Assembly (NCBI RefSeq): GCF_019218885.1
Contig: NZ_JAHUWT010000001.1
Coordinates: 930,001-994,000 of the forward strand
Length of the DNA: 64,000 nucleotides
Direction of reading: 5' to 3'
DNA from: Bordetella sp. BOR01
GTDB lineage: Bacteria; Pseudomonadota; Gammaproteobacteria; Burkholderiales; Burkholderiaceae_B
Under the pieces are notes generated by a model, which saw only the letters and a program-made list of their open reading frames with translations, was not told the origin of the DNA and searched no databases. This document shows positions 1 to 64,000 of the stretch, in pieces. Position numbers and translations under genes: made by a program. Position 1 is the first letter of the stretch. Each line of letters starts with the position of its first letter.

Positions 1-2
1 TC

Positions 3-374
3 GATTTCCACGCTGTCAACCAGATCATGGGAGGCCCAGGCTATTCCCCGGTGTTCGGAGGCTGTGTCGAAGGCGACCGCATGATCGTCGCTTTGATGCG
101 CGCCCCTGCCGGCAAGATGGGCGATCCGCACCTGCACCCCAATGAACAATGGATCTACATCCTGGAAGGACAGTTCGACTTTCGAACCGATGGCAAGACG
201 TTCATCGTGGGCCCCGGAGGCCTGATTTTCATCCCGGCTGCCCAAGTGCACCAGGGCGGTGCGACGGCCGATGGCGATTGCGTATTTTTCACCTGCAAAG
301 ACGCAACCCATAGCCTGCATGGTATGCGCGCCGACGCGGTAGCCGCGACGGCGCGCGCCGCAGCCTCCGCCTGA
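3..374 (+). CDS. Cupin-domain protein, 5' partial
   Basis: The reading frame is open to the left edge of the window, so the true start is probably just upstream; the first internal ATG is at 27. The visible 123 residues form one small cupin barrel. Motif 1 is recognisable in DPHLHPNEQWIYILEG and motif 2 in the following GPGGLIFIPAAQVHQG, with His residues suited to binding a metal. There is no signal peptide in the visible part. It lies 10 bp upstream of a 3-hydroxyisobutyrate-dehydrogenase-like gene on the same strand and is probably in its operon. Single-domain cupins in such operons are often isomerases, dioxygenases or decarboxylases of small acids; the substrate cannot be read from the sequence. 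Confidence 0.75.
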   Translation, partial: DFHAVNQIMGGPGYSPVFGGCVEGDRMIVALMRAPAGKMGDPHLHPNEQWIYILEGQFDFRTDGKTFIVGPGGLIFIPAAQVHQGGATADGDCVFFTCKDATHSLHGMRADAVAATARAAASA

Positions 375-384
375 AGGAATACTT

Positions 385-1338
385 GTGCAGCCAACGGGAC
401 ACGACGCAGCGCCGTCCGGTTTTTATCGGGATCACGGTGCCATCGGTGTGATAGGCCTGGGGATCATGGGTGGGCTTTACGCTCGGCACCTGCTTGACGC
501 GGGGTTCAGGGTTGCAGGTTACGACGTCGCGCCGCAACGGCTACACGTCTTCCGGAAAGCGGGCGGCAGCGTCTGCGCAAGCGCCGCCGAAGTTGTGGCG
601 GCATCGGAAGTGATTATCGTGGCACTTGCCTCGGCCCCTGCCTTTCGCAGTGTGATGCTGGATGAAGGGAACGCCGCCTGCCAAGCCCGCGCGGGCCAGC
701 TTTTTATCGAAACTGGAACATTGCCGATCGAACTCAAGGAACAGGCACGCGCCCGGGTCGAATGTCAGGGTGCCCAAATGATCGATGCCCCCGTGACCGG
801 CACGCGCATCCATGCCGAACGCCGTGAGTTGATCATCTACGCCAGCGGCACCGAAGCGGCGGTGCGGCACGCAATGCCTGTCCTCGAGACCTTTGCGAGC
901 AACATTCGCTACGTAGGGCCTTTCGGGTATGGGATGAAGCTGAAAATGATTACCAACCACCTGGTCGCGGTGCACAACGTAGCCACCGCCGAAGCGCTTT
1001 CACTGGCCTTTCTTGCCGGCCTCGATCTGCGGCTGGTGCACGAGCTCATCGCCGATGGCCCGGCCAGTTCGGGGATCTTCAGTTTTCGAGGGCCGCTGAT
1101 GATCGAGGGCCGCTATGACACACCTACCATGCGGCTGGACGTGTTCCAGAAAGACCTGGACATCATTAATGCCTACGCGCGGGAACTCCATGCCCGGACG
1201 CCGCTGTTTGATGCCGGAGCAGCGGTGTACCGGTCAGCCCTGGTCCAGGGTAACGCTAGCGAGGACGTCTCTGCGGTGTTTCGTGTCCTGTCCCAGGCCG
1301 AGACGACCGCCTTATCCGACACACAGGATCCGCCATGA
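385..1338 (+). CDS. NAD(P)-dependent oxidoreductase, 3-hydroxyisobutyrate dehydrogenase family
   Basis: This 317-residue protein has the family's Rossmann fingerprint near residues 21-40 (GVIGLGIMGGLYARHLLDAG). It also has the substrate-binding signature DAPVTGT and the catalytic-lysine segment KLKMITNH, followed by the all-helical C-terminal domain. The family oxidises beta-hydroxyacids such as 3-hydroxyisobutyrate, tartronate semialdehyde or gamma-hydroxybutyrate, and the sequence does not decide between them. The start is GTG; an N-terminal tail of about 18 residues before the Rossmann strand means a later start is possible. Its stop codon overlaps the ATG of the next gene, indicating translational coupling. 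Confidence 0.85.
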   Translation: MQPTGHDAAPSGFYRDHGAIGVIGLGIMGGLYARHLLDAGFRVAGYDVAPQRLHVFRKAGGSVCASAAEVVAASEVIIVALASAPAFRSVMLDEGNAACQARAGQLFIETGTLPIELKEQARARVECQGAQMIDAPVTGTRIHAERRELIIYASGTEAAVRHAMPVLETFASNIRYVGPFGYGMKLKMITNHLVAVHNVATAEALSLAFLAGLDLRLVHELIADGPASSGIFSFRGPLMIEGRYDTPTMRLDVFQKDLDIINAYARELHARTPLFDAGAAVYRSALVQGNASEDVSAVFRVLSQAETTALSDTQDPP

Positions 1339-1754
1339 CAGACATCACCTTGGCTCACGCCAACCAACTTATCGACGCCGCGCTGGGCGAAGCACGCCAC
1401 ACAAGGCTGGCGCCCATGACCGTCGCCGTCCTGGACCGTGGCGGCCACGTGGTCGCCCTTAAGCGTGAGGACCAGTCTTCCACCATGCGCGCCGATATCG
1501 CCATCGGCAAAGCCCGAGGCTGCCTGGCTTTGGGCCAGTCTTCGCGCGCCATGGCAGAACGGGCAGACTCGGTTCCGCTGTTCTTCAATGCCCTGGCGGC
1601 GCTTTCGCACGGCAACGTGATTCCCGTTGCAGGAGGGCTGCTGCTGAAAGATTCCGCCGGCCACGTATGCGGCGCGGTCGGTGTCAGCGGCGACACACCA
1701 GATAATGACGAACACTGCGCCCTGGCCGGAATCGCCGCGCTCGTCCAGAGCTGA
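1335..1754 (+). CDS. GlcG/HbpS (DUF336) family protein
   Basis: This 139-residue protein has the compact DUF336 fold. Typical sequence includes the N-terminal helix, the strand pair MTVAVLDRGGHVVALKRED, the IAIGKARGCLALGQSS helix and the C-terminal GAVGVSGDTPDNDEHCALAGI. It starts inside the stop codon of the preceding dehydrogenase gene (ATGA), so the two are coupled. GlcG in glycolate operons and HbpS, a haem-binding protein, are the characterised relatives. In catabolic operons these proteins are usually small cytoplasmic accessory or haem-interacting factors. No precise role can be assigned. Confidence 0.85.
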   Translation: MTDITLAHANQLIDAALGEARHTRLAPMTVAVLDRGGHVVALKREDQSSTMRADIAIGKARGCLALGQSSRAMAERADSVPLFFNALAALSHGNVIPVAGGLLLKDSAGHVCGAVGVSGDTPDNDEHCALAGIAALVQS

Positions 1755-1813
1755 AGCCCGCCGGCTTCCACAAGAGCCCACCCACCATTGCTTGACACTT
1801 TCCGAGGTTCCCA

Positions 1814-2665
1814 TTGAGACTGTTTTCCTTACGCGTCGGGAATGCGCCGGCGATCGGCGCGCGCGTCGGCGACTTGTTCATCAATCTGAGCGCAGCGGGC
1901 TTGCCCACAACGCTCGATGCCCTTCTGAACGAAGGCGACACCGGCCTGCAACACGCCCGGCAACTGATCGCCCGCGGCGAGGGCTTTCAACCTTTGGACG
2001 GCGTGCAGATCATGCCGCCGCTGCACAATCCGTCCAAAGCCATCGCCGTAGGACTCAACTACCACGACCATGCCGTCGAAAGCAGCATGCCGGCGCCCTC
2101 GTACCCTGTGCTGTTCCAGCGCTACGCTTCTTCGTGGGTCGCTCATGGCGAACCGCTCGTCTTGCCGAAGCTGTCGGCCGAGTTCGATTTCGAAGGCGAA
2201 CTGGTCGTGGTCATCGGTAAAGCTGGCCGATATATCGACCCGGATACCGCGCTGGGACACGTGGCCGGATACTCCATCTTCAACGACGGCTCGATCCGCG
2301 ATTATCAATTCAAGACGCCACAATGGCTCATGGGCAAGAACTTCGATCACTCGGGCGCTTTCGGTCCGGAATTCGTGACCGAAGATGAGCTTCCCGCTGG
2401 GGCGAAGGGCCTGCGCCTGCGGACACGCCTGAACGGTACCACTGTGCAAGACGCTAGCACCCGCGACATGATCTTCGATGTGCCGAGGCTGGTGGCCACT
2501 TGCTCGCAGGCTTTCACGCTGCGGCCGGGCGACATGATCATCAGCGGAACACCGGCCGGCGTGGGGTTTGCTCGCAAGCCGCCGCTGTACATGAAGGCTG
2601 GCGATGTCTGCGAGGTGGAAATCGAAGGCCTGGGTACCTTGAGCAACGCCGTGATCGCGGAATAG
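1814..2665 (+). CDS. Fumarylacetoacetate hydrolase (FAH) family protein
   Basis: This 283-residue protein has an N-terminal beta domain and the FAH catalytic core from about residue 75. The core motifs are visible: KAIAVGLNYHDHA, the metal-ligand pair in EFDFEGELVVVIG, GYSIFNDGSIRDYQ, KNFDHSGAFGP and GDMIISGTPAGVGFA. Family members hydrolyse C-C bonds of acylpyruvates, isomerise or decarboxylate ring-cleavage products, or act on oxaloacetate, using Mg2+ or Mn2+. The start is TTG, 60 bp after the GlcG-like gene on the same strand. It is probably the last gene of this short catabolic operon. The exact reaction is not determinable from sequence. Confidence 0.88.
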   Translation: MRLFSLRVGNAPAIGARVGDLFINLSAAGLPTTLDALLNEGDTGLQHARQLIARGEGFQPLDGVQIMPPLHNPSKAIAVGLNYHDHAVESSMPAPSYPVLFQRYASSWVAHGEPLVLPKLSAEFDFEGELVVVIGKAGRYIDPDTALGHVAGYSIFNDGSIRDYQFKTPQWLMGKNFDHSGAFGPEFVTEDELPAGAKGLRLRTRLNGTTVQDASTRDMIFDVPRLVATCSQAFTLRPGDMIISGTPAGVGFARKPPLYMKAGDVCEVEIEGLGTLSNAVIAE

Positions 2666-2754
2666 GGCCCGACACGCGGCCGCGTCGGGGCTGGGCGAGA
2701 TCGAAATCGGCCGGCTACTCGCTCGCCTGGGAGGCGGCTGGGGCCGCGCCCTAT

Positions 2755-2982
2755 TTATCCCAGGCCAAAATGCGTGCGGATAGCGTTGCCACAACTGCGT
2801 CCATCGACGTTGTAGTCGTCACCTATCTCGGCGCACGACTCGGCAATGGCCAGGGCAAAGGCCAGCAAGGTGGATTCGTCTATAGAGTGCGTCAAGCCCG
2901 CAACTTCTGCCATTTCCCAGAGTTCATTGGGCCCTATGCCCAGGCGGTCTGAATCGGGCAGGCTGGTGTCATCGTTGTTCAT
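2755..2982 (-). CDS. Small acidic hypothetical protein, phage/island type
   Basis: This 75-residue, strongly acidic protein has no membrane segment and no known catalytic motif. The C-terminal half (residues about 38-75) reads like a short helix followed by GDDYNVDGRSCGNAIRTHF, a style common in small prophage and island ORFs. It is alone on its strand, facing the FAH-family gene, and lies next to the diverged 75-nt repeat at 3047-3121. It could be a relic of an integrated element. No function is claimed. Confidence 0.45.
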   Translation of the reverse strand: MNNDDTSLPDSDRLGIGPNELWEMAEVAGLTHSIDESTLLAFALAIAESCAEIGDDYNVDGRSCGNAIRTHFGLG

Positions 2983-3046
2983 CGTGGATTCCTTTGCGCT
3001 GGGTTCGAAATATCAGCAAGGCATGTGCCGCTCAGGCGTGCGAATT

Positions 3047-3121
3047 CGGCATGAATTCCGTGCGAACCCGTAGGCAGTCTAAGGCAGAAAAGGGCGGCAG
3101 GTTCTTCCTGGCCACCCCTGT
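3047..3121. repeat. Left copy of a diverged 75-nt repeat with terminator-like hairpin
   Basis: An ungapped alignment by eye to 46608-46682 gives about three quarters identity over 75 nt. Shared blocks include TGAATTC, TCTAAG or CCTAAG followed by GCAG or ACAG, AAAGGGCGG and CCCCTGT. Both copies contain a GC-rich inverted repeat (here GGGCGGCAGG and CCTGGCCACCC). The right copy sits immediately downstream of ssrA. This left copy has no adjoining tmRNA sequence. Confidence 0.55.
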
Positions 3122-3664
3122 TGTGCGCCGTCAAGACGCCGATATTTGTAACCTGGCCGGAAAAGTACCCACAACGCGGCCATTTTGGCGGGTTGCTGTC
3201 GCCTGCTACCAGCCAGGCCCTGGCTCATCATCCATTTTTGGTATGACCAGCATTTCTTACGCGTACTGCCAGAACGGTTGCCGGTTGTCTATTCTGAAAC
3301 CAGCCCGCTCAGGCGGTACTTCAATGCATGACTGTCCCATTGAAAAAAGAGGACGCCGAACGAGCGCGCATTTCGAATCAACAGAGTGAGGGCAGACGCG
3401 GTCGGTCCATGTGTCGGCTGCATTTTCCCTGGCCAGTCGCAGGCCGAGCTTACATGGGAACGGGCTCTGCCTTTCGTTCGATCAATGGGATAGGCGCAAG
3501 CCATCCTGAGTCGCAGGCATTCGCGCATATGCGAGTATTATTCTTTCAATGACGTCGTCTCGGCGTTCGTCCATGGCAGACCGCGCGGCAACCGCGCTTT
3601 CGCATGTGGCGAGAAGTACATTGTCGGCGATACTGCCGCGAAATAGTCGAAAAGGGCCAATCCG
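3122..3664. other. Gene-poor interval before the alpha/beta hydrolase
   Basis: No convincing gene is seen. The short ORFs here on both strands lack recognisable motifs or good ribosome-binding sites. Positions 3137-3206 contain CCTGGCCGGAAAAGTACCC and CGGCCATTTTGGCGGGTTG, reminiscent of terminal repeats of some insertion sequences but not verifiable here. The promoter of the following hydrolase must lie in this interval, but no clear -35/-10 pair stood out. Confidence 0.4.
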
Positions 3665-4615
3665 ATGAGCGCTGGTACAAGACTTCCGGGGACCCCTGAT
3701 CCTACGCATATATGGCGAGGAGCAGGAGGCATCCACATCGCAGGCGACGCCTGGGGCAATCCCGATGGCCCCCTGGTGGTGCTTCAGCATGGCGGCGGAC
3801 AAACCCGTCATGCTTGGGGAGGCACAGGTGAACTGCTTGGTGCAGCAGGATATTACGCAGTTGCGTTCGATGCGCGCGGCCATGGCGATTCGGATTGGGC
3901 CAGCGACGGGACGTACGGACAAGACATAATGGTGCGCGATCTGGAATGCATCATCGAAGCCTTGGGCAAGCGCCGCCCGGTTTTGGTGGGCGCCTCCATG
4001 GGCGGCGGCACCAGCCTGGTGGCCGTCGGTGAAGGTCATGTCGACGCCACTGCCTTGATCATGGTGGATATCGCGCCGCGCATCGAGCCTGAGGGAGTCG
4101 ACAAGATCCAGGCTTTCATGGCGCAAAAGCCCGAGGGCTTCGATTCGCTGGAAGAAGTTGCCCAGGCCATCAGCAATTATCAGCCTCAACGTGTGCGCCC
4201 CAAGAACCTGGATGGCCTTGTGAAAAATGTGCGCCAGGGCGCAAACGGCAAATACCATTGGCATTGGGATCCGCGCATCCGTGCCGGCAAGCGCGACCTG
4301 GAACGGCGCCAGCAGCGCCTGGAAGCATGCGCCCGGCGGCTTATCTTGCCAGCCTTGCTGGTGCGCGGCGGCCTGTCAGACGTGCTTAGCGAAGAGGGCG
4401 CTCAACAGTTTTTGGCTCTTTGCCCACACTGCGAATACGTTAACGTAGCCACCGCGGGCCATATGGTAGCGGGGGACCGCAACGACATTTTCGGCACCTC
4501 GGTGATCGAGTTTTTGGGGCGCGCGGTGCCGGTAGGTGGCGAGCCGGTTCATCCCGCGCATCCTGGCAGCGCGCATGGCATTGACGCAGGCGAAGATATC
4601 AACGACGTGCCGTAA
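3665..4615 (+). CDS. Alpha/beta hydrolase
   Basis: This 316-residue cytoplasmic protein has a clear alpha/beta-hydrolase core. The oxyanion segment is VLQHGGGQTRHAWGG, followed by FDARGHGDSDWA. The nucleophile elbow GASMGG gives Ser111. The likely catalytic Asp lies in the GGLSDVLSEEGAQ region, and His is in ATAGHMVAGD. The C-terminal 30 residues are a Gly/His/Asp-rich tail. The subfamily resembles peroxidase- or epoxide-hydrolase-like enzymes that often act as general esterases. It is monocistronic in this window and its substrate is unknown. Confidence 0.85.
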   Translation: MSAGTRLPGTPDPTHIWRGAGGIHIAGDAWGNPDGPLVVLQHGGGQTRHAWGGTGELLGAAGYYAVAFDARGHGDSDWASDGTYGQDIMVRDLECIIEALGKRRPVLVGASMGGGTSLVAVGEGHVDATALIMVDIAPRIEPEGVDKIQAFMAQKPEGFDSLEEVAQAISNYQPQRVRPKNLDGLVKNVRQGANGKYHWHWDPRIRAGKRDLERRQQRLEACARRLILPALLVRGGLSDVLSEEGAQQFLALCPHCEYVNVATAGHMVAGDRNDIFGTSVIEFLGRAVPVGGEPVHPAHPGSAHGIDAGEDINDVP

Positions 4616-4819
4616 GGCCTTGCTCACTATTCTTCGATCACAGCAATAGCCCGATGCACCCCCAGCATCGTTTGAAGTTGGGAACTGCCATCACAAAGCG
4701 CGTTCATCGAGCACTCGGAGAGAAAGCAAGGCTCTCTGCTGCAAATGGCTGGCCAACCTCTGATATCGCAGCAGCACAAAGCTATCCAGACTGAAGCTTT
4801 CAAACTCACCGGAGAGATC

Positions 4820-5227
4820 ATGAAGGTCGACGGCCAGTGCCACTGTGGTGCCATAGCGTACGAAGCCGAGGTCGAACCCGGCGGGATCGTTATCTGCAAC
4901 TGTGCGGATTGTCAGATGCAATCGGGCTCGGTCTTTCGCATGAATATCCCTGCGTCCGCACAGTCGTTTCGCCTCTTGAAGGGATCCCCCAGGAAATACC
5001 TCAAGGTCGCTGAAAGCGGGACGAAGCGTGTCCACGCCTTTTGTGGAAATTGTGGCGGCCCGATCTACTCTTCTGCTGCCGAGGACCCACAGAGCTACTC
5101 TTTGCGGGTTGGCGCCTTGAAGCAGCGGTACCAGCTGGGACGCCCTGTCAGGCAGATTTGGACGAAGCGAAGATTCCCGTGGTTTCCGCACCTCGACGGC
5201 ACCGAAGAGTTCGAAGAGCAGCCTTGA
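4820..5227 (+). CDS. GFA family protein (glutathione-dependent formaldehyde-activating enzyme-like)
   Basis: This 135-residue protein has the Zn-binding Cys pattern of the GFA/CENP-V fold: CHCG near residue 7, CNCADCQ near residue 32, and CGNCGGP in the C-terminal third. The start chosen is ATG 4820, preceded by GGAGAG at good spacing. The frame is open further upstream to an ATG at 4745, but those 25 extra residues are not family-like. Most GFA-family proteins have unproven function; formaldehyde-glutathione adduct formation is known for Gfa itself. It appears to be a single-gene unit, convergent with the cupin gene at 5241-5723. Confidence 0.85.
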
Positions 5228-5240
5228 TGTGCAGGCTGAG

Positions 5241-5719
5241 TCATGAAGGGCCACGTTCGTATTCTTCCTTGCTGACCTTCTCCATCCACTTCACAGATTT
5301 GCCATCAAGGCCTTCTGAGATCGCAATATGGCTCATACCCATGGTGGGACTGGCGCCATGCCAATGCTTGACGCCAGGCGGGATCCAGACGATGTCGCCG
5401 GGGCGAATCTCCTGAACCGCATCGTCCCATTTCTGCACCCGTCCTACGCCTGCCGTGACGATAAGGGTCTGTCCGAGAGGATGCGTATGCCAAGCGGTGC
5501 GTGCGCCGGGCTCGAAAGTGACGATGCCGCCACCCACGCGCGCGGGTGCGGTGGCCTGAAAGCGGGAGTCCACTCGGACCGAGCCGGTGAAGTTTTGCTC
5601 GCCGCCCGCGCTTGATGGCTGGGTGCCGGCCGGGGTGACCTTGATGGGGTCCTGCTCTGTGGCGGAGGCAGTTGATAATCCCAACGACAAGGCCATGGCG
5701 ACGACGGGTAGTTTCATGT

Positions 5720-5723
<4 letters not shown>
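5241..5723 (-). CDS. Periplasmic cupin-domain protein
   Basis: This 160-residue protein has a cleavable signal peptide (cleavage after about residue 22, SASA) followed by a single cupin barrel. Motif 1 is [20 protein letters not shown] and motif 2 is [18 protein letters not shown], giving a complete His metal site. It belongs to the small quercetinase/carboxymuconolactone-decarboxylase-associated cupins. Its ATG overlaps the TGA of the upstream flavodoxin gene (ATGA), so the two are translationally coupled. The flavodoxin also carries an export signal, which suggests a shared periplasmic role. The reaction is unknown. Confidence 0.85.
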
Positions 5724-7396
<1,673 letters not shown>

Positions 7397-7416
7397 CTAA
7401 GATCGACATAGACTTG

Positions 7417-7429
7417 TGAGGTAGGCTCA
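7417..7429. promoter_or_regulatory. Candidate operator between AKR and LysR genes
   Basis: TGAG-GTAGG-CTCA is an interrupted palindrome placed 4 bp before the LysR start codon, in the short divergent region between this gene and the aldo/keto reductase. LysR proteins often bind such dyads to autoregulate and to activate the divergent gene. It is one short dyad and not statistically strong. Confidence 0.3.
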
Positions 7430-7432
7430 TAA

Positions 7433-8335
7433 ATGCCCAGAGACCGCTACAACGACCTGCAGGCTTTCATTGCTGTTGCGCGGGAACGAAGCTTTACGCG
7501 CGCCGCTGCGCGGCTCGGAGTGTCTCAGTCAGCACTGAGCCACACAATCCGTGAGCTTGAAGCCAGGATGGGCGTGCGTTTACTGACGCGTACTACGCGC
7601 AGCGTGTCGCCGACAGAGGCGGGAGAGCATTTGATGTTGAGCATAGCCCCCCGCTTCCAGGAGATCGAGGCAGAGCTGGCGGCGGTGGGCGAATTAAGCG
7701 ACAAGCCCGCGGGCACTGTCCGTATTACTGCAACGGAAAATGCGGCCGAGACGGTACTGTGGCCAAGGCTGGCGGTGCTGCTTCCGAAATACCCTCAGAT
7801 CAAGGTTGAGCTTACGGTGGATGCTCGCTTCGCTGATATCGTTACCGACCGGTACGACATGGGGGTGCGGCTTGGCGATGAAGTTGCCCGGGACATGACT
7901 GCCGTTCGCATCGGCCCCGACCTATGCTTTGCGATCGTCGGTTCACCCGCATATTTGGCGCAGCACCCGGTTCCCAAGAAGCCGCAAGACCTGGCTTGTC
8001 TTGACTGCATCAACCTGCGCCTGATGAGCCATGGCGAACTCTATGCCTGGGAGCTCCGCAAGGGTAATCAACAGATCAATGTACGTGTCGAAGGCCAGCT
8101 TGTATTCAATGGGACAAGGCCCATCCTCCAGGCTGCGATCGCGGGCTTCGGGCTTGGGTATTTGCCGCTGGACATGGTGCAGCCTCATATTGCCGAAGGA
8201 AGGCTGGAGCGGGTACTTGAAGGCTGGAGCCCGACATTTACCGGCTACCACCTCTACTATGCGAGCCGCAAGCAATTGCCTCGCGCGATGGCCGTGCTGA
8301 TCGAGGGGCTGCGGTACCCGTACAGCGCGATATGA
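7433..8335 (+). CDS. LysR-family transcriptional regulator
   Basis: This 300-residue protein has an N-terminal winged helix-turn-helix at about residues 7-65 (FIAVARERSFTRAAARLGVS, then QSALSHTIRELEARMGVRLL). The periplasmic-binding-protein-like effector domain starts at about residue 90. It is divergent from the aldo/keto reductase operon and is followed after 25 bp by a close paralogue. It is the likely activator of the AKR-flavodoxin-cupin operon, but this assignment rests on position only. The start is ATG. Confidence 0.92.
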   Translation: MPRDRYNDLQAFIAVARERSFTRAAARLGVSQSALSHTIRELEARMGVRLLTRTTRSVSPTEAGEHLMLSIAPRFQEIEAELAAVGELSDKPAGTVRITATENAAETVLWPRLAVLLPKYPQIKVELTVDARFADIVTDRYDMGVRLGDEVARDMTAVRIGPDLCFAIVGSPAYLAQHPVPKKPQDLACLDCINLRLMSHGELYAWELRKGNQQINVRVEGQLVFNGTRPILQAAIAGFGLGYLPLDMVQPHIAEGRLERVLEGWSPTFTGYHLYYASRKQLPRAMAVLIEGLRYPYSAI

Positions 8336-8360
8336 ATCCGTGAACTTGGCAGGTTTGTGA

Positions 8361-9257
8361 ATGGCGATAGAGAGCTTCAGCGACGTTCTGGCCTTCATTC
8401 ATGTGGTGCGCGAAGGAAGTTTTACGCGTGCTGCTGCGCTACTCGGTATATCTCCTTCCGCAGTGAGCCATTCTGTCCGGGGGCTTGAAGTACGGCTGGG
8501 AGTCAGGCTGCTGACTCGCACCACCCGTAGCATTTCCACCACCGAAGCGGGAGAGCGGCTATTTGCCAGCGTGGCACCGCGATTCGATGAAATAGACGCC
8601 GAGGTTGCTGCGGTAGAGGAATTGCGCGACAAGCCAGCGGGTACTGTACGCATTACGGCGGCCGAACACGCAGCCAATAGCATTCTCTGGCCCAAACTAT
8701 CCAAAGTCCTGCACAGCTATCCCGACATCAATGTTGAGATCACCGTTGACTACACCTTGTCGGACATTGTCGCTGCGCGCTATGACGCGGGCGTTCGCGT
8801 GGGTGACCAGGTAGCGAAGGACATGATCGCGGTCCGTATTAGTCCGGACCTGCGAATTGCTGTCGTGGGTTCGCCGACATACTTCACCAAGCGACCAAAG
8901 CCGGACTCTCCGGATGAGCTTGTCCAACACAAGTGCATCAGCCTGCGGCTATCAACCCATGGCGCGCTACTTCCCTGGGACTTTGAAAAGGATGGCCAGA
9001 AACTCAAGTTCCGCATGACGGGCCAATGGGTGTTCAACAACAGTTCAGCCATCGTCCGCGCGGCCCTCGCCGATTATGGTCTGGCATTCGTTCCCGAAGA
9101 CATGGTGGTCGAACACCTCGCGGCTGGAAGGCTGGTACGCGTGCTGGATGACTGGTGCGCCCCTTATCCAGGGTATTACCTCTATTACCCGAGCCGGCGC
9201 CAATCCTCGCGCGCCTTGGGCATCATTGTGGACGCCCTGCGGCATCGCAGCCGTTGA
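8361..9257 (+). CDS. LysR-family transcriptional regulator, paralogue of the preceding gene
   Basis: This 298-residue protein closely follows its neighbour, with near-identical phrasing in the HTH (GSFTRAAALLGIS, then RGLEVRLGVRLLTRTTRS) and in the effector domain (DKPAGTVRITA, YYLYYPSRRQ). The start is ATG, 25 bp after the upstream LysR gene, so the pair is probably co-transcribed. The effector domains differ more than the DNA-binding domains, which is compatible with overlapping DNA targets and different inducers. It is probably a tandem duplication. Confidence 0.92.
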   Translation: MAIESFSDVLAFIHVVREGSFTRAAALLGISPSAVSHSVRGLEVRLGVRLLTRTTRSISTTEAGERLFASVAPRFDEIDAEVAAVEELRDKPAGTVRITAAEHAANSILWPKLSKVLHSYPDINVEITVDYTLSDIVAARYDAGVRVGDQVAKDMIAVRISPDLRIAVVGSPTYFTKRPKPDSPDELVQHKCISLRLSTHGALLPWDFEKDGQKLKFRMTGQWVFNNSSAIVRAALADYGLAFVPEDMVVEHLAAGRLVRVLDDWCAPYPGYYLYYPSRRQSSRALGIIVDALRHRSR

Positions 9258-9295
9258 GAAGTAAAGAACTTGCCATTTGACGCTTCGCTACTGCC

Positions 9296-9307
9296 AATTC
9301 ATGAATT
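9296..9307. promoter_or_regulatory. 12-bp perfect palindrome upstream of the CMD-hydrolase operon
   Basis: AATTCATGAATT is a perfect 12-bp dyad in the 201-bp gap between the second LysR gene and the decarboxylase-like gene. It could be an operator for either LysR protein. It is AT-rich in a GC-rich region, but a dyad of this length could arise by chance. Confidence 0.25.
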
Positions 9308-9458
9308 TTTATCAGTAGTGAATGCGGATTTGTGGGCTTAATCAAAATAACGGCACCCCGTACGATTCATCTTTCTGTAAGGAAAGGCGGGGGCAGGCCC
9401 TCTTGCGGTTGTCATTGCCTTCCTTCCAACAGCTCGTACTGCAGGGAGCAAATGATCA

Positions 9459-10247
9459 ATGGCCAATGCAACATCCGCGAAGTACCACAAGGCTGACGCG
9501 CTAATTGCCGGCCTTGCCTTGAGCCTTGGGCTGGGGTTTGCGCCGGCCCAAGCCGCCCAAAACACAGCGGCACAAACCTCTGCCGTTCGGCCTGCGTCCG
9601 ATCTGCTTACGGCCAAGCAGCAGGCTATCCCGTTGATTGCAGCCTTTATGGCCACCAGCGACTTGCCCAGGTTGAATAGCGCCTTGAATCGGGGGCTGGA
9701 TTCTGGTTTGAGCATCAGCGAGGCGAAAGAAATCCTGGTGCAGCTGTACGCCTATGTCGGTTTTCCCCGCAGCCTGAATGCGCTGGGCGAACTGAAGAAG
9801 GTGATGGAGGAGCGCAAGGAGCGCGGTGTCCGGGATCTGCCCGGGCTAGAGCCTGGCCGCGCCATTCCCGCAGGCGAAGAATTGGTGGCGATAGGCAAGG
9901 CCAATCAGACTCGTATTTCGGGCAGGGTTGTGGAAGGCCCGCTGTTCGACTTTGCGCCTGTCATCAATCAGTTCCTGCGGGCACATCTGTTCGGCGCAAT
10001 TTTCGAGCGCGACAACCTCGACTGGCAAAGCCGCGAGTTGGCGACGGTCGGGGCATTGGCCGCCACACCGGGGGTAGAAGCGCAGTTGCGTTCTCATATG
10101 GGCGCCAGCCTGCGGGTGGGCCTGAGCGCCGCGCAGTTGCGCCAGGTGAGCCAAGCGCTCTCTGAAGGTGGCGATGCACAGGCTGCGCAGCGTGCCGACG
10201 AGGCCCTGACGCAGGCGCTGGCTGCAGCATCAGCATCCGGAGGTTGA
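9459..10247 (+). CDS. Carboxymuconolactone decarboxylase family protein, exported
   Basis: This 262-residue protein has an N-terminal signal-like hydrophobic stretch (LIAGLALSLGLGFAPAQA, cleavage near residue 33) and two AhpD/CMD-like helical repeats. The first contains EILVQLYAYVGFPRSLNAL; the second contains DWQSRELATVGALAATPG and ends with a family-typical helix. No CxxC pair of the AhpD type is visible, so a peroxidase role is unlikely. It opens a rightward operon with two secreted hydrolases. The exported location matches the flavodoxin and cupin on the other side of the LysR pair. Confidence 0.85.
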   Translation: MANATSAKYHKADALIAGLALSLGLGFAPAQAAQNTAAQTSAVRPASDLLTAKQQAIPLIAAFMATSDLPRLNSALNRGLDSGLSISEAKEILVQLYAYVGFPRSLNALGELKKVMEERKERGVRDLPGLEPGRAIPAGEELVAIGKANQTRISGRVVEGPLFDFAPVINQFLRAHLFGAIFERDNLDWQSRELATVGALAATPGVEAQLRSHMGASLRVGLSAAQLRQVSQALSEGGDAQAAQRADEALTQALAAASASGG

Positions 10248-10249
10248 AC

Positions 10250-11365
10250 ATGAATCTTTCCAGAATCCTGCCGTCCGCCGCCGTCGCAATCCTGGTCGCT
10301 GCTTGCGCGAGCAATCCTGGCAAGCCGGATAGTTCCTCCGGTCCCTTGCTGATTCAAGAACAAGGCAGCTTCGCCGCCGGCGGGAAGATGCTCACCACGC
10401 CAGGCACGTTCAATCCTCGCCTTCCCATGGAGCCGGCCGGGCAGACTTACCGCGGCGATCATGCGTATACCTTCTATCAAATTCCTGTGGATGCCCGGAA
10501 GTACCCGATCGTCATGTGGCATGGCGCGGGGCAATCTTCCAGGACCTGGGAAACAACAGCAGACGGCCGCGAAGGTTTTCAGACCATTTTCCTGCGCCGG
10601 GGATTCGGTGTCTATCTGGTCGACCAGCCTCGGCGAGGCGGCGCGGGGCGAAGCATGGCCGAAGCGACAATAACGCCTACGCCTGACGAGCAGCTTTGGT
10701 TCAACCAGTTCCGTGTCGGGTTGTGGCCAGACTACTTCAGCGGCGTACAGTTTGACCGCGATCCAGAGACCTTGAATCAGTTCTTTCGGGCCATGACGCC
10801 AAACACGGGCGCGTTCGACTCGAACGTGGTTTCTGACGGAGTCTCTGCGCTCTTTGATCGCATCGGCGCTGGGATCCTGTTCACCCATTCGCAAGGGGGT
10901 GGGCCGGGTTGGCTGACCGCAATCAAGAATGACCGGGTCAAAGCCATCGTGTCGTTTGAGCCGGGCAGTGGTTTTGTCTTTCCCGAAGGCGAAGTGCCTG
11001 CACCTATCCCCAGTGCATTCGATACGGTGAAAGCCGAGGCCGTGCCGCGCGCGCAGTTCAACGAACTGACGCGCATTCCCATACTCATCGTTTACGGCGA
11101 CAACATCCCTGGCCAGGCGACCGATATGCCTGCGCAGGACAGCTGGCGTGCGCGGTTGGAGATGGCACGGCTGTGGCGTGACGCGGTAAATCGCCATGGC
11201 GGCGATGCCACTGTGGTGCACCTGCCGGAGATTGGCATCAACGGCAACACGCACGTCCCCATGTCGGACTTGAACAACATGCAGATCGCGGACCTGGTTT
11301 CAAAGTTCCTGGCCGAAAAAGATCTGAATCAACGAGAAAAAGACGGTTTTAACTTCAAGGAATAA
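10250..11365 (+). CDS. Alpha/beta hydrolase, lipoprotein
   Basis: This 371-residue protein has a lipoprotein signal, ILVAAC, giving a lipidated Cys at about residue 20. It then has an alpha/beta-hydrolase domain with YPIVMWHGAGQSSRTWE, YLVDQPRRGGAGRS, the nucleophile elbow FTHSQGGGPG and a C-terminal HVPMSDLNN segment for the catalytic His. An ATG start at 10250 is preferred to the TTG six bases earlier. The preceding decarboxylase-like gene ends at 10247, so the genes are tightly packed. It is probably attached to a membrane facing the periplasm. Its substrate is unknown. Confidence 0.87.
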   Translation: MNLSRILPSAAVAILVAACASNPGKPDSSSGPLLIQEQGSFAAGGKMLTTPGTFNPRLPMEPAGQTYRGDHAYTFYQIPVDARKYPIVMWHGAGQSSRTWETTADGREGFQTIFLRRGFGVYLVDQPRRGGAGRSMAEATITPTPDEQLWFNQFRVGLWPDYFSGVQFDRDPETLNQFFRAMTPNTGAFDSNVVSDGVSALFDRIGAGILFTHSQGGGPGWLTAIKNDRVKAIVSFEPGSGFVFPEGEVPAPIPSAFDTVKAEAVPRAQFNELTRIPILIVYGDNIPGQATDMPAQDSWRARLEMARLWRDAVNRHGGDATVVHLPEIGINGNTHVPMSDLNNMQIADLVSKFLAEKDLNQREKDGFNFKE

Positions 11366-11369
11366 TTCT

Positions 11370-12425
11370 ATGAAAGCCACAGTTGTAAAGGCTGCTCTCC
11401 TGGCCACGGTGGTCGGTGTCCTGCCCACCGAGGCCGGCGCGGCGGACTACAAAAAGAACCCGTTCACGCTGGTCTACGACGGCGCGATCACGCAGAACGA
11501 GCCCGGAAAAGTCAATATTCATCCCGTTACGTACAAGCTGAACGGCCTGGACATCGCCGCCAATGTCTATACCCCTGCCGGCTACGACCCAAAGAAGCGC
11601 TATCCCACGGTGGTGGTCGCCCATCCGAATGGCGGCGTGAAAGAACAAGTAGCCGGCTTGTATGCCCAGCGACTGGCCGAGCAAGGCTATTTGACGATTG
11701 CCGCCGATGCCGCCTATCAGGGCGCCAGCGGAGGACAGCCGCGCAGTGTAGATAAGCCCGCCCATCGCATCGAAGATATCCATGGCATGGCGGACTTCAT
11801 CGCCCAATATGCAGGAGCCGATGTGAAGCGCCTGGGCCTCTTGGGCATATGCGGCGGCGGTGGATATTCGCTGGCGGCAGCCCAGACCGACAAGCGCTTC
11901 ATGTCTGTTGCGACGGTAAGCATGTTCAACTCCGGGCGGGTACGCCGCAATGGCTACGTGGATTCGCAACTGGATTCCATCCAGCAGCGCTTGCAGCAGG
12001 CTTCGGCCGCCCGTGCCCAGGAAGCGGCCGGCGGCGAAGTGCTTTATTCGGGCGATGCCAACTTGACGGATGAGCAGATCGCCCAGCTGCCGTTCGACCT
12101 GTATCGGCAGGGTTACGACTACTACTGGAAGACGCACGCGCATCCCAACTCGACCTTCAAGTACACCACCAGCAGCCTGCTGGACCTGATGCGCTTCGAT
12201 GCCACCGACCAGATCGCACTGATCGAACAGCCCCTGCTGATGATCGCGGGCAGCAAGGCCGACAGCCTGTATATGAGCGAGGATGCCTACGCCAAGGCTA
12301 GTGGCACGAAGGATAAGGAATTGTTCAAGCTCGATGGCGCCACGCATATCGAAACCTACTGGGTTTCCGAGTATGTAGACTCCGCGATCGACAAGCTGAC
12401 GGTGTTCTACGAGAGGACTTTATGA
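11370..12425 (+). CDS. Exported alpha/beta hydrolase with Cys at the nucleophile elbow
   Basis: This 351-residue protein has a signal peptide (cleavage after TEAGA, about residue 25) and a dienelactone-hydrolase/YcjY-like alpha/beta domain. The nucleophile elbow reads GICGGGGYSLA, with Cys where most hydrolases have Ser, as in dienelactone hydrolase. VVVAHPNGGVKEQ supplies the oxyanion region and DGATHIETYW the catalytic His. It follows the lipoprotein hydrolase by 4 bp, so it belongs to the same operon. The two hydrolases and the CMD-like protein probably work on one extracellular or periplasmic substrate class, possibly lactones. Confidence 0.85.
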   Translation: MKATVVKAALLATVVGVLPTEAGAADYKKNPFTLVYDGAITQNEPGKVNIHPVTYKLNGLDIAANVYTPAGYDPKKRYPTVVVAHPNGGVKEQVAGLYAQRLAEQGYLTIAADAAYQGASGGQPRSVDKPAHRIEDIHGMADFIAQYAGADVKRLGLLGICGGGGYSLAAAQTDKRFMSVATVSMFNSGRVRRNGYVDSQLDSIQQRLQQASAARAQEAAGGEVLYSGDANLTDEQIAQLPFDLYRQGYDYYWKTHAHPNSTFKYTTSSLLDLMRFDATDQIALIEQPLLMIAGSKADSLYMSEDAYAKASGTKDKELFKLDGATHIETYWVSEYVDSAIDKLTVFYERTL

Positions 12426-12627
12426 GGCACGCTACTCCGATCGCCGGGTACGTGCGAACAGCAGGAGCGGGGGGCGTTGCAAGCTGACATCGCTGTTGCA
12501 GAATCGCGGCGCATTGCAGAAAGGAATACTCAATGAGCAGGTTGGTGCGGCCCTGCAGCGCAGATGGACGCCCCACCGGCCGCCGGGCAGGATGTGGCGT
12601 CCAGATCGAACGATACCGCCCTGCGCG

Positions 12628-13614
12628 CTACTGCAGGGCGATGTGCGCGGCCTCGATCAGCTTGGCTGTATTGGCAATGTCCTGGTTCAGGAAGGTAGCG
12701 AATTCCTCGGGGCTGTTCGCCACCGTCTCGGCGCCTTGCGCGAGCAGCTGTGCTTTCACCTTCGGGTCGTGCAGGATTTTCACGATGGTGGTGTTCAGCT
12801 TCTTCACTACTTCGGGCGGCGTGCCCTTGGGCGCCATCAAGCCGATCCACGAGACCTCGCTATAGCCCTTCAGGCCCAGCTCGTCCAGGGTGGGGTACTG
12901 AGGCGCGGCCACCGAGCGCTGCGCGCTGGTCACCGCCAGCGCACGCACCTTGCCGCTGTTCACGAAGTTGATCACGCTGGGCATGGTGGCAAAATACATA
13001 TTGACCTGGCCCGACATCAAATCCACGACCGCCGGGGCGCCGCCGCGGTAGGGAACGTGCAGGATGTTGGTGCCCGCCATGCTGTTGAACAGTTCTCCGG
13101 CCAGATGGGTGCTGCCGGCCAGCCCCGCCGAGGCGAACGTGAGCTTGCCCGGTTCGGACTTGGCCAGCGCGATAAGTTCCGGTACCGTTTTCGCCGGCAA
13201 CGACGGGGTGACCACCAGAAGGTTCGGAATCTGCGCCATGACCGTGATCGGCACGAAATCCTTCTGGATGTCGAAGTGCAGGGACTTGTACAGCGTGGCA
13301 TTGACCGCGTTGGCGCGGCTGGCGGCGAGCAACGTATAGCCGTCGGCGTCGGCGCGCGCCACGGCCTCGGTTGCGATATTGGTGGCGCCGCCCGGCTTAT
13401 TCTCCACGATCACGCTCTGGCCCAGCGCGCCGGTCAGGTGCTGCGCCACGGTGCGGGCGACGAAATCCACGCCGCCGCCTGGCGCGTACGGCACCAGGAT
13501 GCGGATGGGGCGGGAGGGAAAGGTTTCCGCGCGCGCTTGCGGCAGGCCGGCCGCGCACAGCAGCAGCAAGGCCGCTGCCATTCTGGGCACGGTGGATAGT
13601 TTGGTGAGCGTCAT
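12628..13614 (-). CDS. Bug-type (TTT) solute-binding receptor
   Basis: This 328-residue periplasmic binding protein has a signal peptide ending at ARA and the family opening FPSRPIRILVPYAPGGGVD. Later hallmarks are VIVENKPGGATNIATEAVA, HVPYRGGAP and the C-terminal KGTPPEVVKKLN. Bug receptors bind carboxylated or amide ligands. The ATG at 13614 follows GGAGACATTGC; an in-frame upstream start at 13647 is less likely. It lies downstream of an MmgE/PrpD gene on the same strand with a 33-bp gap, so it is probably co-transcribed. No TctA/TctB membrane genes occur nearby. Confidence 0.93.
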   Translation of the reverse strand: MTLTKLSTVPRMAAALLLLCAAGLPQARAETFPSRPIRILVPYAPGGGVDFVARTVAQHLTGALGQSVIVENKPGGATNIATEAVARADADGYTLLAASRANAVNATLYKSLHFDIQKDFVPITVMAQIPNLLVVTPSLPAKTVPELIALAKSEPGKLTFASAGLAGSTHLAGELFNSMAGTNILHVPYRGGAPAVVDLMSGQVNMYFATMPSVINFVNSGKVRALAVTSAQRSVAAPQYPTLDELGLKGYSEVSWIGLMAPKGTPPEVVKKLNTTIVKILHDPKVKAQLLAQGAETVANSPEEFATFLNQDIANTAKLIEAAHIALQ

Positions 13615-13647
13615 GCAATGTCTCCGTTTGGGATTTGGGATCGGCAA

Positions 13648-14991
13648 TCAGGCTGCGCGCAGCAGCGCGGTCAGTTCGGCGATGTGCTCGACCCGCTCGA
13701 GCCGCCATACGCAGTCGGCCACGGCCTGCGCGCGCTCGGTTCCGAGCGCGTCGCGGGCATTGGCGAGGAATTTGGCGGTCAGCGCCGCATCTTCTAGTGG
13801 GCGCGCGGCGTCGCCATAAGGGACGTCCTGGAATTCGGACCATTGCCGGCCGTCCGCGGTATGCACCGTGACGCATGCCGGGCGGCCTTGCGGATATCGT
13901 TCGGCCAGCGATCCGTCGGCGTGGACCGTAGTGCGTTGCACCAGTTCGAGCACGTCTGCCGCGGCCCAGCGGTCGCGCTCGAACTGCGCCGCGGTCAACT
14001 TGCCGTCCAGCAACGACATGGCTACCGTCACGGGCAGGCTGTGATCGGCCGTTTCGCGATTGGCCGGCTTGAACTTGGACGGATCGGCCGTGCGCTTTGC
14101 CGTGATTGGCGGCACCGTGATCTCTACCCGCTCGATCGGCTGGCCGCCCAATTGCGCATGCAGGCGCAGGGCGACTTCGTTGGGCGTCTGCAATTCGAAT
14201 TGCACGGGGAATTGCTTGAAGCTGGTGGCGGCGATCAGTGGCGCTCCACCGGGTTGCAGCGCTTCGGGCGCATAGCTGGACTTCATCGGGCCGTCCTGCG
14301 CCAGCCAGTCCAGAAAGTGCGTGGGGCCGGTGAAGCCGCCTTGCGCCAGACGCACCGCCAGAATGCTGTCCATAGCAGACCAGGCATAGCCGATCGCCTT
14401 GGCCATGCTGATACCGCCCTTGGACATGGCATGCACGGTGAACTGGCGGCAGCCGGACAGCGCCACGGCCTGCTCCACCACGTTTTCGGGCAGGTTCCAG
14501 GCTTTGCCGACCACCAGCGGCGCCACGATGCCCGCGGCCGTGACATGGTGCATGCCCATGCCTTGCAGCGAGGCAAGGTGCGTCAGCCGCATCTGGCCTT
14601 CATAGCCGGCCGTGACCGCCTCGATCAGCCGAGCGCCGCTGCCGTCGGCTTCCTCTACGCAGGCCAGCGCCAGCGGGACGTTTTCGGCGGGATGGCAGAC
14701 GTCCTGTGCCCAGTACACGTCCATCATGTCCAGATAGCGCACCATGATGCCGTTGAGCAGCACGGCGCGTTCCAACGACGAGGTGCCCGCTTCTCCGATA
14801 ACCGTGGTGTTGCCGCTGCCGCCGACCAGCGGACCGGCGATGCGCGCCGGCTCGCAGCCGATGGCGGCGATCGCGCAGCCCAGGGCGTCGAGAATCGCGC
14901 GCTTGGCCGCGGTGATGGTGTCGTGCGAGAGGTCGGGTAGCCGCAAGTTCTGGGTGAGGGCGGTCAGTTGCCCGATAGCGCTGCGGCTCAT
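13648..14991 (-). CDS. MmgE/PrpD family protein (first of three)
   Basis: This 447-residue cytoplasmic protein has the MmgE/PrpD fold. The N-terminal helical domain includes AKRAILDALGCAIAAIG, LNGIMVRYLDMMDVYW and GYAWSAMDSILAVRLAQGGF, and the C-terminal lid includes HSLPVTVAMSLLDGKLTAAQF. Characterised members are 2-methylcitrate dehydratase (PrpD) and cis-aconitate decarboxylase, both acting on tricarboxylates; most members are uncharacterised. This copy diverges from the CoA-transferase gene at 15162. A palindrome (15009-15025) lies just upstream of its start. Acid dehydratase, decarboxylase or isomerase activity is inferred. Confidence 0.88.
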   Translation of the reverse strand: MSRSAIGQLTALTQNLRLPDLSHDTITAAKRAILDALGCAIAAIGCEPARIAGPLVGGSGNTTVIGEAGTSSLERAVLLNGIMVRYLDMMDVYWAQDVCHPAENVPLALACVEEADGSGARLIEAVTAGYEGQMRLTHLASLQGMGMHHVTAAGIVAPLVVGKAWNLPENVVEQAVALSGCRQFTVHAMSKGGISMAKAIGYAWSAMDSILAVRLAQGGFTGPTHFLDWLAQDGPMKSSYAPEALQPGGAPLIAATSFKQFPVQFELQTPNEVALRLHAQLGGQPIERVEITVPPITAKRTADPSKFKPANRETADHSLPVTVAMSLLDGKLTAAQFERDRWAAADVLELVQRTTVHADGSLAERYPQGRPACVTVHTADGRQWSEFQDVPYGDAARPLEDAALTAKFLANARDALGTERAQAVADCVWRLERVEHIAELTALLRAA

Positions 14992-15008
14992 GAGTATGTC
15001 TCCATTTT

Positions 15009-15025
15009 AGTCCAATATATGGAAT
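15009..15025. promoter_or_regulatory. Candidate operator AGTCCA-N5-TGGAAT
   Basis: AGTCCAATATATGGAAT lies in the 170-bp divergent region between the MmgE/PrpD gene (starting at 14991, minus) and the CoA-transferase gene (15162, plus). It matches the perfect dyad AGTCCATTTTTTGGACT at 21017-21033 in arm sequence and 5-nt spacing. This suggests one regulator controls both promoter regions; the IclR protein at 21130-21939 is the obvious candidate, by inference. Confidence 0.5.
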
Positions 15026-15161
15026 CTATTCGGGTCGATCTAAAGTCTACCGGTGCATTTTCTATTGGGCACTAGGCTGGCCGGAAATATAAGTTCATAT
15101 AGTGGGAATTAGAGCGCTGTATCGGAGGTGGCGCGGATAATGCCGGGATCAGGAGAAGACC

Positions 15162-16541
15162 ATGAGCCAGGCATTGTTGGAATTGCTGCAATGGGCCGAA
15201 TTGCCCGCGGATGCGGCCGCCCGCACCGTCATCGAGGGCGCCGATCCCGTGTTCGGCACGCGTTATCGCATCGCGGATCTGGGGGCGGCGTCGATCGCGG
15301 CAGCCGCCATTGCCGCGGACCGGTTGTGGACACTGCGTACCGGCCGCCGCCAGGCGATCTCGGTGCCAGCCCGCGCCGCCGCCGTTGCGCTGCGCAGCAA
15401 TCATTACCTCAAGATCGACGGCAGCACGCCGCCGCGCCCCACCGACAAAGTCACCGGCTTCTATCCTGTGCGTGACGGGCGCTGGATCTACCTGCACTGC
15501 AATTTCCCCAATCTGCGCGACCGCAACTTGGGCGTGCTGCGAGCCGCCGCCAATCCGGCCGCGGTCGCGGCGGCGGTTGCGCAATGGGACGGCATTGCGC
15601 TGGAAGAGGCCGTTGCCGCCTCGGGTGGCTGCGCCGCCTTCGTGCGCAGCGAAGACGAATGGGCCGCCACGCCGCAGGCCGCCGCCGTGGCGGCCGAACC
15701 GCTGCTGACCATCGAGCGTATCGGCGATGCCCCCGCCGAACCGCTGCCGCCGGGCGACCGGCCGCTGTCGGGGCTGCGCGCACTGGATTTGACGCGCGTG
15801 CTGGCCGGACCGACCTGCGCGCGCACGCTGGCCGAGCATGGCGCCGACGTGATGCGCGTCTCGCGCGAGGGGCTGCCGGACTCCGGCCTGTTCGACCTGG
15901 ACACCGGTCTGGGCAAACTCTCTACCTACATCGATCTGCGCGAGCCCGCCGGCGTCGAGCAACTACGCGCACTGGTGCGCGGCGCGGACGTCTTTTCGCA
16001 GTCGTACCGTCCCGGCTCACTGGACGCGCGCGGTTTCTCGCCGCAAGACCTGGCCCAATGGCGGCCTGGCATCGTCTACGTCACGCTCAGCGCCTGGGGC
16101 TACTCCGGCCCGTGGCGGCAGCGGCGTGGCTACGACACCGTGGTGCAGTCGGCCAACGGCCTGGCCTGGCGCGGTCCGGACCAGCGGCCGGCCTTCCTGC
16201 CGGTATCCGCGCAAGATTACATCGCTGGCTATCTGATGGCCTACGGCGCCATGACGGCGCTCGAGCGGCGAGCCCGTGAGGGCGGCAGCTGGCTGGTGCG
16301 CATTTCGCTGGCCGGTACCGGCCATTGGCTGCGCCGCTACGGCCTGCTGGACCCGGCGGCCGTGGCCGGCCTGCCCGCCGACCTGCCGGCAGACGAACTG
16401 CGGAACTATCTGATGGAATCGGATTCGCCGGTCGGCCGGCTGACGCATTTGGCGCCGGTGGCCCGGCTGTCCGAGACGCCGGCCCGCTGGACGCGTCCCG
16501 CCGTGCCGCTGGGCGCGCATCCGCCCGCGTGGCCCGCCTGA
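15162..16541 (+). CDS. Family III CoA-transferase (CaiB/BaiF) with swapped half-domains
   Basis: This protein has 459 residues. The canonical N-terminal CaiB motif (LSGLRALDLTRVLAGPTCAR, then LAEHGADVMRV) appears only at about residue 203. It is followed by ADVFSQSYRPGSL, YVTLSAWGYSGPW and the catalytic-Asp segment AQDYIAGYLMAYGAMTAL. The first 200 residues instead resemble the C-terminal half of the family (YPVRDGRWIYLHCNFPN and the later helices). The fold therefore seems present with its halves in reversed order, or as one full module fused to a second half. It transfers CoA between carboxylates. It heads a rightward pair with the cyclodeaminase-like gene. Confidence 0.85.
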   Translation: MSQALLELLQWAELPADAAARTVIEGADPVFGTRYRIADLGAASIAAAAIAADRLWTLRTGRRQAISVPARAAAVALRSNHYLKIDGSTPPRPTDKVTGFYPVRDGRWIYLHCNFPNLRDRNLGVLRAAANPAAVAAAVAQWDGIALEEAVAASGGCAAFVRSEDEWAATPQAAAVAAEPLLTIERIGDAPAEPLPPGDRPLSGLRALDLTRVLAGPTCARTLAEHGADVMRVSREGLPDSGLFDLDTGLGKLSTYIDLREPAGVEQLRALVRGADVFSQSYRPGSLDARGFSPQDLAQWRPGIVYVTLSAWGYSGPWRQRRGYDTVVQSANGLAWRGPDQRPAFLPVSAQDYIAGYLMAYGAMTALERRAREGGSWLVRISLAGTGHWLRRYGLLDPAAVAGLPADLPADELRNYLMESDSPVGRLTHLAPVARLSETPARWTRPAVPLGAHPPAWPA

Positions 16542-16591
16542 GCCCGGCGACGATTCCCTATCCCGATGCAGAACCCAATCAGGAGATGTAC

Positions 16592-17563
16592 ATGCGGTTT
16601 GTGAAGGAAGAAGAGGTAGTGGACCTGTTTCCGCTGGAGGCCGCCATCGATTGCGTGGAGCGGGCCTTTCGAGACTATGCCGACGGCGTTGCCTTCGACG
16701 TGCCGCGCGAGCGGACCAAGACGCAGTATGGCAGCCTGCACATTCTGCAGGCCGCCTCCGAGAAATTGAACGTCATCGGCTACAAGGCCTATTATCCGGG
16801 CCGCGAGCGGCGCGTGTTCCTGGTGCACATCATGAATCTGCGCACCGGCCGCCTGGAAGGGATCGTCGAAGGCGATGAAATGGGCATCCGCCGTACCGGC
16901 GCGGCCACCGCCGTGGCCACCCGCGCGTTGGCGCGCGCCGATGCACGCACGCTGGCCTGCTTCGGCACGGGCCGGCACGGCCTCACGCAACTGCGCGCCG
17001 TATGCGCCGTAAGGCCGATCGAGCGGGTGCAGGTCTATGGGCGCACCTTGGAGCATCTGCAGGCGTTCCGCGCCGAGGTCGAAGCGTCCTCTGGCGTATC
17101 CGTGACCATTGCCGCCACTCCCGAAGCCGCGCTGAATGGCGCTGACATCGTCAACATTGTCACCCGCGCCGACACGCCCTTGTTCGATGGCGCGTTGCTT
17201 GCGCCGGGCCAGCACGTCAACGCCGTGGGCTCCAACGCCCTGAACCGGCGCGAGATCGACCTGGCCGCCGTGCGTGCCGCCGATCTGGTGGTTGTGGATT
17301 CGGTGGAAGTGGCGCGCCGCGAATGCGGTGACCTGCTGCCGGCAATCGAGGCCGGCCTGCTGCACTGGCGCAACGTGCCCGACCTGGGGGGCGTGCTGAC
17401 CGGCCGCGCGCAGGGGCGTGTGTCCGAACGGCAGATCACCCTGTTTGAATCGCAAGGCATGGGCGTGCAGGACATCTACGCTGGCAAATACGTGCTGGAG
17501 GCCGCCGCGCGCGCCGGCGCCGGCGTGGCTATTCCCATCGAGGGCCAGCCGGCACGCCGCTGA
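16592..17563 (+). CDS. Ornithine cyclodeaminase / mu-crystallin family protein
   Basis: This 323-residue NAD(P)-binding protein starts MRFVKEEEVVDLFPLEAAI. The family core is visible: substrate Arg/Lys region, EGDEMGIRRTGAATAVATRA, the Rossmann motif FGTGRHGLTQLRAV, VNIVTRADTPLFDG, and VDSVEVARRECGD. Family enzymes include ornithine cyclodeaminase, alanine dehydrogenase and ketimine reductases. ATG 16592 is preferred because AGGAG ends 6 bp upstream and the sequence matches family N-termini. It follows the CoA-transferase gene by 50 bp and faces a Bug receptor gene. The substrate is unknown, possibly an imino or amino acid linked to the cluster's acid. Confidence 0.9.
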   Translation: MRFVKEEEVVDLFPLEAAIDCVERAFRDYADGVAFDVPRERTKTQYGSLHILQAASEKLNVIGYKAYYPGRERRVFLVHIMNLRTGRLEGIVEGDEMGIRRTGAATAVATRALARADARTLACFGTGRHGLTQLRAVCAVRPIERVQVYGRTLEHLQAFRAEVEASSGVSVTIAATPEAALNGADIVNIVTRADTPLFDGALLAPGQHVNAVGSNALNRREIDLAAVRAADLVVVDSVEVARRECGDLLPAIEAGLLHWRNVPDLGGVLTGRAQGRVSERQITLFESQGMGVQDIYAGKYVLEAAARAGAGVAIPIEGQPARR

Positions 17564-17608
17564 CCGGCCCGCGTTGGCCGGCGGCCCGCCACGGCCGCCG
17601 GATTCCGC

Positions 17609-18577
17609 TTATTCGGCCTTCAGGCCGGTATCCTTCACTACCCTGGCCCACTTCTTCAGCTCGGCGTTGATGAAGTCGCCCAGCTCCTGCGGAGTGGAGG
17701 GCTTGGGCTGTGCACCCATTTGTTCCAGCAGTTCCTTCGTGCGCGGATCGTTGGCGAATTTCTGCACCTCTTGGTTCAGGGCCGCCACGGCCTCGGGCGG
17801 TGTGCCCTTGGTGGCCACCAGCGCCCACCAGACGGTGGCGTCGAAGCCGGGTACCGTCTCGGCTACCGTGGGCACGTCGGGCAGCGCATCCGAGCGCGCC
17901 GGCGTAGTCACGGCCAGCGGCACCAGCTTGCCGGCCTTGACCTGCGGCAGCACCGCTACGATGTTGCCGAAACTCATGCTGATGCGTCCGCCCAGCAGGT
18001 CGGTCATCATCGGTCCGGTGCCCTTGTACGGCACGTGCAGCATGTCCAGCCCGAACGTGTTGGCGAACAGTGCGCCGGCCATCTGTTGCGAGCTGCCGGT
18101 GCCGTTCGAGCCGTACGTGAGTTCGCCCGGATGCGCCTTGGCATAGGCCACCAGTTCCTGCACCGTCCGCACGCCCAGCGAAGGCGGCACCACCAGCACG
18201 TTGGGGGAGTTGGCCACCATCGAGATGGGGACGAAGTCTTTCACCGGGTCGTACCGCACGCTGTTGTACAGCGAGGGATTGATGCCGTGGCTGCCATTAT
18301 TGGCCATCAGCAAGGTATAGCCGTCCTGGTCGGCGCGCGCCACGTATTCTGCGGCGATGATGCCGTTGGCGCCCGGCCGGTTCTCGATGATCACCGGCGT
18401 GCCGAAGTCTTCGCCCATGCGCTGCGCCAGCGCGCGCGCCAGCGTATCGTTGCCGCCGCCGGGCGGGTAGGGCACCACCAGATGGATCTGGCGCGAAGGA
18501 TAGGCGTCGGTGGCCAACGCTGTCTGGATGGAAAGCGCGCCGAGCGCGATGCACAACGAGGCTAAGAGTCTTTTCAT
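17609..18577 (-). CDS. Bug-type (TTT) solute-binding receptor
   Basis: This 322-residue periplasmic receptor has a signal peptide (ending near LATDA), the hallmark YPSRQIHLVVPYPPGGGND, then VIIENRPGANGIIAAEYVAR, HVPYKGTGP and KGTPPEAVAALNQE. It is the third gene of a leftward operon behind the enolase-superfamily and PrpF-like genes. That makes it the likely receptor for the acid those enzymes process. No cognate membrane components are encoded in the window. Confidence 0.93.
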   Translation of the reverse strand: MKRLLASLCIALGALSIQTALATDAYPSRQIHLVVPYPPGGGNDTLARALAQRMGEDFGTPVIIENRPGANGIIAAEYVARADQDGYTLLMANNGSHGINPSLYNSVRYDPVKDFVPISMVANSPNVLVVPPSLGVRTVQELVAYAKAHPGELTYGSNGTGSSQQMAGALFANTFGLDMLHVPYKGTGPMMTDLLGGRISMSFGNIVAVLPQVKAGKLVPLAVTTPARSDALPDVPTVAETVPGFDATVWWALVATKGTPPEAVAALNQEVQKFANDPRTKELLEQMGAQPKPSTPQELGDFINAELKKWARVVKDTGLKAE

Positions 18578-18665
18578 GATGATTCTGATCGTTGGTTAGA
18601 AAATGCACATGGGCGTCCGAGCCGCGCCAGCGGCCCGCGGGCGGGCAGGAATAGAAAGAGCAAAG

Positions 18666-19817
18666 TCAGGCACGCAGGCCCGACTCGCGGACGTAGACAG
18701 TCCCTTCCATGATGCGTCTGGCGGTGCGCACGTACGAGGCCTCCTGGATCTCGCCGTCGGCCGCCAGCGCGATGCGTACCGGGAACACGCCGGTCGGATG
18801 GCCGATGCGCACCACGCCGTCGGGGAAATGGCGCGCCACGGCATGCACCACCGTGCCCGGCAGGTTGGCGGCGATGGCAGTGCACACCGCGCCGGTGGCG
18901 GCGAACGCCTTGTGCAGCCGAGGTGGCGGCCCACCCACGCGGCGCGCCACGAAACTGACGTCCTGTGCCGACACGGTCTGCTTGGTCATGTAGTCCACGT
19001 AGTCTGTCGGCGCCACCACCGAAACCGGGTGCGGCAGCCGAGAATCGGGCGCCAGTTGCACGTGCGCGGCGGCGGCGTTGCGGATGGCCCAGAAGCGCTC
19101 GAGGATTTCCGGTGTGAAAGCCTCTGGGCTCTCGGTGCCCAGAATGCCGGCATCGCGGGCATGAAAGAACACCGTGGCCTTGGCCACGTCCACGATGGAC
19201 ACGGCGATTTTGCGGCCGAACTCGGGGATGTACAGCTCGTCGATCAGGTTGCCGCTGGGTAGCAGCTTGCCGGTGCTGGCTCCTTTGGTGCCGGCGAAGT
19301 CCATGCGGATCTCGCCCGAAGTGCCGGGCACGCCGGCGATGGCGCAATCGCCGTCCACGGCCGGGGCGCCATTCTCGTCCACCGGCACATACGACACCAG
19401 CAGCTGGCTCGTATTGGTGTTGAAGATGCGCACGCGCGTAACCGGGTGCACGGGTTCCACCATGCCTTCCTCGATAGCGAAGACACCGACGCCGGCCGAC
19501 AGGTTGCCGCAGTTGGCCGAGTACGACACATAAGGCAGGTCGATGCCGACCTGGCCGAAGGTGTAGTTCACATCGGCGCCGGGGCTGTTGCTCTTGCCGA
19601 CGATGACGATCTTGCTGGTGAGATTGTCGGCGCCGCCCAGTCCGTCGATCTGGCGCGGATCGGGGCTGCCCATCACAGCCAGCAGCACTTTGTCGCGCGC
19701 CTGCGGGTCGGCCGGCAGATCGTCTTCGTGGAAGTAGACGCCCTTGCTGGTACCGCCGCGCATGACCACGCAGCGCACGCCGCGCTGACCGGCGGAGCGG
19801 CGTATCGGGGTATTCAT
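18666..19817 (-). CDS. PrpF-family isomerase (4-oxalomesaconate tautomerase / methylaconitate isomerase-like)
   Basis: This 383-residue protein opens with the PrpF signature RCVVMRGGTSKGVYFHEDDL and continues with GLGGADNLTSKIVIVG, YTFGQVGIDLP and NCGNLSAGVGVFAIEEG. The conserved Cys of the two-base isomerase family lies in YSANCGNLSAG. Relatives shift double bonds in aconitates or oxalomesaconate. It lies 30 bp downstream of the enolase-superfamily gene and 88 bp upstream of the Bug gene, in one leftward operon. Together with the MmgE/PrpD proteins it suggests an unsaturated di- or tricarboxylate as substrate. Confidence 0.9.
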   Translation of the reverse strand: MNTPIRRSAGQRGVRCVVMRGGTSKGVYFHEDDLPADPQARDKVLLAVMGSPDPRQIDGLGGADNLTSKIVIVGKSNSPGADVNYTFGQVGIDLPYVSYSANCGNLSAGVGVFAIEEGMVEPVHPVTRVRIFNTNTSQLLVSYVPVDENGAPAVDGDCAIAGVPGTSGEIRMDFAGTKGASTGKLLPSGNLIDELYIPEFGRKIAVSIVDVAKATVFFHARDAGILGTESPEAFTPEILERFWAIRNAAAAHVQLAPDSRLPHPVSVVAPTDYVDYMTKQTVSAQDVSFVARRVGGPPPRLHKAFAATGAVCTAIAANLPGTVVHAVARHFPDGVVRIGHPTGVFPVRIALAADGEIQEASYVRTARRIMEGTVYVRESGLRA

Positions 19818-19847
19818 ATGTTGGGTCTCCGTGGATGATGGGTTCGT

Positions 19848-20951
19848 CTACCAGTCAAGCCGGTAGCGCGCCAGTTTTTCGTCGCTGACCTGCGCGCCGA
19901 TGCCCGGCTCGTCGAGGATGTGCAACTTGCCGTCGCGGATGTCGATCGGGTGTTCGAGCAGGTCGTCTTCCTGCTTGAGCGGCGTGGACAGGTCGGCCGG
20001 ATAGGTCACGCTGCGGAAGGCCGAGGCGAAGTGCGCGCTGGCCAGCGCACCGATGCCCGACACGCCCTGCGACCCGATCCAGCACGGCAGGCCGTAGCCT
20101 TCGGCCATGTGGACGATGCGCATCGATTCGTAGATGCCGGTGCGCGCGATCTTGATGCCCATTACGCTGATAGCGCCGTCCTGCAGTTCGCGCCGTACGT
20201 CCGTCAGCGAGAACACGCTGTCATCGGCCAAAATGGGCACGGTGGTCGCGTCGGCCACTTTCTTGCGGTAGGCGCCCAGACCGATCGGCACGGGCTCTTC
20301 GGCCATGGCAAGGCCGTATTCCGCCATGGCGTTGATCGTGCGGATCGCCACGGCGGGGGAGTAGAGTTGATTGGCGTCGATGAACAGGATCGCATCCTCG
20401 CCCAGCGCTTCGCGCAGCATGCGCAAGCGGCGCAGGTCGCCGGCCGGATCCGACCCGGCCTTGATCTTGAACGTGCGGATGCCGTAGTCCTCGCGGATGC
20501 GCACCGCTTCCTGGATGAACTCCTCATCGTCGACGAAGTTCAGGCTCAGCATCCAGCTGACTTCCACCGGCTTGACCTTGCCGCCCAGCAGGCGGGCCAG
20601 GCTGACGCCCAGTGCTTGCGCGGCCACGTCGTGTAGCGCGGTGTCCAGCGCCGCCTTGGCAGTGGGGTTCCACGGGATGGCGGCCAGCTTGGCCTGGTAG
20701 CCCTCGCGGTCCAGCGCATCGTGGCCCACTAGCATGGGGCCCAGCGTGTCGCGCACGATGTGAACAATGGAGCGCTGCGTTTCACCGTAGATGGTGGGCC
20801 GGGCCGGGGCTTCGGCGGTGCCGGCTGCGCCACCGGCGTAGACCCGGATCAGCACGTGCTCCTGGGCGTCGCGCTTGCCGTGCGCGCCCCAGCGAGAGGC
20901 TTTCTTAAGGGGGATGCGGAAGGGAATCGCTTCCACGTGTTCGATCTTCAA
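19848..20951 (-). CDS. Mandelate racemase / muconate-lactonizing enzyme family protein
   Basis: This 367-residue enolase-superfamily enzyme has the capping domain EHVEAIPFRIPLKKASRWG and a barrel. The barrel has the KxK base (RTFKIKAGSD), metal ligands in ILFIDANQ, AMAEEPVP and ILADDSV, and a second Lys in VMGIKIAR. That puts it in the muconate-cycloisomerase-like subgroup. The start is set at TTG 20951, because AAGGAGACAGTC sits directly before it and the product then begins at the family's usual N-terminus. In-frame ATGs at 20969 and 21023 would add unrelated residues. It is the first gene of a leftward operon with prpF-like and Bug genes, below the dyad at 21017. Confidence 0.88.
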   Translation of the reverse strand: MKIEHVEAIPFRIPLKKASRWGAHGKRDAQEHVLIRVYAGGAAGTAEAPARPTIYGETQRSIVHIVRDTLGPMLVGHDALDREGYQAKLAAIPWNPTAKAALDTALHDVAAQALGVSLARLLGGKVKPVEVSWMLSLNFVDDEEFIQEAVRIREDYGIRTFKIKAGSDPAGDLRRLRMLREALGEDAILFIDANQLYSPAVAIRTINAMAEYGLAMAEEPVPIGLGAYRKKVADATTVPILADDSVFSLTDVRRELQDGAISVMGIKIARTGIYESMRIVHMAEGYGLPCWIGSQGVSGIGALASAHFASAFRSVTYPADLSTPLKQEDDLLEHPIDIRDGKLHILDEPGIGAQVSDEKLARYRLDW

Positions 20952-21016
20952 GACTGTCTCCTTGTGCATGGCCGTCCATCCGCGGCTTGTCGCGGCGACG
21001 CATGCAGGCAGCCAAT

Positions 21017-21033
21017 AGTCCATTTTTTGGACT
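21017..21033. promoter_or_regulatory. Perfect dyad AGTCCA-N5-TGGACT
   Basis: AGTCCATTTTTTGGACT is a perfect 6+6 inverted repeat with a 5-nt spacer, 66 bp upstream of the TTG start of the enolase-superfamily gene. The same arms and spacing recur at 15009-15025. It is probably the operator of the leftward operon; the IclR gene lies just beyond it. Confidence 0.55.
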
Positions 21034-21129
21034 ACTTGGGCTGTGCGGGATAGTCTATCTAGCGGTATGCCTGCGTGAAATACATGGCACGTAGAAAAAA
21101 TTCCACAACGTGGGAAGTCAGGATTGCCC

Positions 21130-21939
21130 TCAGGGGCTGGCGGCTTCTTCCACCGACATGGTGCGCAGCTTGTCCTCCAGCGATTCGATGGACGCGCGCA
21201 GGAAGGTGACGACCTCCTGCACCCGGTCGCTCTCCAGCCGCGATGCCAGGGTCGAGACGCTGATGGCGGCGATCGGATTGCGGTCGCGGTCGCAGATCTT
21301 CATGCCTACCGAGCGCACGCCGGTGGTCTCGAGCACGTCGGTGACCGTATAGCCCAGCGTTTGCGCCCGCTCGATCCGAGAGGCGAGTTCGGTCTCGGAG
21401 TAGCGCGGGTATTTCTGTCGGATGCGCGGCCGGTTGGCGGCACAAATGCGCGCGATTTCGGCGGGGTTCAGCCCGGCCAGGATGGCGATGTTGCCGGCGC
21501 CCACGCCCAGCGGGCGCCGCCGCCCGGGCTCGAGCACGAAAGCCTTGACCGGGTAGGAGCCTTCCTTGCGGTCCACGCAGACGCCGTCGAAACCAGAGCG
21601 TACCGTCAGGAACACCGTGTCGCCGGTTTGCTCGGCCAGCGCGTTCATATAGGGCTGGCATACATCGCGCAGCTTGACCGGCGGCGCGACGGCCACGCCC
21701 ATTTCATACATCGCGATACCCAGAAAGTAGCGCTTGGACTCGCGGTTCTGCAATACCAGTCGCTCGGAGATCAGCCCCTGCAGCAGACGGTGCACGGTGG
21801 AGCGCTCGATTCCAGTGGCGCGGTACAGGTCGACCAGCCGCATGCCTGTGCGATTGTTGGCCGCCAGCAGGCGCAGCAGCGCCGCAATGCGCCGTATGAC
21901 TTGGGTGCCGCGTGAAGTTTCGTCTTCGATGGAAGTCAT
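21130..21939 (-). CDS. IclR-family transcriptional regulator
   Basis: This 269-residue protein has an N-terminal winged HTH (RIAALLRLLAANNRTGMRLV, then ATGIERSTVHRLLQGL) and a C-terminal IclR effector domain containing GVCVDRKEGSYPVKAFVLEP and ILAGLNPAEIARI. The ATG at 21939 gives a normal-length N-terminus; an ATG at 21978 is possible. It is divergent from the MmgE/PrpD gene at 22070 and sits at the centre of the 12.6-33 kb catabolic cluster. It is therefore the probable local regulator of the divergent operons. Confidence 0.92.
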   Translation of the reverse strand: MTSIEDETSRGTQVIRRIAALLRLLAANNRTGMRLVDLYRATGIERSTVHRLLQGLISERLVLQNRESKRYFLGIAMYEMGVAVAPPVKLRDVCQPYMNALAEQTGDTVFLTVRSGFDGVCVDRKEGSYPVKAFVLEPGRRRPLGVGAGNIAILAGLNPAEIARICAANRPRIRQKYPRYSETELASRIERAQTLGYTVTDVLETTGVRSVGMKICDRDRNPIAAISVSTLASRLESDRVQEVVTFLRASIESLEDKLRTMSVEEAASP

Positions 21940-21970
21940 GATTCCCGCTATGTGGAACAATTTCTGGAGA

Positions 21971-22011
21971 AAGGCCATCAGATTAGAGGCTTGTTGGCCT
22001 TATTATGGCCA
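21971..22011. promoter_or_regulatory. Three GGCC half-sites in the IclR/MmgE divergent region
   Basis: AAGGCCA (21971-21977), TGGCCTT (21995-22001) and ATGGCCA (22005-22011) form an inverted pair plus an extra overlapping dyad, TGGCC-N7-GGCCA. They lie in the 130-bp region between the IclR gene and the next catabolic operon. Some IclR proteins, such as PcaU and PobR, bind three related repeats in such a region. Assignment to this regulator is inferred. Confidence 0.4.
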
Positions 22012-22069
22012 CATTATGAACTATTTGCCGGGCCACTCGCATCGGCGAGTCATTGCAAGAGGAGTACGG

Positions 22070-23464
22070 ATGGCAGGCCTGACCGAAACCATGTCCCGCG
22101 TCACCGTGGACCGGGGGCTGGCGGATTTTCCGCCCGAAACCGTGGACAAGGCCAAGAGGGTCATTGCCGACACCTTCGCCGTGATCCTGTCCGGCGCCGG
22201 CAGCGAAGTCGAGGAGCCGCTGATGCGCTACCTGGACATGGCCGGCGGCAACGGCGGCGGCAGTGTGCCCATTCTGGGCACCGCGCGCCGCGCCGGGCCG
22301 GAGCTGTCGGCCCTGATCAACGGCACCTTCGGCCATGCATTGGATTTCGACGATGTCCTGTCCATGATGCCGGCCCACCCCAGCGCCATCATCGTGGCCG
22401 CGCTGCTGGCCGACCTTCCCGAGAATCCGCTGGACGGGCGGGCCTTCGTCGAGGCTTACGTGATCGGCGTCGAGGTTGGCGCGCGCATCGCGCAGGGCAT
22501 CACCGTCGGGCATTATGGCCGTGGTTTCCATGGCACCGGCACACTGGGCACCTTCTCGGCGCTGGCGGCGCTGGCCAAGGCGCGCCGCCTGGACCTGGAC
22601 CGCGTCCGCATCGCATTCGGTATCGCCTCGTCCATGGCCAGCGGGGTGCGCCGCAACTTCGGCACCATGACCAAGCCACTGCACACGGGCCTGGCTGCGC
22701 GCAATGCCGTCGAGGCGGTGCGCCTGGCGCTGTGCGGCTTTACCGCCGCACCCGACGCGCTGGAGGCCAAAGCCGGTTTTTACGCCGCCTATGGCGTCGA
22801 AGCCTCCAACCCCCAGGTGGCCATCGATGCGCTTGCCGGGCCGGGCATCCTGGCCGACCCCGGCATCGCGCTGAAGAAATTCGCCTGCTGTTATGCCTCG
22901 CATCGCGGCATGGACGGGGTGCTGCAGTTGCGCGCTCGCCATCACTTCACGGCGGACGATGTGGTGCGATTGGAATGCCGCATGCCGCCAGGCGGCATGC
23001 TGGTGTTGACCTATCCGCGGCCGGTTACCGGCCTGGAGGGCAAGTTCAGCCTGCAGTATTCGCTGGCCGCCGGCGTGCTCGACGGCAAGTACTCCATTTG
23101 GTCGTTCACCGACGAGGCCGTGCGCCGCCCCGGGATCGCCAGCCTGCTCGACCGCATTTCGGCCTTCGAGGACGAGTCCTGCCGTGACGACGATCCGCTG
23201 TTCGATACGCGCAGTTCCGGCGGCCGCGGCTTCGTCGAGGTCGAAGTCGAGCTACGCAATGGCACGCGCGATTGCGTGCGTGTGAACAAGGCGCCCGGGC
23301 ATCCCACCCGCGAACTGAGCTGGGACGATATCGCGGCCAAATTCGCCGACTGTGCCGGGCACGCCCGCCTCGATGCCGGCAGGGCCGCCGAGGCGTTCGG
23401 CATGCTGCGCGAGTTGGAAAACCGTCGTGACCTCGGTGCGCTGATCGGCAAGCTGCATCACTAG
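22070..23464 (+). CDS. MmgE/PrpD family protein (second of three)
   Basis: This 464-residue member of the MmgE/PrpD family has family segments FPPETVDKAKRVIADTFAVI, NGTFGHALDFDDVLSMMPAH, GRGFHGTGTLGTFSALAAL and KKFACCYASHRGMDGVL. The start chosen is ATG 22070 behind AGGAG; the frame extends upstream but is not family-like there. It is the first gene of a long rightward operon (22.1 to about 33 kb). The third copy, at 28485, shares the GRxFHGTGTLG / RGWHSTSTIG and CCYxxHRG phrasing. These two are therefore closer to each other than to the first copy. Confidence 0.9.
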   Translation: MAGLTETMSRVTVDRGLADFPPETVDKAKRVIADTFAVILSGAGSEVEEPLMRYLDMAGGNGGGSVPILGTARRAGPELSALINGTFGHALDFDDVLSMMPAHPSAIIVAALLADLPENPLDGRAFVEAYVIGVEVGARIAQGITVGHYGRGFHGTGTLGTFSALAALAKARRLDLDRVRIAFGIASSMASGVRRNFGTMTKPLHTGLAARNAVEAVRLALCGFTAAPDALEAKAGFYAAYGVEASNPQVAIDALAGPGILADPGIALKKFACCYASHRGMDGVLQLRARHHFTADDVVRLECRMPPGGMLVLTYPRPVTGLEGKFSLQYSLAAGVLDGKYSIWSFTDEAVRRPGIASLLDRISAFEDESCRDDDPLFDTRSSGGRGFVEVEVELRNGTRDCVRVNKAPGHPTRELSWDDIAAKFADCAGHARLDAGRAAEAFGMLRELENRRDLGALIGKLHH

Positions 23465-23548
23465 AGAAACCGCCGTGTGTTTGGCATGCGCGCGTGTCCG
23501 GACGATCGGGCGCGCGGCGTCGTGCCGTGCCTACTTTTTTGTCAGACG

Positions 23549-24811
23549 ATGAACGCAACTTCCCATTCTTCTGTTGCTCCCGCCGCGCTCGATGGTATGC
23601 GTGTGCTGGAGATCGCCGGCGCCGCGGGGCAGTACTGCGGCAAGCTGTTCGCCGGCCTGGGGGCCGACGTGATCCTGGTCGAGCCGCCCGGCGGGGCGAA
23701 CATCCGGAACTGCGCGCCCTACGCGTCGCTGCCGCCGGATGCGGACGCCGACACGGTGCGCAGCCTGGCCTTCGCCTATTTCAACAGCGGTAAGCGCAGC
23801 GTCACGCTGGACCTGTCCAAACCCGACGGGCAGGCGTTGCTGCGTCGGCTGGCCGCGCAGGCCGACATGGTCATCGACAGCGGCCAGCCCGGCGCGCTGG
23901 CGGCCTTGGGCTGCGGCTATGAGGCCCTGTCGCAGGCCAACCCCGCGCTGGTCATGACCAGCATCACGCCATTCGGACAGACCGGGCCCTATAGCGCCTA
24001 CCTGGCCGACGATCTGGTGTGCCTGGCGGCTGGCGGCTTCCTGTACCTGGGCGGCTATCCGGACTCGCCGCCCATGGGTGCCTACGGTGGCCAGGCCCAC
24101 CTGGGCGGCAGCATGTTCGGCGCGGTTGCCGCCATGCTGGCGCTGACGCACGCCGAGGCGACGGGGCAGGGCGAGCACGTGGACGTGTCCATGCAGGAGT
24201 GCATGGTGCTGGCCATGGAGAACGCCGTGCAGTTCTACGACCTGGAAGGAACTATCCGCAAGCGCACGGCGGGCGTGCAGCGCTTCGCCGGCACGGGCGT
24301 ATACGAATGCAGCGACGGACACATCTACATGATGGCCGGCGGTATCGGCGCCAATCGCTTCTGGGGCCGCACGATCGAGTGGCTGACCGAAGAGGGCGTA
24401 CCCGGCATCGAGCGGCTGCTGGGCGGCCAATGGCAGGAAACGGACTATCTGCAATCCGACGAGGCCAAGCAAATATTCATGGAAGTTTTCGGCGACTGGG
24501 CCAGGCACCACAGCAAGGCCTATTTGTATAGCGAAGGCCAGAACCGCCACGTGCCAGTGGCTGCCATCAACGCGGTCGACGACCTGATCGCCAGCCAGCA
24601 ATTGGCGGCGCGCAACTACTTCATGACGCTGGATCAGCCGGGCTGGCCGCGTCCGGGCCGCATGCCTGGCGCGCCTTACCAATTGGAGCGCACCCCCTGG
24701 CGGGCGGGGGCGCCCGCCCCACTTGCGGGGCAGCACAACGCCGAGGTCTACGGCGCCCGCGGCGTCGCCGCCGACGACTTGGCGCGTCTGGTTGCGCAGG
24801 GGGTGGTGTGA
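23549..24811 (+). CDS. Family III CoA-transferase, probable non-catalytic subunit
   Basis: This 420-residue CaiB/BaiF-fold protein has an N-terminal ALDGMRVLEIAGAAGQYCGK, LFAGLGADVILVEPPGGANI, a SGKRSVTLDLSKPDG segment and ITPFGQTGPYSAY. At the place of the catalytic Asp the sequence is GGQAHLGGSMFGAVAAMLAL; by alignment with the usual ADYAAGLFAA pattern, the Asp is replaced by His. The next gene encodes a second CaiB protein with the Asp, and the two ORFs overlap (TGATG). They may form a heteromeric enzyme as in BbsEF-type transferases. Confidence 0.87.
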   Translation: MNATSHSSVAPAALDGMRVLEIAGAAGQYCGKLFAGLGADVILVEPPGGANIRNCAPYASLPPDADADTVRSLAFAYFNSGKRSVTLDLSKPDGQALLRRLAAQADMVIDSGQPGALAALGCGYEALSQANPALVMTSITPFGQTGPYSAYLADDLVCLAAGGFLYLGGYPDSPPMGAYGGQAHLGGSMFGAVAAMLALTHAEATGQGEHVDVSMQECMVLAMENAVQFYDLEGTIRKRTAGVQRFAGTGVYECSDGHIYMMAGGIGANRFWGRTIEWLTEEGVPGIERLLGGQWQETDYLQSDEAKQIFMEVFGDWARHHSKAYLYSEGQNRHVPVAAINAVDDLIASQQLAARNYFMTLDQPGWPRPGRMPGAPYQLERTPWRAGAPAPLAGQHNAEVYGARGVAADDLARLVAQGVV

Positions 24812-26028
24812 TGGCCAATCTTCCGCTCTCGGGTATTCGTGTCACCGACTTCACATGGATCGGCGCCGGCTCTTACACCACCAAGATCCTGGCCGACGCC
24901 GGCGCGGACGTGATCAAGATCGAAAGCAATGATCGGGTCGACTCGCTGCGGCTGGCCGCGCCGTACAAGGACGGCATCAAGGGCATCAACCGCAGCGGCT
25001 ATTTCGCGGACCGCAATTCCAGCAAGCGCAGCCTGACGTTGAACATGAAGCATCCACGCGCGCTGGAGCTGGTGTCGCGGTTGATCCGCCAGAGCGACGT
25101 CATCGCCAACAATTTCACGCCCGGCGTGATGGACCGCTTCGGGTTGGGTTATGACGCGGTGCGCGAGATCAAGCCCGACATCATCTACCTGGCGATGTCC
25201 ATGCAGGGCGGCTCCGGGCCCGAGAAGCACTATCTGGGTTATGGCGCCACGATGGCGGCGGTAACGGGCATCCAGCAACTGACCGGCCTGCCGGGCCGCT
25301 TGCCGGCAGGCACGGGTACAAACTATCCAGACCATATCCCTAACCCGTGCCACGCAGCCTTCGCCTTGCTGGCCGCGCTGCGCCATCGGCGTCGCACGGG
25401 GCAGGGCCAGCGCATCGACATGGCCCAGACCGAGCCCACCGTGGCGTTGCTGGGACCCGCGGTGTTGGACTACACGGTCAACGGCCACGTGCAGCAGGCG
25501 CGCGGTAACCGGCATCCCGATGCCGCCCCGCACGGAGTCTATCCCTGCGCCGGCGCGGACCGCTGGATTGCGATCTGCGTCATGCGCGATACGCAGTGGC
25601 AGGGCCTGCGTCGGGCCCTGGGGCAACCGCACTGGATGGCCGACCCGGCGCTGGCCACGGCCTCGGCACGCCTGCGGCATGCCGACGAGATCGACGCCCG
25701 GCTGGCCCAGGAAGCCGCGCGCCACGATGCGGGCGCGCTGGTGGCGCTCCTGCAGTCGCATGGCGTAGCGGCCGGCATGGTGAGCACGGCCGCCGACGTC
25801 ATCGCCGACCCCCAGCTCGAGCATCGGGACCATTGGCTGACGCTGAACCATCCCGAGATGGGGCCGTCGCTGTACAACGCGCAGCCGTTCCGCTACGCCC
25901 GCAGCCCGGCCGGCCAAGCACGGCCCGCGCCGCTGCTGGGCCAGCATACCCGCGACATCTGCGGCGAGCTGATGGGGCTGGACGAGGCCGAGATCGAACG
26001 GCTGGCCCAAGAGGGCGCCTTGAATTAA
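24811..26028 (+). CDS. Family III CoA-transferase, probable catalytic subunit
   Basis: This 405-residue CaiB/BaiF protein has LSGIRVTDFTWIGAGSYTTK, ILADAGADVIKIESNDR, NSSKRSLTLNMKHPRAL and YLAMSMQGGSGPEKHYLGYG. A candidate catalytic Asp is in TNYPDHIPNPCHAAFALLAA. The start is ATG 24811, overlapping the stop of the preceding CaiB gene, so translation is coupled and equal subunit amounts are likely. It would activate a carboxylic acid by CoA transfer from a donor such as succinyl-CoA, feeding the crotonase and thiolase-fold enzymes downstream. Confidence 0.9.
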   Translation: MANLPLSGIRVTDFTWIGAGSYTTKILADAGADVIKIESNDRVDSLRLAAPYKDGIKGINRSGYFADRNSSKRSLTLNMKHPRALELVSRLIRQSDVIANNFTPGVMDRFGLGYDAVREIKPDIIYLAMSMQGGSGPEKHYLGYGATMAAVTGIQQLTGLPGRLPAGTGTNYPDHIPNPCHAAFALLAALRHRRRTGQGQRIDMAQTEPTVALLGPAVLDYTVNGHVQQARGNRHPDAAPHGVYPCAGADRWIAICVMRDTQWQGLRRALGQPHWMADPALATASARLRHADEIDARLAQEAARHDAGALVALLQSHGVAAGMVSTAADVIADPQLEHRDHWLTLNHPEMGPSLYNAQPFRYARSPAGQARPAPLLGQHTRDICGELMGLDEAEIERLAQEGALN

Positions 26029-26048
26029 TTGACATTGGGGACTACCGC

Positions 26049-26828
26049 ATGGGCTCAGTTGAAATCACCGTCGAGGACCACGTCGCCACGGTCCTGCTGA
26101 ACCGGCCCGAGGCCATGAATGCCGTCGACCCGGAAATGCGCGGCTTGCTGCACCAGGCCTGGGACCGCATCCGCCAGGACGACGACATCTGGGTCGCCGT
26201 GGTCACGGGCGCGGGCGAACGCGCCTTCTGCACGGGCTCCGACCTGAAGAAAACACTGCCCACGGCGGAAACCGCGGCCCAGCAACTATTCGGCTCGTCG
26301 CCGACCAGTTCGCTGATCGCCAATCTGCACACCGACAAGCCCATGATCGCCGCCATCAACGGCTATGCCATGGGCGGCGGCCTGGAGCTGGCGCTGGCCT
26401 GCGACATCCGCATCTGCTCGGACAATGCCCAGTTCGCCTTGCCAGAGGTGAAGGTTGGCAGCATGCCCGGCGCCGGCGGCACGGCGCGCCTGCCGCGCTA
26501 CATCGGCCGTTCCGACGCCATGCTGATGCTGTTGACCGGCAGCCGCACGGACGCGGCCGAGGCGCATCGCATCGGGCTGGTCAGCAAGGTGTTGCAGCAA
26601 GCGGCCCTGCTGCCCGAGGCGCTGGCCATTGCGCGCGCCATCGCCGCCAATGCGCCGTTGTCGGTGCGGGCCGTCAAGCGCATGGTGCGCCAAGGCGAGG
26701 ACATGCCGCTGGGCCATGCCATCGACACCGAGCGCGCGCTGTTCGGTCTGCTCTACAACAGCGAAGACCGCACCGAAGGGCGCAAGGCTTTTGCCGAGAG
26801 GCGCAAGCCGCAGTTCAAGGGCCGCTGA
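26049..26828 (+). CDS. Enoyl-CoA hydratase/isomerase (crotonase) family protein
   Basis: This 259-residue crotonase has VATVLLNRPEAMNAVDPEM, the oxyanion-hole segments ERAFCTGSDLKK and INGYAMGGGLELALACDI, and LPEVKVGSMPGAGGTARLPR near residue 140. The two catalytic Glu of enoyl-CoA hydratase map to this last segment; Glu is present in LPEVKVG, while the second position is Gly/Ala-rich, so hydratase activity is not assured. It follows the CoA-transferase gene by 20 bp. It probably hydrates or isomerises the CoA ester made upstream. Confidence 0.9.
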   Translation: MGSVEITVEDHVATVLLNRPEAMNAVDPEMRGLLHQAWDRIRQDDDIWVAVVTGAGERAFCTGSDLKKTLPTAETAAQQLFGSSPTSSLIANLHTDKPMIAAINGYAMGGGLELALACDIRICSDNAQFALPEVKVGSMPGAGGTARLPRYIGRSDAMLMLLTGSRTDAAEAHRIGLVSKVLQQAALLPEALAIARAIAANAPLSVRAVKRMVRQGEDMPLGHAIDTERALFGLLYNSEDRTEGRKAFAERRKPQFKGR

Positions 26829-26871
26829 CCCGTCGGCCAGCCCATCCATTACGCACATCTCCTGGACCTGT

Positions 26872-28017
26872 ATGAATCCGCTACGAGACCAAACCGCCAT
26901 TGCCGGCGTGGGCGCCAGCCCGCAAGGCAAGTTTCCGGAAGAGACCCCCGTCACCCTGGCCGTCGAGGCCTTCAAGCGTGCGCTGGACGATTGCGGCCTG
27001 AAGAAGGACCAGATCGACGGCATTCTTACCATGCCCGGCACCACCTCGCCCGAAGGCGCGCTGAACTACCTGCGCTTCGGCGAGGCGGTCGGCATCAACC
27101 CGCGCTACACCGGCAGCAAGAACATGGGCGGCGGCACGGCCGGCGCGCTGCTGCACGAGGCGGCGTTGGCGGTCAACGCCGGGTTCGCCAACTATGTTGC
27201 CTGCGTATTCGGCGATACGGCGGCCACCGGTGGCAACAAGTTCAACCGAGCCTCGGGTTGGGGCGACTCGTGGGGTATCTGGGGCTTCATGGCGGCCTGC
27301 GCCAACAGCGCCATCACCGCCTCGCGCCACATGGCGTTGTATGGCACCACCAGCCGTCAGTTGGGCGAGATTGCGGTAGCCTGCCGCCGCCATGCGTCGA
27401 TGAATCCCGACGCCATCATGCGCAAGCCCATCACGGTGGATGATCACCAGAATTCGCGCTTCATTGTCGAGCCGCTGCACTTGCTGGACTGCTGCCTGAT
27501 CTCCGACGGCGCGGTCTGCGTCATCGTCACCACCGCCGAGCGCGCCCGCGACCTGAAGAAGCCGCTGGTCACCATCGCCGGCATGGGCCAGGCCTACACC
27601 ACCGAGAACATGGAGCGCGAGGACTGGTGGTATGTGCCGCACCAGAAGCTGGCGGTCAACGACGCCTATGCGATGGCCGGCGTCGGCCCGCGCGACATTG
27701 ACGTCTGCCAGCTCTACGACAACTTCACCAGCAGCGTGCTGGTGTGGTTCGAACATGCCGGCTTTTGCAAGCCGGGCGAGTCGGGGCCGTTCGTCGAAGG
27801 CGGCCGCATCCAGCTGGGCGGCGAGCTGCCGATCAACACGGCGGGTGGCAATCTGTCTGAATCGTACATGGAGGGCTGGCTGCATATCGTCGAGGGCGTG
27901 CGCCAGATGCGCGGCGAATGCGGCCCGCGCCAGGTCGAAGGCGCCGAGATTTGTCTGGTGACCGGGCGCGGCCAGGCGCTGAACTGCGCCAACGCCACCA
28001 TCTTGAAGAAAGGATAG
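26872..28017 (+). CDS. Thiolase-fold protein lacking the nucleophilic Cys (lipid-transfer/aldolase type)
   Basis: This 381-residue thiolase-superfamily protein begins RDQTAIAGVGASPQGKFPEE. The position of the thiolase nucleophile reads TGSKNMGGGTAGALLHEAAL, with no Cys. The C-terminal motif reads INTAGGNLSESYMEGW instead of the thiolase GHP segment. YDNFTSSVLVWFEHAGF is typical of the SCP-x/Ltp branch. The next gene, 5 bp away, encodes a DUF35 protein. Ltp2-ChsH-type pairs of this sort are retro-aldolases in steroid side-chain degradation. A C-C-cleaving aldolase role is inferred here rather than a thiolase. Confidence 0.88.
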   Translation: MNPLRDQTAIAGVGASPQGKFPEETPVTLAVEAFKRALDDCGLKKDQIDGILTMPGTTSPEGALNYLRFGEAVGINPRYTGSKNMGGGTAGALLHEAALAVNAGFANYVACVFGDTAATGGNKFNRASGWGDSWGIWGFMAACANSAITASRHMALYGTTSRQLGEIAVACRRHASMNPDAIMRKPITVDDHQNSRFIVEPLHLLDCCLISDGAVCVIVTTAERARDLKKPLVTIAGMGQAYTTENMEREDWWYVPHQKLAVNDAYAMAGVGPRDIDVCQLYDNFTSSVLVWFEHAGFCKPGESGPFVEGGRIQLGGELPINTAGGNLSESYMEGWLHIVEGVRQMRGECGPRQVEGAEICLVTGRGQALNCANATILKKG

Positions 28018-28022
28018 GAATC

Positions 28023-28436
28023 ATGGGTGAATATCTCAAGCCGCTGCCTGTGCTGAACAAGGACAACCGGCCCTTCTGGGAGGGCTGCAAGGACGGCAAG
28101 CTGCGCATGCAGCAATGCGGCGATTGCGGCCACATCCGTTTCCCGATCAATTCGGCCTGCCCCAAGTGCCTGTCGGGCAAGTTCGACTGGAAGGACCTGT
28201 CCGGTCGTGGCACGGTGTTCTCGTACGTGGTGTTCCATCAGGTCTACAACAAGGCCTTCGCCGAGGACGTGCCGTACAACGTGGCGCTGGTTCAGCTGGA
28301 AGAAGGGCCGCGCATGTACAGCAATGTGGTCGGCGTGCCCAACGACGCGGTCAGGGTAGGAGACCGGTTGGAGGTCGTGTTCGACTCTGTCACCGACGAT
28401 GTCACCATTCCGCGCTTCCGGCTGAGCGGCAAGTAA
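28023..28436 (+). CDS. DUF35 Zn-ribbon/OB-fold protein, partner of the thiolase-fold enzyme
   Basis: This 137-residue protein has an N-terminal helix (LNKDNRPFWEGCKDGKLRMQ), a zinc ribbon (CGDCGHIRFPINSACPKC) and a C-terminal OB fold (GRGTVFSYVVFHQVYNKAFA). Proteins of this family partner thiolase-fold enzymes and bind CoA esters. The 5-bp spacing from the upstream thiolase-fold gene supports a complex. An ATG at 28023 matches the family N-terminus. Confidence 0.93.
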   Translation: MGEYLKPLPVLNKDNRPFWEGCKDGKLRMQQCGDCGHIRFPINSACPKCLSGKFDWKDLSGRGTVFSYVVFHQVYNKAFAEDVPYNVALVQLEEGPRMYSNVVGVPNDAVRVGDRLEVVFDSVTDDVTIPRFRLSGK

Positions 28437-28484
28437 CGCGCTGCGGTGGGCTGGCTGCCGCAGGAAAATGACAAGGAGCGAGAC

Positions 28485-29858
28485 ATGGTTACGGAACAGT
28501 TCTCGCGCTTCGTTCTCGAGACGCCGGCGCGGCAGATTCCCGCGCCGGTGCTCCAGGGCGCGCGCGACGCCTTCATCGACACGGTGGGCGTCGCGCTGGC
28601 CGGGCTTGACGAGCCGGCCAGCCGGCTGGCCACCCGCTGGGTTGAGGAACTGGGCGCGCGGCCACAGGCCAGCCTGTTCGGCGCCACGCTGGCCACCGCG
28701 CCGACCGAAGCGGCGTTCGCCAATGGCATCAGCGCCCACGCGCTCGATTTAGACGACAGCCTGACCACGCTGCACGGGCACCCCAGCGCCACGCTGGTGC
28801 CAGCCGCGCTGGCGGTGGCGCAGTCCACGCATGCCAGCGGAGCCGAGCTGCTTGCCGCCTATGCGCTGGGCCTGGAGGTAGCCGGCAAGTTCGGCCGCGC
28901 GCTGGGCGACGAGCACTATATGCGCGGCTGGCACAGCACCAGCACGATCGGCGTGTTCTCGTGCACCGCCGCCGCCGCCCGCCTATGGGGCCTGGATGCA
29001 AAGCAGCTGTGCATGGCCTGGGGCCTGGCGGCCTCGCAGATGAGCGGGCTGTTGCGCAACTTCGGCTTCATGGCCAAACCGTTCCATGCGGGGCATGCTG
29101 CCCGCGCCGGCGTTTGGTCAGCCTGGGCGGCAAAGGCCGGCATGACAGCGGATCCAGACATCCTGGACGGCACGCGCAGCATGCTGGCCACCTACGGGGG
29201 CGGCGATGGCGCAACGCCGTCCACCTTGGTCGGGCGCCTGGGGGCTCCCTGGGAAATCCTGGATCCCGGCATCAACGTCAAGCGCTGGCCCTGCTGCTAT
29301 GGCACGCATCGCGGTATCGCTGGCCTGTTGGCGTTGCGCGAGGCCCATGGCCTGCGAGCCGACGACGTGCAATCGGTCGAAGTCGGCTTCGTGCCCGGCA
29401 ACGACGCCGCGCTTATCGGGCGCGAGCCGGCCACCGGCCTGGAGGCCAAGTTCAGCATGGAATACACCGCCGCCGCCGCGTTGATCGATGGCGCGATCGG
29501 CGTCGATACCTTTACCGATGCGGCCGTGATGCGCGAGCCGCACCGCGCGCTGATGCGCAAGGTGCGACGCTATCACGTCGATCCGCGCGATATTCCGGCC
29601 GGCATGCCTGTATTCGTGGACCTGGCGGTGACCATCGCGTCGGGCCGCTTGACGCTGCGTGTGCAGCACGCCCCGGGCTCGCGCGCCGCGCCCATGGACG
29701 CGCAGGACCGCAAGGCCAAGTTCCTGGAGTGTGCCGGCCGCTGGCTGGACCCGCAGCGGGCCCAGGCACTGCATGCGCTGCTGTGGAACTGCGCCGACTT
29801 GGCCGACGCGGATGCACTGATGCGCGCCACGCGGCGGCGCTCTTCTGGAGAAGCATGA
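28485..29858 (+). CDS. MmgE/PrpD family protein (third of three)
   Basis: This 457-residue protein has FSRFVLETPARQIPAPVLQG, FIDTVGVALAGLDEPASRLA, NGISAHALDLDDSLTTLHGH, RGWHSTSTIGVFSCTAAAA and RWPCCYGTHRGIAGLLALR. ATG 28485 is chosen because AAGGAG lies at 28472-28477. It sits between the DUF35 gene and a 2-hydroxyacid dehydrogenase gene in the rightward operon. It may catalyse a dehydration, decarboxylation or epimerisation of the cluster's acid intermediate; characterised relatives are too few to decide. Confidence 0.9.
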   Translation: MVTEQFSRFVLETPARQIPAPVLQGARDAFIDTVGVALAGLDEPASRLATRWVEELGARPQASLFGATLATAPTEAAFANGISAHALDLDDSLTTLHGHPSATLVPAALAVAQSTHASGAELLAAYALGLEVAGKFGRALGDEHYMRGWHSTSTIGVFSCTAAAARLWGLDAKQLCMAWGLAASQMSGLLRNFGFMAKPFHAGHAARAGVWSAWAAKAGMTADPDILDGTRSMLATYGGGDGATPSTLVGRLGAPWEILDPGINVKRWPCCYGTHRGIAGLLALREAHGLRADDVQSVEVGFVPGNDAALIGREPATGLEAKFSMEYTAAAALIDGAIGVDTFTDAAVMREPHRALMRKVRRYHVDPRDIPAGMPVFVDLAVTIASGRLTLRVQHAPGSRAAPMDAQDRKAKFLECAGRWLDPQRAQALHALLWNCADLADADALMRATRRRSSGEA

Positions 29859-30907
29859 TGACGAGTGATCCCGGCGCTGCCGCGCAGGCGGCCTGCAAGA
29901 CAAGTGAGAGCGACATGCGCGTGGCGATCCTGGATGACTATCAGAACCTGGCCATGCAACTGGCCGATTGGAGCGCCGTGGCGGCGCGCTGCGAGGTGAC
30001 GGTGTTCGAGCGCCATTTGGCGGAAGACGAGGCGGCGCGCGAGCTGGCCGACTACGACATCCTGTGCCTGACGCGCGAGCGCATGGCGATGCCCGGCTCG
30101 TTGCTCGGGCGCCTGCCGCGGCTCAAACTCATCGCCATCACCGGCCCGCACAATCGCACGCTGGATTTCGTGGCGGCCGACCGTCTGGGCATCACGGTGT
30201 CGTGCACGCCGCGTTCGGCCGCGGGCCAATACGCCACTCCCGAGCTCGCGTGGGGACTGATCCTGGCGCTGGCCCGCCATATCCCGGCCGAGGTGGCCGG
30301 CATGAAAGCGGGCGGCTGGCAGCGCACGGTCGGCGTCGCATTGGCCTCGCGCACGCTGGGCGTGGTCGGCCTGGGGCGCCTGGGCAGCCGCATGGCGCCC
30401 ATCGCCCGCGCCTTCGGCATGGACGTCATCGCTTGGAGCCAGAACCTGACCGACGAGGCGGCGCGCGCCGCGGGGGCCGTGCGCGTCGACAAGGATGAGC
30501 TGTTTGCGCGCAGCGACGTCGTCAGCCTGCACCTGGTGCTGAGCGAGCGTACCCGCCACGTGGTCGGGCGGCGCGAGTTGGAGCTGATGAAGCCAACCGC
30601 GTACCTGGTCAATACCGCGCGCGGCCTGCTGGTCGAGCGAGAGGCGCTGATCGAGGCTTTGCGCAGCCGCCGCATCGCCGGCGCCGCGCTGGACACCTTC
30701 GATTGCGAACCGCTGCCGGACGACGATCCGCTGCGTGGCCTGGACAACGCCATTCTTACGCCGCATCTCGGCTATACGGTGCGCGAACTGCTTGGCCCCT
30801 TCTATGCCTGGACGGTCGAGAACGTACTGGCCTTCCTGGATGATTCGCCCATGCGCGTGCTGACAGCGCAGGCTTCGCGGTTGGACGGTGGCCACGCGAC
30901 GGTCTAG
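29855..30907 (+). CDS. D-2-hydroxyacid dehydrogenase family protein
   Basis: This 350-residue NAD(P)-dependent enzyme has the nucleotide fold LGVVGLGRLGSRMAPIARAF. The catalytic triad is Arg in LVNTARGLLVE, Glu in DTFDCEPLPDDDPL and His in ILTPHLGYT. ATPELAWGLILALARHIP is the usual hinge helix. The gene starts with ATGATG overlapping the stop of the MmgE/PrpD gene, behind CTGGAG. The first about 20 residues are atypical, so translation from ATG 29915 is an alternative. It would oxidise or reduce a 2-hydroxy/2-oxo acid of the pathway. Confidence 0.9.
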   Translation: MMTSDPGAAAQAACKTSESDMRVAILDDYQNLAMQLADWSAVAARCEVTVFERHLAEDEAARELADYDILCLTRERMAMPGSLLGRLPRLKLIAITGPHNRTLDFVAADRLGITVSCTPRSAAGQYATPELAWGLILALARHIPAEVAGMKAGGWQRTVGVALASRTLGVVGLGRLGSRMAPIARAFGMDVIAWSQNLTDEAARAAGAVRVDKDELFARSDVVSLHLVLSERTRHVVGRRELELMKPTAYLVNTARGLLVEREALIEALRSRRIAGAALDTFDCEPLPDDDPLRGLDNAILTPHLGYTVRELLGPFYAWTVENVLAFLDDSPMRVLTAQASRLDGGHATV

Positions 30908-30969
30908 CCGGCGTCTGCTCATTTGCCGGGTCGTGCCGGTAACCCATTCCAATAATTTCGGAGACATCG

Positions 30970-31956
30970 ATGGACAGACGATCCTTTCTTTTCACTGCCT
31001 GCGGCGGCGCGCTTGCGGGGACGGCCCTGCCGTCCGCCACCTGGGCACAGGGCGGCGCGGGCTTTCCCGATCATGCGTTGCGTCTGATCGTGCCGCTGGC
31101 ACCGGGCGGGGGCACCGATGCCGTGTCGCGCCTGATCGCGTCTGAAATGGGCAAGTCGCTCGGCCAGTCTGTGGTGGTGGAAAACCTGAGTGGTGGCAGC
31201 GGTACCATCGGCATGATGGCCGTAGTGCGTGCGGCGCCCGATGGTTACACGCTGCTGACCGGCACGCCGTCCCTGTCGATCGATCCCTCGCTGCGCGACG
31301 ACATGCGCTTCGACCCGTTGAAGGATCTGCAGCCGGTCTGCCTGTTCAGCCGAGTGCCGTATGTGCTGGTCTCGTCGACCACGTTCAGGCCCAAGACCAT
31401 GGCCGAGCTGCTGGCCGCGGCCAAGGCCTCGCCCGGCGCCATCACCTTCGGCTCGCCTGGCATCGGCAGCGGTGGCCACTTGGCTGGCGAGCTCTTCCAG
31501 TTGTTGACCGGCATCAAGCTGACCCACATTCCCTACAAGGGATCGGGCCCGGCCATGAACGATCTGCGCGGCGGCCGCATCGACCTGCTGTTCGGCACTA
31601 CGCCGGCCGTGGTGCAGTTCGTCAAGGCTGGCACGCTGCATCCGCTGGGGGTGTCCAGCACCACGCGCGTCGCCAGCCTGCCCGACGTGCCCACCATTGC
31701 CGAAAGCACTGCGACCGGCTACGAAAGTTATTCCTGGTACGGCCTGTGGGCTCCCGGCGCGACACCCGCGCCGGTGGTGCAGAAGCTGAACGCGGCGGTG
31801 CGCACTGCCTTGGCCCAGGCCAACGTGAAGCGCGGCATCGAGACCGACGGCGGCAAGCCCGAGCCCACCACGCCAGAACAGACCGGTGCGTTCCTCGCCA
31901 AGGAAATCGCCAAATGGCGCGACGTGATCACCAAGGCCGGCCTCAAACCCGAATAA
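30970..31956 (+). CDS. Bug-type (TTT) solute-binding receptor
   Basis: This 328-residue periplasmic receptor has a leader with MDRRSFLFTACGGALAG (Arg-pair start, Tat-like) and cleavage near residue 25. Mature-protein hallmarks are FPDHALRLIVPLAPGGGTD, VVVENLSGGSGTIGMMAVV and HIPYKGSGPA. It lies downstream of the dehydrogenase gene and 26 bp upstream of a second receptor gene, closing the rightward operon. The ligand is probably the acid degraded by the operon. Confidence 0.93.
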   Translation: MDRRSFLFTACGGALAGTALPSATWAQGGAGFPDHALRLIVPLAPGGGTDAVSRLIASEMGKSLGQSVVVENLSGGSGTIGMMAVVRAAPDGYTLLTGTPSLSIDPSLRDDMRFDPLKDLQPVCLFSRVPYVLVSSTTFRPKTMAELLAAAKASPGAITFGSPGIGSGGHLAGELFQLLTGIKLTHIPYKGSGPAMNDLRGGRIDLLFGTTPAVVQFVKAGTLHPLGVSSTTRVASLPDVPTIAESTATGYESYSWYGLWAPGATPAPVVQKLNAAVRTALAQANVKRGIETDGGKPEPTTPEQTGAFLAKEIAKWRDVITKAGLKPE

Positions 31957-31982
31957 GCGTGTTTTTGAAGGAGGTGCACACA

Positions 31983-32978
31983 ATGGACATGCAACGACGA
32001 CGTTTCGGCCAGGCCGCGATGGCGCTGGCCTCGATGGCGGCGGCCCCACGTCTGCTGGCCGCCGAGGATCCCGCCACCGGCTTTCCCGATCGGCCCATCC
32101 GCCTGATGATTCCCTTCGAGCCTGGTGGCGGCACCGACATCGTGGGCCGCGCCATCGCGCAGAAAACCGCCGAGGCGCTGGAGCACCCCATCGTGGTCGA
32201 GAATCGCAGCGGGGCCAACGGCACTATCGGCGCCGCAGCCGTGGCGCGTGCGGCGCCCGACGGCTACAACTGGTGCATGTTCACTGCCAGTCATTCGGTC
32301 AACGTGACCCTGCAGGGCAAAAAGCAGTCGTATGACCTGTTGCGTGATTTCGATCCCCTGATCCAATTGGCAGTTCAGCCCTATATCCTGGTGGTGCGGC
32401 CCGGCCTGCCCGTGCATACGGTGGGCGAGCTGATCGCGATGGCCAAGGCCAAGCCAGACGCCTTGACATTCGGCTCGTCGGGGGTAGGCGGGCTGCTGCA
32501 TCTGTCGGCCGAACTGCTGTCCGCGATGGCCGGCATCAAGATGATCCATGTACCGTATAAGGGCGGCGCGCAGGCGATGATGGACGTCATGGCGGGCAAT
32601 GTGGACATGATGTTCACCAGCCTGAACCAGTCCAAGAGCTATATTGCATCCGGCCAGCTCAGGCTGCTGGCTGTCACGTCGCCAGCGCGCTCGCCTGCCT
32701 TGCCCAATACGCCTTCCCTGGACGAAGCCGGCGTGCGAGGCTACGAAGTGCAGTCCTGGTACGGTTTCGCCGTGCCGGCCGGCACACCAGCGCCGATCGT
32801 CGCAAAGGCCAACCACGTGGTCAACCGCGTGCTCGAACTGCCGGATATCCAGCGCAGCATGGCGGCGGACGGTTCCACGCCGGTGGGCGGTACACCCGCG
32901 GCATTCGGCCGGTTTTTGTCCAACGAGGTCGTCAAGTGGCGCGATCTGATCGACAAGGTGGGAATTCCCGTCGGCTGA
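31983..32978 (+). CDS. Bug-type (TTT) solute-binding receptor
   Basis: This 331-residue receptor has an Arg-rich leader (MDMQRRRFGQAAMALASMAA) and mature hallmarks FPDRPIRLMIPFEPGGGTD, PIVVENRSGANGTIGAAAVA and HVPYKGGAQAMMDVM. It directly follows another Bug gene and shares its architecture, but the ligand-pocket regions differ (for example FTASHSVNVTLQGKKQSY). It may therefore bind a related ligand. An RBS, GGAGGTG, precedes ATG 31983. It is the last gene of the cluster on this strand. Confidence 0.93.
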   Translation: MDMQRRRFGQAAMALASMAAAPRLLAAEDPATGFPDRPIRLMIPFEPGGGTDIVGRAIAQKTAEALEHPIVVENRSGANGTIGAAAVARAAPDGYNWCMFTASHSVNVTLQGKKQSYDLLRDFDPLIQLAVQPYILVVRPGLPVHTVGELIAMAKAKPDALTFGSSGVGGLLHLSAELLSAMAGIKMIHVPYKGGAQAMMDVMAGNVDMMFTSLNQSKSYIASGQLRLLAVTSPARSPALPNTPSLDEAGVRGYEVQSWYGFAVPAGTPAPIVAKANHVVNRVLELPDIQRSMAADGSTPVGGTPAAFGRFLSNEVVKWRDLIDKVGIPVG

Positions 32979-33021
32979 GTGGCGGGGAACGCCGGGGCTT
33001 GTGCCTGTGAAGTGGCAAAAC

Positions 33022-33161
33022 CAAAAGATACACTATTGTACTTGTATCAATAAACGCAAGCGCTGATGCGCGCCTCGATATAAACCCCTAATAACCACCT
33101 ATTGTAATTTCTGGCCGTGGCGAGAATAATTAAGCACGGAAATACAATAGTGTATCTTTTG
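33022..33161. promoter_or_regulatory. 19-bp perfect inverted repeat with two palindromic operator sites upstream of the GGT-like gene
   Basis: CAAAAGATACACTATTGTA (33022-33040) is perfectly reverse-complemented at 33143-33161, with 102 nt between. Each arm also forms an imperfect dyad of the type AAAAGATACA-N4-TGTATCTTTT (33023-33046 and 33137-33160). A -10-like TACAAT lies inside the right arm. The start codon is 15 bp further. The same dyad recurs at 38021-38044 and in part at 38135-38151, so this is probably a regulator's operator pair able to loop. Confidence 0.65.
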
Positions 33162-33175
33162 AGGGGTGTCGCATA

Positions 33176-34891
33176 ATGGCTGCCGATAGTGTTGGCAACG
33201 CGCTTACTCAGCGAGTTGTCTCGAGTTCTGGTGGCGGGCTGACCCGTCCATTGATCAGCGGTACTCGCCATGCGGTGTCCGCGGGCCATCCGCTTGCCTC
33301 GCAAGCCGCCTTTCGAATTCTGGAAGCCGGAGGCAATGCGGTTGATGCGGGGGCCGCCGCCGGCATGGTGCTGGCCGTGGTGCAAAGCGACGTCGTCAAC
33401 TTCGCTGGAGTTGCGCCAATGCTCGTTTACAGCGCAAAGACTGGGTCTGTGCACGAGATCGCCGGACTGGGCTATTGGCCACGCGCTATTCCCCCGGATT
33501 ACTTCACGAAACATCACAATGGCGAAGTCCCGCACGGCCTATTGCGCACTGTGATTCCAGCAGCACCCGATGCCTGGATCACCGCGCTGTCCGAGTTCGG
33601 CACCATGACGTTTTCCGAAGTTTCGGAAGAAGCTATCCGCATCGCTCGCGAGGGCTTTGTAATGTACCCCATGATGTCGAACATCATTTCGGCGTTTGCA
33701 GCGGAATACGCACGCTGGCCCTCCAACACAGAGATTTACCTTCCCAACGGCCATCCCCCCAAGCCAGGGGATTTATTTGTACAGAGGGATTTGGCAAAGA
33801 CCATTCAATACATGGTCGACGAGGAAAAGGCAGCAGGCGGCACCCGTATCCAAGGGCTGCAAGCCGCGCGCGACGCCTTCTATAAAGGCGACATTGCGAA
33901 GGCAATCCTCAAGTACCACCGCGAAAACGGCGGATTGCTCACTGCGGCGGATCTGGAAGGCTATCGCACGCCGATTGGCGATCCAGTCTGCGCTGCGTTT
34001 GAGGGGCACAAACTTTACACCCCGCAGCCCTGGTGCCAGGGGCCAGCCCTGATCGAGATATTGAGAATTGCCCAGGAGCTGCAGTTAAGCGCTCATCCTC
34101 ACAATTCCGTTGCATATGTCCATTGTCTGATCGAGGCCATAAAGGCGGCATTCGATGACCGCCATCGGTACTTTGGCGACCCTTCTCATGTGCAAGTGCC
34201 GCTGTCCGAACTGCTGTCGACCACCCATGCGCGCAAACGCGCCGATGCGATCGACACGACGCGTGCGACTGCGCCGAAATACGCCGCGGGAGCAGATTCT
34301 GTGGCACTGGATACGTCCTACGTATGCGTGGTCGACCGCCACGGAAACTCGATTTCCGCCACTCCCAGCGATGTCTCCATGGATACTCCCGTGATTCCGG
34401 GTACCGGTATTTGTCCCTCTTCTCGGGGCTCTCAATCCTGGGCCGATCCGACCCATGTCTCTGGTGTTGCACCCGGGAAGCGGCCACGATTGACGCCCAG
34501 TCCAGCCTTGGCCATTTTCGACGATGGCCGTGTCATGCCTTTCGGTACGCCAGGCGGGGATGTGCAGCTTCAGGCGATGGCCCAGGTTTTCCTGAACATC
34601 ACGGCTTTTGGCATGAATCCGCAAGAAGCAGTGGATGCGCCGCGATTTGCAACGTACGACTTTCCCGATTCGTTCGAGCCGCATGCGAGCCTGCCAGGCC
34701 GGCTGACCGCAGAGTCGGATATCGGTGAAGAAACCACCAGTGCCCTCAAATCGATGGGGCACGACGCAGTGCCTTGGCCCGTACACACATGGCGGGCAGG
34801 CGCCGTCTGCCTGATTCAGCACGATCCTCGGCGCGGGGTTTGCCTTGCGGCCGCCGACCCCAGGCGTCCCAGCTATGCAATGGCCAGATAA
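33176..34891 (+). CDS. Gamma-glutamyltransferase-family protein without signal peptide
   Basis: This 571-residue Ntn-hydrolase-type protein has a large-subunit part (HAVSAGHPLASQAAFRILEA, GGNAVDAGAAAGMVLAVVQ). The processing site is at LDTSYVCVVDRHGNS, where Thr380 would be the nucleophile after autocleavage. The C-terminal PFGTPGGDVQLQAMAQVFLN corresponds to the usual GSPGG. No signal peptide is present, unlike classical periplasmic GGT, so it is probably cytoplasmic and may be an amidohydrolase-like relative. It starts an operon with a chorismate-mutase-like gene and a Bug receptor gene, behind the inverted-repeat operator. Confidence 0.9.
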   Translation: MAADSVGNALTQRVVSSSGGGLTRPLISGTRHAVSAGHPLASQAAFRILEAGGNAVDAGAAAGMVLAVVQSDVVNFAGVAPMLVYSAKTGSVHEIAGLGYWPRAIPPDYFTKHHNGEVPHGLLRTVIPAAPDAWITALSEFGTMTFSEVSEEAIRIAREGFVMYPMMSNIISAFAAEYARWPSNTEIYLPNGHPPKPGDLFVQRDLAKTIQYMVDEEKAAGGTRIQGLQAARDAFYKGDIAKAILKYHRENGGLLTAADLEGYRTPIGDPVCAAFEGHKLYTPQPWCQGPALIEILRIAQELQLSAHPHNSVAYVHCLIEAIKAAFDDRHRYFGDPSHVQVPLSELLSTTHARKRADAIDTTRATAPKYAAGADSVALDTSYVCVVDRHGNSISATPSDVSMDTPVIPGTGICPSSRGSQSWADPTHVSGVAPGKRPRLTPSPALAIFDDGRVMPFGTPGGDVQLQAMAQVFLNITAFGMNPQEAVDAPRFATYDFPDSFEPHASLPGRLTAESDIGEETTSALKSMGHDAVPWPVHTWRAGAVCLIQHDPRRGVCLAAADPRRPSYAMAR

Positions 34892-34905
34892 GGGGTAGGG
34901 TTGCC

Positions 34906-35235
34906 ATGTCGAAAACCGACCGTTCGTCAAACGGACGCACGCTAGAGGATGTGCGTCGCGACGTTGCCAGGATAGATCGAAAAATCGTGGCGGCGCTGGC
35001 GGCGCGTGAGCAATTGGCGGTCGAGGCCGTCCAGTTCAAATGCTCGGTAGCCGATATCAGTGATCCCGCTCTGCAAAAGAACCTGCTGGCTCGGATAGAT
35101 GGCTGGGCGATCAGGGCGGGGCTTTCAACAGCGCTTGCGCGCGGCGTTTACACCGCTATCCTCGCTTTTGGCATTCCCAGGCAGTTGGAAGTTTTCGCCG
35201 CACGCCACGTGAGGCCGGGCCGCACGTGCGATTAG
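34906..35235 (+). CDS. Chorismate mutase type II (AroQ)-like protein, degenerate active site
   Basis: This 109-residue all-helical protein resembles the AroQ domain. By alignment with E. coli chorismate mutase, Arg11, Arg28, Lys39 and Asp48 equivalents appear present (DVRRDVARIDRK, AAREQLAVEAVQFK). The Arg51 and Glu52 positions read Leu and Gln. It may be a PchB-like or repurposed mutase. It starts 14 bp after the GGT-like gene, which is unusual since no other aromatic-pathway gene lies in this module. Function is uncertain. Confidence 0.7.
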   Translation: MSKTDRSSNGRTLEDVRRDVARIDRKIVAALAAREQLAVEAVQFKCSVADISDPALQKNLLARIDGWAIRAGLSTALARGVYTAILAFGIPRQLEVFAARHVRPGRTCD

Positions 35236-35259
35236 CCATATAACCCTCGTGGAGCGTCC

Positions 35260-36237
35260 ATGATATCAAGAAGAACCGCCTTAAGAGCGTTAGTCGCTAC
35301 TTCGGTTACGCCTGCCGGGTTTGCCGTTCTCGGAGCGGAGAAGTTTCCGTCGCGTCCAGTGCGCATAGTCGTACCGTACGCAGTCGGAACCGCGACAGAC
35401 AGCACGGCGAGGCTACTTGCGGACGGTCTCGCGAAAGTTTGGGGTGTGCCAGTAGCTGTTGAAAATATTGCGGCGGCAAGCGGTATCGTCGGGTCTTCCG
35501 CGGTTGCTAAGCTTCCGGGCGATGGCTATACGATCATCATGGTGGCGGCCAACCATGTGATCAATCCGCACCTTTATCGGGACCTGCCTTTCGACCCTAT
35601 ACGGGATTTCACGCCGATTTGTATGGTTGCCCAGACCCAGGTTGTCGTGGTTGTCAACGCTAGTTCGGACCTACGTGATTTAAAAGGGCTGATTGCAGAA
35701 TCCAGCCGAAATCCGGGGCGCCTGAACTACGGCTCGGCCGGCAATGGAAGTGTGGGTCATTTGGTGATGGAGCAAATCAAGCAAGCTAGCAAGGTGTCCA
35801 TTACACACATTCCCTATCGTGGACAAAATCAGGCGCTGACCGATTTGGCGGGCGGCCAGGTAGATGTCGCGCTTCCCGCGCTCGCAGCCGCCGAGCCCTT
35901 TCTGCGCAGCGGTCGGCTGCGTGCGATAGCGGTGACCGGTTCGCAACGCTCCCCGCTCTTTCCCGATATCCCGACGATCGAAGAGCAGATCGGCAGGCCG
36001 GTAGAGGGGCTCGCCTGGTGGGGATTATTGGGCCCCAGGGGGATGCCGGCAGATATCGTCGAAATCATTGGATCTGCGGTGCGCGAGCAATTGCGTGCTC
36101 CCGCGATGTTGGATCAGATGCGGACGCTTAGCGCCGAAGTAGTCGCAAGTTCGGCACAGGAGATGGAACAAATGATGCGTACAGACCTGGCCAGGGTGGG
36201 GCAGGTAGTTGCGGCTGCCCACCTGAAGATTGATTAG
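35260..36237 (+). CDS. Bug-type (TTT) solute-binding receptor
   Basis: This 325-residue receptor has an Arg-pair leader (MISRRTALRALVATSVTPAG). Mature hallmarks are FPSRPVRIVVPYAVGTATD (the usual GGG replaced by VGT), AASGIVGSSAVAKLPGDGYT, HIPYRGQNQALTDLAGGQ and GMPADIVEIIGSAV. It is the third gene of the GGT-like operon and probably supplies the module with its substrate by high-affinity binding. It is convergent with the TetR gene. Confidence 0.92.
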   Translation: MISRRTALRALVATSVTPAGFAVLGAEKFPSRPVRIVVPYAVGTATDSTARLLADGLAKVWGVPVAVENIAAASGIVGSSAVAKLPGDGYTIIMVAANHVINPHLYRDLPFDPIRDFTPICMVAQTQVVVVVNASSDLRDLKGLIAESSRNPGRLNYGSAGNGSVGHLVMEQIKQASKVSITHIPYRGQNQALTDLAGGQVDVALPALAAAEPFLRSGRLRAIAVTGSQRSPLFPDIPTIEEQIGRPVEGLAWWGLLGPRGMPADIVEIIGSAVREQLRAPAMLDQMRTLSAEVVASSAQEMEQMMRTDLARVGQVVAAAHLKID

Positions 36238-36284
36238 CCCGACGCTGCGCACGCCCTGCACGCTGGAGCGTCGCTGATGGTGCT

Positions 36285-36902
36285 TCAGCTTTTCTTCTGT
36301 TTGCTGTTGACGGGATGATTCGCCATTGCTGCTTGCATGTGCTCCGATCCAAGGAAAATTCGCATGTACTCCGGCATGAGCTTTTTCCTTTCTGATACAG
36401 ACTGCTTTACTCCCATCGAGTAATAGCCAATTTGATGGTAGTAATACACCTTGGCACGCACGGTGGCCTCATCTCGCGTAAATCCGATCGCGACGAACAG
36501 CCGCTCGAGCAAATCGAGCCGCTTGCTGTCGACCCGCTCGACCGCCCAGGCGGCGCGCTTGTCGTGGCGCGCCCAGTCACGAACAGCCAAGTCGAACCTG
36601 GGATCGAATCCGTCCTCTGTGATCAGGCGGTCGCTCAGGCGTTCCAGCATCCGTGCCGCCTCGACCGCCGACTTGGGCATTGGCCATTCCAGCACAAAAA
36701 GGTTCTCGTTTTCCCATTTCACCAAGAGCTGATCGAGCAGTTCGCTGCGGTCCAGGAAATGCTTGTAAAAGCCGCCGCGCGTGACACCCAGGCGTTGTGC
36801 AAGTCGATCGACCTTGACGCCATGGATACCTTCTTCGATTAATGCCTTCTGGGCGGTTTCCACCCAAGTGGCCGGCGGGGTTTTGGGTACAAGATTAGCC
36901 AT
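36285..36902 (-). CDS. TetR-family transcriptional regulator
   Basis: This 205-residue protein has a TetR HTH at about residues 10-55 (TAQKALIEEGIHGVKVDRLA, RLGVTRGGFYKHFLDRSELL) and a helical ligand domain. The start at 36902 gives the usual length; the frame is open further upstream but is not family-like. It begins 10 bp after the stop of the amino-acid dehydrogenase gene on the same strand, so both share the promoter with the palindrome at 38021-38044. It is the likely binder of the AAAAGATACA-N4-TGTATCTTTT sites, by inference from position and dyad type. Confidence 0.92.
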   Translation of the reverse strand: MANLVPKTPPATWVETAQKALIEEGIHGVKVDRLAQRLGVTRGGFYKHFLDRSELLDQLLVKWENENLFVLEWPMPKSAVEAARMLERLSDRLITEDGFDPRFDLAVRDWARHDKRAAWAVERVDSKRLDLLERLFVAIGFTRDEATVRAKVYYYHQIGYYSMGVKQSVSERKKLMPEYMRIFLGSEHMQAAMANHPVNSKQKKS

Positions 36903-36912
36903 ACCCCTGATC

Positions 36913-37962
36913 TTAGCATTGGCGTAAGAGGTCCTCGGCCCAGCGCTGCGCGACGCGAAAAGGCGCCTCGTCATTGGAGCGGTCCAGCAGTTCGGCGACG
37001 CGTTGGCGGATGCGGCTGATCTCAAGCTCAACCCGCTCGTCGTCGCTCCTGCCTAGGTATTCGTGAGCGGCGCTGATGATCCCGCCCGCATTGATGAGGA
37101 AGTCCGGCAGATACAGAATGCCCCTTGCCTGCAGCGCGTCTCCAACGGCGGCTGCGAACAATTGATTGTTGGATGCGCCGGCCACGATGGCAGCCTTGAT
37201 CTCTGGCACCGTGGAGGAGTTCAGGACGCCGCCTAATGCGCAAGGTGCAAGCACGTCGCAAGGGGCCGCGAGAATATGGTCCACGCCTACAGGCTCCGCC
37301 GAATACGTTGACCTGGCATATTGCACGCGGGCTTGATCGAGGTCGGACACCACGAGCCGCGCACCCGCCGCATATAGATGCTTGCACAATGACATGCCGA
37401 CGGCCCCCAACCCTTGCACCGCCACTGTTACTTTGTCTAGAGGCCGCTTCAGGACCCTGTATACCGCTTCGTCAATGGCAAGAAAGACGCCAAAAGCAGT
37501 CCTTGGCGAGGGATCGCCACCAAAAGCGTTATCACGCGGGATACCGCTGACGAATCTGGTTTGCTGCTGGACCGCCCGCATGTCCGCGATGGTGCTGCCG
37601 ACGTCTTCGGCGGTGATGTAGTGCCCCGCCAACGTATCGACGCGAGTGCCGAACGCCTGAAAAAGACGCTGTCGGTCAAATGGCCCGGATGGTTTCAGGA
37701 TAACCGCCTTGCCTCCGCCGAACGGAAGGCCTGCCAGGGCGTTCTTCAAACTCATGCCATGCGAAAGTCGCAGGGCGTCGCGCAGCGCCTCGCTCTCATT
37801 GCTGTAGCTCCATACACGGCATCCTCCAAACGCCGGCCCTCGCAGGGTGTTATGAATCGCGATTATTGCGGTGAGGCCAGAGCGTTCGTCGCAGAACATT
37901 GAAACCTGCTCGTGCGGCCGTTCACCAGGAAGGGATAGCAAGGTGCTGTCATTGGGGTGCAT
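36913..37962 (-). CDS. Glu/Leu/Phe/Val dehydrogenase family protein
   Basis: This 349-residue amino-acid dehydrogenase has FGGCRVWSYSNESEALRDAL, the catalytic-Lys segment SLKNALAGLPFGGGKAVILK, and the NAD fold VTVAVQGLGAVGMSLCKHLY. The length fits the leucine/phenylalanine/valine dehydrogenase branch rather than glutamate dehydrogenase. The start ATG 37962 (MHPNDSTLL) is chosen over 38076. It is transcribed leftwards, divergent from soxB, with the TetR gene 10 bp downstream. It could deaminate the amino acid freed by the GGT-like or sarcosine-oxidase-type enzymes. Confidence 0.9.
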   Translation of the reverse strand: MHPNDSTLLSLPGERPHEQVSMFCDERSGLTAIIAIHNTLRGPAFGGCRVWSYSNESEALRDALRLSHGMSLKNALAGLPFGGGKAVILKPSGPFDRQRLFQAFGTRVDTLAGHYITAEDVGSTIADMRAVQQQTRFVSGIPRDNAFGGDPSPRTAFGVFLAIDEAVYRVLKRPLDKVTVAVQGLGAVGMSLCKHLYAAGARLVVSDLDQARVQYARSTYSAEPVGVDHILAAPCDVLAPCALGGVLNSSTVPEIKAAIVAGASNNQLFAAAVGDALQARGILYLPDFLINAGGIISAAHEYLGRSDDERVELEISRIRQRVAELLDRSNDEAPFRVAQRWAEDLLRQC

Positions 37963-38020
37963 GAGAGTAGCCTTTTTGCGGGCTGGTTGGAGGCCGGCAG
38001 ATCGATGCAGGTTCAACCCG

Positions 38021-38044
38021 AAAAGAAACATTATTGTCTCTTTT
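38021..38044. promoter_or_regulatory. Palindromic operator AAAAGAAACA-N4-TGTCTCTTTT
   Basis: This is an interrupted dyad with 9 of 10 arm positions matching, 59 bp upstream of the dehydrogenase start. It shares consensus and spacing with the inverted-repeat sites before the GGT-like gene (33023-33046, 33137-33160) and the half-site before soxB. It is most simply explained as the operator of the TetR protein encoded downstream. Confidence 0.65.
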
Positions 38045-38131
38045 GATATTATTCTCCACGGCTGGGCTGGATGCAAGAGTTTATAAGCAGTAATCTAAAT
38101 AAAATGGCTTGTTGAGAGCGCCAAAATTTCT

Positions 38132-38160
38132 TTGACAGTACTGTATCTTTTAGGTAGAGT
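38132..38160 (+). promoter_or_regulatory. soxB promoter with operator in the spacer
   Basis: TTGACA (38132-38137), a 17-nt spacer and TAGAGT (38155-38160) form a sigma70-like promoter. The spacer contains the dyad ACAGTACTGT (38135-38144) and the half-site TGTATCTTTT (38142-38151) of the shared operator. A bound regulator would cover the polymerase site. The soxB ATG is only 7 nt beyond the -10 box, implying a leaderless transcript. Confidence 0.55.
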
Positions 38161-38167
38161 TTCTGGC

Positions 38168-39424
38168 ATGCAATCGAGAACTCGCTATTCCGCATGGAGC
38201 CTGCTGGCCGCTGGAGCCGATCAGCGGGACTGGGCGCCCGCCTGGACAGATGCGAGGCCCAAGAAGCGCTATGACGTCGTCATCATCGGGGGGGGCGGGC
38301 AGGGGCTGGCGACTGCCTATTACTTGGCCAAAAACCATGGCATCACGAACGTGGCGGTCATCGAAAAGGGATGGATCGGAGGAGGAAACACCGGCCGCAA
38401 TACCACGATCATCCGATCCAACTACCTCTATCCCGAAAGCGCACGCCTTTATGATTTTTCGGTGCGCCTGTACGAGGGGCTGTCGCGTGAACTGAATTTC
38501 AACATCATGTTCAGCCAGCGAGGCATGATCACGCTCGCGCATTCGCGCCATGATCTCGATCTGCAAGCCCGCTGGGCGAACGCGATGCAATCTAATGGTG
38601 TCGATGCCGAACCGCTTGGCGCCGAACAGGTTCGTGAACTCGAGCCCCGTCTGAATTTCACCGCAAACGCGAGGTTCCCCATTCTAGGAGGGCTGATCCA
38701 GAGGCGCGCCGGACCGGCAAGGCATGATGCGGTGGCTTGGGGCTATGCGCGAGGAGCAAGCGCGTTGGGCGTGGACATCATTCAGAACTGTGCGGTCACT
38801 GGGTTTGATATACATGACGGAGCCGTGAAGGCAGTCCATACGCAGCAAGGCAAGATACTTGCAGGCAAGGTTGCGCTATGCGTAGCAGGACATAGCAGTC
38901 AATTCGCCGCTTGGGCAGGTTTCCGCTTGCCGGTCATCAGCTACGCATTGCAGGCCATGGTGACCGAGCCAGTCAAGCCAGTACTCGAGCGTGTCACGCT
39001 TTCGCCGGCGCTCGGAGCATATTGGAGCCAGAGCGACAAAGGCGAAGTCGTAATGGGGGGTGGCCTTGATCACTTCCCGTCCTACGCGCAACGGGGTAGT
39101 TTCGCCGTCACTCAGCAAGTCGTCGCAGCCACTGCGGAGATGTTTCCTTCACTTGGGCGCTTGCGGCTGCTGCGTCAGTGGGCCGGAATCGTAGACATCG
39201 TCCAGGACTCAAGTCCGATCATCGGGCCGTCACCCGTACGCGGGCTCTACCTGAATTGCGGTTGGGGTACTGGCGGCTTCAAAGGCATTCCCGTCGGCGG
39301 CTGGACATTGGCACACGAAATCGCGACTGGTCGCACGCACGAGCTTGCGGAACCTTTTCAACTCGGTCGATTCACCAGCGGTCGTCTCATAGACGAAGCT
39401 GCAGCAGCCGGCATTGCCCACTGA
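38168..39424 (+). CDS. soxB: Sarcosine oxidase-type beta subunit (FAD)
   Basis: This 418-residue protein has the FAD dinucleotide fold YDVVIIGGGGQGLATAYYLA, then the highly typical GWIGGGNTGRNTTIIRSNYL, the FSQRGMITLAHSRHD segment and the C-terminal LYLNCGWGTGGFKGIPVGG. It matches SoxB of heterotetrameric sarcosine oxidase in length and order. The ATG at 38168 fits the family N-terminus (RYSAWSLL). It is the first gene of soxBDAG-purU. The enzyme oxidatively demethylates sarcosine-like amines, passing the one-carbon unit to tetrahydrofolate. The substrate in this organism is not proven. Confidence 0.94.
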   Translation: MQSRTRYSAWSLLAAGADQRDWAPAWTDARPKKRYDVVIIGGGGQGLATAYYLAKNHGITNVAVIEKGWIGGGNTGRNTTIIRSNYLYPESARLYDFSVRLYEGLSRELNFNIMFSQRGMITLAHSRHDLDLQARWANAMQSNGVDAEPLGAEQVRELEPRLNFTANARFPILGGLIQRRAGPARHDAVAWGYARGASALGVDIIQNCAVTGFDIHDGAVKAVHTQQGKILAGKVALCVAGHSSQFAAWAGFRLPVISYALQAMVTEPVKPVLERVTLSPALGAYWSQSDKGEVVMGGGLDHFPSYAQRGSFAVTQQVVAATAEMFPSLGRLRLLRQWAGIVDIVQDSSPIIGPSPVRGLYLNCGWGTGGFKGIPVGGWTLAHEIATGRTHELAEPFQLGRFTSGRLIDEAAAAGIAH

Positions 39425-39429
39425 CCAAG

Positions 39430-39702
39430 ATGATGCTTTTGACCTGCCCCTGGTGCGGACCACGTTCGGAGAACGAATTCCATTTCGGCGGGCCAGCGCA
39501 CCTGGAACGCCCCTCTATGGACTGTTCCGACGCTGAATGGGCCAGTTACCTTTTTATGCGTGACAACCCTCTGGGCGAGCATAGAGAGCGCTGGCGGCAC
39601 ACTTACGGTTGCGGGCAGTGGTTTAACGTGCTGCGCAATACCGTCACACATGAGGTGACTGAGGTCTATCGCATGGGTGAGACAGGAGGCCGGAATGCCT
39701 AG
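39430..39702 (+). CDS. soxD: Sarcosine oxidase-type delta subunit
   Basis: This 90-residue protein has the SoxD zinc motif LTCPWCGPRSENEFHFGG and the C-terminal YGCGQWFNVLRNTVTHEVTE. It lies 5 bp after soxB and overlaps soxA by 8 bp. SoxD holds a structural zinc and is a small subunit of the heterotetramer. A double ATG (39430 and 39433) allows two starts. Confidence 0.93.
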   Translation: MMLLTCPWCGPRSENEFHFGGPAHLERPSMDCSDAEWASYLFMRDNPLGEHRERWRHTYGCGQWFNVLRNTVTHEVTEVYRMGETGGRNA

Positions 39703-42622
39703 CAAGCGCTTGGTACAACCGTGGGGCAGTCGAATAGAGCGTGCACAGGCGCTGCAGTTTTCGTTTAATGGCCGTCCCATCGATGCGTACGCAGGCGACA
39801 CAGTGGCGTCCGCGTTGCTGGCCAACGGTGTGAAGCTCGTTGGCCGCAGCTACAAACTGCATCGGCCGCGCGGTATTTTCTCCTGCGGTCCGGAAGAGCC
39901 AACCGGCATTGCGGATGTGGGCTCTGGCAGCGTACGCACGCCCAACACGCGCCTGACAGAAGTGCAGGCCCGGAACGGACTTGAAGTGAGCAGCGGAAAT
40001 TGCTGGCCGAGCCTCAGGCACGACATATTGGCAGGCCTTGGGCTTTTTTCGTCCTACATGCCTGCAGGCTTCTACTACAAGACTTTTACGTGGCCTCGCT
40101 GGGAATGGTTCGAGCCGGCCATCAGGAGGTTGGCCGCAGCGAGCCGTGCAAGCGATTTGGCGGACCCCGATTCATATGGCGAAGTATCGACAACCGCCGA
40201 CGTGCTCGTTATTGGAGGCGGACTTGCGGGCGTGCGCGCGGCGCTATCGGCGGCACAGTCCGGCAAGGACGTGTTGATGATCGATGGGGATGTCGAACCA
40301 GGCGGAAGCCTGACCTCGCATGGACAAGGATTGGCCTCGATGACAAGTATCCAGTCCATGCTCGCCGCTTTCAAGCAGGCGGGCGGGCGCTTGTCTGTCC
40401 GCACCACGGCGCTAGGGGCCTACGATCAGCGCTTGATTACCGCAGTGCAGACAGGCGGCCCCGGTTCCACCACGCGAGAGCGCCTGATCAAGATACGCGC
40501 GGATCAAGTAATTATTGCGACAGGTGCGTTCGACCGCCCCATGCTGTTTCCGGACAACGACCGACCGGGCGTGATGCTGGCCGGAGCGGTCGAACGTTAT
40601 GCCTCGCTATATGGCGTTGCCTGCGGCGAAAGAGTCGTGATTGCGGCGGCCTGCGACGCCGCTTATGGTGTCGCGTCCACGCTCGCCCTGACGGGCATAG
40701 AAGTTGTGGCGATTGTCGACTGTCGAGAAGAACAGCTTATCGGTGCTGAAAACATGCCGGAGCACGCCGCATGGTATCCAAATAGCACTATTGTCGCCGT
40801 GCACGGCAGCGCCGATGGTGTCACTGGAGTCACCATTGCCGATATGCCGCGCGGCCAGTTGAAAAAAATACCGTGCGACAACATTGCAAGCGCCGGTGGC
40901 GCCACTCCAAACGTAAGTTTGTATACCCAGTTCGGGGGAACGTTGAGGTGGCTGGAAGAGAGTTCGATGTTTGTGCCTGACAGGCGCCTGGCCTGCGTCG
41001 CGACAGTGGGCGCTTGCGCAGGAATCTTCGATGTCGACCAAATCTTGACACATGCCGATGCGATGGGCCGATTCGGAGTGTCCGGCGCTCCTGAGCCCAT
41101 CGCTGGCGGTACCGGATTCGTACCGGCTGACAACCGACCCTCGAAGGCGGCACTTGCAATGTATGGTCGTCGTCCCGGCAAGCAGTTTGTCGACTTGCAG
41201 AACGACGTGGACGCCCGCGATATTCAGATCGCTGCGCTGGAAAATTACCGTTCTGTCGAGCATCTCAAGCGCTACACGACAACCGGCATGGCTACCGATC
41301 AGGGCAAAACAAGCAATGTCAACGCTATCGTTTTGATGGGGCAGGCCACTGGAAGGCTGCCTCAGCAAGTAGGCACCACCAGGTTTCGTGCGCCTTACCG
41401 GCCGGTGACTTTGAATACTATTTCTGCTGGCCGAAGCGGGATGCGCCTGCGGCCCTTGCGGCTCTTGCAAGCACGCGACTTCCATGCCGAGCGGGGCGCA
41501 TTGTTCGAGGAATTCAGCGCGTGGGAACGTCCTGCTGCTTATCTTCAGGCAGGAGAAGACTTGCACGCTGCCGCGCTGCGGGAAGCGGCCCATGTGCGCC
41601 GCGGTGTCGCACTATTCGACGGATCGCCCCTGGGCAAGATCGAAATTTACGGCCCGGACGCGGCGGATTTCCTGGATCTGATGTTCGTCGGTCAGATGTC
41701 TACGATGCCTTTAGGGGTTGCCAGGTACGGAGTGCGGTTGAATGAAAACGGCGTAATCGTTGACGATGGCATCGTTTCCAGGTTGGGGCGTGACCACTTT
41801 TGGGTCAATACCACCTCAGGTGGCGCGGAACAGGCCGCCCTGGTATTCGAAGAATGGCTGCAATGCGAGTATCCCCATTTACAGGTCCTTATTTGTCCTG
41901 TTACCGCGCAGTGGGGCAACGTGACGGTCTCGGGGCCAATGGCATGGAAACTATTGAATAGCATTGGCTTCGACGATGCCTTCGCGCCCGAGCATATGCA
42001 GCACATGACCATGATGGAAGGATCGTTGCGAGGTACACGCGTGCGGGTGTTGCGTGCGAGCTTCAGCGGCGAGCTAGGTTACGAAATCAATCTTCCCGCT
42101 TCTGAGACAAGCAATTTGTTTAGCGAGCTGTGGCAATCCGGACGGGCGTTGCAGGTTGGCATGTACGGTGTCGAGGCGCTCATGATTCTTCGAACCGAAA
42201 AAGGCTTTATCCATGTGGGCGCCGATACTGACGGCACTTCGCTGCCGCAGGATGTGGGATTGTGGCGCGGTATGACCAAGAAAAAGGCAAATTTCGTTGG
42301 CCGCCGTTCATTGCTCAGGCCCGCTGGACTGGATACGTCACGACTGAGGTTGGTGGGGATCAAGCCTGGCGACCGCGCAACTGCGGTAGCCGTCGGTTCC
42401 ATCCTCAAGACTCTCGGGCGTGGTGATTTGCCTCAAGGGCACGTCACCAGCAGCTACTTCAGTCCGGCCTTGGGCGAACCGATCGCGCTTGCCTTGCTGG
42501 CTGGCGGTGCCGATAGGCTCGGTGAACGGTTGCAAGCATGGTCGTTCGGGAGATGTGTCGAAGTGGAGGTGGTTGAAACGCCTTTTTATGATGCAAAGGG
42601 GGAGCGGATTCATGGCCGGTAA
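39695..42622 (+). CDS. soxA: Sarcosine oxidase-type alpha subunit
   Basis: This 975-residue multidomain protein has an N-terminal ferredoxin-like region (FSFNGRPIDAYAGDTVASAL, GRSYKLHRPRGIFSCG). It also has a nucleotide-binding oxidoreductase domain (DVLVIGGGLAGVRAALSAAQ) and a C-terminal aminomethyltransferase-like, folate-binding domain (FSGELGYEINLPAS, MYGVEALMILRTEKGFIHVG). The start is ATG 39695 behind AGGAGG. It is slightly shorter than the usual about 1000 residues. It forms the large subunit that delivers the methylene group to tetrahydrofolate. It overlaps soxD and soxG. Confidence 0.94.
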   Translation: MPSKRLVQPWGSRIERAQALQFSFNGRPIDAYAGDTVASALLANGVKLVGRSYKLHRPRGIFSCGPEEPTGIADVGSGSVRTPNTRLTEVQARNGLEVSSGNCWPSLRHDILAGLGLFSSYMPAGFYYKTFTWPRWEWFEPAIRRLAAASRASDLADPDSYGEVSTTADVLVIGGGLAGVRAALSAAQSGKDVLMIDGDVEPGGSLTSHGQGLASMTSIQSMLAAFKQAGGRLSVRTTALGAYDQRLITAVQTGGPGSTTRERLIKIRADQVIIATGAFDRPMLFPDNDRPGVMLAGAVERYASLYGVACGERVVIAAACDAAYGVASTLALTGIEVVAIVDCREEQLIGAENMPEHAAWYPNSTIVAVHGSADGVTGVTIADMPRGQLKKIPCDNIASAGGATPNVSLYTQFGGTLRWLEESSMFVPDRRLACVATVGACAGIFDVDQILTHADAMGRFGVSGAPEPIAGGTGFVPADNRPSKAALAMYGRRPGKQFVDLQNDVDARDIQIAALENYRSVEHLKRYTTTGMATDQGKTSNVNAIVLMGQATGRLPQQVGTTRFRAPYRPVTLNTISAGRSGMRLRPLRLLQARDFHAERGALFEEFSAWERPAAYLQAGEDLHAAALREAAHVRRGVALFDGSPLGKIEIYGPDAADFLDLMFVGQMSTMPLGVARYGVRLNENGVIVDDGIVSRLGRDHFWVNTTSGGAEQAALVFEEWLQCEYPHLQVLICPVTAQWGNVTVSGPMAWKLLNSIGFDDAFAPEHMQHMTMMEGSLRGTRVRVLRASFSGELGYEINLPASETSNLFSELWQSGRALQVGMYGVEALMILRTEKGFIHVGADTDGTSLPQDVGLWRGMTKKKANFVGRRSLLRPAGLDTSRLRLVGIKPGDRATAVAVGSILKTLGRGDLPQGHVTSSYFSPALGEPIALALLAGGADRLGERLQAWSFGRCVEVEVVETPFYDAKGERIHGR

Positions 42623-43151
42623 GAATATCGCTGAACCCTGTGTTCAGTGGCAAGTTCTGCAAGGAATGTCTATTGCGTCCGTGCGTCGTATGGCTGGCGA
42701 TCGAGACGTGCTTGAAATCTTGAAAAATCTCGGTATGCGGTGGCCCGAAAGCACGGGAAATGCGCGGGGAGACGATCCGGTCGTGTTATGGAAACGTCCC
42801 TCTGAAGCGCTTGTCGTCAGCAAACAAGCCGGACGAACTGGCGAGTTGGTGGCGCTGCTCGAGGCTGGGCGAAGCCCGAGCGGCATTGCGCTCGATGTAT
42901 CGGAGCAAATCACCGTGCTGGAAGTTCGGGGGCCGGCGTTAAATGAATGGCTGGCCCAGGTTGTCGATACATATTCCTTGCCGCAGCGGGGCGGCGTAAC
43001 CAATGCTCGTCTAGCTGAAATTCATGTGCTCATCTTCAGGCCCGAAGACGAACGAGTCTGGATTCTCGTAGAGAGAACACTCGTTTCTTATCTCGATGCG
43101 TGGTTGTGCCACACGCGAGACGTTGCATTCAGCGTAGGTGTCGTGCAATGA
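42612..43151 (+). CDS. soxG: Sarcosine oxidase-type gamma subunit
   Basis: This 179-residue protein has the SoxG layout: LWKRPSEALVVSKQAGRTGE, LDVSEQITVLEVRGPALNEWL, and a closing WLCHTRDVAFSVGV. It starts inside the end of soxA and its TGA overlaps the ATG of purU, so the operon is translationally coupled throughout. The gamma subunit is related to the aminomethyltransferase fold and completes the heterotetramer. Confidence 0.9.
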   Translation: MAGKNIAEPCVQWQVLQGMSIASVRRMAGDRDVLEILKNLGMRWPESTGNARGDDPVVLWKRPSEALVVSKQAGRTGELVALLEAGRSPSGIALDVSEQITVLEVRGPALNEWLAQVVDTYSLPQRGGVTNARLAEIHVLIFRPEDERVWILVERTLVSYLDAWLCHTRDVAFSVGVVQ

Positions 43152-44008
43152 AGTCGTTCGTTCTGACAATCTGCTGCCGGGACACGACCGGAATCGTGGC
43201 GGCAGTTGCTTCGACTTTAGCGGCTGCAGAGGCGTTTATTATCGAATCGTCCCATTACGGAGATGCAACGAGCGAGATGTTTTTCATGCGTACCGTTTTC
43301 CGGCCGACGGGCACCCGTGTGACATCGCGATCGGAGTTTCTGGATGTGCTATTGCCCGTCTCCCACCGATTTGGAATGGCGCTCCAATTACACGAGTCTG
43401 ACCGCAAAATGAAGGTCGTGCTTGCCGTGTCACGCTTGGGCCATTGTCTGAATCACTTGCTGCACAGATGGCATGCTGGAGAGCTTGGCGTGGATTTGGT
43501 GGGCGTGGTGTCCAATCACGACGATATGCGTCGCCTGGTGGACTGGTTTGGGATCCCTTTTCACCATCTTCCGATGAACGAGAGCAAGCAAGAGCAGGAA
43601 GACCGTTTTTGGGATGTAGTGCAAGAAGCCGATGCGGAACTAACTGTGCTGGCGCGCTATATGCAAGTCCTGTCCGATCGGATGTGCCAGCGGCTGGAAG
43701 GCAGATGCATCAATATCCACCATTCCTTTCTGCCGAGTTTTAAAGGGGCCCGGCCATACCATCAGGCGCACGAGCGTGGCGTGAAGGTGGTCGGTGCCAC
43801 TGCGCACTACGTTACGCCGGAGCTGGATGAAGGTCCGATCATCGAGCAGGATGTTGTACGGGTGGGCCATGGATTATCCACGGAGGCGCTTGTCCGTATC
43901 GGCAAGGATGTCGAGAACGTGGTGCTTGCTCGCGCCGTGCAGTGGCACGCCGAACACCGCGTCTTGCTCAATGGTCATCGTACGATTGTTTTCCAGCAGG
44001 GCGCGTAG
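43148..44008 (+). CDS. purU: Formyltetrahydrofolate deformylase
   Basis: This 286-residue protein has an N-terminal ACT-like domain (MKSFVLTICCRDTTGIVAAV) and a C-terminal formyltransferase-fold hydrolase domain with MKVVLAVSRLGHCLNHLLHR, VSNHDDMRRLVDWFGIPFHH, and the catalytic NIHHSFLPSFKGARPYHQA with TAHYVTPELDEGPI. It cleaves 10-formyl-THF to formate and THF. Placed directly after soxG with overlapping codons, it would recycle the folate loaded by the oxidase, a known sox-operon arrangement. Confidence 0.93.
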   Translation: MKSFVLTICCRDTTGIVAAVASTLAAAEAFIIESSHYGDATSEMFFMRTVFRPTGTRVTSRSEFLDVLLPVSHRFGMALQLHESDRKMKVVLAVSRLGHCLNHLLHRWHAGELGVDLVGVVSNHDDMRRLVDWFGIPFHHLPMNESKQEQEDRFWDVVQEADAELTVLARYMQVLSDRMCQRLEGRCINIHHSFLPSFKGARPYHQAHERGVKVVGATAHYVTPELDEGPIIEQDVVRVGHGLSTEALVRIGKDVENVVLARAVQWHAEHRVLLNGHRTIVFQQGA

Positions 44009-44058
44009 AAGGTGGCCGGCAAACTCGTTGATCGCTATAGCCGCCGCCGCGCTAACCT

Positions 44059-44282
44059 TCAATCCGGCAGCGCATAGGCCACCAGATAGTCTCCCATCTT
44101 GGTGCCAAACAAGCCATGGCCGCCGGCGGGCAGGCGCCCTTCCCACAACAGCCTGCCGTTGCTCGCGTCGAACGCGCGCAGGTAGTTGTCCTGCGTGGTC
44201 GCTACGAACATCAGGTTGCCGGCGGTCGAGATGGGGCCGCCCAGGCCCGGCACGCCGATCTTCAATGGCGGTAGCTGGAAGT
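44059..44282 (-). pseudogene. 3' fragment of a PQQ-dependent (quinoprotein) dehydrogenase with internal deletion
   Basis: The frame reads LKIGVPGLGGPISTAGNLMF, then YLRAFDASNGRLLWEGRLPAGGHGLFGTKMGDYLVAYALPD, the C-terminal end of membrane glucose-dehydrogenase-like quinoproteins. In relatives, roughly 25 residues stand between the GGQ and GGH parts; here they are fused, indicating an in-frame deletion. The 5' end runs into the IS3-family remnant at about 44283. It is a dead fragment. Confidence 0.75.
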
Positions 44283-44531
44283 ACGGAAGAACAGATCATC
44301 GGAGTGCTCAAGTAGGCCGAGGCAGGAGCCAAGCCAGCCGAGTTGTGCCGCAAGCACGGGATCTCCGAGGCGACGTACTACAACGGGAAGGCGAAGTACG
44401 GTGGCATGACGGTGTCCGAAACCCAGCGCCTGAAGGAACTGGAGCAGGAGAACAACCGGCTCAAGAAACTACTGGCCGAGTCAGTGCTGGATAGCGCCGC
44501 GCTGAAGGACCTGCTGGGCCGAAAGTGGTGA
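44283..44531 (+). pseudogene. IS3-family orfA, 5'-truncated with nonsense codon
   Basis: The translated frame is TEEQIIGVLK, TAG (44313-44315), AEAGAKPAELCRKHGISEAT, and continues to the usual leucine-zipper-like LKELEQENNRLKKLLAESV and an end at LLGRKW. The first about 6 codons are missing and an in-frame stop lies at codon 11 of the remnant, so no functional HTH protein can be made. In intact members an HTH precedes the zipper. Confidence 0.8.
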
Positions 44532-45304
44532 GCCCACAGGCCAGGCGTGAAGCGGTCAGGATTTTGATGGCCGAGCGCAAACTGGGTGTGACCAGAGCCT
44601 GTGGGCTGGTAGGAATCTCGCGGTCGCTGTTTGCCTACGAAAGCAAACGAGTGAGCGATATCGCGCTGACCGAACGCATGAAGGAAGTGGCGGTGGCCAA
44701 GCGGCGCTATGGCTACCGCCGCATCCATGTGCTGCTGCGCCGGGAAGGTTGGCGGGCAAACCATAAGCGGGTCTGGCGACTGTACAGCCAGGCCGGACTG
44801 AGTGTGCGCAAACGCAAGCGTAAGCGCATTGCCGCTGTCGAGCGGGTGGTGCGTCCTCAACCGACAGGACCGAATCAGAGCTGGTCGATGCACTTCGTCG
44901 CCGACGGCCTGGCCTATGGTCGCCGCTTCCGGTGCCTGAATGTCGTGGACCATTACACGCGGGAATGCCTGGTCATCGAGGTTGATACGTCATTGCCTGG
45001 ACTGCGCGTGGCCCATGGCTTGGAAAGGATCGCCATGATGCGTGGGCTTCCCCGATCCAGCACCGTGGACAACGGGCCGGAGTTCGCAGGCAAGGCATTG
45101 GATGCCTGGGCTTACCAGGCGGGCGTGACGCTGTCGTTCATCCGGCCGGGCAAGCCCGTGGAGAATGCCTATATCGAAAGCTTTAACGGCAAGTTCCGGG
45201 ATGAATGCCTAAACGAACACTGGTTCCTGTCATTGCGGCCGGCTAAATCGTTGATGGAAGCATGGCGCGTCGAGTACAACACCGAACGGCCCCACAGCTC
45301 TCTC
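44525..45304 (+). pseudogene. IS3-family orfB transposase, 3'-truncated
   Basis: The orfB frame holds the HTH_21 segment KRRYGYRRIHVLLRREGW and an integrase core with Asp in CLNVVDHYTREC, Asp in SSTVDNGPEF and Glu in ENAYIESFNGKFRDE, so the DDE residues are present. Family sequence stops after PHSSL; beyond that the frame runs through unrelated DNA to a stop at 45763. It overlaps orfA by 7 bp, as in programmed -1 frameshifting members. Confidence 0.8.
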
Positions 45305-45536
45305 ACATCGTCCGCTCGGTCGAGAAGGTCAGCAGCTCGACATCCAGCAGATCCGGGATGGGCGGGGGTAAGGCCGCTCCCTCGTTCCGGCGCACGACCT
45401 GGAAGTACCGGACGTAGCGGCGCATATTCTCTCGGTAGAGGGAATACATCGATATCGGTCCTGGGATCGAGACCCGGTCGCAATCTTCAAGCTGGCGCCC
45501 GTATCGGTGAGTGCGTTGTATGGTGCAGTCTGGCAT
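45303..45536 (-). pseudogene. Truncated plasmid/island-type hypothetical gene
   Basis: This 77-residue frame has an N-terminal MPDCTIQRTHRYGR and a hydrophilic middle SLYRENMRRYVRYFQVVRRN, ending ELLTFSTERTM, with its stop exactly at the IS junction. The stop is therefore probably formed by the junction and the protein truncated. It follows the KorA/TrfB-like gene on the same strand by 26 bp. No function is recognised. Confidence 0.35.
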
Positions 45537-45562
45537 GGCGGCAACGTGAAAGCGGCATGCAC

Positions 45563-46102
45563 TTATTGGTCACCGTGGCCAGGGCGCCGCCTCTGGAATC
45601 GGCGGTGCAGACGCGCCGGCACACCGGGTCGGGCTTCAGTGTCTGGGGACATAACCTGGTCTTCGCCGAAGCGTACGCGGTCGCCAACCTGAAAGCGGCT
45701 GGCCGTGACAAGCTGCTCGACAATGATCCCTTCGTAGTAGCCGCCGGCCTGGGCTGGCGCTGAGACGATACGCGCGGGAATCCATCGCTCGGTGGAATGC
45801 GCAACCAGACGCACGACTTGGCCAGCGGCCAGCGTGACCGCACCGGGCATGCGATGGGTATCGTGGTGTCCGACGGTGACGCGGAACTCGTTCGGCCCGT
45901 GCATCACAAAGGCACCGCGAATATCGACCTCCGCGGCCAGGATGTCTGCCATGGCTTGGGTAAGTTCAGCGGCGGCGCAGCCTTGCAGCTGGGCTGCTGC
46001 CGCTGTCTCGGCACCATCGATTAGGACTGCGCGCGCTGCTGCGCGGGCAGGCGAGGGGATGTCCAACAGGCGGGCGAGAAGGTCGAACTGGTAGTCGGTC
46101 AT
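45563..46102 (-). CDS. KorA/TrfB-like DNA-binding protein with C-terminal extension
   Basis: The N-terminal about 65 residues (MTDYQFDLLARLLDI, AAARAVLIDGAETAAAAQL, ELTQAMADILAAE) line up by eye with the plasmid repressor KorA/TrfB, especially the ARxVLxDG motif followed by the HTH. The remaining about 110 residues, including GHHDTHRMPGAVTLAAGQVV and FQVGDRVRFGEDQVMSPDTE, form a beta-rich domain with a polar Arg-rich end. It is probably a conjugative or plasmid-type regulator left from an integrated element. Confidence 0.5.
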   Translation of the reverse strand: MTDYQFDLLARLLDIPSPARAAARAVLIDGAETAAAAQLQGCAAAELTQAMADILAAEVDIRGAFVMHGPNEFRVTVGHHDTHRMPGAVTLAAGQVVRLVAHSTERWIPARIVSAPAQAGGYYEGIIVEQLVTASRFQVGDRVRFGEDQVMSPDTEARPGVPARLHRRFQRRRPGHGDQ

Positions 46103-46216
46103 GCTGGTGGAGTGGTTGCAAAATACTGTATGGACATACAGTATATACGTGCTTAGAATTGCCTCTAGACGCGGCCAGAACGGTTACATAGTGCGGCTGG
46201 CTGCAGTGTCGAATGG

Positions 46217-46459
46217 GTGGCAAAGATGAGCGATTCCGGGGCGGATTGGCGGTGGGGTGACGATTACTACTGGGCTGGCGCGCCCGGCTGGACGATCTGC
46301 CGGGTGTGGGTTGACGGCGCCTACCGCCACGAGCTTTGGCACACTCGGAATGGTGTGGGTCGCCTAGTCGGGTATCGGGCTTCTTTTCAGGGCGCTGTGG
46401 CGCTATTTGAACAGCAGAGGAAGGGGGATGCATATTTGGGCTCCGGCTCGGCCGGATAG
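46217..46459 (+). CDS. Small Trp/Tyr-rich hypothetical protein
   Basis: This 80-residue ORF contains WRWGDDYYWAGAPGWTICRV and HELWHTRNGVGRLVGYRASF. It lies among phage or plasmid leftovers near the tmRNA gene. An overlapping open frame on the minus strand (46387-46600) also looks coding-like in part, so either may be the real one. No function is recognised. Confidence 0.35.
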   Translation: MAKMSDSGADWRWGDDYYWAGAPGWTICRVWVDGAYRHELWHTRNGVGRLVGYRASFQGAVALFEQQRKGDAYLGSGSAG

Positions 46460-46607
46460 GGCACCAGGAGATCCCCTGCACACTTCGGCCACATGTCCCA
46501 CTTAGGCAGCAGGGGCACGTCGCGGGCCTGGAAGTACTTCTCCAGTTGCTCGCGCTTTTTGATGCCACTGGTAGTGGCTGCACATCGGTCGCCTCTCGGT
46601 GTGGATC

Positions 46608-46682
46608 CGGTGTGAATTCTGTGTGAAACAGTGGACAGCCTAAGACAGGAAAGGGCGGAAAGGTCTCCCTTGCCGCCCCTGT
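46608..46682. repeat. Right copy of the diverged 75-nt repeat, downstream of ssrA
   Basis: This copy matches 3047-3121 over 75 nt at roughly three-quarters identity, without gaps. It contains the hairpin listed as the ssrA terminator. It lies 26 bp from the tmRNA 3' end, the common insertion point of genomic islands, and thus probably marks the chromosomal side of the island junction. Confidence 0.55.
46653..46678 (-). terminator. ssrA terminator hairpin
   Basis: Read on the minus strand: GGGCGGCAAGG, GAGA loop, CCTTTCCGCCC, then TTTCC. The stem has 11 positions with one mismatch. It lies 31 bp past the tmRNA CCA end. The weak T-run makes it an average-quality intrinsic terminator. Confidence 0.6.
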
Positions 46683-46708
46683 CTGCTACTGTCTAATGCT
46701 TGCTAATT

Positions 46709-47096
46709 TGGTGGAGCCGGGGGGAATTGAACCCCCGTCCGCAAGCCCTCTACAACCAGTTCTACATGCGTAGTCGGCCTATTTGGATTTAACCCTGGAC
46801 TTAGCCAACCGACAGGCCGGACCAAGGCGATTCACGTAATTTAAGCCTGAACCGTGTGACCCCAGTGCAGACCGATTCCTTGTGAATGTCGCTGCTGCGG
46901 TTCGGGGTTGCCCCCTAGGAAGTTGCCTTCCTCCGCCTGACCCAAGGACAGATCAGTGCAGCGGCTCACCGCTTAAGCGGCGAGAGCGAAACGCTCGTCG
47001 TTGGCGTTTGTAGTGTTTCCAGTGGTTTAACGAGCGAACTGGTGCTCGGCATGCCCTGAGTTGCTTCGCGACCCACGTCGAATCCGGATCGGCCCC
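46709..47096 (-). ncRNA. ssrA: tmRNA (one-piece), tag peptide ANDERFALAA
   Basis: The gene runs from GGGGCCGATCCGGATTC at 47096 to ...GGCTCCACCA at 46709; the two ends pair to form the tRNA-like acceptor. The T-arm reads GGGGGTTCAATTCCCCC. The mRNA-like part (47005-46973) encodes A-N-D-E-R-F-A-L-A-A-stop, with GCC as resume codon. tmRNA with SmpB rescues stalled ribosomes and tags products for ClpXP/ClpAP-type proteolysis. The length of 388 nt and the CCA encoded in the gene are typical. Island-like DNA starts just past its 3' end. Confidence 0.97.
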
Positions 47097-47141
47097 AAGT
47101 GTTTGTATTGTACTCTGAATGGCTCCTGGCCGTTGGCGCAG

Positions 47142-48320
47142 TCAGGCGTTGGCGCAAGGTTGTTGCGGCACCGCCCGCGCCGATGGCCGGGCTGCGGCCA
47201 GCAGGGCGCCCAAGCCGATTGCGGCCAGCACAATACCGGCCGCCGCCAAGCCCAGCGTCGCCAGGCCATGGTGGTCGATGACATAGCCGCCCACGATCGC
47301 GCCGATGCCGATACCTGTGTTGGCGCCGGATATATTCAGCGAGGCTGCGAAGGCAGGTGCTTCGGGGGCGGATTTCATCACGCGCACGTGGCATACGATG
47401 AAGAGCGCCGCCTGGGCGATGCCCCAGATGCCCAGCGCCACGGCCAATAGTCCGGGGCTGCGCATTACCGGCCCCAATACCGCCAGGCCTGCGGCCATCA
47501 GCGCCGAGAACAGCAGCGTCGCGCCCAGCGCGCTACGGTCGGCGAGCCGGCCGCCGGCCCAGTTGCCAAGCAGGCCGATGGCACCAAATGCCATCATCGA
47601 CCAGCCAACCAATTGGCCATTGAACCCGGCAAGCCGTTCCAGCATGTCTGCCAGGTAGGTGTAGGCGGTGAACATGCCGGTGAAGACCAATAGCGACAAC
47701 AGCACATGGCCAACTACCCGGGGATTGCGCAGAATGCGCAGTTGGGTAGTCAGCTTGACGTTCTGTGCGTGGCGCGGCGGGCGCGGGAAAAAGGCCCACA
47801 GCAGCAGCGCCTTGGCAAAGGCCACGCCCGCCAGGATGCCGAAGGCGGTGCGCCAGCCAAAGGCATCCGAGATCAGCACGCCGATGGGGATACCGAACAC
47901 GGTGGCCGCCACGATGCCGAAGGCCACCATCGAAATGGCCCGGCCGGCGCGTGCCGGCCCGGCGAGCTCGACGGCCGTGGCACTGGCCAATGACCAGAAC
48001 ACCGGCAGGGCCAGGGCGGGCACGAAGCGTGCCAGCGCCATGATGCCGATGTTGGGTGCCAGTGCCGCTGCCGCGTTCGAGACGCCAAACAGCACCAGTA
48101 CGCTGATGAACAGCCGCTTGCGGTCCACATTGGTCATCAGGGCGGTCAGAAGCGGCCCCGTAACGGCTACCGTAAATGCGAACAGTGTGACCAGCAAGCC
48201 TGCCTGGGACACCGACACGTGCAGGTCGCGCGCCAGTGGGGGCAGCAGGCCGACGATCAGGAACTCTGTCGTCAGAATGGTGAAGCCGGCCGTGGAAAGC
48301 AGCAAAATGGGTAATAACAT
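47142..48320 (-). CDS. MFS transporter, DHA1 family (YdhP/AraJ-like exporter)
   Basis: This 392-residue membrane protein has 12 predicted hydrophobic segments and an MFS motif near the second loop (TALMTNVDRKRLFISVLVLF). Conserved sites include TTEFLIVGLLPPLARDLHVS and GRAISMVAFGIVAATVFGIP. The start at 48320 is chosen because the preceding AGGAA is well placed and the protein then starts at the first helix. It probably exports sugars, arabinose or drugs; the substrate is unknown. It lies immediately upstream of ssrA on the same strand with 45 bp between. Confidence 0.9.
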   Translation of the reverse strand: MLLPILLLSTAGFTILTTEFLIVGLLPPLARDLHVSVSQAGLLVTLFAFTVAVTGPLLTALMTNVDRKRLFISVLVLFGVSNAAAALAPNIGIMALARFVPALALPVFWSLASATAVELAGPARAGRAISMVAFGIVAATVFGIPIGVLISDAFGWRTAFGILAGVAFAKALLLWAFFPRPPRHAQNVKLTTQLRILRNPRVVGHVLLSLLVFTGMFTAYTYLADMLERLAGFNGQLVGWSMMAFGAIGLLGNWAGGRLADRSALGATLLFSALMAAGLAVLGPVMRSPGLLAVALGIWGIAQAALFIVCHVRVMKSAPEAPAFAASLNISGANTGIGIGAIVGGYVIDHHGLATLGLAAAGIVLAAIGLGALLAAARPSARAVPQQPCANA

Positions 48321-48584
48321 GGGATTCCTGGTGCGCGGCGCAATGGCGCCGCGCGCAATGAGCGGGCAGGGAACAGGTTGGGATGCGGCCGGGCACGGCG
48401 GGCGAGGCGCCGGGGGCCGGACCACGCCAAGAGAGGGCGGCGGGCCGGACGGCAAGAGCAGTACATCAGGGCGCTACTGTACTGAAGCCTATCCGCGGGA
48501 TAAAGAGGGGATATTCGGCATGACTGTTTGTGCCGGCAGAATAATGGCCCCGGCCGGCGATACGCCCGCCCTAGGCCTGGCCGA

Positions 48585-49259
48585 TCAGCGGCTGTCGCGC
48601 GGCAGCAAGGGCGCGATCGCGTCCCAGAGCTCGTCGGGCGTACGGGCGCACGCCTCGGCTGCCCAGGTGGTGATGTTCTCGTCTTGCCCCAGGTAGCCAT
48701 AGGCCGCGGCCACCGCGGGCATGCCGGCAGCGTGGGCCGCCTGGATATCGCGCAGGTCGTCGCCCACATACACGCAGCGGCTGGTGTCGTAGCCGGCTTC
48801 GCGGGCGGCATGCAATAGCGGCGCGGGGTGTGGCTTGGCATGCTCGGTAGTGTCGCCGCACACCAATACCGCGCTGTGGCGGGTCAGGTCCAGGAATTCC
48901 ACGATGGGCAGGGTCAGGTGAGTGACCTTGTTGGTGACGATGCCCCAGGCCAGCCCGCGGGCGCGTATACCGTCAAGCAGGGCGGCGATGCCGGGAAACA
49001 ATCGGCTATGCACCGTGGAGCCCGCCGCATAGTCTTCCAGGAATTGCAGCCGGGCGGGCTCGTAGTCGGGGTTGTCGGGCAGCAGGCCCAGCGCGATGCG
49101 CAGCAGGCCGCGCGCACCTTGCGACGCCACCGGGCGCAGGGTTTCATAAGGCAGGGGTTCCATGCCGCGCCGCGTGCGCTGGCGGTTTGCCGCCGCCGCC
49201 AGGTCAGGGGCGGTATCGGCCAGGGTGCCGTCGAAGTCGAACAGGATCAGCGCGCTCAT
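48585..49259 (-). CDS. gph: Phosphoglycolate phosphatase, HAD superfamily
   Basis: This 224-residue HAD hydrolase has motif [16 protein letters not shown], motif II IVTNK, a conserved Lys before HPAPLLHAA, and motif [18 protein letters not shown]. It overlaps ubiG by 4 bp (ATGA). Gph removes 2-phosphoglycolate formed in DNA repair or metabolism. The ubiG-gph pairing is common in betaproteobacteria. Confidence 0.93.
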
Positions 49260-49984
49260 TTGCGGGTGGCCATCAGGTAGTTCACCGAGGTATCGTCAGA
49301 CAGGCTGTAGGCCTGGGTAATCGGGTTGTATTCCATGCCGCGCATGCCACTGGGCTGCAGGCCGGCCTGGCGGGCAGCCGCGGCCAGTTCGCTGGGCTTG
49401 ATGAACTGGTCGTGGCTGTGGGTGCCGCGTGGCAGCAGCCGCAGTACGTATTCGGCACCGATGATGGCGTACAGGAATGACTTGGCGTTCCGGTTCAGGG
49501 TCGAGAAAAAGACCCAGCCGCCCGGTTTGGCCAGGGCCGCGCAGGCCCGCACGATCGAGCCCGGGTCGGGCACGTGCTCGAGCATTTCCATGCAGGTCAC
49601 GATGTCGTAGCGTTCGGGCTGCTCGACGGCCAGTTCTTCCACGGGCACGGCACGGTATTCCACTTGCACGCCCGATTCCAGGCCATGCAGGCGGGCTATT
49701 TTCAGCGATCGTTCGGCCAGGTCGATGCCAGTGACGCGGGCGCCGGCCACGGCCATGCTTTCGGACAGGATGCCGCCGCCGCAGCCGACATCCAGTACTG
49801 CCTTGCCCGCCAGGCTGCCGGCATATTCCTGGATCCAGCCCAGGCGCAGCGGGTTGATGGCATGCAGCGGCTTGAATTCGCTTTCGGGATCCCACCAGCG
49901 AGCGGCCAGGGCGGCGAACTTGTCCAGTTCGGCCTGGTCGGCGTTGACGCCGGGGCGGGCGGATGTGGATGTCTGGGTTGTCAT
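49256..49984 (-). CDS. ubiG: Ubiquinone biosynthesis O-methyltransferase
   Basis: This 242-residue SAM-dependent methyltransferase has motif [18 protein letters not shown], then [26 protein letters not shown] and the [17 protein letters not shown] segment typical of Ubi[21 protein letters not shown] is the family N-terminus. It catalyses both O-methylations of ubiquinone synthesis at the inner membrane. It is followed by gph with overlapping codons. Confidence 0.95.
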
Positions 49985-50013
49985 GGGCAGCAGGGCGCGG
50001 CTGCGCCGGGATG

Positions 50014-50041
50014 AAAAAAAGGGCCTCGCAATGCGAGGCCC
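50014..50041 (-). terminator. ompA-like gene terminator
   Basis: GGGCCTCGC, loop ATT, GCGAGGCCC on the minus strand, followed by seven T. It is a textbook intrinsic terminator located 27 bp past the OmpA-family stop codon. On the other strand it has no T-run. Confidence 0.9.
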
Positions 50042-50067
50042 TTCATTGTAGCGGCTAGCGCGTCGAA

Positions 50068-50649
50068 TTAACGGCGGCTACCCACGACTTCGATTTCAAC
50101 GCGGCGGTTCTGGGCACGGCCTTCACGCGTCTTGTTGGAAGCGACGGGCTGCAGTTCGCCCTTGCCTTCCGTGTAGATGCGGTTGGGGTCGACACCCTTG
50201 CTGACCAAGTAGGCTTTGACCGAAGCAGCACGGCGCTCGGACAGGCCTTGGTTGTACTCTTCGGTACCGATCGAGTCGGTGTGGCCGACGGCGATGATGG
50301 TTTCGAGGTCGATGCCCTGGGCTTGCTGGGCAACTTGATCCAGCAATTGACGGCCTTCCGGCTTCAGGGTCGACTTGTCGAAGTCGAAGAACGTGTCGGC
50401 GTTGAAGACAACCTTGGTTGCCATCGGCGTCGGCTTGGCAGGTGCCTGCGCAACCGGCACACCGTCGCAGCCGGGGATACCGGTCGCCGGGGTCCAGAAG
50501 GCATCGCGCCAGCACAGTTCATTCGTGCCGTTCATCCACACGTCGCCGAACGGATTACGCCAGTTGTCCACGGTTTGCGCGGAAGCTGCACCGGAAGCCG
50601 TAACGGCGGCGAAGGCGAGCGCCAGAGCGAATTTGGAGGGTTTGTTCAT
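50068..50649 (-). CDS. ompA: OmpA-family protein with short N-terminal part
   Basis: This 193-residue exported protein has a signal peptide ending GAASA (residue 24). A short linker carries two Cys ([16 protein letters not shown]) and a [10 protein letters not shown] hinge. The C-terminal OmpA peptidoglycan-binding domain has [33 protein letters not shown] and the Arg-rich end [13 protein letters not shown]. It has no eight-stranded barrel, unlike E. coli OmpA. It probably anchors the outer envelope to peptidoglycan. Confidence 0.93.
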
Positions 50650-51027
50650 GTTTCTCCTCGTTGAGCTTGAAGCTGGATAAGTGACTCGCAGCGAACCCCC
50701 GCCGCATATCAGGAAAACGGGGCCAGTATAGCAACGCCCAGAAAAGGTTCAAAGGATCGCTACTGGGTCTCCTGCGTGCTGGAAACAATCTTAAGGCATT
50801 TGATGACCTTTGGCTTCCCTCGAAAGGCGCATTGATGCTGGATATGATCTTTTCTTCTCTGTGCGCGGCAGGGATGTTGGTTTTTGGCAACAGGGCGGCA
50901 ATCGCGCCATCTGGTCGGCCCCCGCGAGCCCCGAGGATCCTGCGCAGGGAACCATCTGACAATCGGGTGATAGAATTTCCTGTTTACCCAGCCCGGGTTT
51001 CTCTTACTCGAGTCAGTCGCTATATAT
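50650..51027. other. Divergent control region between the OmpA-family gene and gyrA
   Basis: No gene with support is seen in this 378-bp stretch. It must hold the promoters of the OmpA-family gene (read leftwards) and the gyrA supraoperon (read rightwards). Short ORFs in it lack ribosome-binding sites and family-like sequence. Confidence 0.5.
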
Positions 51028-53685
51028 ATGGATTCCTTCGCTAAGGAGACGCTTCCGGTATCGCTGGAAGAAGAGATGCGCCGCAGTTACCTGGATTACG
51101 CGATGAGCGTGATCGTGGGCCGGGCGCTGCCAGATGTGCGCGACGGCCTCAAGCCGGTGCACCGACGCGTGCTCTACGCGATGCACGAGCTCAACAACGA
51201 CTGGAACCGCGCTTACAAGAAGTCGGCGCGTATCGTTGGTGACGTCATCGGTAAGTACCATCCGCACGGCGACCAGTCGGTGTACGACACTATCGTGCGC
51301 ATGGCGCAAGATTTCTCCATGCGCTACATGCTGGTCGACGGCCAGGGCAACTTCGGCTCCGTCGACGGCGACAGCGCCGCCGCCATGCGTTATACCGAAG
51401 TGCGCCTGGCCAAAATCGCCCACGAACTGCTGGCCGACATCGACCAGGAAACCGTCGATTTCGGGCCCAACTACGACGGCAGCGAACAAGAACCGCTGCT
51501 GTTGCCCTCGCGCCTGCCCAACCTGCTGGTCAACGGCAGCTCGGGTATTGCGGTGGGCATGGCCACCAATATTCCGCCGCACAACCTGCAGGAAGTGATC
51601 GACGGCTGCCTGTACTGCCTGCGCAATCCCGGATGTTCCATCGATGAACTGATCGAGATCATTCCGGCGCCTGATTTCCCCACCGGCGGCATCATCTATG
51701 GCATGTCCGGCGTGCGCGAAGGCTACCGCACGGGCCGTGGCCGCGTCGTCATGCGTGCCAAGACGCACTTCGAAGACATGGAAAAGGGCAACCGGCAGGC
51801 CATCGTGGTCGATGCCATTCCCTACCAGGTCAACAAGAAGACCCTGCAAGAGCGCATCGCCGAGCTGGTCAACGAGAAGAAGATCGAAGGCATCTCCGAT
51901 ATTCGCGACGAGTCCGACAAAGACGGCATGCGGCTGGTCATCGAGCTCAAGCGCGGCGAAGTGCCCGAGGTCATTCTCAACAATCTGTACAAGAATACCC
52001 AGCTGCAAGACACCTTCGGGATGAACCTGGTGGCGCTGGTCGATGGGCAGCCGCGCCTGCTGAACCTGAAGCAGTTGATCAGCTACTTCCTGCAGCATCG
52101 CCGCGAAGTGGTGACGCGCCGTACCGTGTTCCAGTTGCGCAAGGCGCGCGAGCGCGGCCATGTGCTCGAAGGCCTGGCGGTGGCGCTGGCGAACATCGAC
52201 GATTTCATCACCATCATCAAGGCCGCGCCTACCCCGCCGGTGGCGCGCCAGGAACTGATGTCGCGCGCGTGGGATTCTTCGCTGGTGCGCGAGATGCTGT
52301 CGCGCGCCGATGGCGACACGCCGGGCGGGCGCGCGGCGTTCCGCCCCGACGACCTGCACGAAAGCTTCGGCCTGCAAGGCGACGGTATGTATCGCCTGAG
52401 CGATACGCAGGCGCAAGAAATCCTGAATATGCGCCTGCAGCGCCTGACCGGGCTCGAGCAGGACAAGATCGTTGGCGAATACAAAGACGTGATGGCCACG
52501 ATTGCCGACCTGCTCGATATCCTGGCCAAGCCCGAGCGCATCACCACCATCATCAGCGACGAGCTGCAGGCCATCAAGGCCGAGTTCTCGACCGGCGCCA
52601 AGGACATGCGCCGTTCGGATATCGAGCTCAATGCCACCGAGCTCGACACCGAAGACCTGATCACGCCGACCGACATGGTGGTCACGCTGTCGCATACCGG
52701 ATACATCAAGAGCCAGCCGCTGTCCGAGTACCGTTCGCAGAAACGCGGCGGGCGCGGCAAGCAGGCCACGGCCATGAAGGAAAACGACTGGATCGACCAG
52801 CTCTTCATCGCCAATACGCACAACTATCTGTTGTGCTTTTCCGATCGCGGCCGGGTGTACTGGCTGAAGGTCTGGGAAGTGCCGCAAGGTACGCGCGGGT
52901 CGCGCGGCAGGCCTATCGTCAATATGTTCCCGCTGGCCGACGGCGAGAAAATCACGGTGGTGTTGCCGGTCAAGGAATTCAGCGAAGACACTTTCGTCTT
53001 CATGGCCACGTCGCGCGGTACGGTCAAGAAAACCCCGTTGTCGGATTTCTCGAATCCGCGCAAGGCCGGCATCATTGCCGTGGGGCTCGACGACGGCGAC
53101 TATCTCATCGGTGCCGATCTTACCGACGGCAAGCACGACGTCATGCTGTTCTCCGACGCCGGCAAGGCGGTGCGCTTCGACGAGAACGATGTGCGTCCCA
53201 TGGGCCGCAACGCCCGCGGCGTGCGTGGCATGACGCTCGAAGACACCCAGAGCGTCATCGCGCTGCTGGTGGCCGGCGACGAATCGCAGAGTGTGCTGAC
53301 CGCCACCGAAAATGGCTATGGCAAGCGTACGTCCATCGCCGAATACACTCGCCATGGCCGCGGCACCAAGGGCATGATCGCCATCCAGACCTCGTCGCGC
53401 AACGGCAAGGTGGTGGGGGCCGTGCTGGTGATGCCGTCCGATGAAATCATGCTCATCACCACCGGCGGCGTGCTGGTGCGCACCCGTGTCAGCGAAATCC
53501 GCGAAATGGGCCGTGCCACGCAGGGCGTCACGCTGATCAGCGTCGATGACGGCAGCAGCCTGTCGGGCGTGCGCCGCGTGGTGGAAAGCGATGCCGATGT
53601 CGATGACGAAGAATCCGAAGCCACGGATGCCGAAGGCGGCGAGTCCGGCGCTTCGTCTGAACCGACCGAACCTACGGAGCAATAA
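51028..53685 (+). CDS. gyrA: DNA gyrase subunit A
   Basis: This 885-residue protein starts [20 protein letters not shown]. It has the winged-helix catalytic domain with Tyr in [14 protein letters not shown] (E. coli Tyr122 equivalent), the quinolone pocket [20 protein letters not shown] (residues 78-97) and the GyrA box QKRGGRGKQ at about residue 571. The six-blade C-terminal wrapping domain and an acidic tail ([20 protein letters not shown]) follow. The residue at E. coli position 83 is Gln. It supercoils DNA with GyrB. It opens the conserved supraoperon, and its stop overlaps the serC start. Confidence 0.98.
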
Positions 53686-54815
53686 TGGCCCGTCCCTGGA
53701 ACTTCTCGGCAGGCCCGTCGGCCTTGCCTGAAGCGGTGTTGCAGCAGGCTGCCGACGAAATGCTGGACTGGAACGGCAGCGGCATGTCCGTGATGGAAAT
53801 GAGCCATCGCGGCAAGCATTTCGTGCAGATCTGCGACCAGGCCGAAGCCGACCTGCGCGACCTGCTGGGCGTGCCGGCCGACTACGCGGTGATGTTCATG
53901 CAGGGGGGCGGGCTGGGCGAAAACGCCATTGTGCCCATGAACCTGATCGGCCGGCGCGGCAATCCGGCGGCCGATTTCGTGCTGACCGGCCACTGGTCCA
54001 CGCGCTCGCACAAAGAAGCCGGCCGCTACGGCCATGCGCATGTCGCCGCCAGCAGCGGCGCGTCCGCGGACATCGATGGCTGCGAGCAGGCCCCCTGGAC
54101 GTGGGTACCGCCGGCCGATACGTGGCAAGTCCGCCCCGAGGCGGCCTACCTGCATTTCTGCAGCAACGAAACCATCCATGGCGTCGAGTTCACCGACTGG
54201 CCCGATCTGGCTGCGCTGGGCGCGCCCGATGTGCCGCTGGTGGTCGATGCCTCGTCGCATTTTCTGTCGCGTCCCATGGATGTCACGCGCACCGGCCTGC
54301 TGTTTGCCGGCGCCCAGAAAAATGCCGGCCCCGCCGGTGTCACCATGGTGGTGGCCCGGCGCGATCTCATCGGCAAGGCCTTGCCGATCTGCCCATCGGC
54401 TTTCGACTATACCAACGTGGCAGCCGAGCATTCGCGCTACAACACGCCGCCGGCGTTTGCCATCTACGTCGCCGGGCTGGTGTTCAAGTGGGTCAAGGCA
54501 CAGGGTGGCGTCGCCGGCATGGAGGCCGCCAACCGTGCCAAGGCTGACCTGCTGTACGGCTACCTGGATGGCACCGGTTTCTATCGCAACCCGGTGCATG
54601 CGCCGGTGCGCTCGCGCATGAACGTCCCGTTCGTGTTGCGCGACGAGTCGCTCAATGACGCGTTTCTGCAGGGCGCCGAGGCGGCCGGGCTGATGCAGCT
54701 CAAGGGTCATAAAAGCGTAGGAGGCATGCGTGCCTCGATCTACAACGCCATGCCGCTCGATGGCGTGCGGGCGCTGGTCGACTATCTGCAAGACTTCGAG
54801 CGTCGCTATGGCTGA
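53685..54815 (+). CDS. serC: Phosphoserine aminotransferase
   Basis: This 376-residue PLP enzyme begins [20 protein letters not shown]. The PLP lysine lies in [20 protein letters not shown], and the C-terminal part reads [20 protein letters not shown]. It makes 3-phosphoserine for serine and can also serve pyridoxine synthesis. The ATG overlaps the gyrA stop by one base and pheA overlaps its end. Confidence 0.97.
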
Positions 54816-55893
54816 TTCCCTGCAAGACAAGCTCAAGCCCCTGCGCGAGCGCATCGACGCTCTCGACGCGCAGATTCTTGACCTGCTGTCGCAGCGTGCC
54901 CGTGCCGCGCTCGAGGTGGGCGAGGTCAAGCACGCCGCCGCCGCCGACGGTCCGGTGCTGCGGCCCGAACGCGAGGCCGAAGTAATCCGGCGCCTGCAGC
55001 AAATGAACCCCGGGCCTTTTCCCCGCGATGCGGTGGCATCGGTCTGGACTGAAATCATCTCGGCGTGCCGCGGCCTCGAGCGTGGCATGACCGTGGCCTA
55101 CCTGGGGCCGCGCGGCTCGTTTTCCGAGCAGGCGGCGCTCGAGCATTTTGGCCATGCCGTGCAGCCGTTGCCTTGTTCGTCTTTCGATGAAGTGTTCCGT
55201 GCGGTCGAGGGCGGGCAGGCTGAAGTCGGCATGGTGCCGGTGGAAAATTCCACCGAAGGCGCGGTCAACCGCAACCTCGACCTGCTGCTCAATACGCCGC
55301 TGAAGATACTGGGCGAACGTTCGCTCGATATCCGCCATTGCCTGATGACGCAGTCGGGCTCGATGGATGGCGTCACCACTGTCGCTGCGCATCCGCAGGC
55401 GCTGGCCCAATGCCAAGCCTGGCTGAACCGTCATTATCCCGGCCTGGACCGGGTGGCCGAAGCCAGCAATTCCGAGGCTGCCCGCGTGGCCGCCGGCAAT
55501 CCGGCCATTGCCGCCATTGCCGGCGAAAGTGCGGCGCCCGCCTGGAACCTGCAAATCGTGGCCGCGGGTATTCAAGACGACCCCAACAACCGGACGCGCT
55601 TCCTGGCGGTAGGCGACATCCAGCCGCTGTCCAGCGGCAAGGACAAGACCAGCCTGATCCTGGCCGTGCCCAACCGCGCCGGCGCGGTCTACGACATGCT
55701 GGCGCCCCTGGCGGCCAACGGTGTGTCCATGACCCGCTTCGAATCGCGGCCCGCCCGCACCGGCCAGTGGGAATACTATTTTTACGTCGATGTGCTGGGG
55801 CACCGCGACGATCCCCAGGTGGCTCGCGCGTTGGCCGACCTGCAGGCGCAAGTTGCTTTCATCAAGGTGCTGGGTTCGTACCCGGCGCAGTAA
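54808..55893 (+). CDS. pheA: Bifunctional chorismate mutase / prephenate dehydratase
   Basis: This 361-residue protein has an N-terminal AroQ chorismate mutase domain ([20 protein letters not shown]). A prephenate dehydratase domain follows ([50 protein letters not shown]). A C-terminal ACT domain ([40 protein letters not shown]) gives phenylalanine feedback. ATG 54808 is inside serC (8-bp overlap). It converts chorismate to phenylpyruvate. Confidence 0.97.
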
Positions 55894-55917
55894 CCTTCCT
55901 CGCGTACCCGCACCGCC

Positions 55918-57039
55918 ATGACTACCGCTATCAAGCCGTTGACTGCCCCCGCCCACGTCAGTGCCATTGCGCCTTACCAGGCCGGCAAGCCCATCGATGA
56001 ACTGGCCCGCGAATTCGGCCTGGACCCGGCCGGCATCGTCAAGCTGGCTTCCAACGAAAACCCGCTGGGCATGCCCGAGTCGGCGGCTCGCGCGCTGGCG
56101 GCCGCCGCCGGTACGCTGGCCCGCTACCCGGATCCCAACGGCTTCGACCTGAAGGCCGCGCTGGCCGAACGCTATGGCGTGCCCATGGGTTGGATCACGC
56201 TGGGCAACGGTTCGAACGACATTCTTGAAATCGCCGCGCTGGCGCTGCTCGAGCCGGGCGCTTCGGCCGTCTATGCGCAGCATTCGTTCGCGGTCTACCG
56301 CCTGGCCACCCAGGCGCGCGGTGCGCGCCACATCCAGGTGCCGGCGCGCGACCATGGCCATGACCTGGACGCCATGTTCGAGGCCATCGAGGACGATACC
56401 CGGCTGCTGTTCATTGCCAACCCCAACAATCCCACGGGCACCTTCGTGCCGGGCGCCGAAGTGGCGGCTTTCCTTGAGCGCGTGCACGCCGCGCACGGCG
56501 ACCGCGTCACGGTAGTGCTGGACGAGGCCTACAACGAATACCTGGATCCGGAGCTGCGCTTCGACAGCGTGGCGCTGGTGCGGCAGTACCCCAATCTGAT
56601 CGTGTCGCGCACGTTCTCAAAAGCCTACGGGCTGGCTGGTCTGCGCGTGGGCTATGCCGTCGCGCAACCGGCCCTGACCGATCTGCTCAACCGCGTGCGC
56701 CAGCCGTTCAACGTGAACACGCTGGCCCAGGCCGCCGCCATTGCGGCACTGGGCGATGCCGACTACCTGGCGCGCTCGTACGAACTGAACAAGGCGGGCA
56801 AGCGGCAATTGTGCGAGGCATTCGACAGCCTGTCGCGGCGCTATGTGCCCAGCTACGGCAATTTCGTGCTGGTGCATGTGGGCGATGCGCCGCGCGTCAA
56901 TGTCGAATTGCTCAAGCGCGGGGTCATCGTCCGGCCGGTGGCCGGCGACGGCCTGCCCGAATGGCTGCGCGTCACCATCGGCCTGCCTGAAGAAAACCAG
57001 CGGTTCATCGCCGCGCTCACTGAAGTCCTGGCCGTATGA
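55918..57039 (+). CDS. hisC: Histidinol-phosphate aminotransferase (aromatic aminotransferase-like)
   Basis: This 373-residue class I/II PLP enzyme has IVKLASNENPLGMPESAARA, LGNGSNDILEIAALALLEPG, NPNNPTGTFVP, DEAYNEYLDPE and the PLP lysine in VSRTFSKAYGLAGLRVGYAV. Its place between pheA and tyrA suggests it also transaminates prephenate or aromatic oxo acids, as known for such linked copies. The stop overlaps the tyrA start (ATGATG). Confidence 0.95.
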   Translation: MTTAIKPLTAPAHVSAIAPYQAGKPIDELAREFGLDPAGIVKLASNENPLGMPESAARALAAAAGTLARYPDPNGFDLKAALAERYGVPMGWITLGNGSNDILEIAALALLEPGASAVYAQHSFAVYRLATQARGARHIQVPARDHGHDLDAMFEAIEDDTRLLFIANPNNPTGTFVPGAEVAAFLERVHAAHGDRVTVVLDEAYNEYLDPELRFDSVALVRQYPNLIVSRTFSKAYGLAGLRVGYAVAQPALTDLLNRVRQPFNVNTLAQAAAIAALGDADYLARSYELNKAGKRQLCEAFDSLSRRYVPSYGNFVLVHVGDAPRVNVELLKRGVIVRPVAGDGLPEWLRVTIGLPEENQRFIAALTEVLAV

Positions 57040-57941
57040 TGCCGGCGTCCACCGACAGTGCGACGCAGGGGGCCGATGGCCCCCTGATTCCTGTCCTGGC
57101 GGTGGTCGGGGTTGGCTTGATCGGCGGTTCGGCTGCGCTGGCGCTGCGCCAGGCCGGCCAGGTAGGACGCGTGCTGGGGGTGGGCCGCAACCCGCAATCG
57201 CTGGCGCGGGCCCAGGAACTGCACCTGATCGATGCCGCGGCCACGCCCCAAGAGGCCGCGGCCCAGGCCGACGTCATCTTGCTGGCCACGCCGGTGGGCG
57301 GCCTGGGGGCGGTGCTGGCACAACTGCGCCCGCATCTGCGCGCCGACACGCTGCTGACCGATGCCGGCAGCACCAAGGCCGAAGTCGTGGCGGCAGCGCG
57401 GTCCGCCCTGGGTGAGCGCGTCGGCCAATTCGTGCCCGGCCATCCGATCGCCGGCGGCGAGCGCAGCGGCCCCGAGGCAGCCGACGCCACGTTATACCGC
57501 CACCGCACCGTGATTCTTACTCCGCTGCCCGAGAATACGCCCGCCGGGGTCGCCCGCGTGCGCAGTCTGTGGCAGGCTTGCGGTGCCCGCGTCATCGATA
57601 TGGACGCCGGCGCGCACGACCGCATGCTGGCCTCGGTCAGCCATATGCCGCACTTGCTTGCTGCGGCGTACATGGCCCAGGTGGCCGCCGCCGACGATGC
57701 GACAGGGCGGCTGGCCCTGGCAGGCTCGGGGTTCCGGGATTTCACCCGCATCGCGGCCGGATCGCCCGAAATGTGGCGCGATATTTTCCTGTCCAATCGC
57801 GCGGCGCTGGGTGCAGAATTGGTGGCCGTGCGGGCCGTACTGGACCAGATCGAACGCGCCATGGCCGACGGCGATGGCGATGCGCTCGAGCTGTTGCTGG
57901 CCCGCGCCGCCCAGGCGCGCCGCAACTGGCGCAAGGAGTAG
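57036..57941 (+). CDS. tyrA: Prephenate/arogenate dehydrogenase
   Basis: This 301-residue NAD(P)-dependent enzyme has the Rossmann motif [49 protein letters not shown], and the catalytic-His segment [19 protein letters not shown]. No ACT domain is present. It makes 4-hydroxyphenylpyruvate or tyrosine precursors. A short N-terminal linker of about 18 residues precedes the fold; ATG at 57036 or 57039 may start it. Confidence 0.95.
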
Positions 57942-57949
57942 TTTTTGCC

Positions 57950-59302
57950 ATGACGGGACAGCCTTTTCTTGATCTGCCTCGCGCCCGGCTGGCGCGCGGC
58001 CAGGTCGCCCTGCCGGGCTCGAAGAGCATTTCCAACCGTGTGCTGTTGCTGGCTGCGCTGGCGGCGGGGCGCACCGAGATATCGGGCCTGCTCGATTCGG
58101 ACGATACCCGCGTGATGCTGGCTGCGCTGCGCCAGTTGGGCGTCGAGCTGGCCGAGGCCGGCGCGGGCCGCGTAGCCGTTACCGGCGCCGGCCGCTTCCC
58201 CGTGAAGCAGGCCGATTTGTTCCTGGGCAACGCTGGCACGGCGTTCCGGCCGCTGACCGCGGCACTGGCCCTGATGGGCGGGCAATACCGGCTGGCGGGC
58301 GTGCCGCGCATGCATGAGCGGCCTATCGGCGATCTGGTCGACGCGCTGCGGCAGTGGGGCGCCCGGATCGACTACCAGGGCCAGGATGGCTATCCGCCGC
58401 TGGCCATCGGCGCGGGCCGCATCCAGGCCGGCTCGCCGGTGCGCGTGCAGGGCGCCGTGTCCAGCCAGTTCCTGACTGCGCTGTTGCTGGCCGCGCCGGT
58501 GCTGGCCCAGGCCAGCGACCGGCCCGTGGTCATCGAGGTAGCGGGCGAGCTGATTTCCAAACCGTATATCGAGATCACCCTCAACCTGATGGCGCGCTAT
58601 GGCGTGCAGGTGCGGCGCGACGGCTGGCGCAGTTTCACGATCGAGGGCGGGGCCGCCTATCGCAGCCCCGGCGCCATTGCGGTTGAAGGCGATGCCTCGT
58701 CGGCCTCGTATTTCCTGGCACTGGGTGCCATAGGCGGCGGCCCCGTGCGGGTCAGCGGCGTAAACGCCAGCAGCATCCAGGGCGACGTGGCGTTTGCCCA
58801 TACCCTGGCCGACATGGGCGTGCAGATCGACTACGGTCCCGACTGGATCGAGGCACGCGGCGTGAGGGTCGACCAAGGCGGTCGCCTGAAGGCATTCGAT
58901 ACCGATTTCAACCTGATTCCCGACGCCGCCATGACGGCGGCCGCGCTGGCGCTGTACGCCGATGGGCCTTGCCGCCTGCGCAACATCGGTAGCTGGCGCG
59001 TCAAGGAAACCGACCGCATCCACGCCATGCACACCGAATTGGCCAAGCTGGGCGCAGGTATCGAGTCCGGCCCAGACTGGCTGCGCATCACGCCGCCGGC
59101 GCAAGATGGCTGGCGCGACGCCCATATCGGCACCTGGGACGACCACCGCATGGCCATGTGTTTCTCGCTGGCCGCCTTCGGGCCGGCCGCCGTGCGTATC
59201 CTGGATCCGGGCTGTGTAAGCAAGACGTTCCCCGATTATTTCGACGTCTACGCCGGGCTGGTGTCTGGCCAGACCCTTGCCACCGATCTCCATGACGACT
59301 GA
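57950..59302 (+). CDS. aroA: 3-phosphoshikimate 1-carboxyvinyltransferase (EPSP synthase)
   Basis: This 450-residue protein has [66 protein letters not shown] and the C-terminal [18 protein letters not shown] and [13 protein letters not shown]. It joins phosphoenolpyruvate and shikimate-3-phosphate. The class I-type GNAGTAFRP loop is intact. The start is ATG 57950 after GCAAGGAG at a distance, and the 3' end overlaps cmk. Confidence 0.97.
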
Positions 59303-59993
59303 TTCCGCCCCGTCGCCCGCTTCTCCTGTACCGGTCATTGCCATCGACGGGCCCACGGCCTCGGGCAAGGGTACGGTGGCTCATCGGGTGGCCAAGTCGC
59401 TGGGCTGGGCCGTGCTCGATAGCGGGGCGCTGTACCGGCTGACCGCGCTGGCGGCGCTCAACCGCAGCCTGGCCGCCGAAGACGAGGCCGGCGTGGCCCG
59501 CGTGGCCTGCCACCTGGATGTCCGTTTCGAGGGCCGCCATATCTATCTGGAAGGTGCCGAGGTGGGCGAGGCCATCCGCCAGGAGCGGGTCGGCAATTTC
59601 GCCTCGCGCATTGCCGCCTATCCCGCCCTGCGGCAGGCGCTGCTCGAGCGCCAGCGGGCGTTTCGGGTACCACCGGGGCTGGTGGCCGACGGCCGCGACA
59701 TGGGCACGGTGGTGTTTCCGGACGCCGCCGTGAAGGTCTTCCTGGTGGCCGATGTCGAAGCCCGTGCCGAAAGGCGCTGTAAGCAGTTGATCGAAAAGGG
59801 AATTTCTGCTAATCTATCCGACCTTTTGCGCGATATGCGCGAACGCGATGCGCGCGATACCCAGCGCAGCGCGGCGCCTCTCGTGCCAGCGGCCGATGCG
59901 CACGTGCTCGATTCGTCTTACCTGACCATCGAGCAAACGGTGCAGGCAGTACTCGACTTCTGGAAAGTTTCCGTCCCTGGCGGCGGTTCGTAG
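59292..59993 (+). CDS. cmk: Cytidylate kinase
   Basis: This 233-residue kinase has the P-loop [35 protein letters not shown], and [20 protein letters not shown] with a lid rich in Arg ([14 protein letters not shown]). ATG 59292 lies inside aroA (11-bp overlap). It phosphorylates CMP and dCMP. Its 3' end is followed by a 117-bp gap to rpsA that may hold another promoter. Confidence 0.96.
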
Positions 59994-60110
59994 TTTCCGG
60001 GCAAGTGCCCGGGGCTGGCGAGCCCTGGCAGGTTCACCCACTCCACTGTCGCGGGCAATCCGCTTCGGTGTGTTTTTAACGGCCATTGCGGCCCAATGGA
60101 TTTCAACCCC

Positions 60111-61823
60111 ATGTCTTCCGTTTCCACTCCCGCCACCGGCGGCGAAAGCTTCGCCGACCTCTTCGCAGAAAGCCTCAAAAGCCAGGACATGAAGTCCGGC
60201 GAAGTCATCAGCGCCGAAGTCGTGCGCGTCGACCACAATTTCGTCGTCGTCAACGCCGGCCTGAAGTCCGAGGCTCTGATTCCCCTGGAAGAATTCCTGA
60301 ACGACCAGGGCGAACTCGAAGTGCAACCTGGCGATTTCGTCTCGGTGGCCATCGATTCCCTGGAAAACGGCTACGGCGACACCATCCTGTCGCGCGACCG
60401 CGCCAAGCGCCTGTCGGCCTGGCTGCAGCTCGAAAAAGCCCTTGAAAACGGCGAACTGGTTACCGGCACCATCACTGGCAAGGTCAAGGGCGGCCTGACC
60501 GTCATGACCAACGGCATTCGCGCGTTCCTGCCGGGCTCGCTGGTCGACCTGCGTCCTGTCAAGGACACCACCCCGTACGAAGGCAAGACGCTCGAATTCA
60601 AGGTCATCAAGCTTGACCGCAAGCGCAACAACGTCGTGCTGTCGCGCCGCCAGGTGCTGGAAGCCAGCATGGGCGAAGAGCGCCAGAAGCTGCTCGAAAC
60701 CCTGCACGAAGGTGCCGTGGTCAAGGGCGTGGTCAAGAACATCACCGACTACGGCGCGTTCGTCGACCTGGGCGGTATCGACGGCCTGTTGCACATCACC
60801 GACATGGCCTGGCGCCGCGTCCGTCATCCTTCCGAAGTCCTGCAAGTGGGCCAGGAAGTCGAAGCCAAGGTCCTCAAGTTCGACCAGGAAAAGAGCCGCG
60901 TCTCGCTGGGCGTCAAGCAGTTGGGCGAAGATCCGTGGGTGGGCCTGGCCCGTCGCTATCCGCAAGGCACCCGCCTGTTCGGCAAGGTTACCAACCTGAC
61001 CGACTACGGCGCGTTCGTCGAAGTGGAAGCCGGCATCGAAGGCCTGGTGCACGTCTCTGAAATGGACTGGACCAACAAGAACGTCGATCCGCGCAAGGTC
61101 GTGACCCTGGGCGAAGAAGTCGAAGTCATGGTCCTGGAAATCGACGAAGACCGTCGCCGCATCTCGCTGGGCATGAAGCAGTGCCGCCAGAACCCCTGGG
61201 AAGAGTTCGCCACCAACTTCAAGCGTGGCGACAAGGTCCGCGGCGCCATCAAGTCGATCACCGACTTCGGCGTGTTCGTCGGCCTGCCCGGCGGCATCGA
61301 TGGCCTGGTTCACCTGTCCGACCTGTCCTGGACGGAAACCGGCGAAGAAGCCGTGCGCAACTTCAAGAAGGGCGACGAGATCGAAGCCGTGGTACTGGGC
61401 ATCGATACCGACAAGGAACGCATCTCGCTGGGTATCAAGCAGCTGGAAGGCGACCCCTTCAACAACTTCGTTGCCACCTACGACAAGGGTGCCGTGGTTC
61501 CTGGCGTGATCAAGTCGGTCGAGCCCAAGGGCGCGGTCATCACGCTGTCGGTCGACGTCGAAGGCTACCTGCGTGCCTCCGAGATCTCGTCGGGCCGCGT
61601 CGAAGACGCCACGACCGTGTTGAAGGCGGGCGAGAACATCGAAGCCATGATCGTCAACGTCGACCGCAAGACGCGTTCGATCCAGTTGTCGATCAAGGCA
61701 CGCGATAACGCCGAAACCGCCGATACCATCCAGCGCATGTCCGAAGCCAGCGCCTCCTCGGGTACCACCAACCTGGGCGCGCTGCTCAAGGCCAAGCTGG
61801 ATCAACAGCGCAACGACGGCTGA
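60111..61823 (+). CDS. rpsA: 30S ribosomal protein S1
   Basis: This 570-residue protein has six S1 RNA-binding repeats. The first two bind the 30S subunit ([40 protein letters not shown]). Four more follow from about residue 190 ([80 protein letters not shown]). The start at ATG 60111 (MSSVSTP) fits relatives; ATG 60096 would add five residues. It unfolds mRNA during initiation. Confidence 0.97.
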
Positions 61824-61825
61824 TA

Positions 61826-62182
61826 GTGACCAAGTCGGAGCTGATCGCCGCACTGGCGGCCCGCTATCCCCAGCTGGCCGCCCGCGACACCGATTACGCG
61901 GTCAAGACCATGCTCGATGCAATGACCCAGGCCCTGGCCTCGGGCCAGCGCATCGAGATCCGCGGTTTTGGCAGCTTTTCGTTGTCGCAGCGCTCACCCC
62001 GTGTCGGACGCAATCCCAAGTCGGGCGAACAAGTGCTGGTACCTGGCAAACAGGTGCCGCACTTCAAGGCCGGCAAGGAATTGCGCGAGCGAGTCGACCT
62101 GGCCGGTGGCCTGGCCGACGCGCAGGCCGACGGCACGCAGGACGAAGCCCAGCCCACGCTGCTCGGCTTGCACGCCATGTAG
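61826..62182 (+). CDS. ihfB: Integration host factor subunit beta
   Basis: This 118-residue protein of the HU/IHF fold begins [20 protein letters not shown]. It has the DNA-bending arm [38 protein letters not shown], and a C-terminal tail of about 20 residues. The start is GTG, 2 bp after the rpsA stop, so coupled to it. IHF bends DNA with IhfA. It closes the supraoperon before a strong terminator. Confidence 0.97.
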
Positions 62183-62230
62183 CGCGCTGGCGGGGCCTCG
62201 CGGCCCCGTATCAGGCTGCACCGATAGGCG

Positions 62231-62265
62231 AAGCCCCTTGAGTGTTCAAGGGGCTTTGTTTTTGC
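62231..62265 (+). terminator. Terminator after ihfB
   Basis: AAGCCCCTTGA, loop GTGT, then TCAAGGGGCTT and TGTTTTTGC: an 11-bp perfect stem with a T-rich tail. It lies 48 bp past the ihfB stop and ends the gyrA-ihfB supraoperon. Confidence 0.9.
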
Positions 62266-62396
62266 TCAAAGGCCGTCCCAAGGCAAAGGCGCCCCTTTGG
62301 GGACCTTGTTCGTCGCAGGGCCGTCCCATATTTGCCGCCGTACCGGGCCGGCTTCCGCTTACAATTGATCATCTCGAACACTCTGGAGCATGCGTC

Positions 62397-62711
62397 ATGC
62401 GCTACCTCGTCTGGGCCCTGCGATTGCTCGTTTTCATTGCGGTGCTGATGTTCGCCCTGAAGAACACCGACCCCGTGGCGGTCAAGTTCTACGCCGACTA
62501 CGTCGTACAGGACGTTCCGCTTATCGTGGTCATGCTGGCGACGTTCGTGGTGGGCACGCTGTTCGGGTTGTTGCTGACCGTACCGGCCGCCATGCGCCGC
62601 CGCCGCGAGGCTGTGCGCCTGCGCCGCGAGGTCGAGCGCCTGCAGGCTGCCGCCAATGGCACGCAGCCGGTCGTGGCACCCGAAGCCATCGCTCCCATGT
62701 CGCCGCTGTAA
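62397..62711 (+). CDS. lapA: Lipopolysaccharide assembly protein A (LapA/YciS-like)
   Basis: This 104-residue protein has two transmembrane helices (LVWALRLLVFIAVLMFALKN and VPLIVVMLATFVVGTLFGLL) and a cytoplasmic coiled Arg-rich tail (RRRREAVRLRREVERLQAAA). It matches DUF1049/LapA. It precedes lapB by 45 bp. LapA and LapB help control LPS synthesis through LpxC turnover in enterobacteria; the same role here is inferred. Confidence 0.9.
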   Translation: MRYLVWALRLLVFIAVLMFALKNTDPVAVKFYADYVVQDVPLIVVMLATFVVGTLFGLLLTVPAAMRRRREAVRLRREVERLQAAANGTQPVVAPEAIAPMSPL

Positions 62712-62756
62712 GCGGCGCCATTCCGATTTTCCTTCGACCGCTACAGAGCTCGCAGC

Positions 62757-63980
62757 GTGGATTTTGAACCTTGGTGGCTTATTTTCGTGCCCGTGCTGTT
62801 TGCACTGGGCTGGCTGGCGGCGCGATTCGATTTCAGGCAGATGCTGCGCGAGACGCGCACCTTGCCCGATTCGTACTTCCGGGGCCTGAATTTCCTGCTC
62901 AATGAGCAGCCCGACCGTGCCATCGATGCGTTTGTCGAGGTCGCGAAACTCGATCCCGAGACCACCGAATTGCACTTCGCGCTGGGCAGCCTGTTCCGGC
63001 GGCGCGGCGAAATGGAGCGCGCCATCCGCGTGCACCAAAGCCTGCTGAACCGCTCAGACCTGCCCGAGGCCGAGCGCCAGCACGCCCAGCACGAGCTGGC
63101 GCACGATTTTCTCAAGGCAGGCATGCTCGATCGTGCCGAGAGCGCCTTCGAGCAAATGAAAGATACGCGCTACGCGCTGCCGGCGCTGCGTTCGTTGATC
63201 CGCATCTACGAGTCCGAGCACGACTGGCCGCGCGCCATCGAGGCCGTCAAGACGCTGCACGGCCTGGTAGAAGAGCCCGTGCCGCAGATCGTGCACTACT
63301 ACTGCGAACAGGCCCAGTCGGCGCTGGCGGCCAAGCCTTTCAACGCCGATGCCGCGCACGCCGCGCTCGACGCTGCCGACCATGCCGCCAAGCAGGCCGG
63401 CCATGGCGAGTCGGCCGGCAAGGCCGCCAAGGTGCGTACCGCGATGCTGCGCGCCCGGTTGGCGCTGCTTGAACAAGACCCCAAGCGCGAGCGCATGTAC
63501 CTGGAATCCATCTTGTCCGACGCGCCCGAGTTCGCCGGACTGATTGCCGAACAGTTGCTGGCCAACTACCGCACGGCCGACCAGGCTGTCGATGGCCTGG
63601 AAGTGCTGCAAAAGCAATACGCGCACCATCCGTCGCTGGACTTGTTCAATGTCGTGTTCCGCGAACTGCGGGTGCAGCAGGGCGCCGCACCCGCCTGGGC
63701 ATTCGCGCGCGGTGCGCTGCGCCATCATCCGTCGCTGCTGGGGCTCGACCGCCTGCTCGAAGCCGAGCTGGGCAGCGCCAACGGCGGCCAGCAAGAACAA
63801 GGGCCGGTGCGCGGCGCCGACCTGAGCCTGCTGCGCAGCCTGATCCACAAGCATACGCAGCGCCTGGACCGCTACACCTGCCGCAATTGCGGCTTCCAGG
63901 CGCGCCGGTACTATTGGCAGTGCCCAGGCTGCAATGCCTGGGAAACCTACTCGCCGCGCCGTCTGGAAGAACTCGAATGA
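62757..63980 (+). CDS. lapB: Lipopolysaccharide assembly protein B (LapB/YciM)
   Basis: This 407-residue protein has an N-terminal membrane anchor (WWLIFVPVLFALGWLAARFD), about nine TPR-like helical repeats beginning with SYFRGLNFLLNEQPDRAIDA, and a C-terminal rubredoxin-like metal site (CRNCGFQARRYYWQCPGCNA). It starts at GTG. The full LapB layout is present. It would link LpxC proteolysis to LPS assembly. Its stop overlaps the next ATG at 63977. Confidence 0.95.
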   Translation: MDFEPWWLIFVPVLFALGWLAARFDFRQMLRETRTLPDSYFRGLNFLLNEQPDRAIDAFVEVAKLDPETTELHFALGSLFRRRGEMERAIRVHQSLLNRSDLPEAERQHAQHELAHDFLKAGMLDRAESAFEQMKDTRYALPALRSLIRIYESEHDWPRAIEAVKTLHGLVEEPVPQIVHYYCEQAQSALAAKPFNADAAHAALDAADHAAKQAGHGESAGKAAKVRTAMLRARLALLEQDPKRERMYLESILSDAPEFAGLIAEQLLANYRTADQAVDGLEVLQKQYAHHPSLDLFNVVFRELRVQQGAAPAWAFARGALRHHPSLLGLDRLLEAELGSANGGQQEQGPVRGADLSLLRSLIHKHTQRLDRYTCRNCGFQARRYYWQCPGCNAWETYSPRRLEELE

Positions 63981-64000
63981 AGCCATTTCCCGCCGAGGCC
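63977..64000 (+). CDS. Start of a following gene, cut by the window end
   Basis: ATG at 63977 overlaps the lapB stop (ATGA), and the frame M-K-P-F-P-A-E-A runs to the window edge. Tight overlap suggests the next gene of the lapAB operon. Eight residues are too few to name it. Confidence 0.45.

Follow-up and report, generated by a model that had tools for sequence, protein, structure and literature searches.

Several described systems resemble parts of the locus analysed here. One is heterotetrameric sarcosine oxidase (TSOX), which is encoded by soxBDAG; in addition, FolD and PurU take a methyl-derived one-carbon unit off tetrahydrofolate (THF) as formate. LmbA and Ant6 are GGT homologues of lincomycin and anthramycin biosynthesis, and the other relatives are the isochorismate pyruvate lyase PchB, AroQ chorismate mutase, leucine dehydrogenase (LeuDH) and the tryptophan dehydrogenase ScyB. 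N-methyl amino acids are present in many natural peptides, and to our knowledge dedicated bacterial catabolic routes for them have been little described. In a window of 64,000 nucleotides from Bordetella sp. BOR01 (the whole stretch of DNA analysed), we identified a ten-gene cassette with its own repressor that probably takes in an N-methylated amino compound, removes the methyl group and deaminates the remainder. No description of this ten-gene set was found in the open-licence literature searched. The genes recognized in the first-pass annotation were found where it had placed them, with no further convincing gene between them, and the features are as follows.

33023..33042, plus strand: TetR-type putative operator 1 of the GGT-like unit (2 mismatches to the consensus; shuffle expectation 0)
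33102..33130, plus strand: putative promoter TTGTAA-17-AATAAT between the two operators of the GGT-like unit (consensus scan)
33141..33160, minus strand: TetR-type putative operator 2 of the GGT-like unit (1 mismatch)
33176..34891, plus strand: GGT-family Ntn hydrolase, 571 aa, LmbA-like, with Asp379-Thr380 (PF01019, 359 bits; best PDB match 6j3a, 249 bits)
34906..35235, plus strand: chorismate-mutase/isochorismate-lyase-like protein, 109 aa, with R17, R34, K45 and Q93 (PF01817, 35 bits; PchB alignment)
35260..36237, plus strand: Bug/TctC periplasmic binding protein (PF03401, 239 bits)
36285..36902, minus strand: TetR-family repressor (PF00440, 38 bits; relatives beside soxBDAG in alphaproteobacterial plasmid loci)
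36913..37962, minus strand: Glu/Leu/Phe/Val-type amino-acid dehydrogenase (PF02812, PF00208; ScyB model, 301 bits; LeuDH/TrpDH structures)
38021..38044, match on both strands: TetR-type putative operator of the dehydrogenase-tetR unit, overlying a putative minus-strand promoter (38058-38030)
38132..38151, minus strand: TetR-type putative operator of soxB, overlying the -35 box and spacer of the putative promoter
38132-38160: putative soxB promoter TTGACA-17-TAGAGT (consensus scan)
38168..39424, plus strand: SoxB-like beta subunit of a divergent clade, His186 and Lys372 kept (TIGR01373, 636 bits, cut-off 529)
39430..39702, plus strand: SoxD-like delta subunit (TIGR01374, 118.2 bits, cut-off 116.5)
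39695..42622, plus strand: SoxA-like alpha subunit with a GcvT (THF) domain (PF17806, PF01571; TIGR01372, 999 bits, below the cut-off of 1164)
42612..43151, plus strand: SoxG-like gamma subunit, divergent (TIGR01375, 37.5 bits, below the cut-off of 144)
43148..44008, plus strand: PurU formyltetrahydrofolate deformylase (TIGR00655, 328 bits, cut-off 286)

The palindrome AAAAGATACANTANTGTATC, with three or fewer mismatches allowed, matched the window five times (at 33023, at 33141, at 38021 and 38025, which represent a single site on both strands, and at 38132), compared with no match in 100 dinucleotide shuffles. The whole 6.18-Mb genome contains seven matches, five of which lie in the cassette region, and the reversed control gave none. 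Two sites flank the promoter of the GGT-like unit, where they form 22-nt arms that are 95% complementary, and the others lie at the dehydrogenase and soxB promoters. Because SoxB, TetR and the dehydrogenase probably start at 38168 (ATG), 36902 and 37962, respectively, where the Verticiella proteins also begin, every putative operator would lie upstream of its start codon. The promoter scan carries little weight by itself because five promoter-like sites were found in the region and 4.9 were expected. The earlier claim that three transcription units share one palindrome is borne out by these counts and by its repetition in Verticiella, and the idea of a single TetR-wired unit gains support: the repressor has a TetR_N domain and is predicted to bind the conserved palindromes at the three promoters.

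In Verticiella sediminum, all ten genes are present in the same order and orientation (54–88% identity by best segment), and the palindrome again marks the three corresponding promoters. The site differs, however, as the Verticiella cassette lies beside folD and rpoC and not near ssrA; the folD gene comes after purU. The first-pass annotation had named soxBDAG-purU with random neighbours as the arrangement that would speak against its module; because the ten genes reappear as a set in Verticiella, the neighbours there are not random and the gene set is a conserved one. The complete set was found in two genomes only, those of the Bordetella host and Verticiella. On balance, we lean towards the explanation, taken as a whole, that the cassette is a horizontally mobile, self-contained catabolic unit for an N-methylated amino compound.

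Integration at ssrA was considered and set aside. The match in eight congeners ends at the 3′ terminus of ssrA or no more than ~60 bases from it. We claim no att pair, because a second copy of this terminus was found neither in the rest of the window (searched with exact 11–14-base words) nor, convincingly, in the genome. The matches listed for the left flank in congeners are short pieces with 64–79% identity and are uninformative, because such matches are expected from many Bug genes. In a plasmid search that used a mode needing high identity, none of the 14 matching records covered 80% of the cassette, and the 10 plasmid records listed among the matches contain a piece of purU only.

The soxB-D-A-G set is complete, SoxB and SoxD scoring above their family cut-offs and SoxA and SoxG matching below theirs. 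His186 and Lys372 of the cassette SoxB align with H172 and K358 of TSOX (chain count); we take the His to be the covalent-FMN site and the Lys to be a conserved functional residue. In the alignment and trees, built from the window sequence, TSOX and 32 SoxB loci chosen by hand, with no set criterion, from a total of 66, the cassette SoxB falls into a divergent clade apart from sarcosine oxidase (support 100/99). The clade differs from most other SoxBs examined by the substitutions H259Y, P260A, H283G, T374I and S377G. R136W, Y303F and T374I are unlike all 30 relatives, TSOX among them, and H259Y and H283G are unlike 28 of the 30; these are positions in the sequence alignment, and position 374 is two residues past the conserved Lys. 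THF-linked N-demethylation followed by PurU, as previously proposed, is the activity predicted from family membership.

TetR relatives (29–39%) adjoin soxBDAG in all seven alphaproteobacterial plasmid loci with a similar SoxB that were sampled (seven of the 11 plasmid records with SoxB at least 60% identical; two of the seven are in the tree), and TetR and sox are the only cassette genes in these loci. The loose pattern ACA-N4-TGT precedes soxB in six of the seven (raw count), two loci holding a second, weaker one, and the stricter GGACA-N4-TGTCC occurs once each in four. The loci of the nearest other SoxBs (75–76%; L073 and L074) contain no TetR, GGT, Bug, dehydrogenase, chorismate-mutase-like or purU matches within ~20 kb. 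The host also possesses a second sox cluster (L078), which comprises genes for a DMGDH-type protein, glyA, sdaA, soxBDAG, a GGT-like gene and purU. Neither glyA nor sdaA was seen in the cassette, and the cassette dehydrogenase stands where L078 has these glycine and serine genes. The best reading of these comparisons is that TetR would be the dedicated repressor of an N-demethylase that acts on a substrate other than sarcosine.

The first-pass annotation had also suggested a gamma-glutamyl-linked substrate. This part is weakened: the autoprocessing Thr nucleophile is kept in the alignment (Asp379-Thr380; processing is predicted), but Arg114, Asp433 and Ser462-Ser463 of Escherichia coli GGT (EcGGT) correspond to Leu98, Gln420 and Leu439-Thr440, and gamma-glutamyl hydrolysis is unlikely because these pocket residues have all changed together. 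The replaced pocket is common to all 22 close GGT-like sequences, including that of the cassette, one having Val at position 98. According to the part of a review of GGTs that deals with these residues, EcGGT R114L has no detectable activity and EcGGT D433N retains 82% of hydrolysis; BlGGT R109S retains 85% of activity and BlGGT R109L 5% of hydrolysis; the same part describes extremophile GGTs with Ser in place of the pocket Arg and His-Thr in place of Ser-Ser. The nearest structural relative is the LmbA-type protein 6j3a, the chain of which contains TCHLDVVDRW, the LmbA peptide given in PMC5519988. The cassette protein combines the Asp-Thr motif with a lost gamma-glutamyl pocket, as LmbA-type proteins do; this does not single out LmbA function, because the combination is common to all 22 close relatives.

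Of the 22 close GGT-like genes that were examined, 16 lie away from sox; a Bug gene is adjacent to, or in the vicinity of, 10 of these 16. A close GGT-like gene was present at four of the 30 non-cassette loci with SoxB at least 50% identical (two of the four belong to one genus), compared with a rough expectation of ~0.3 (0.30; P 0.0003) that presumes three such genes per 5.3 Mb, a density based on 15 genomes picked partly for holding such loci (20 close genes and one split match); the count drew on all 66 SoxB loci. At 26 of 31 such loci outside the window, no close GGT-like gene was seen in the stretch examined, some stretches being partial. The GGT-like gene lies between soxG and purU in L078 and straight after soxG on the same strand in L088. 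The sox-linked genes are spread over distinct branches of the GGT tree: L078 and L088 are placed with support of only 81/81 and 88/88, whereas the splits that set off the cassette and L081 with L103 have 100/100; the tree tool flagged long branches. Gene calls around these genes and around the dehydrogenase relatives are approximate (GC-frame script).

In the chorismate-mutase-like protein, R17, R34, K45 and Q93 are the aligned counterparts of R14, R31, K42 and Q90 of PchB, presumably its catalytic residues, and the same set was read in P0002 and P0003. The score is 52.3 bits against an NCBIfam isochorismate lyase cut-off of 126. One related protein was found, in a Bordetella sp. MAG. No TctA/TctB membrane partner for the Bug protein was seen in the cassette.

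The dehydrogenase scored 300.9 bits with the NCBIfam model of ScyB (cut-off 600), and it matches LeuDH and TrpDH structures; an assignment among Leu, Phe and Trp dehydrogenases is not certain. Its likeness to leucine and tryptophan dehydrogenases suggests that the demethylated product is a hydrophobic amino acid, and deamination, as proposed earlier, is supported as its likely fate. Members of its broader family are frequent, with matches in 103 of 398 genomes of the phylum at E 1e-60. Relatives in L006 and L012 adjoin genes of the indolepyruvate ferredoxin oxidoreductase family; neighbours were typed in L006 and L007, taken from record annotation in L011 and L012, judged by eye in L008, and represented by gene calls alone in L009, L076 and L077 and by cassette matches alone in L075, L079 and L080, with L010 left out.

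We propose that TetR would repress three promoters, namely its own with the dehydrogenase, that of the GGT-like unit and that of soxBDAG-purU, with the substrate or an intermediate as the presumed inducer. The Bug protein may capture the N-methylated compound, in which the Ntn hydrolase, probably not acting on gamma-glutamyl bonds, would cut an amide or C-C bond to yield an N-methyl amino acid. As family membership and the kept residues suggest, the divergent SoxBDAG would oxidize the N-methyl group and pass it to THF as methylene-THF, from which FolD and PurU would yield formate. The dehydrogenase may then deaminate a hydrophobic (branched or aromatic) amino acid to the 2-oxo acid, and the skeleton of the substrate or of the product is the probable target of the chorismate-mutase-like protein. 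A bolder reading, which we offer tentatively, is a new pathway that starts with an LmbA-type, GGT-family Ntn hydrolase and a pericyclase-fold enzyme, which act on an N-methylated aromatic compound to open it. A non-sarcosine soxBDAG branch would then N-demethylate the aromatic amino acid so released, feeding the folate pool, and TetR-soxBDAG would be a widespread type of demethylase for N-methyl amino acids that currently carries the sarcosine oxidase annotation.

The cassette might instead be an ordinary operon for oxidase of sarcosine derived from glycine betaine or creatine, with unrelated neighbours under a common repressor. SoxB does exceed the soxB family cut-off, and purU near sox is commonplace (a match of at least 45% identity in 17 of the 66 SoxB loci). 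We nevertheless regard this as unlikely: a plain sarcosine oxidase is set back by the SoxB clade, with its changes at (nearly) constant positions, and by the full sarcosine-type cluster that the host already owns, and the missing glyA and sdaA and the joint conservation of ten genes and operators in Verticiella also stand against it. Still less likely, in our estimation, is that one repressor serves two functions, the Bug/GGT-like/chorismate-mutase-like unit and the sox/dehydrogenase unit acting on different compounds in the same niche. Loci that combine a GGT-like gene with Bug but lack sox are indeed common, and TetR with soxBDAG but without GGT is the alphaproteobacterial form; however, the sox-linked GGT-like genes of separate tree branches, including those of L078 and L088, and their roughly estimated excess near soxB argue against it.

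The gamma-glutamyl conjugate pathway of the first-pass annotation appears highly improbable. The protein matches Pfam G_glu_transpept and keeps Thr380, and single pocket changes need not abolish hydrolysis in the GGTs covered by that part of the review; here, however, all the pocket residues are replaced together, including the Arg whose change to Leu silenced EcGGT in the same source, the close sequences share this pattern, and the structure nearest to the cassette protein is LmbA-type. If the catabolic unit for an N-methylated compound that we favour is real, sarcosine oxidase annotations would also cover a distinct branch that is under TetR control and acts on a different substrate, and GGT-family hydrolases not acting on gamma-glutamyl bonds would have a catabolic role.

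Compared with the described systems, the cassette shares with PchB and AroQ the presumed catalytic residues, but its protein scores well short of the PchB-type cut-off (52 bits against 126) and no siderophore or aromatic biosynthesis genes accompany it. It shares with leucine dehydrogenase and ScyB the Glu/Leu/Phe/Val dehydrogenase domains and, in the alignment, what we take to be the catalytic Lys positions, whereas the presumed side-chain pocket shows Leu to Phe, Val to Ile and Val to Ala changes and the score is below the ScyB cut-off. The LmbA/Ant6 homologues (6j3a) have the same Asp-Thr processing motif, align over nearly the full length and likewise lack the pocket Arg for gamma-glutamyl, but they are biosynthetic, whereas the GGT-like protein lies in a presumably catabolic cassette. 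Finally, TSOX (PDB 1vrq and 2gag) and the cassette have in common the B-D-A-G order of the four subunits, the FMN-linked His and the Lys positions, the GcvT-type THF domain and an adjoining purU; the cassette differs in its divergent SoxB clade with common substitutions, in SoxA and SoxG that score below the family cut-offs, in the absence of genes for glycine handling and in the presence of TetR and its putative operators.

A search of genomes for co-occurrence, as proposed in the first-pass annotation, found all ten genes of the cassette together in Verticiella sediminum (L005), in the same order and orientation as in the window. In the window, these genes fill positions 33176-44008 as follows:

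Within 33176-44008, plus strand: GGT-like, chorismate-mutase-like and Bug genes
Within 33176-44008, minus strand: tetR and a Glu/Leu/Phe/Val-type dehydrogenase gene
Within 33176-44008, plus strand: soxB, soxD, soxA, soxG and purU

The best segments are 88% identical between the two genomes for SoxB, 82% for TetR, 81% for PurU and Bug, 79% for GGT, 78% for SoxD, 75% for the dehydrogenase, 74% for SoxA, 62% for the chorismate-mutase-like protein and 54% for SoxG. The cassette travels as a unit. Its GC content in the window is 0.582, versus 0.669 to the left (13001-33000) and 0.652 to the right (from 47101). In Verticiella, where it is placed between folD (just after purU) and rpoC, the value is 0.651, versus 0.656 in the flank with rpoC and 0.704 in the other.

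The full cassette was seen in BOR01 and Verticiella; the dehydrogenase family itself is widespread, with matches at E 1e-60 in 103 of the 398 genomes searched in the phylum. The dehydrogenase query matched six loci in genome contigs, with the full cassette at L005 and matches to the dehydrogenase only at the remaining five. At E 1e-80 or better, 2 of 268 genomes of the bacterial family have the dehydrogenase, BOR01 and G226, the match in the latter having contig coordinates (53003-54040) and identity (75%) equal to those of the Verticiella locus; a search of 399 genomes of the order at E 1e-95 gave two, BOR01 and a relative at 52%. Among the 8000 candidates scored in a large protein set, the nearest dehydrogenase after Verticiella (65%) is encoded on an 11.8-kb contig where its neighbours are not visible, so further carriers are possible. 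The chorismate-mutase-like query (417 candidates, E 1e-5) found BOR01, Verticiella and one Bordetella sp. MAG. No description of this gene set was present among the papers listed in a literature search of titles and abstract openings, mostly without subscription journals.

The cassette is flanked in the window by Bug genes on one side and by an IS-type transposase gene, followed by ssrA, on the other. The former are two Bug/TctC-type genes (30970-32978; Pfam, first gene) immediately 5' of the cassette, beyond its operators. The latter (44525-45763) contains an integrase core (rve) and is IS3-like by domains; in the gap between purU and this gene, the minus strand (~44060-44310) resembles, by eye, the C terminus of a PQQ-dependent dehydrogenase. 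A 1-kb stretch (45416-46417) may be mobile, because a second copy is present at 85% identity on the same contig (G000:C11:1299839). The match to eight congeners ends at the 3' end of ssrA (tmRNA, tag ANDERFALAA; 46709-47096) or within ~60 bases of it, like an island boundary; a search for an att repeat of the ssrA end found none.

The three transcription units with a common palindrome claimed in the first-pass annotation were borne out, four palindromic sites being present at three promoters. The consensus AAAAGATACANTANTGTATC, with up to three mismatches, gave five matches in the window (one site matched on both strands) versus none in 100 shuffles. In the 6.18-Mb genome, five of the seven matches are in the cassette region, and the reversed control gave none. 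In L005, three sites (five matches; none in 100 shuffles) are located 5' of soxB, the dehydrogenase gene and the GGT gene, and an ACA-N4-TGT core is common to all seven operator sites of both cassettes. TetR would repress these promoters and presumably be released by an inducer. A promoter scan of the cassette region gave five promoter-like sites versus 4.9 expected by chance, three of the five at operators:

5' of soxB: putative promoter TTGACA-17-TAGAGT, overlain by the operator
Between the two GGT operators: putative promoter TTGTAA-17-AATAAT
5' of the dehydrogenase gene: putative promoter TGGAGA-17-AATAAT

The operator lies ~16 bases from the soxB ATG in both genomes. A possible -10 box seen by eye a few bases 5' of this ATG in both (window 38155-38170; L005 9775-9800) would make the soxB transcript possibly nearly leaderless.

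In the first-pass annotation, the GGT-like protein was read as an Ntn hydrolase that releases an amino acid from an N-methylated or gamma-glutamyl-linked compound. In its sequence, Asp379 precedes Thr380, as in LmbA and Ant6 (GGT homologues of lincomycin and anthramycin biosynthesis), where Asp-Thr is the processing site according to extracts of PMC5519988. The best PDB match, 6j3a (249 bits; a cephalosporin-acylase entry, 185; E. coli GGT, 175), includes the peptide TCHLDVVDRW, given for LmbA in the same extracts. A gamma-glutamyl-linked substrate is made less likely, as the residues binding this group in E. coli GGT are all replaced: Arg114, Asp433 and Ser462-Ser463 correspond to Leu98, Gln420 and Leu439-Thr440. 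Extracts of PMC8062742 describe R114L as abolishing activity in E. coli GGT, but also much hydrolysis retained after other single changes at these sites, such as D433N or BlGGT R109S; the case against gamma-glutamyl binding therefore rests on the joint replacement. Asp-Thr, Gln and Leu-Thr are common to all 22 close sequences, the cassette's included.

Among 66 SoxB loci, SoxB is at least 50% identical in 31, of which five contain a close GGT-like gene (Verticiella, L078, which is BOR01's own second cluster, L081, L088 and L103); at E 1e-20, none of the other 35 (SoxB <50%) gave a match to GGT. The sox-linked genes (cassette; L078; L088; L081 with L103) are scattered in the GGT tree among non-sox-linked ones, the exact positions of L078 (81/81) and L088 (88/88) being less sure, and the GGT-sox link therefore seems to have originated repeatedly. 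Of further close GGT-like genes, one directly follows a protein with a sarcosine oxidase A3 domain (L180) and another lies ~3 kb from a DAO protein (L172). Counting against the link, 16 of the 22 close genes are not by soxBDAG, and in 10 of these 16 a Bug gene is adjacent or nearby. In L081 and L103, the GGT-like gene adjoins an Ldh_2-family dehydrogenase gene, near divergent soxBDAG.

SoxB at E 1e-100 or better occurs in 66 of 399 order genomes (a sample without Verticiella); the nearest SoxBs outside the cassette are 75-76% identical (G451, G481) and all others at most 58%. Against 30 relatives including heterotetrameric sarcosine oxidase (TSOX), cassette SoxBs differ by R136W, Y303F and T374I (30/30) and H259Y and H283G (28/30), substitutions shared by G451 and G481. 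His186 and Lys372, which we take to be the FMN-linked His and the conserved Lys, are retained, as are the IxDD, FSGELxxEI and LRxEKGF stretches of SoxA in alignment with TSOX alpha, presumably the folate-site motifs of the GcvT family. On plasmids, SoxB reaches 60% or more in 11 of 415 matching records, and Shinella, Sinorhizobium, Ensifer and Roseovarius are among the matches listed (61-63%). In a midpoint-rooted tree to which a plasmid sequence each from Shinella and Roseovarius was added, these two group with the cassette, G451 and G481 in a single clade (100/99), apart from TSOX; both also carry H259Y, P260A, H283G, T374I and S377G, with Val at 303 and Thr at 136. The cassette SoxB is thus predicted not to be a standard sarcosine oxidase.

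Seven of the 11 plasmid records were fetched (L188-L194). All six Rhizobiaceae loci have a relative of the cassette TetR (29-39%) immediately 5' of soxB and a binding-protein gene after sox (Peripla_BP_6 in the three tested; the remaining three share 86-95% identity with that of Shinella). The TetR relative of Roseovarius is located after sox, and in this locus no ACA-N4-TGT site was found in the stretch examined 5' of soxB; the other six of the seven loci have such a site, ranging from the full palindrome TCTGGACATTAATGTCCAGA (L193) down to 12 of 20 positions (L192). The TetR repressor belongs with the divergent SoxB branch. Because none of the seven loci matched GGT, the dehydrogenase, the chorismate-mutase-like protein, Bug or purU, TetR and soxBDAG look like an old core to which the remaining genes would be additions. 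Against this, TetR gave no match within ~20 kb in G451 or G481; sox neighbours, typed in G451 alone, are peptidase-type (M3 peptidase, DUF885 and a beta-lactamase-type hydrolase). The TetR-linked soxBDAG of L189 (Roseovarius sp. W115 plasmid) adjoins Lrp, methionine gamma-lyase and PLP enzyme genes, and another non-glycine substrate is possible there.

The dehydrogenase scored 301 bits against the model of ScyB, a tryptophan dehydrogenase, below the cut-off of 600. Among solved relatives, an entry named Glu/Leu/Phe/Val dehydrogenase (299 bits) and leucine dehydrogenases (up to 290) rank above tryptophan (253) and phenylalanine dehydrogenase (197). Leucine dehydrogenase positions L40, A113, V291 and V294, which we take to line the side-chain pocket, are F, A, I and A. 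In Cupriavidus (L012) and Paraburkholderia (L006), relatives at 52-53% directly adjoin a gene of the indolepyruvate ferredoxin oxidoreductase family, pointing to aromatic amino acids or ones of a related type. In L007, and in L008 by similar sequence, a thiolase-type gene adjoins instead, and the L011 record contains neither type of gene. The chorismate-mutase-like protein may be active, because it retains R17, R34, K45 and Q93, which align with the presumed catalytic residues of PchB (isochorismate pyruvate lyase).

The second sox cluster of BOR01 (L078; G000:C11:528001-547900) encodes a DMGDH-type protein, glyA, serine dehydratase (sdaA), soxBDAG, purU and Bug, soxG and purU being separated by a GGT-like gene, and looks like a canonical route. 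The cassette shares with it the frame of GGT-like, Bug, soxBDAG and purU genes, within which we infer uptake, hydrolysis and the order of steps. However, an amino-acid dehydrogenase replaces the glycine and serine enzymes of L078, and this replacement, together with the SoxB clade, suggests that the cassette substrate would be an N-methyl amino acid larger than sarcosine.
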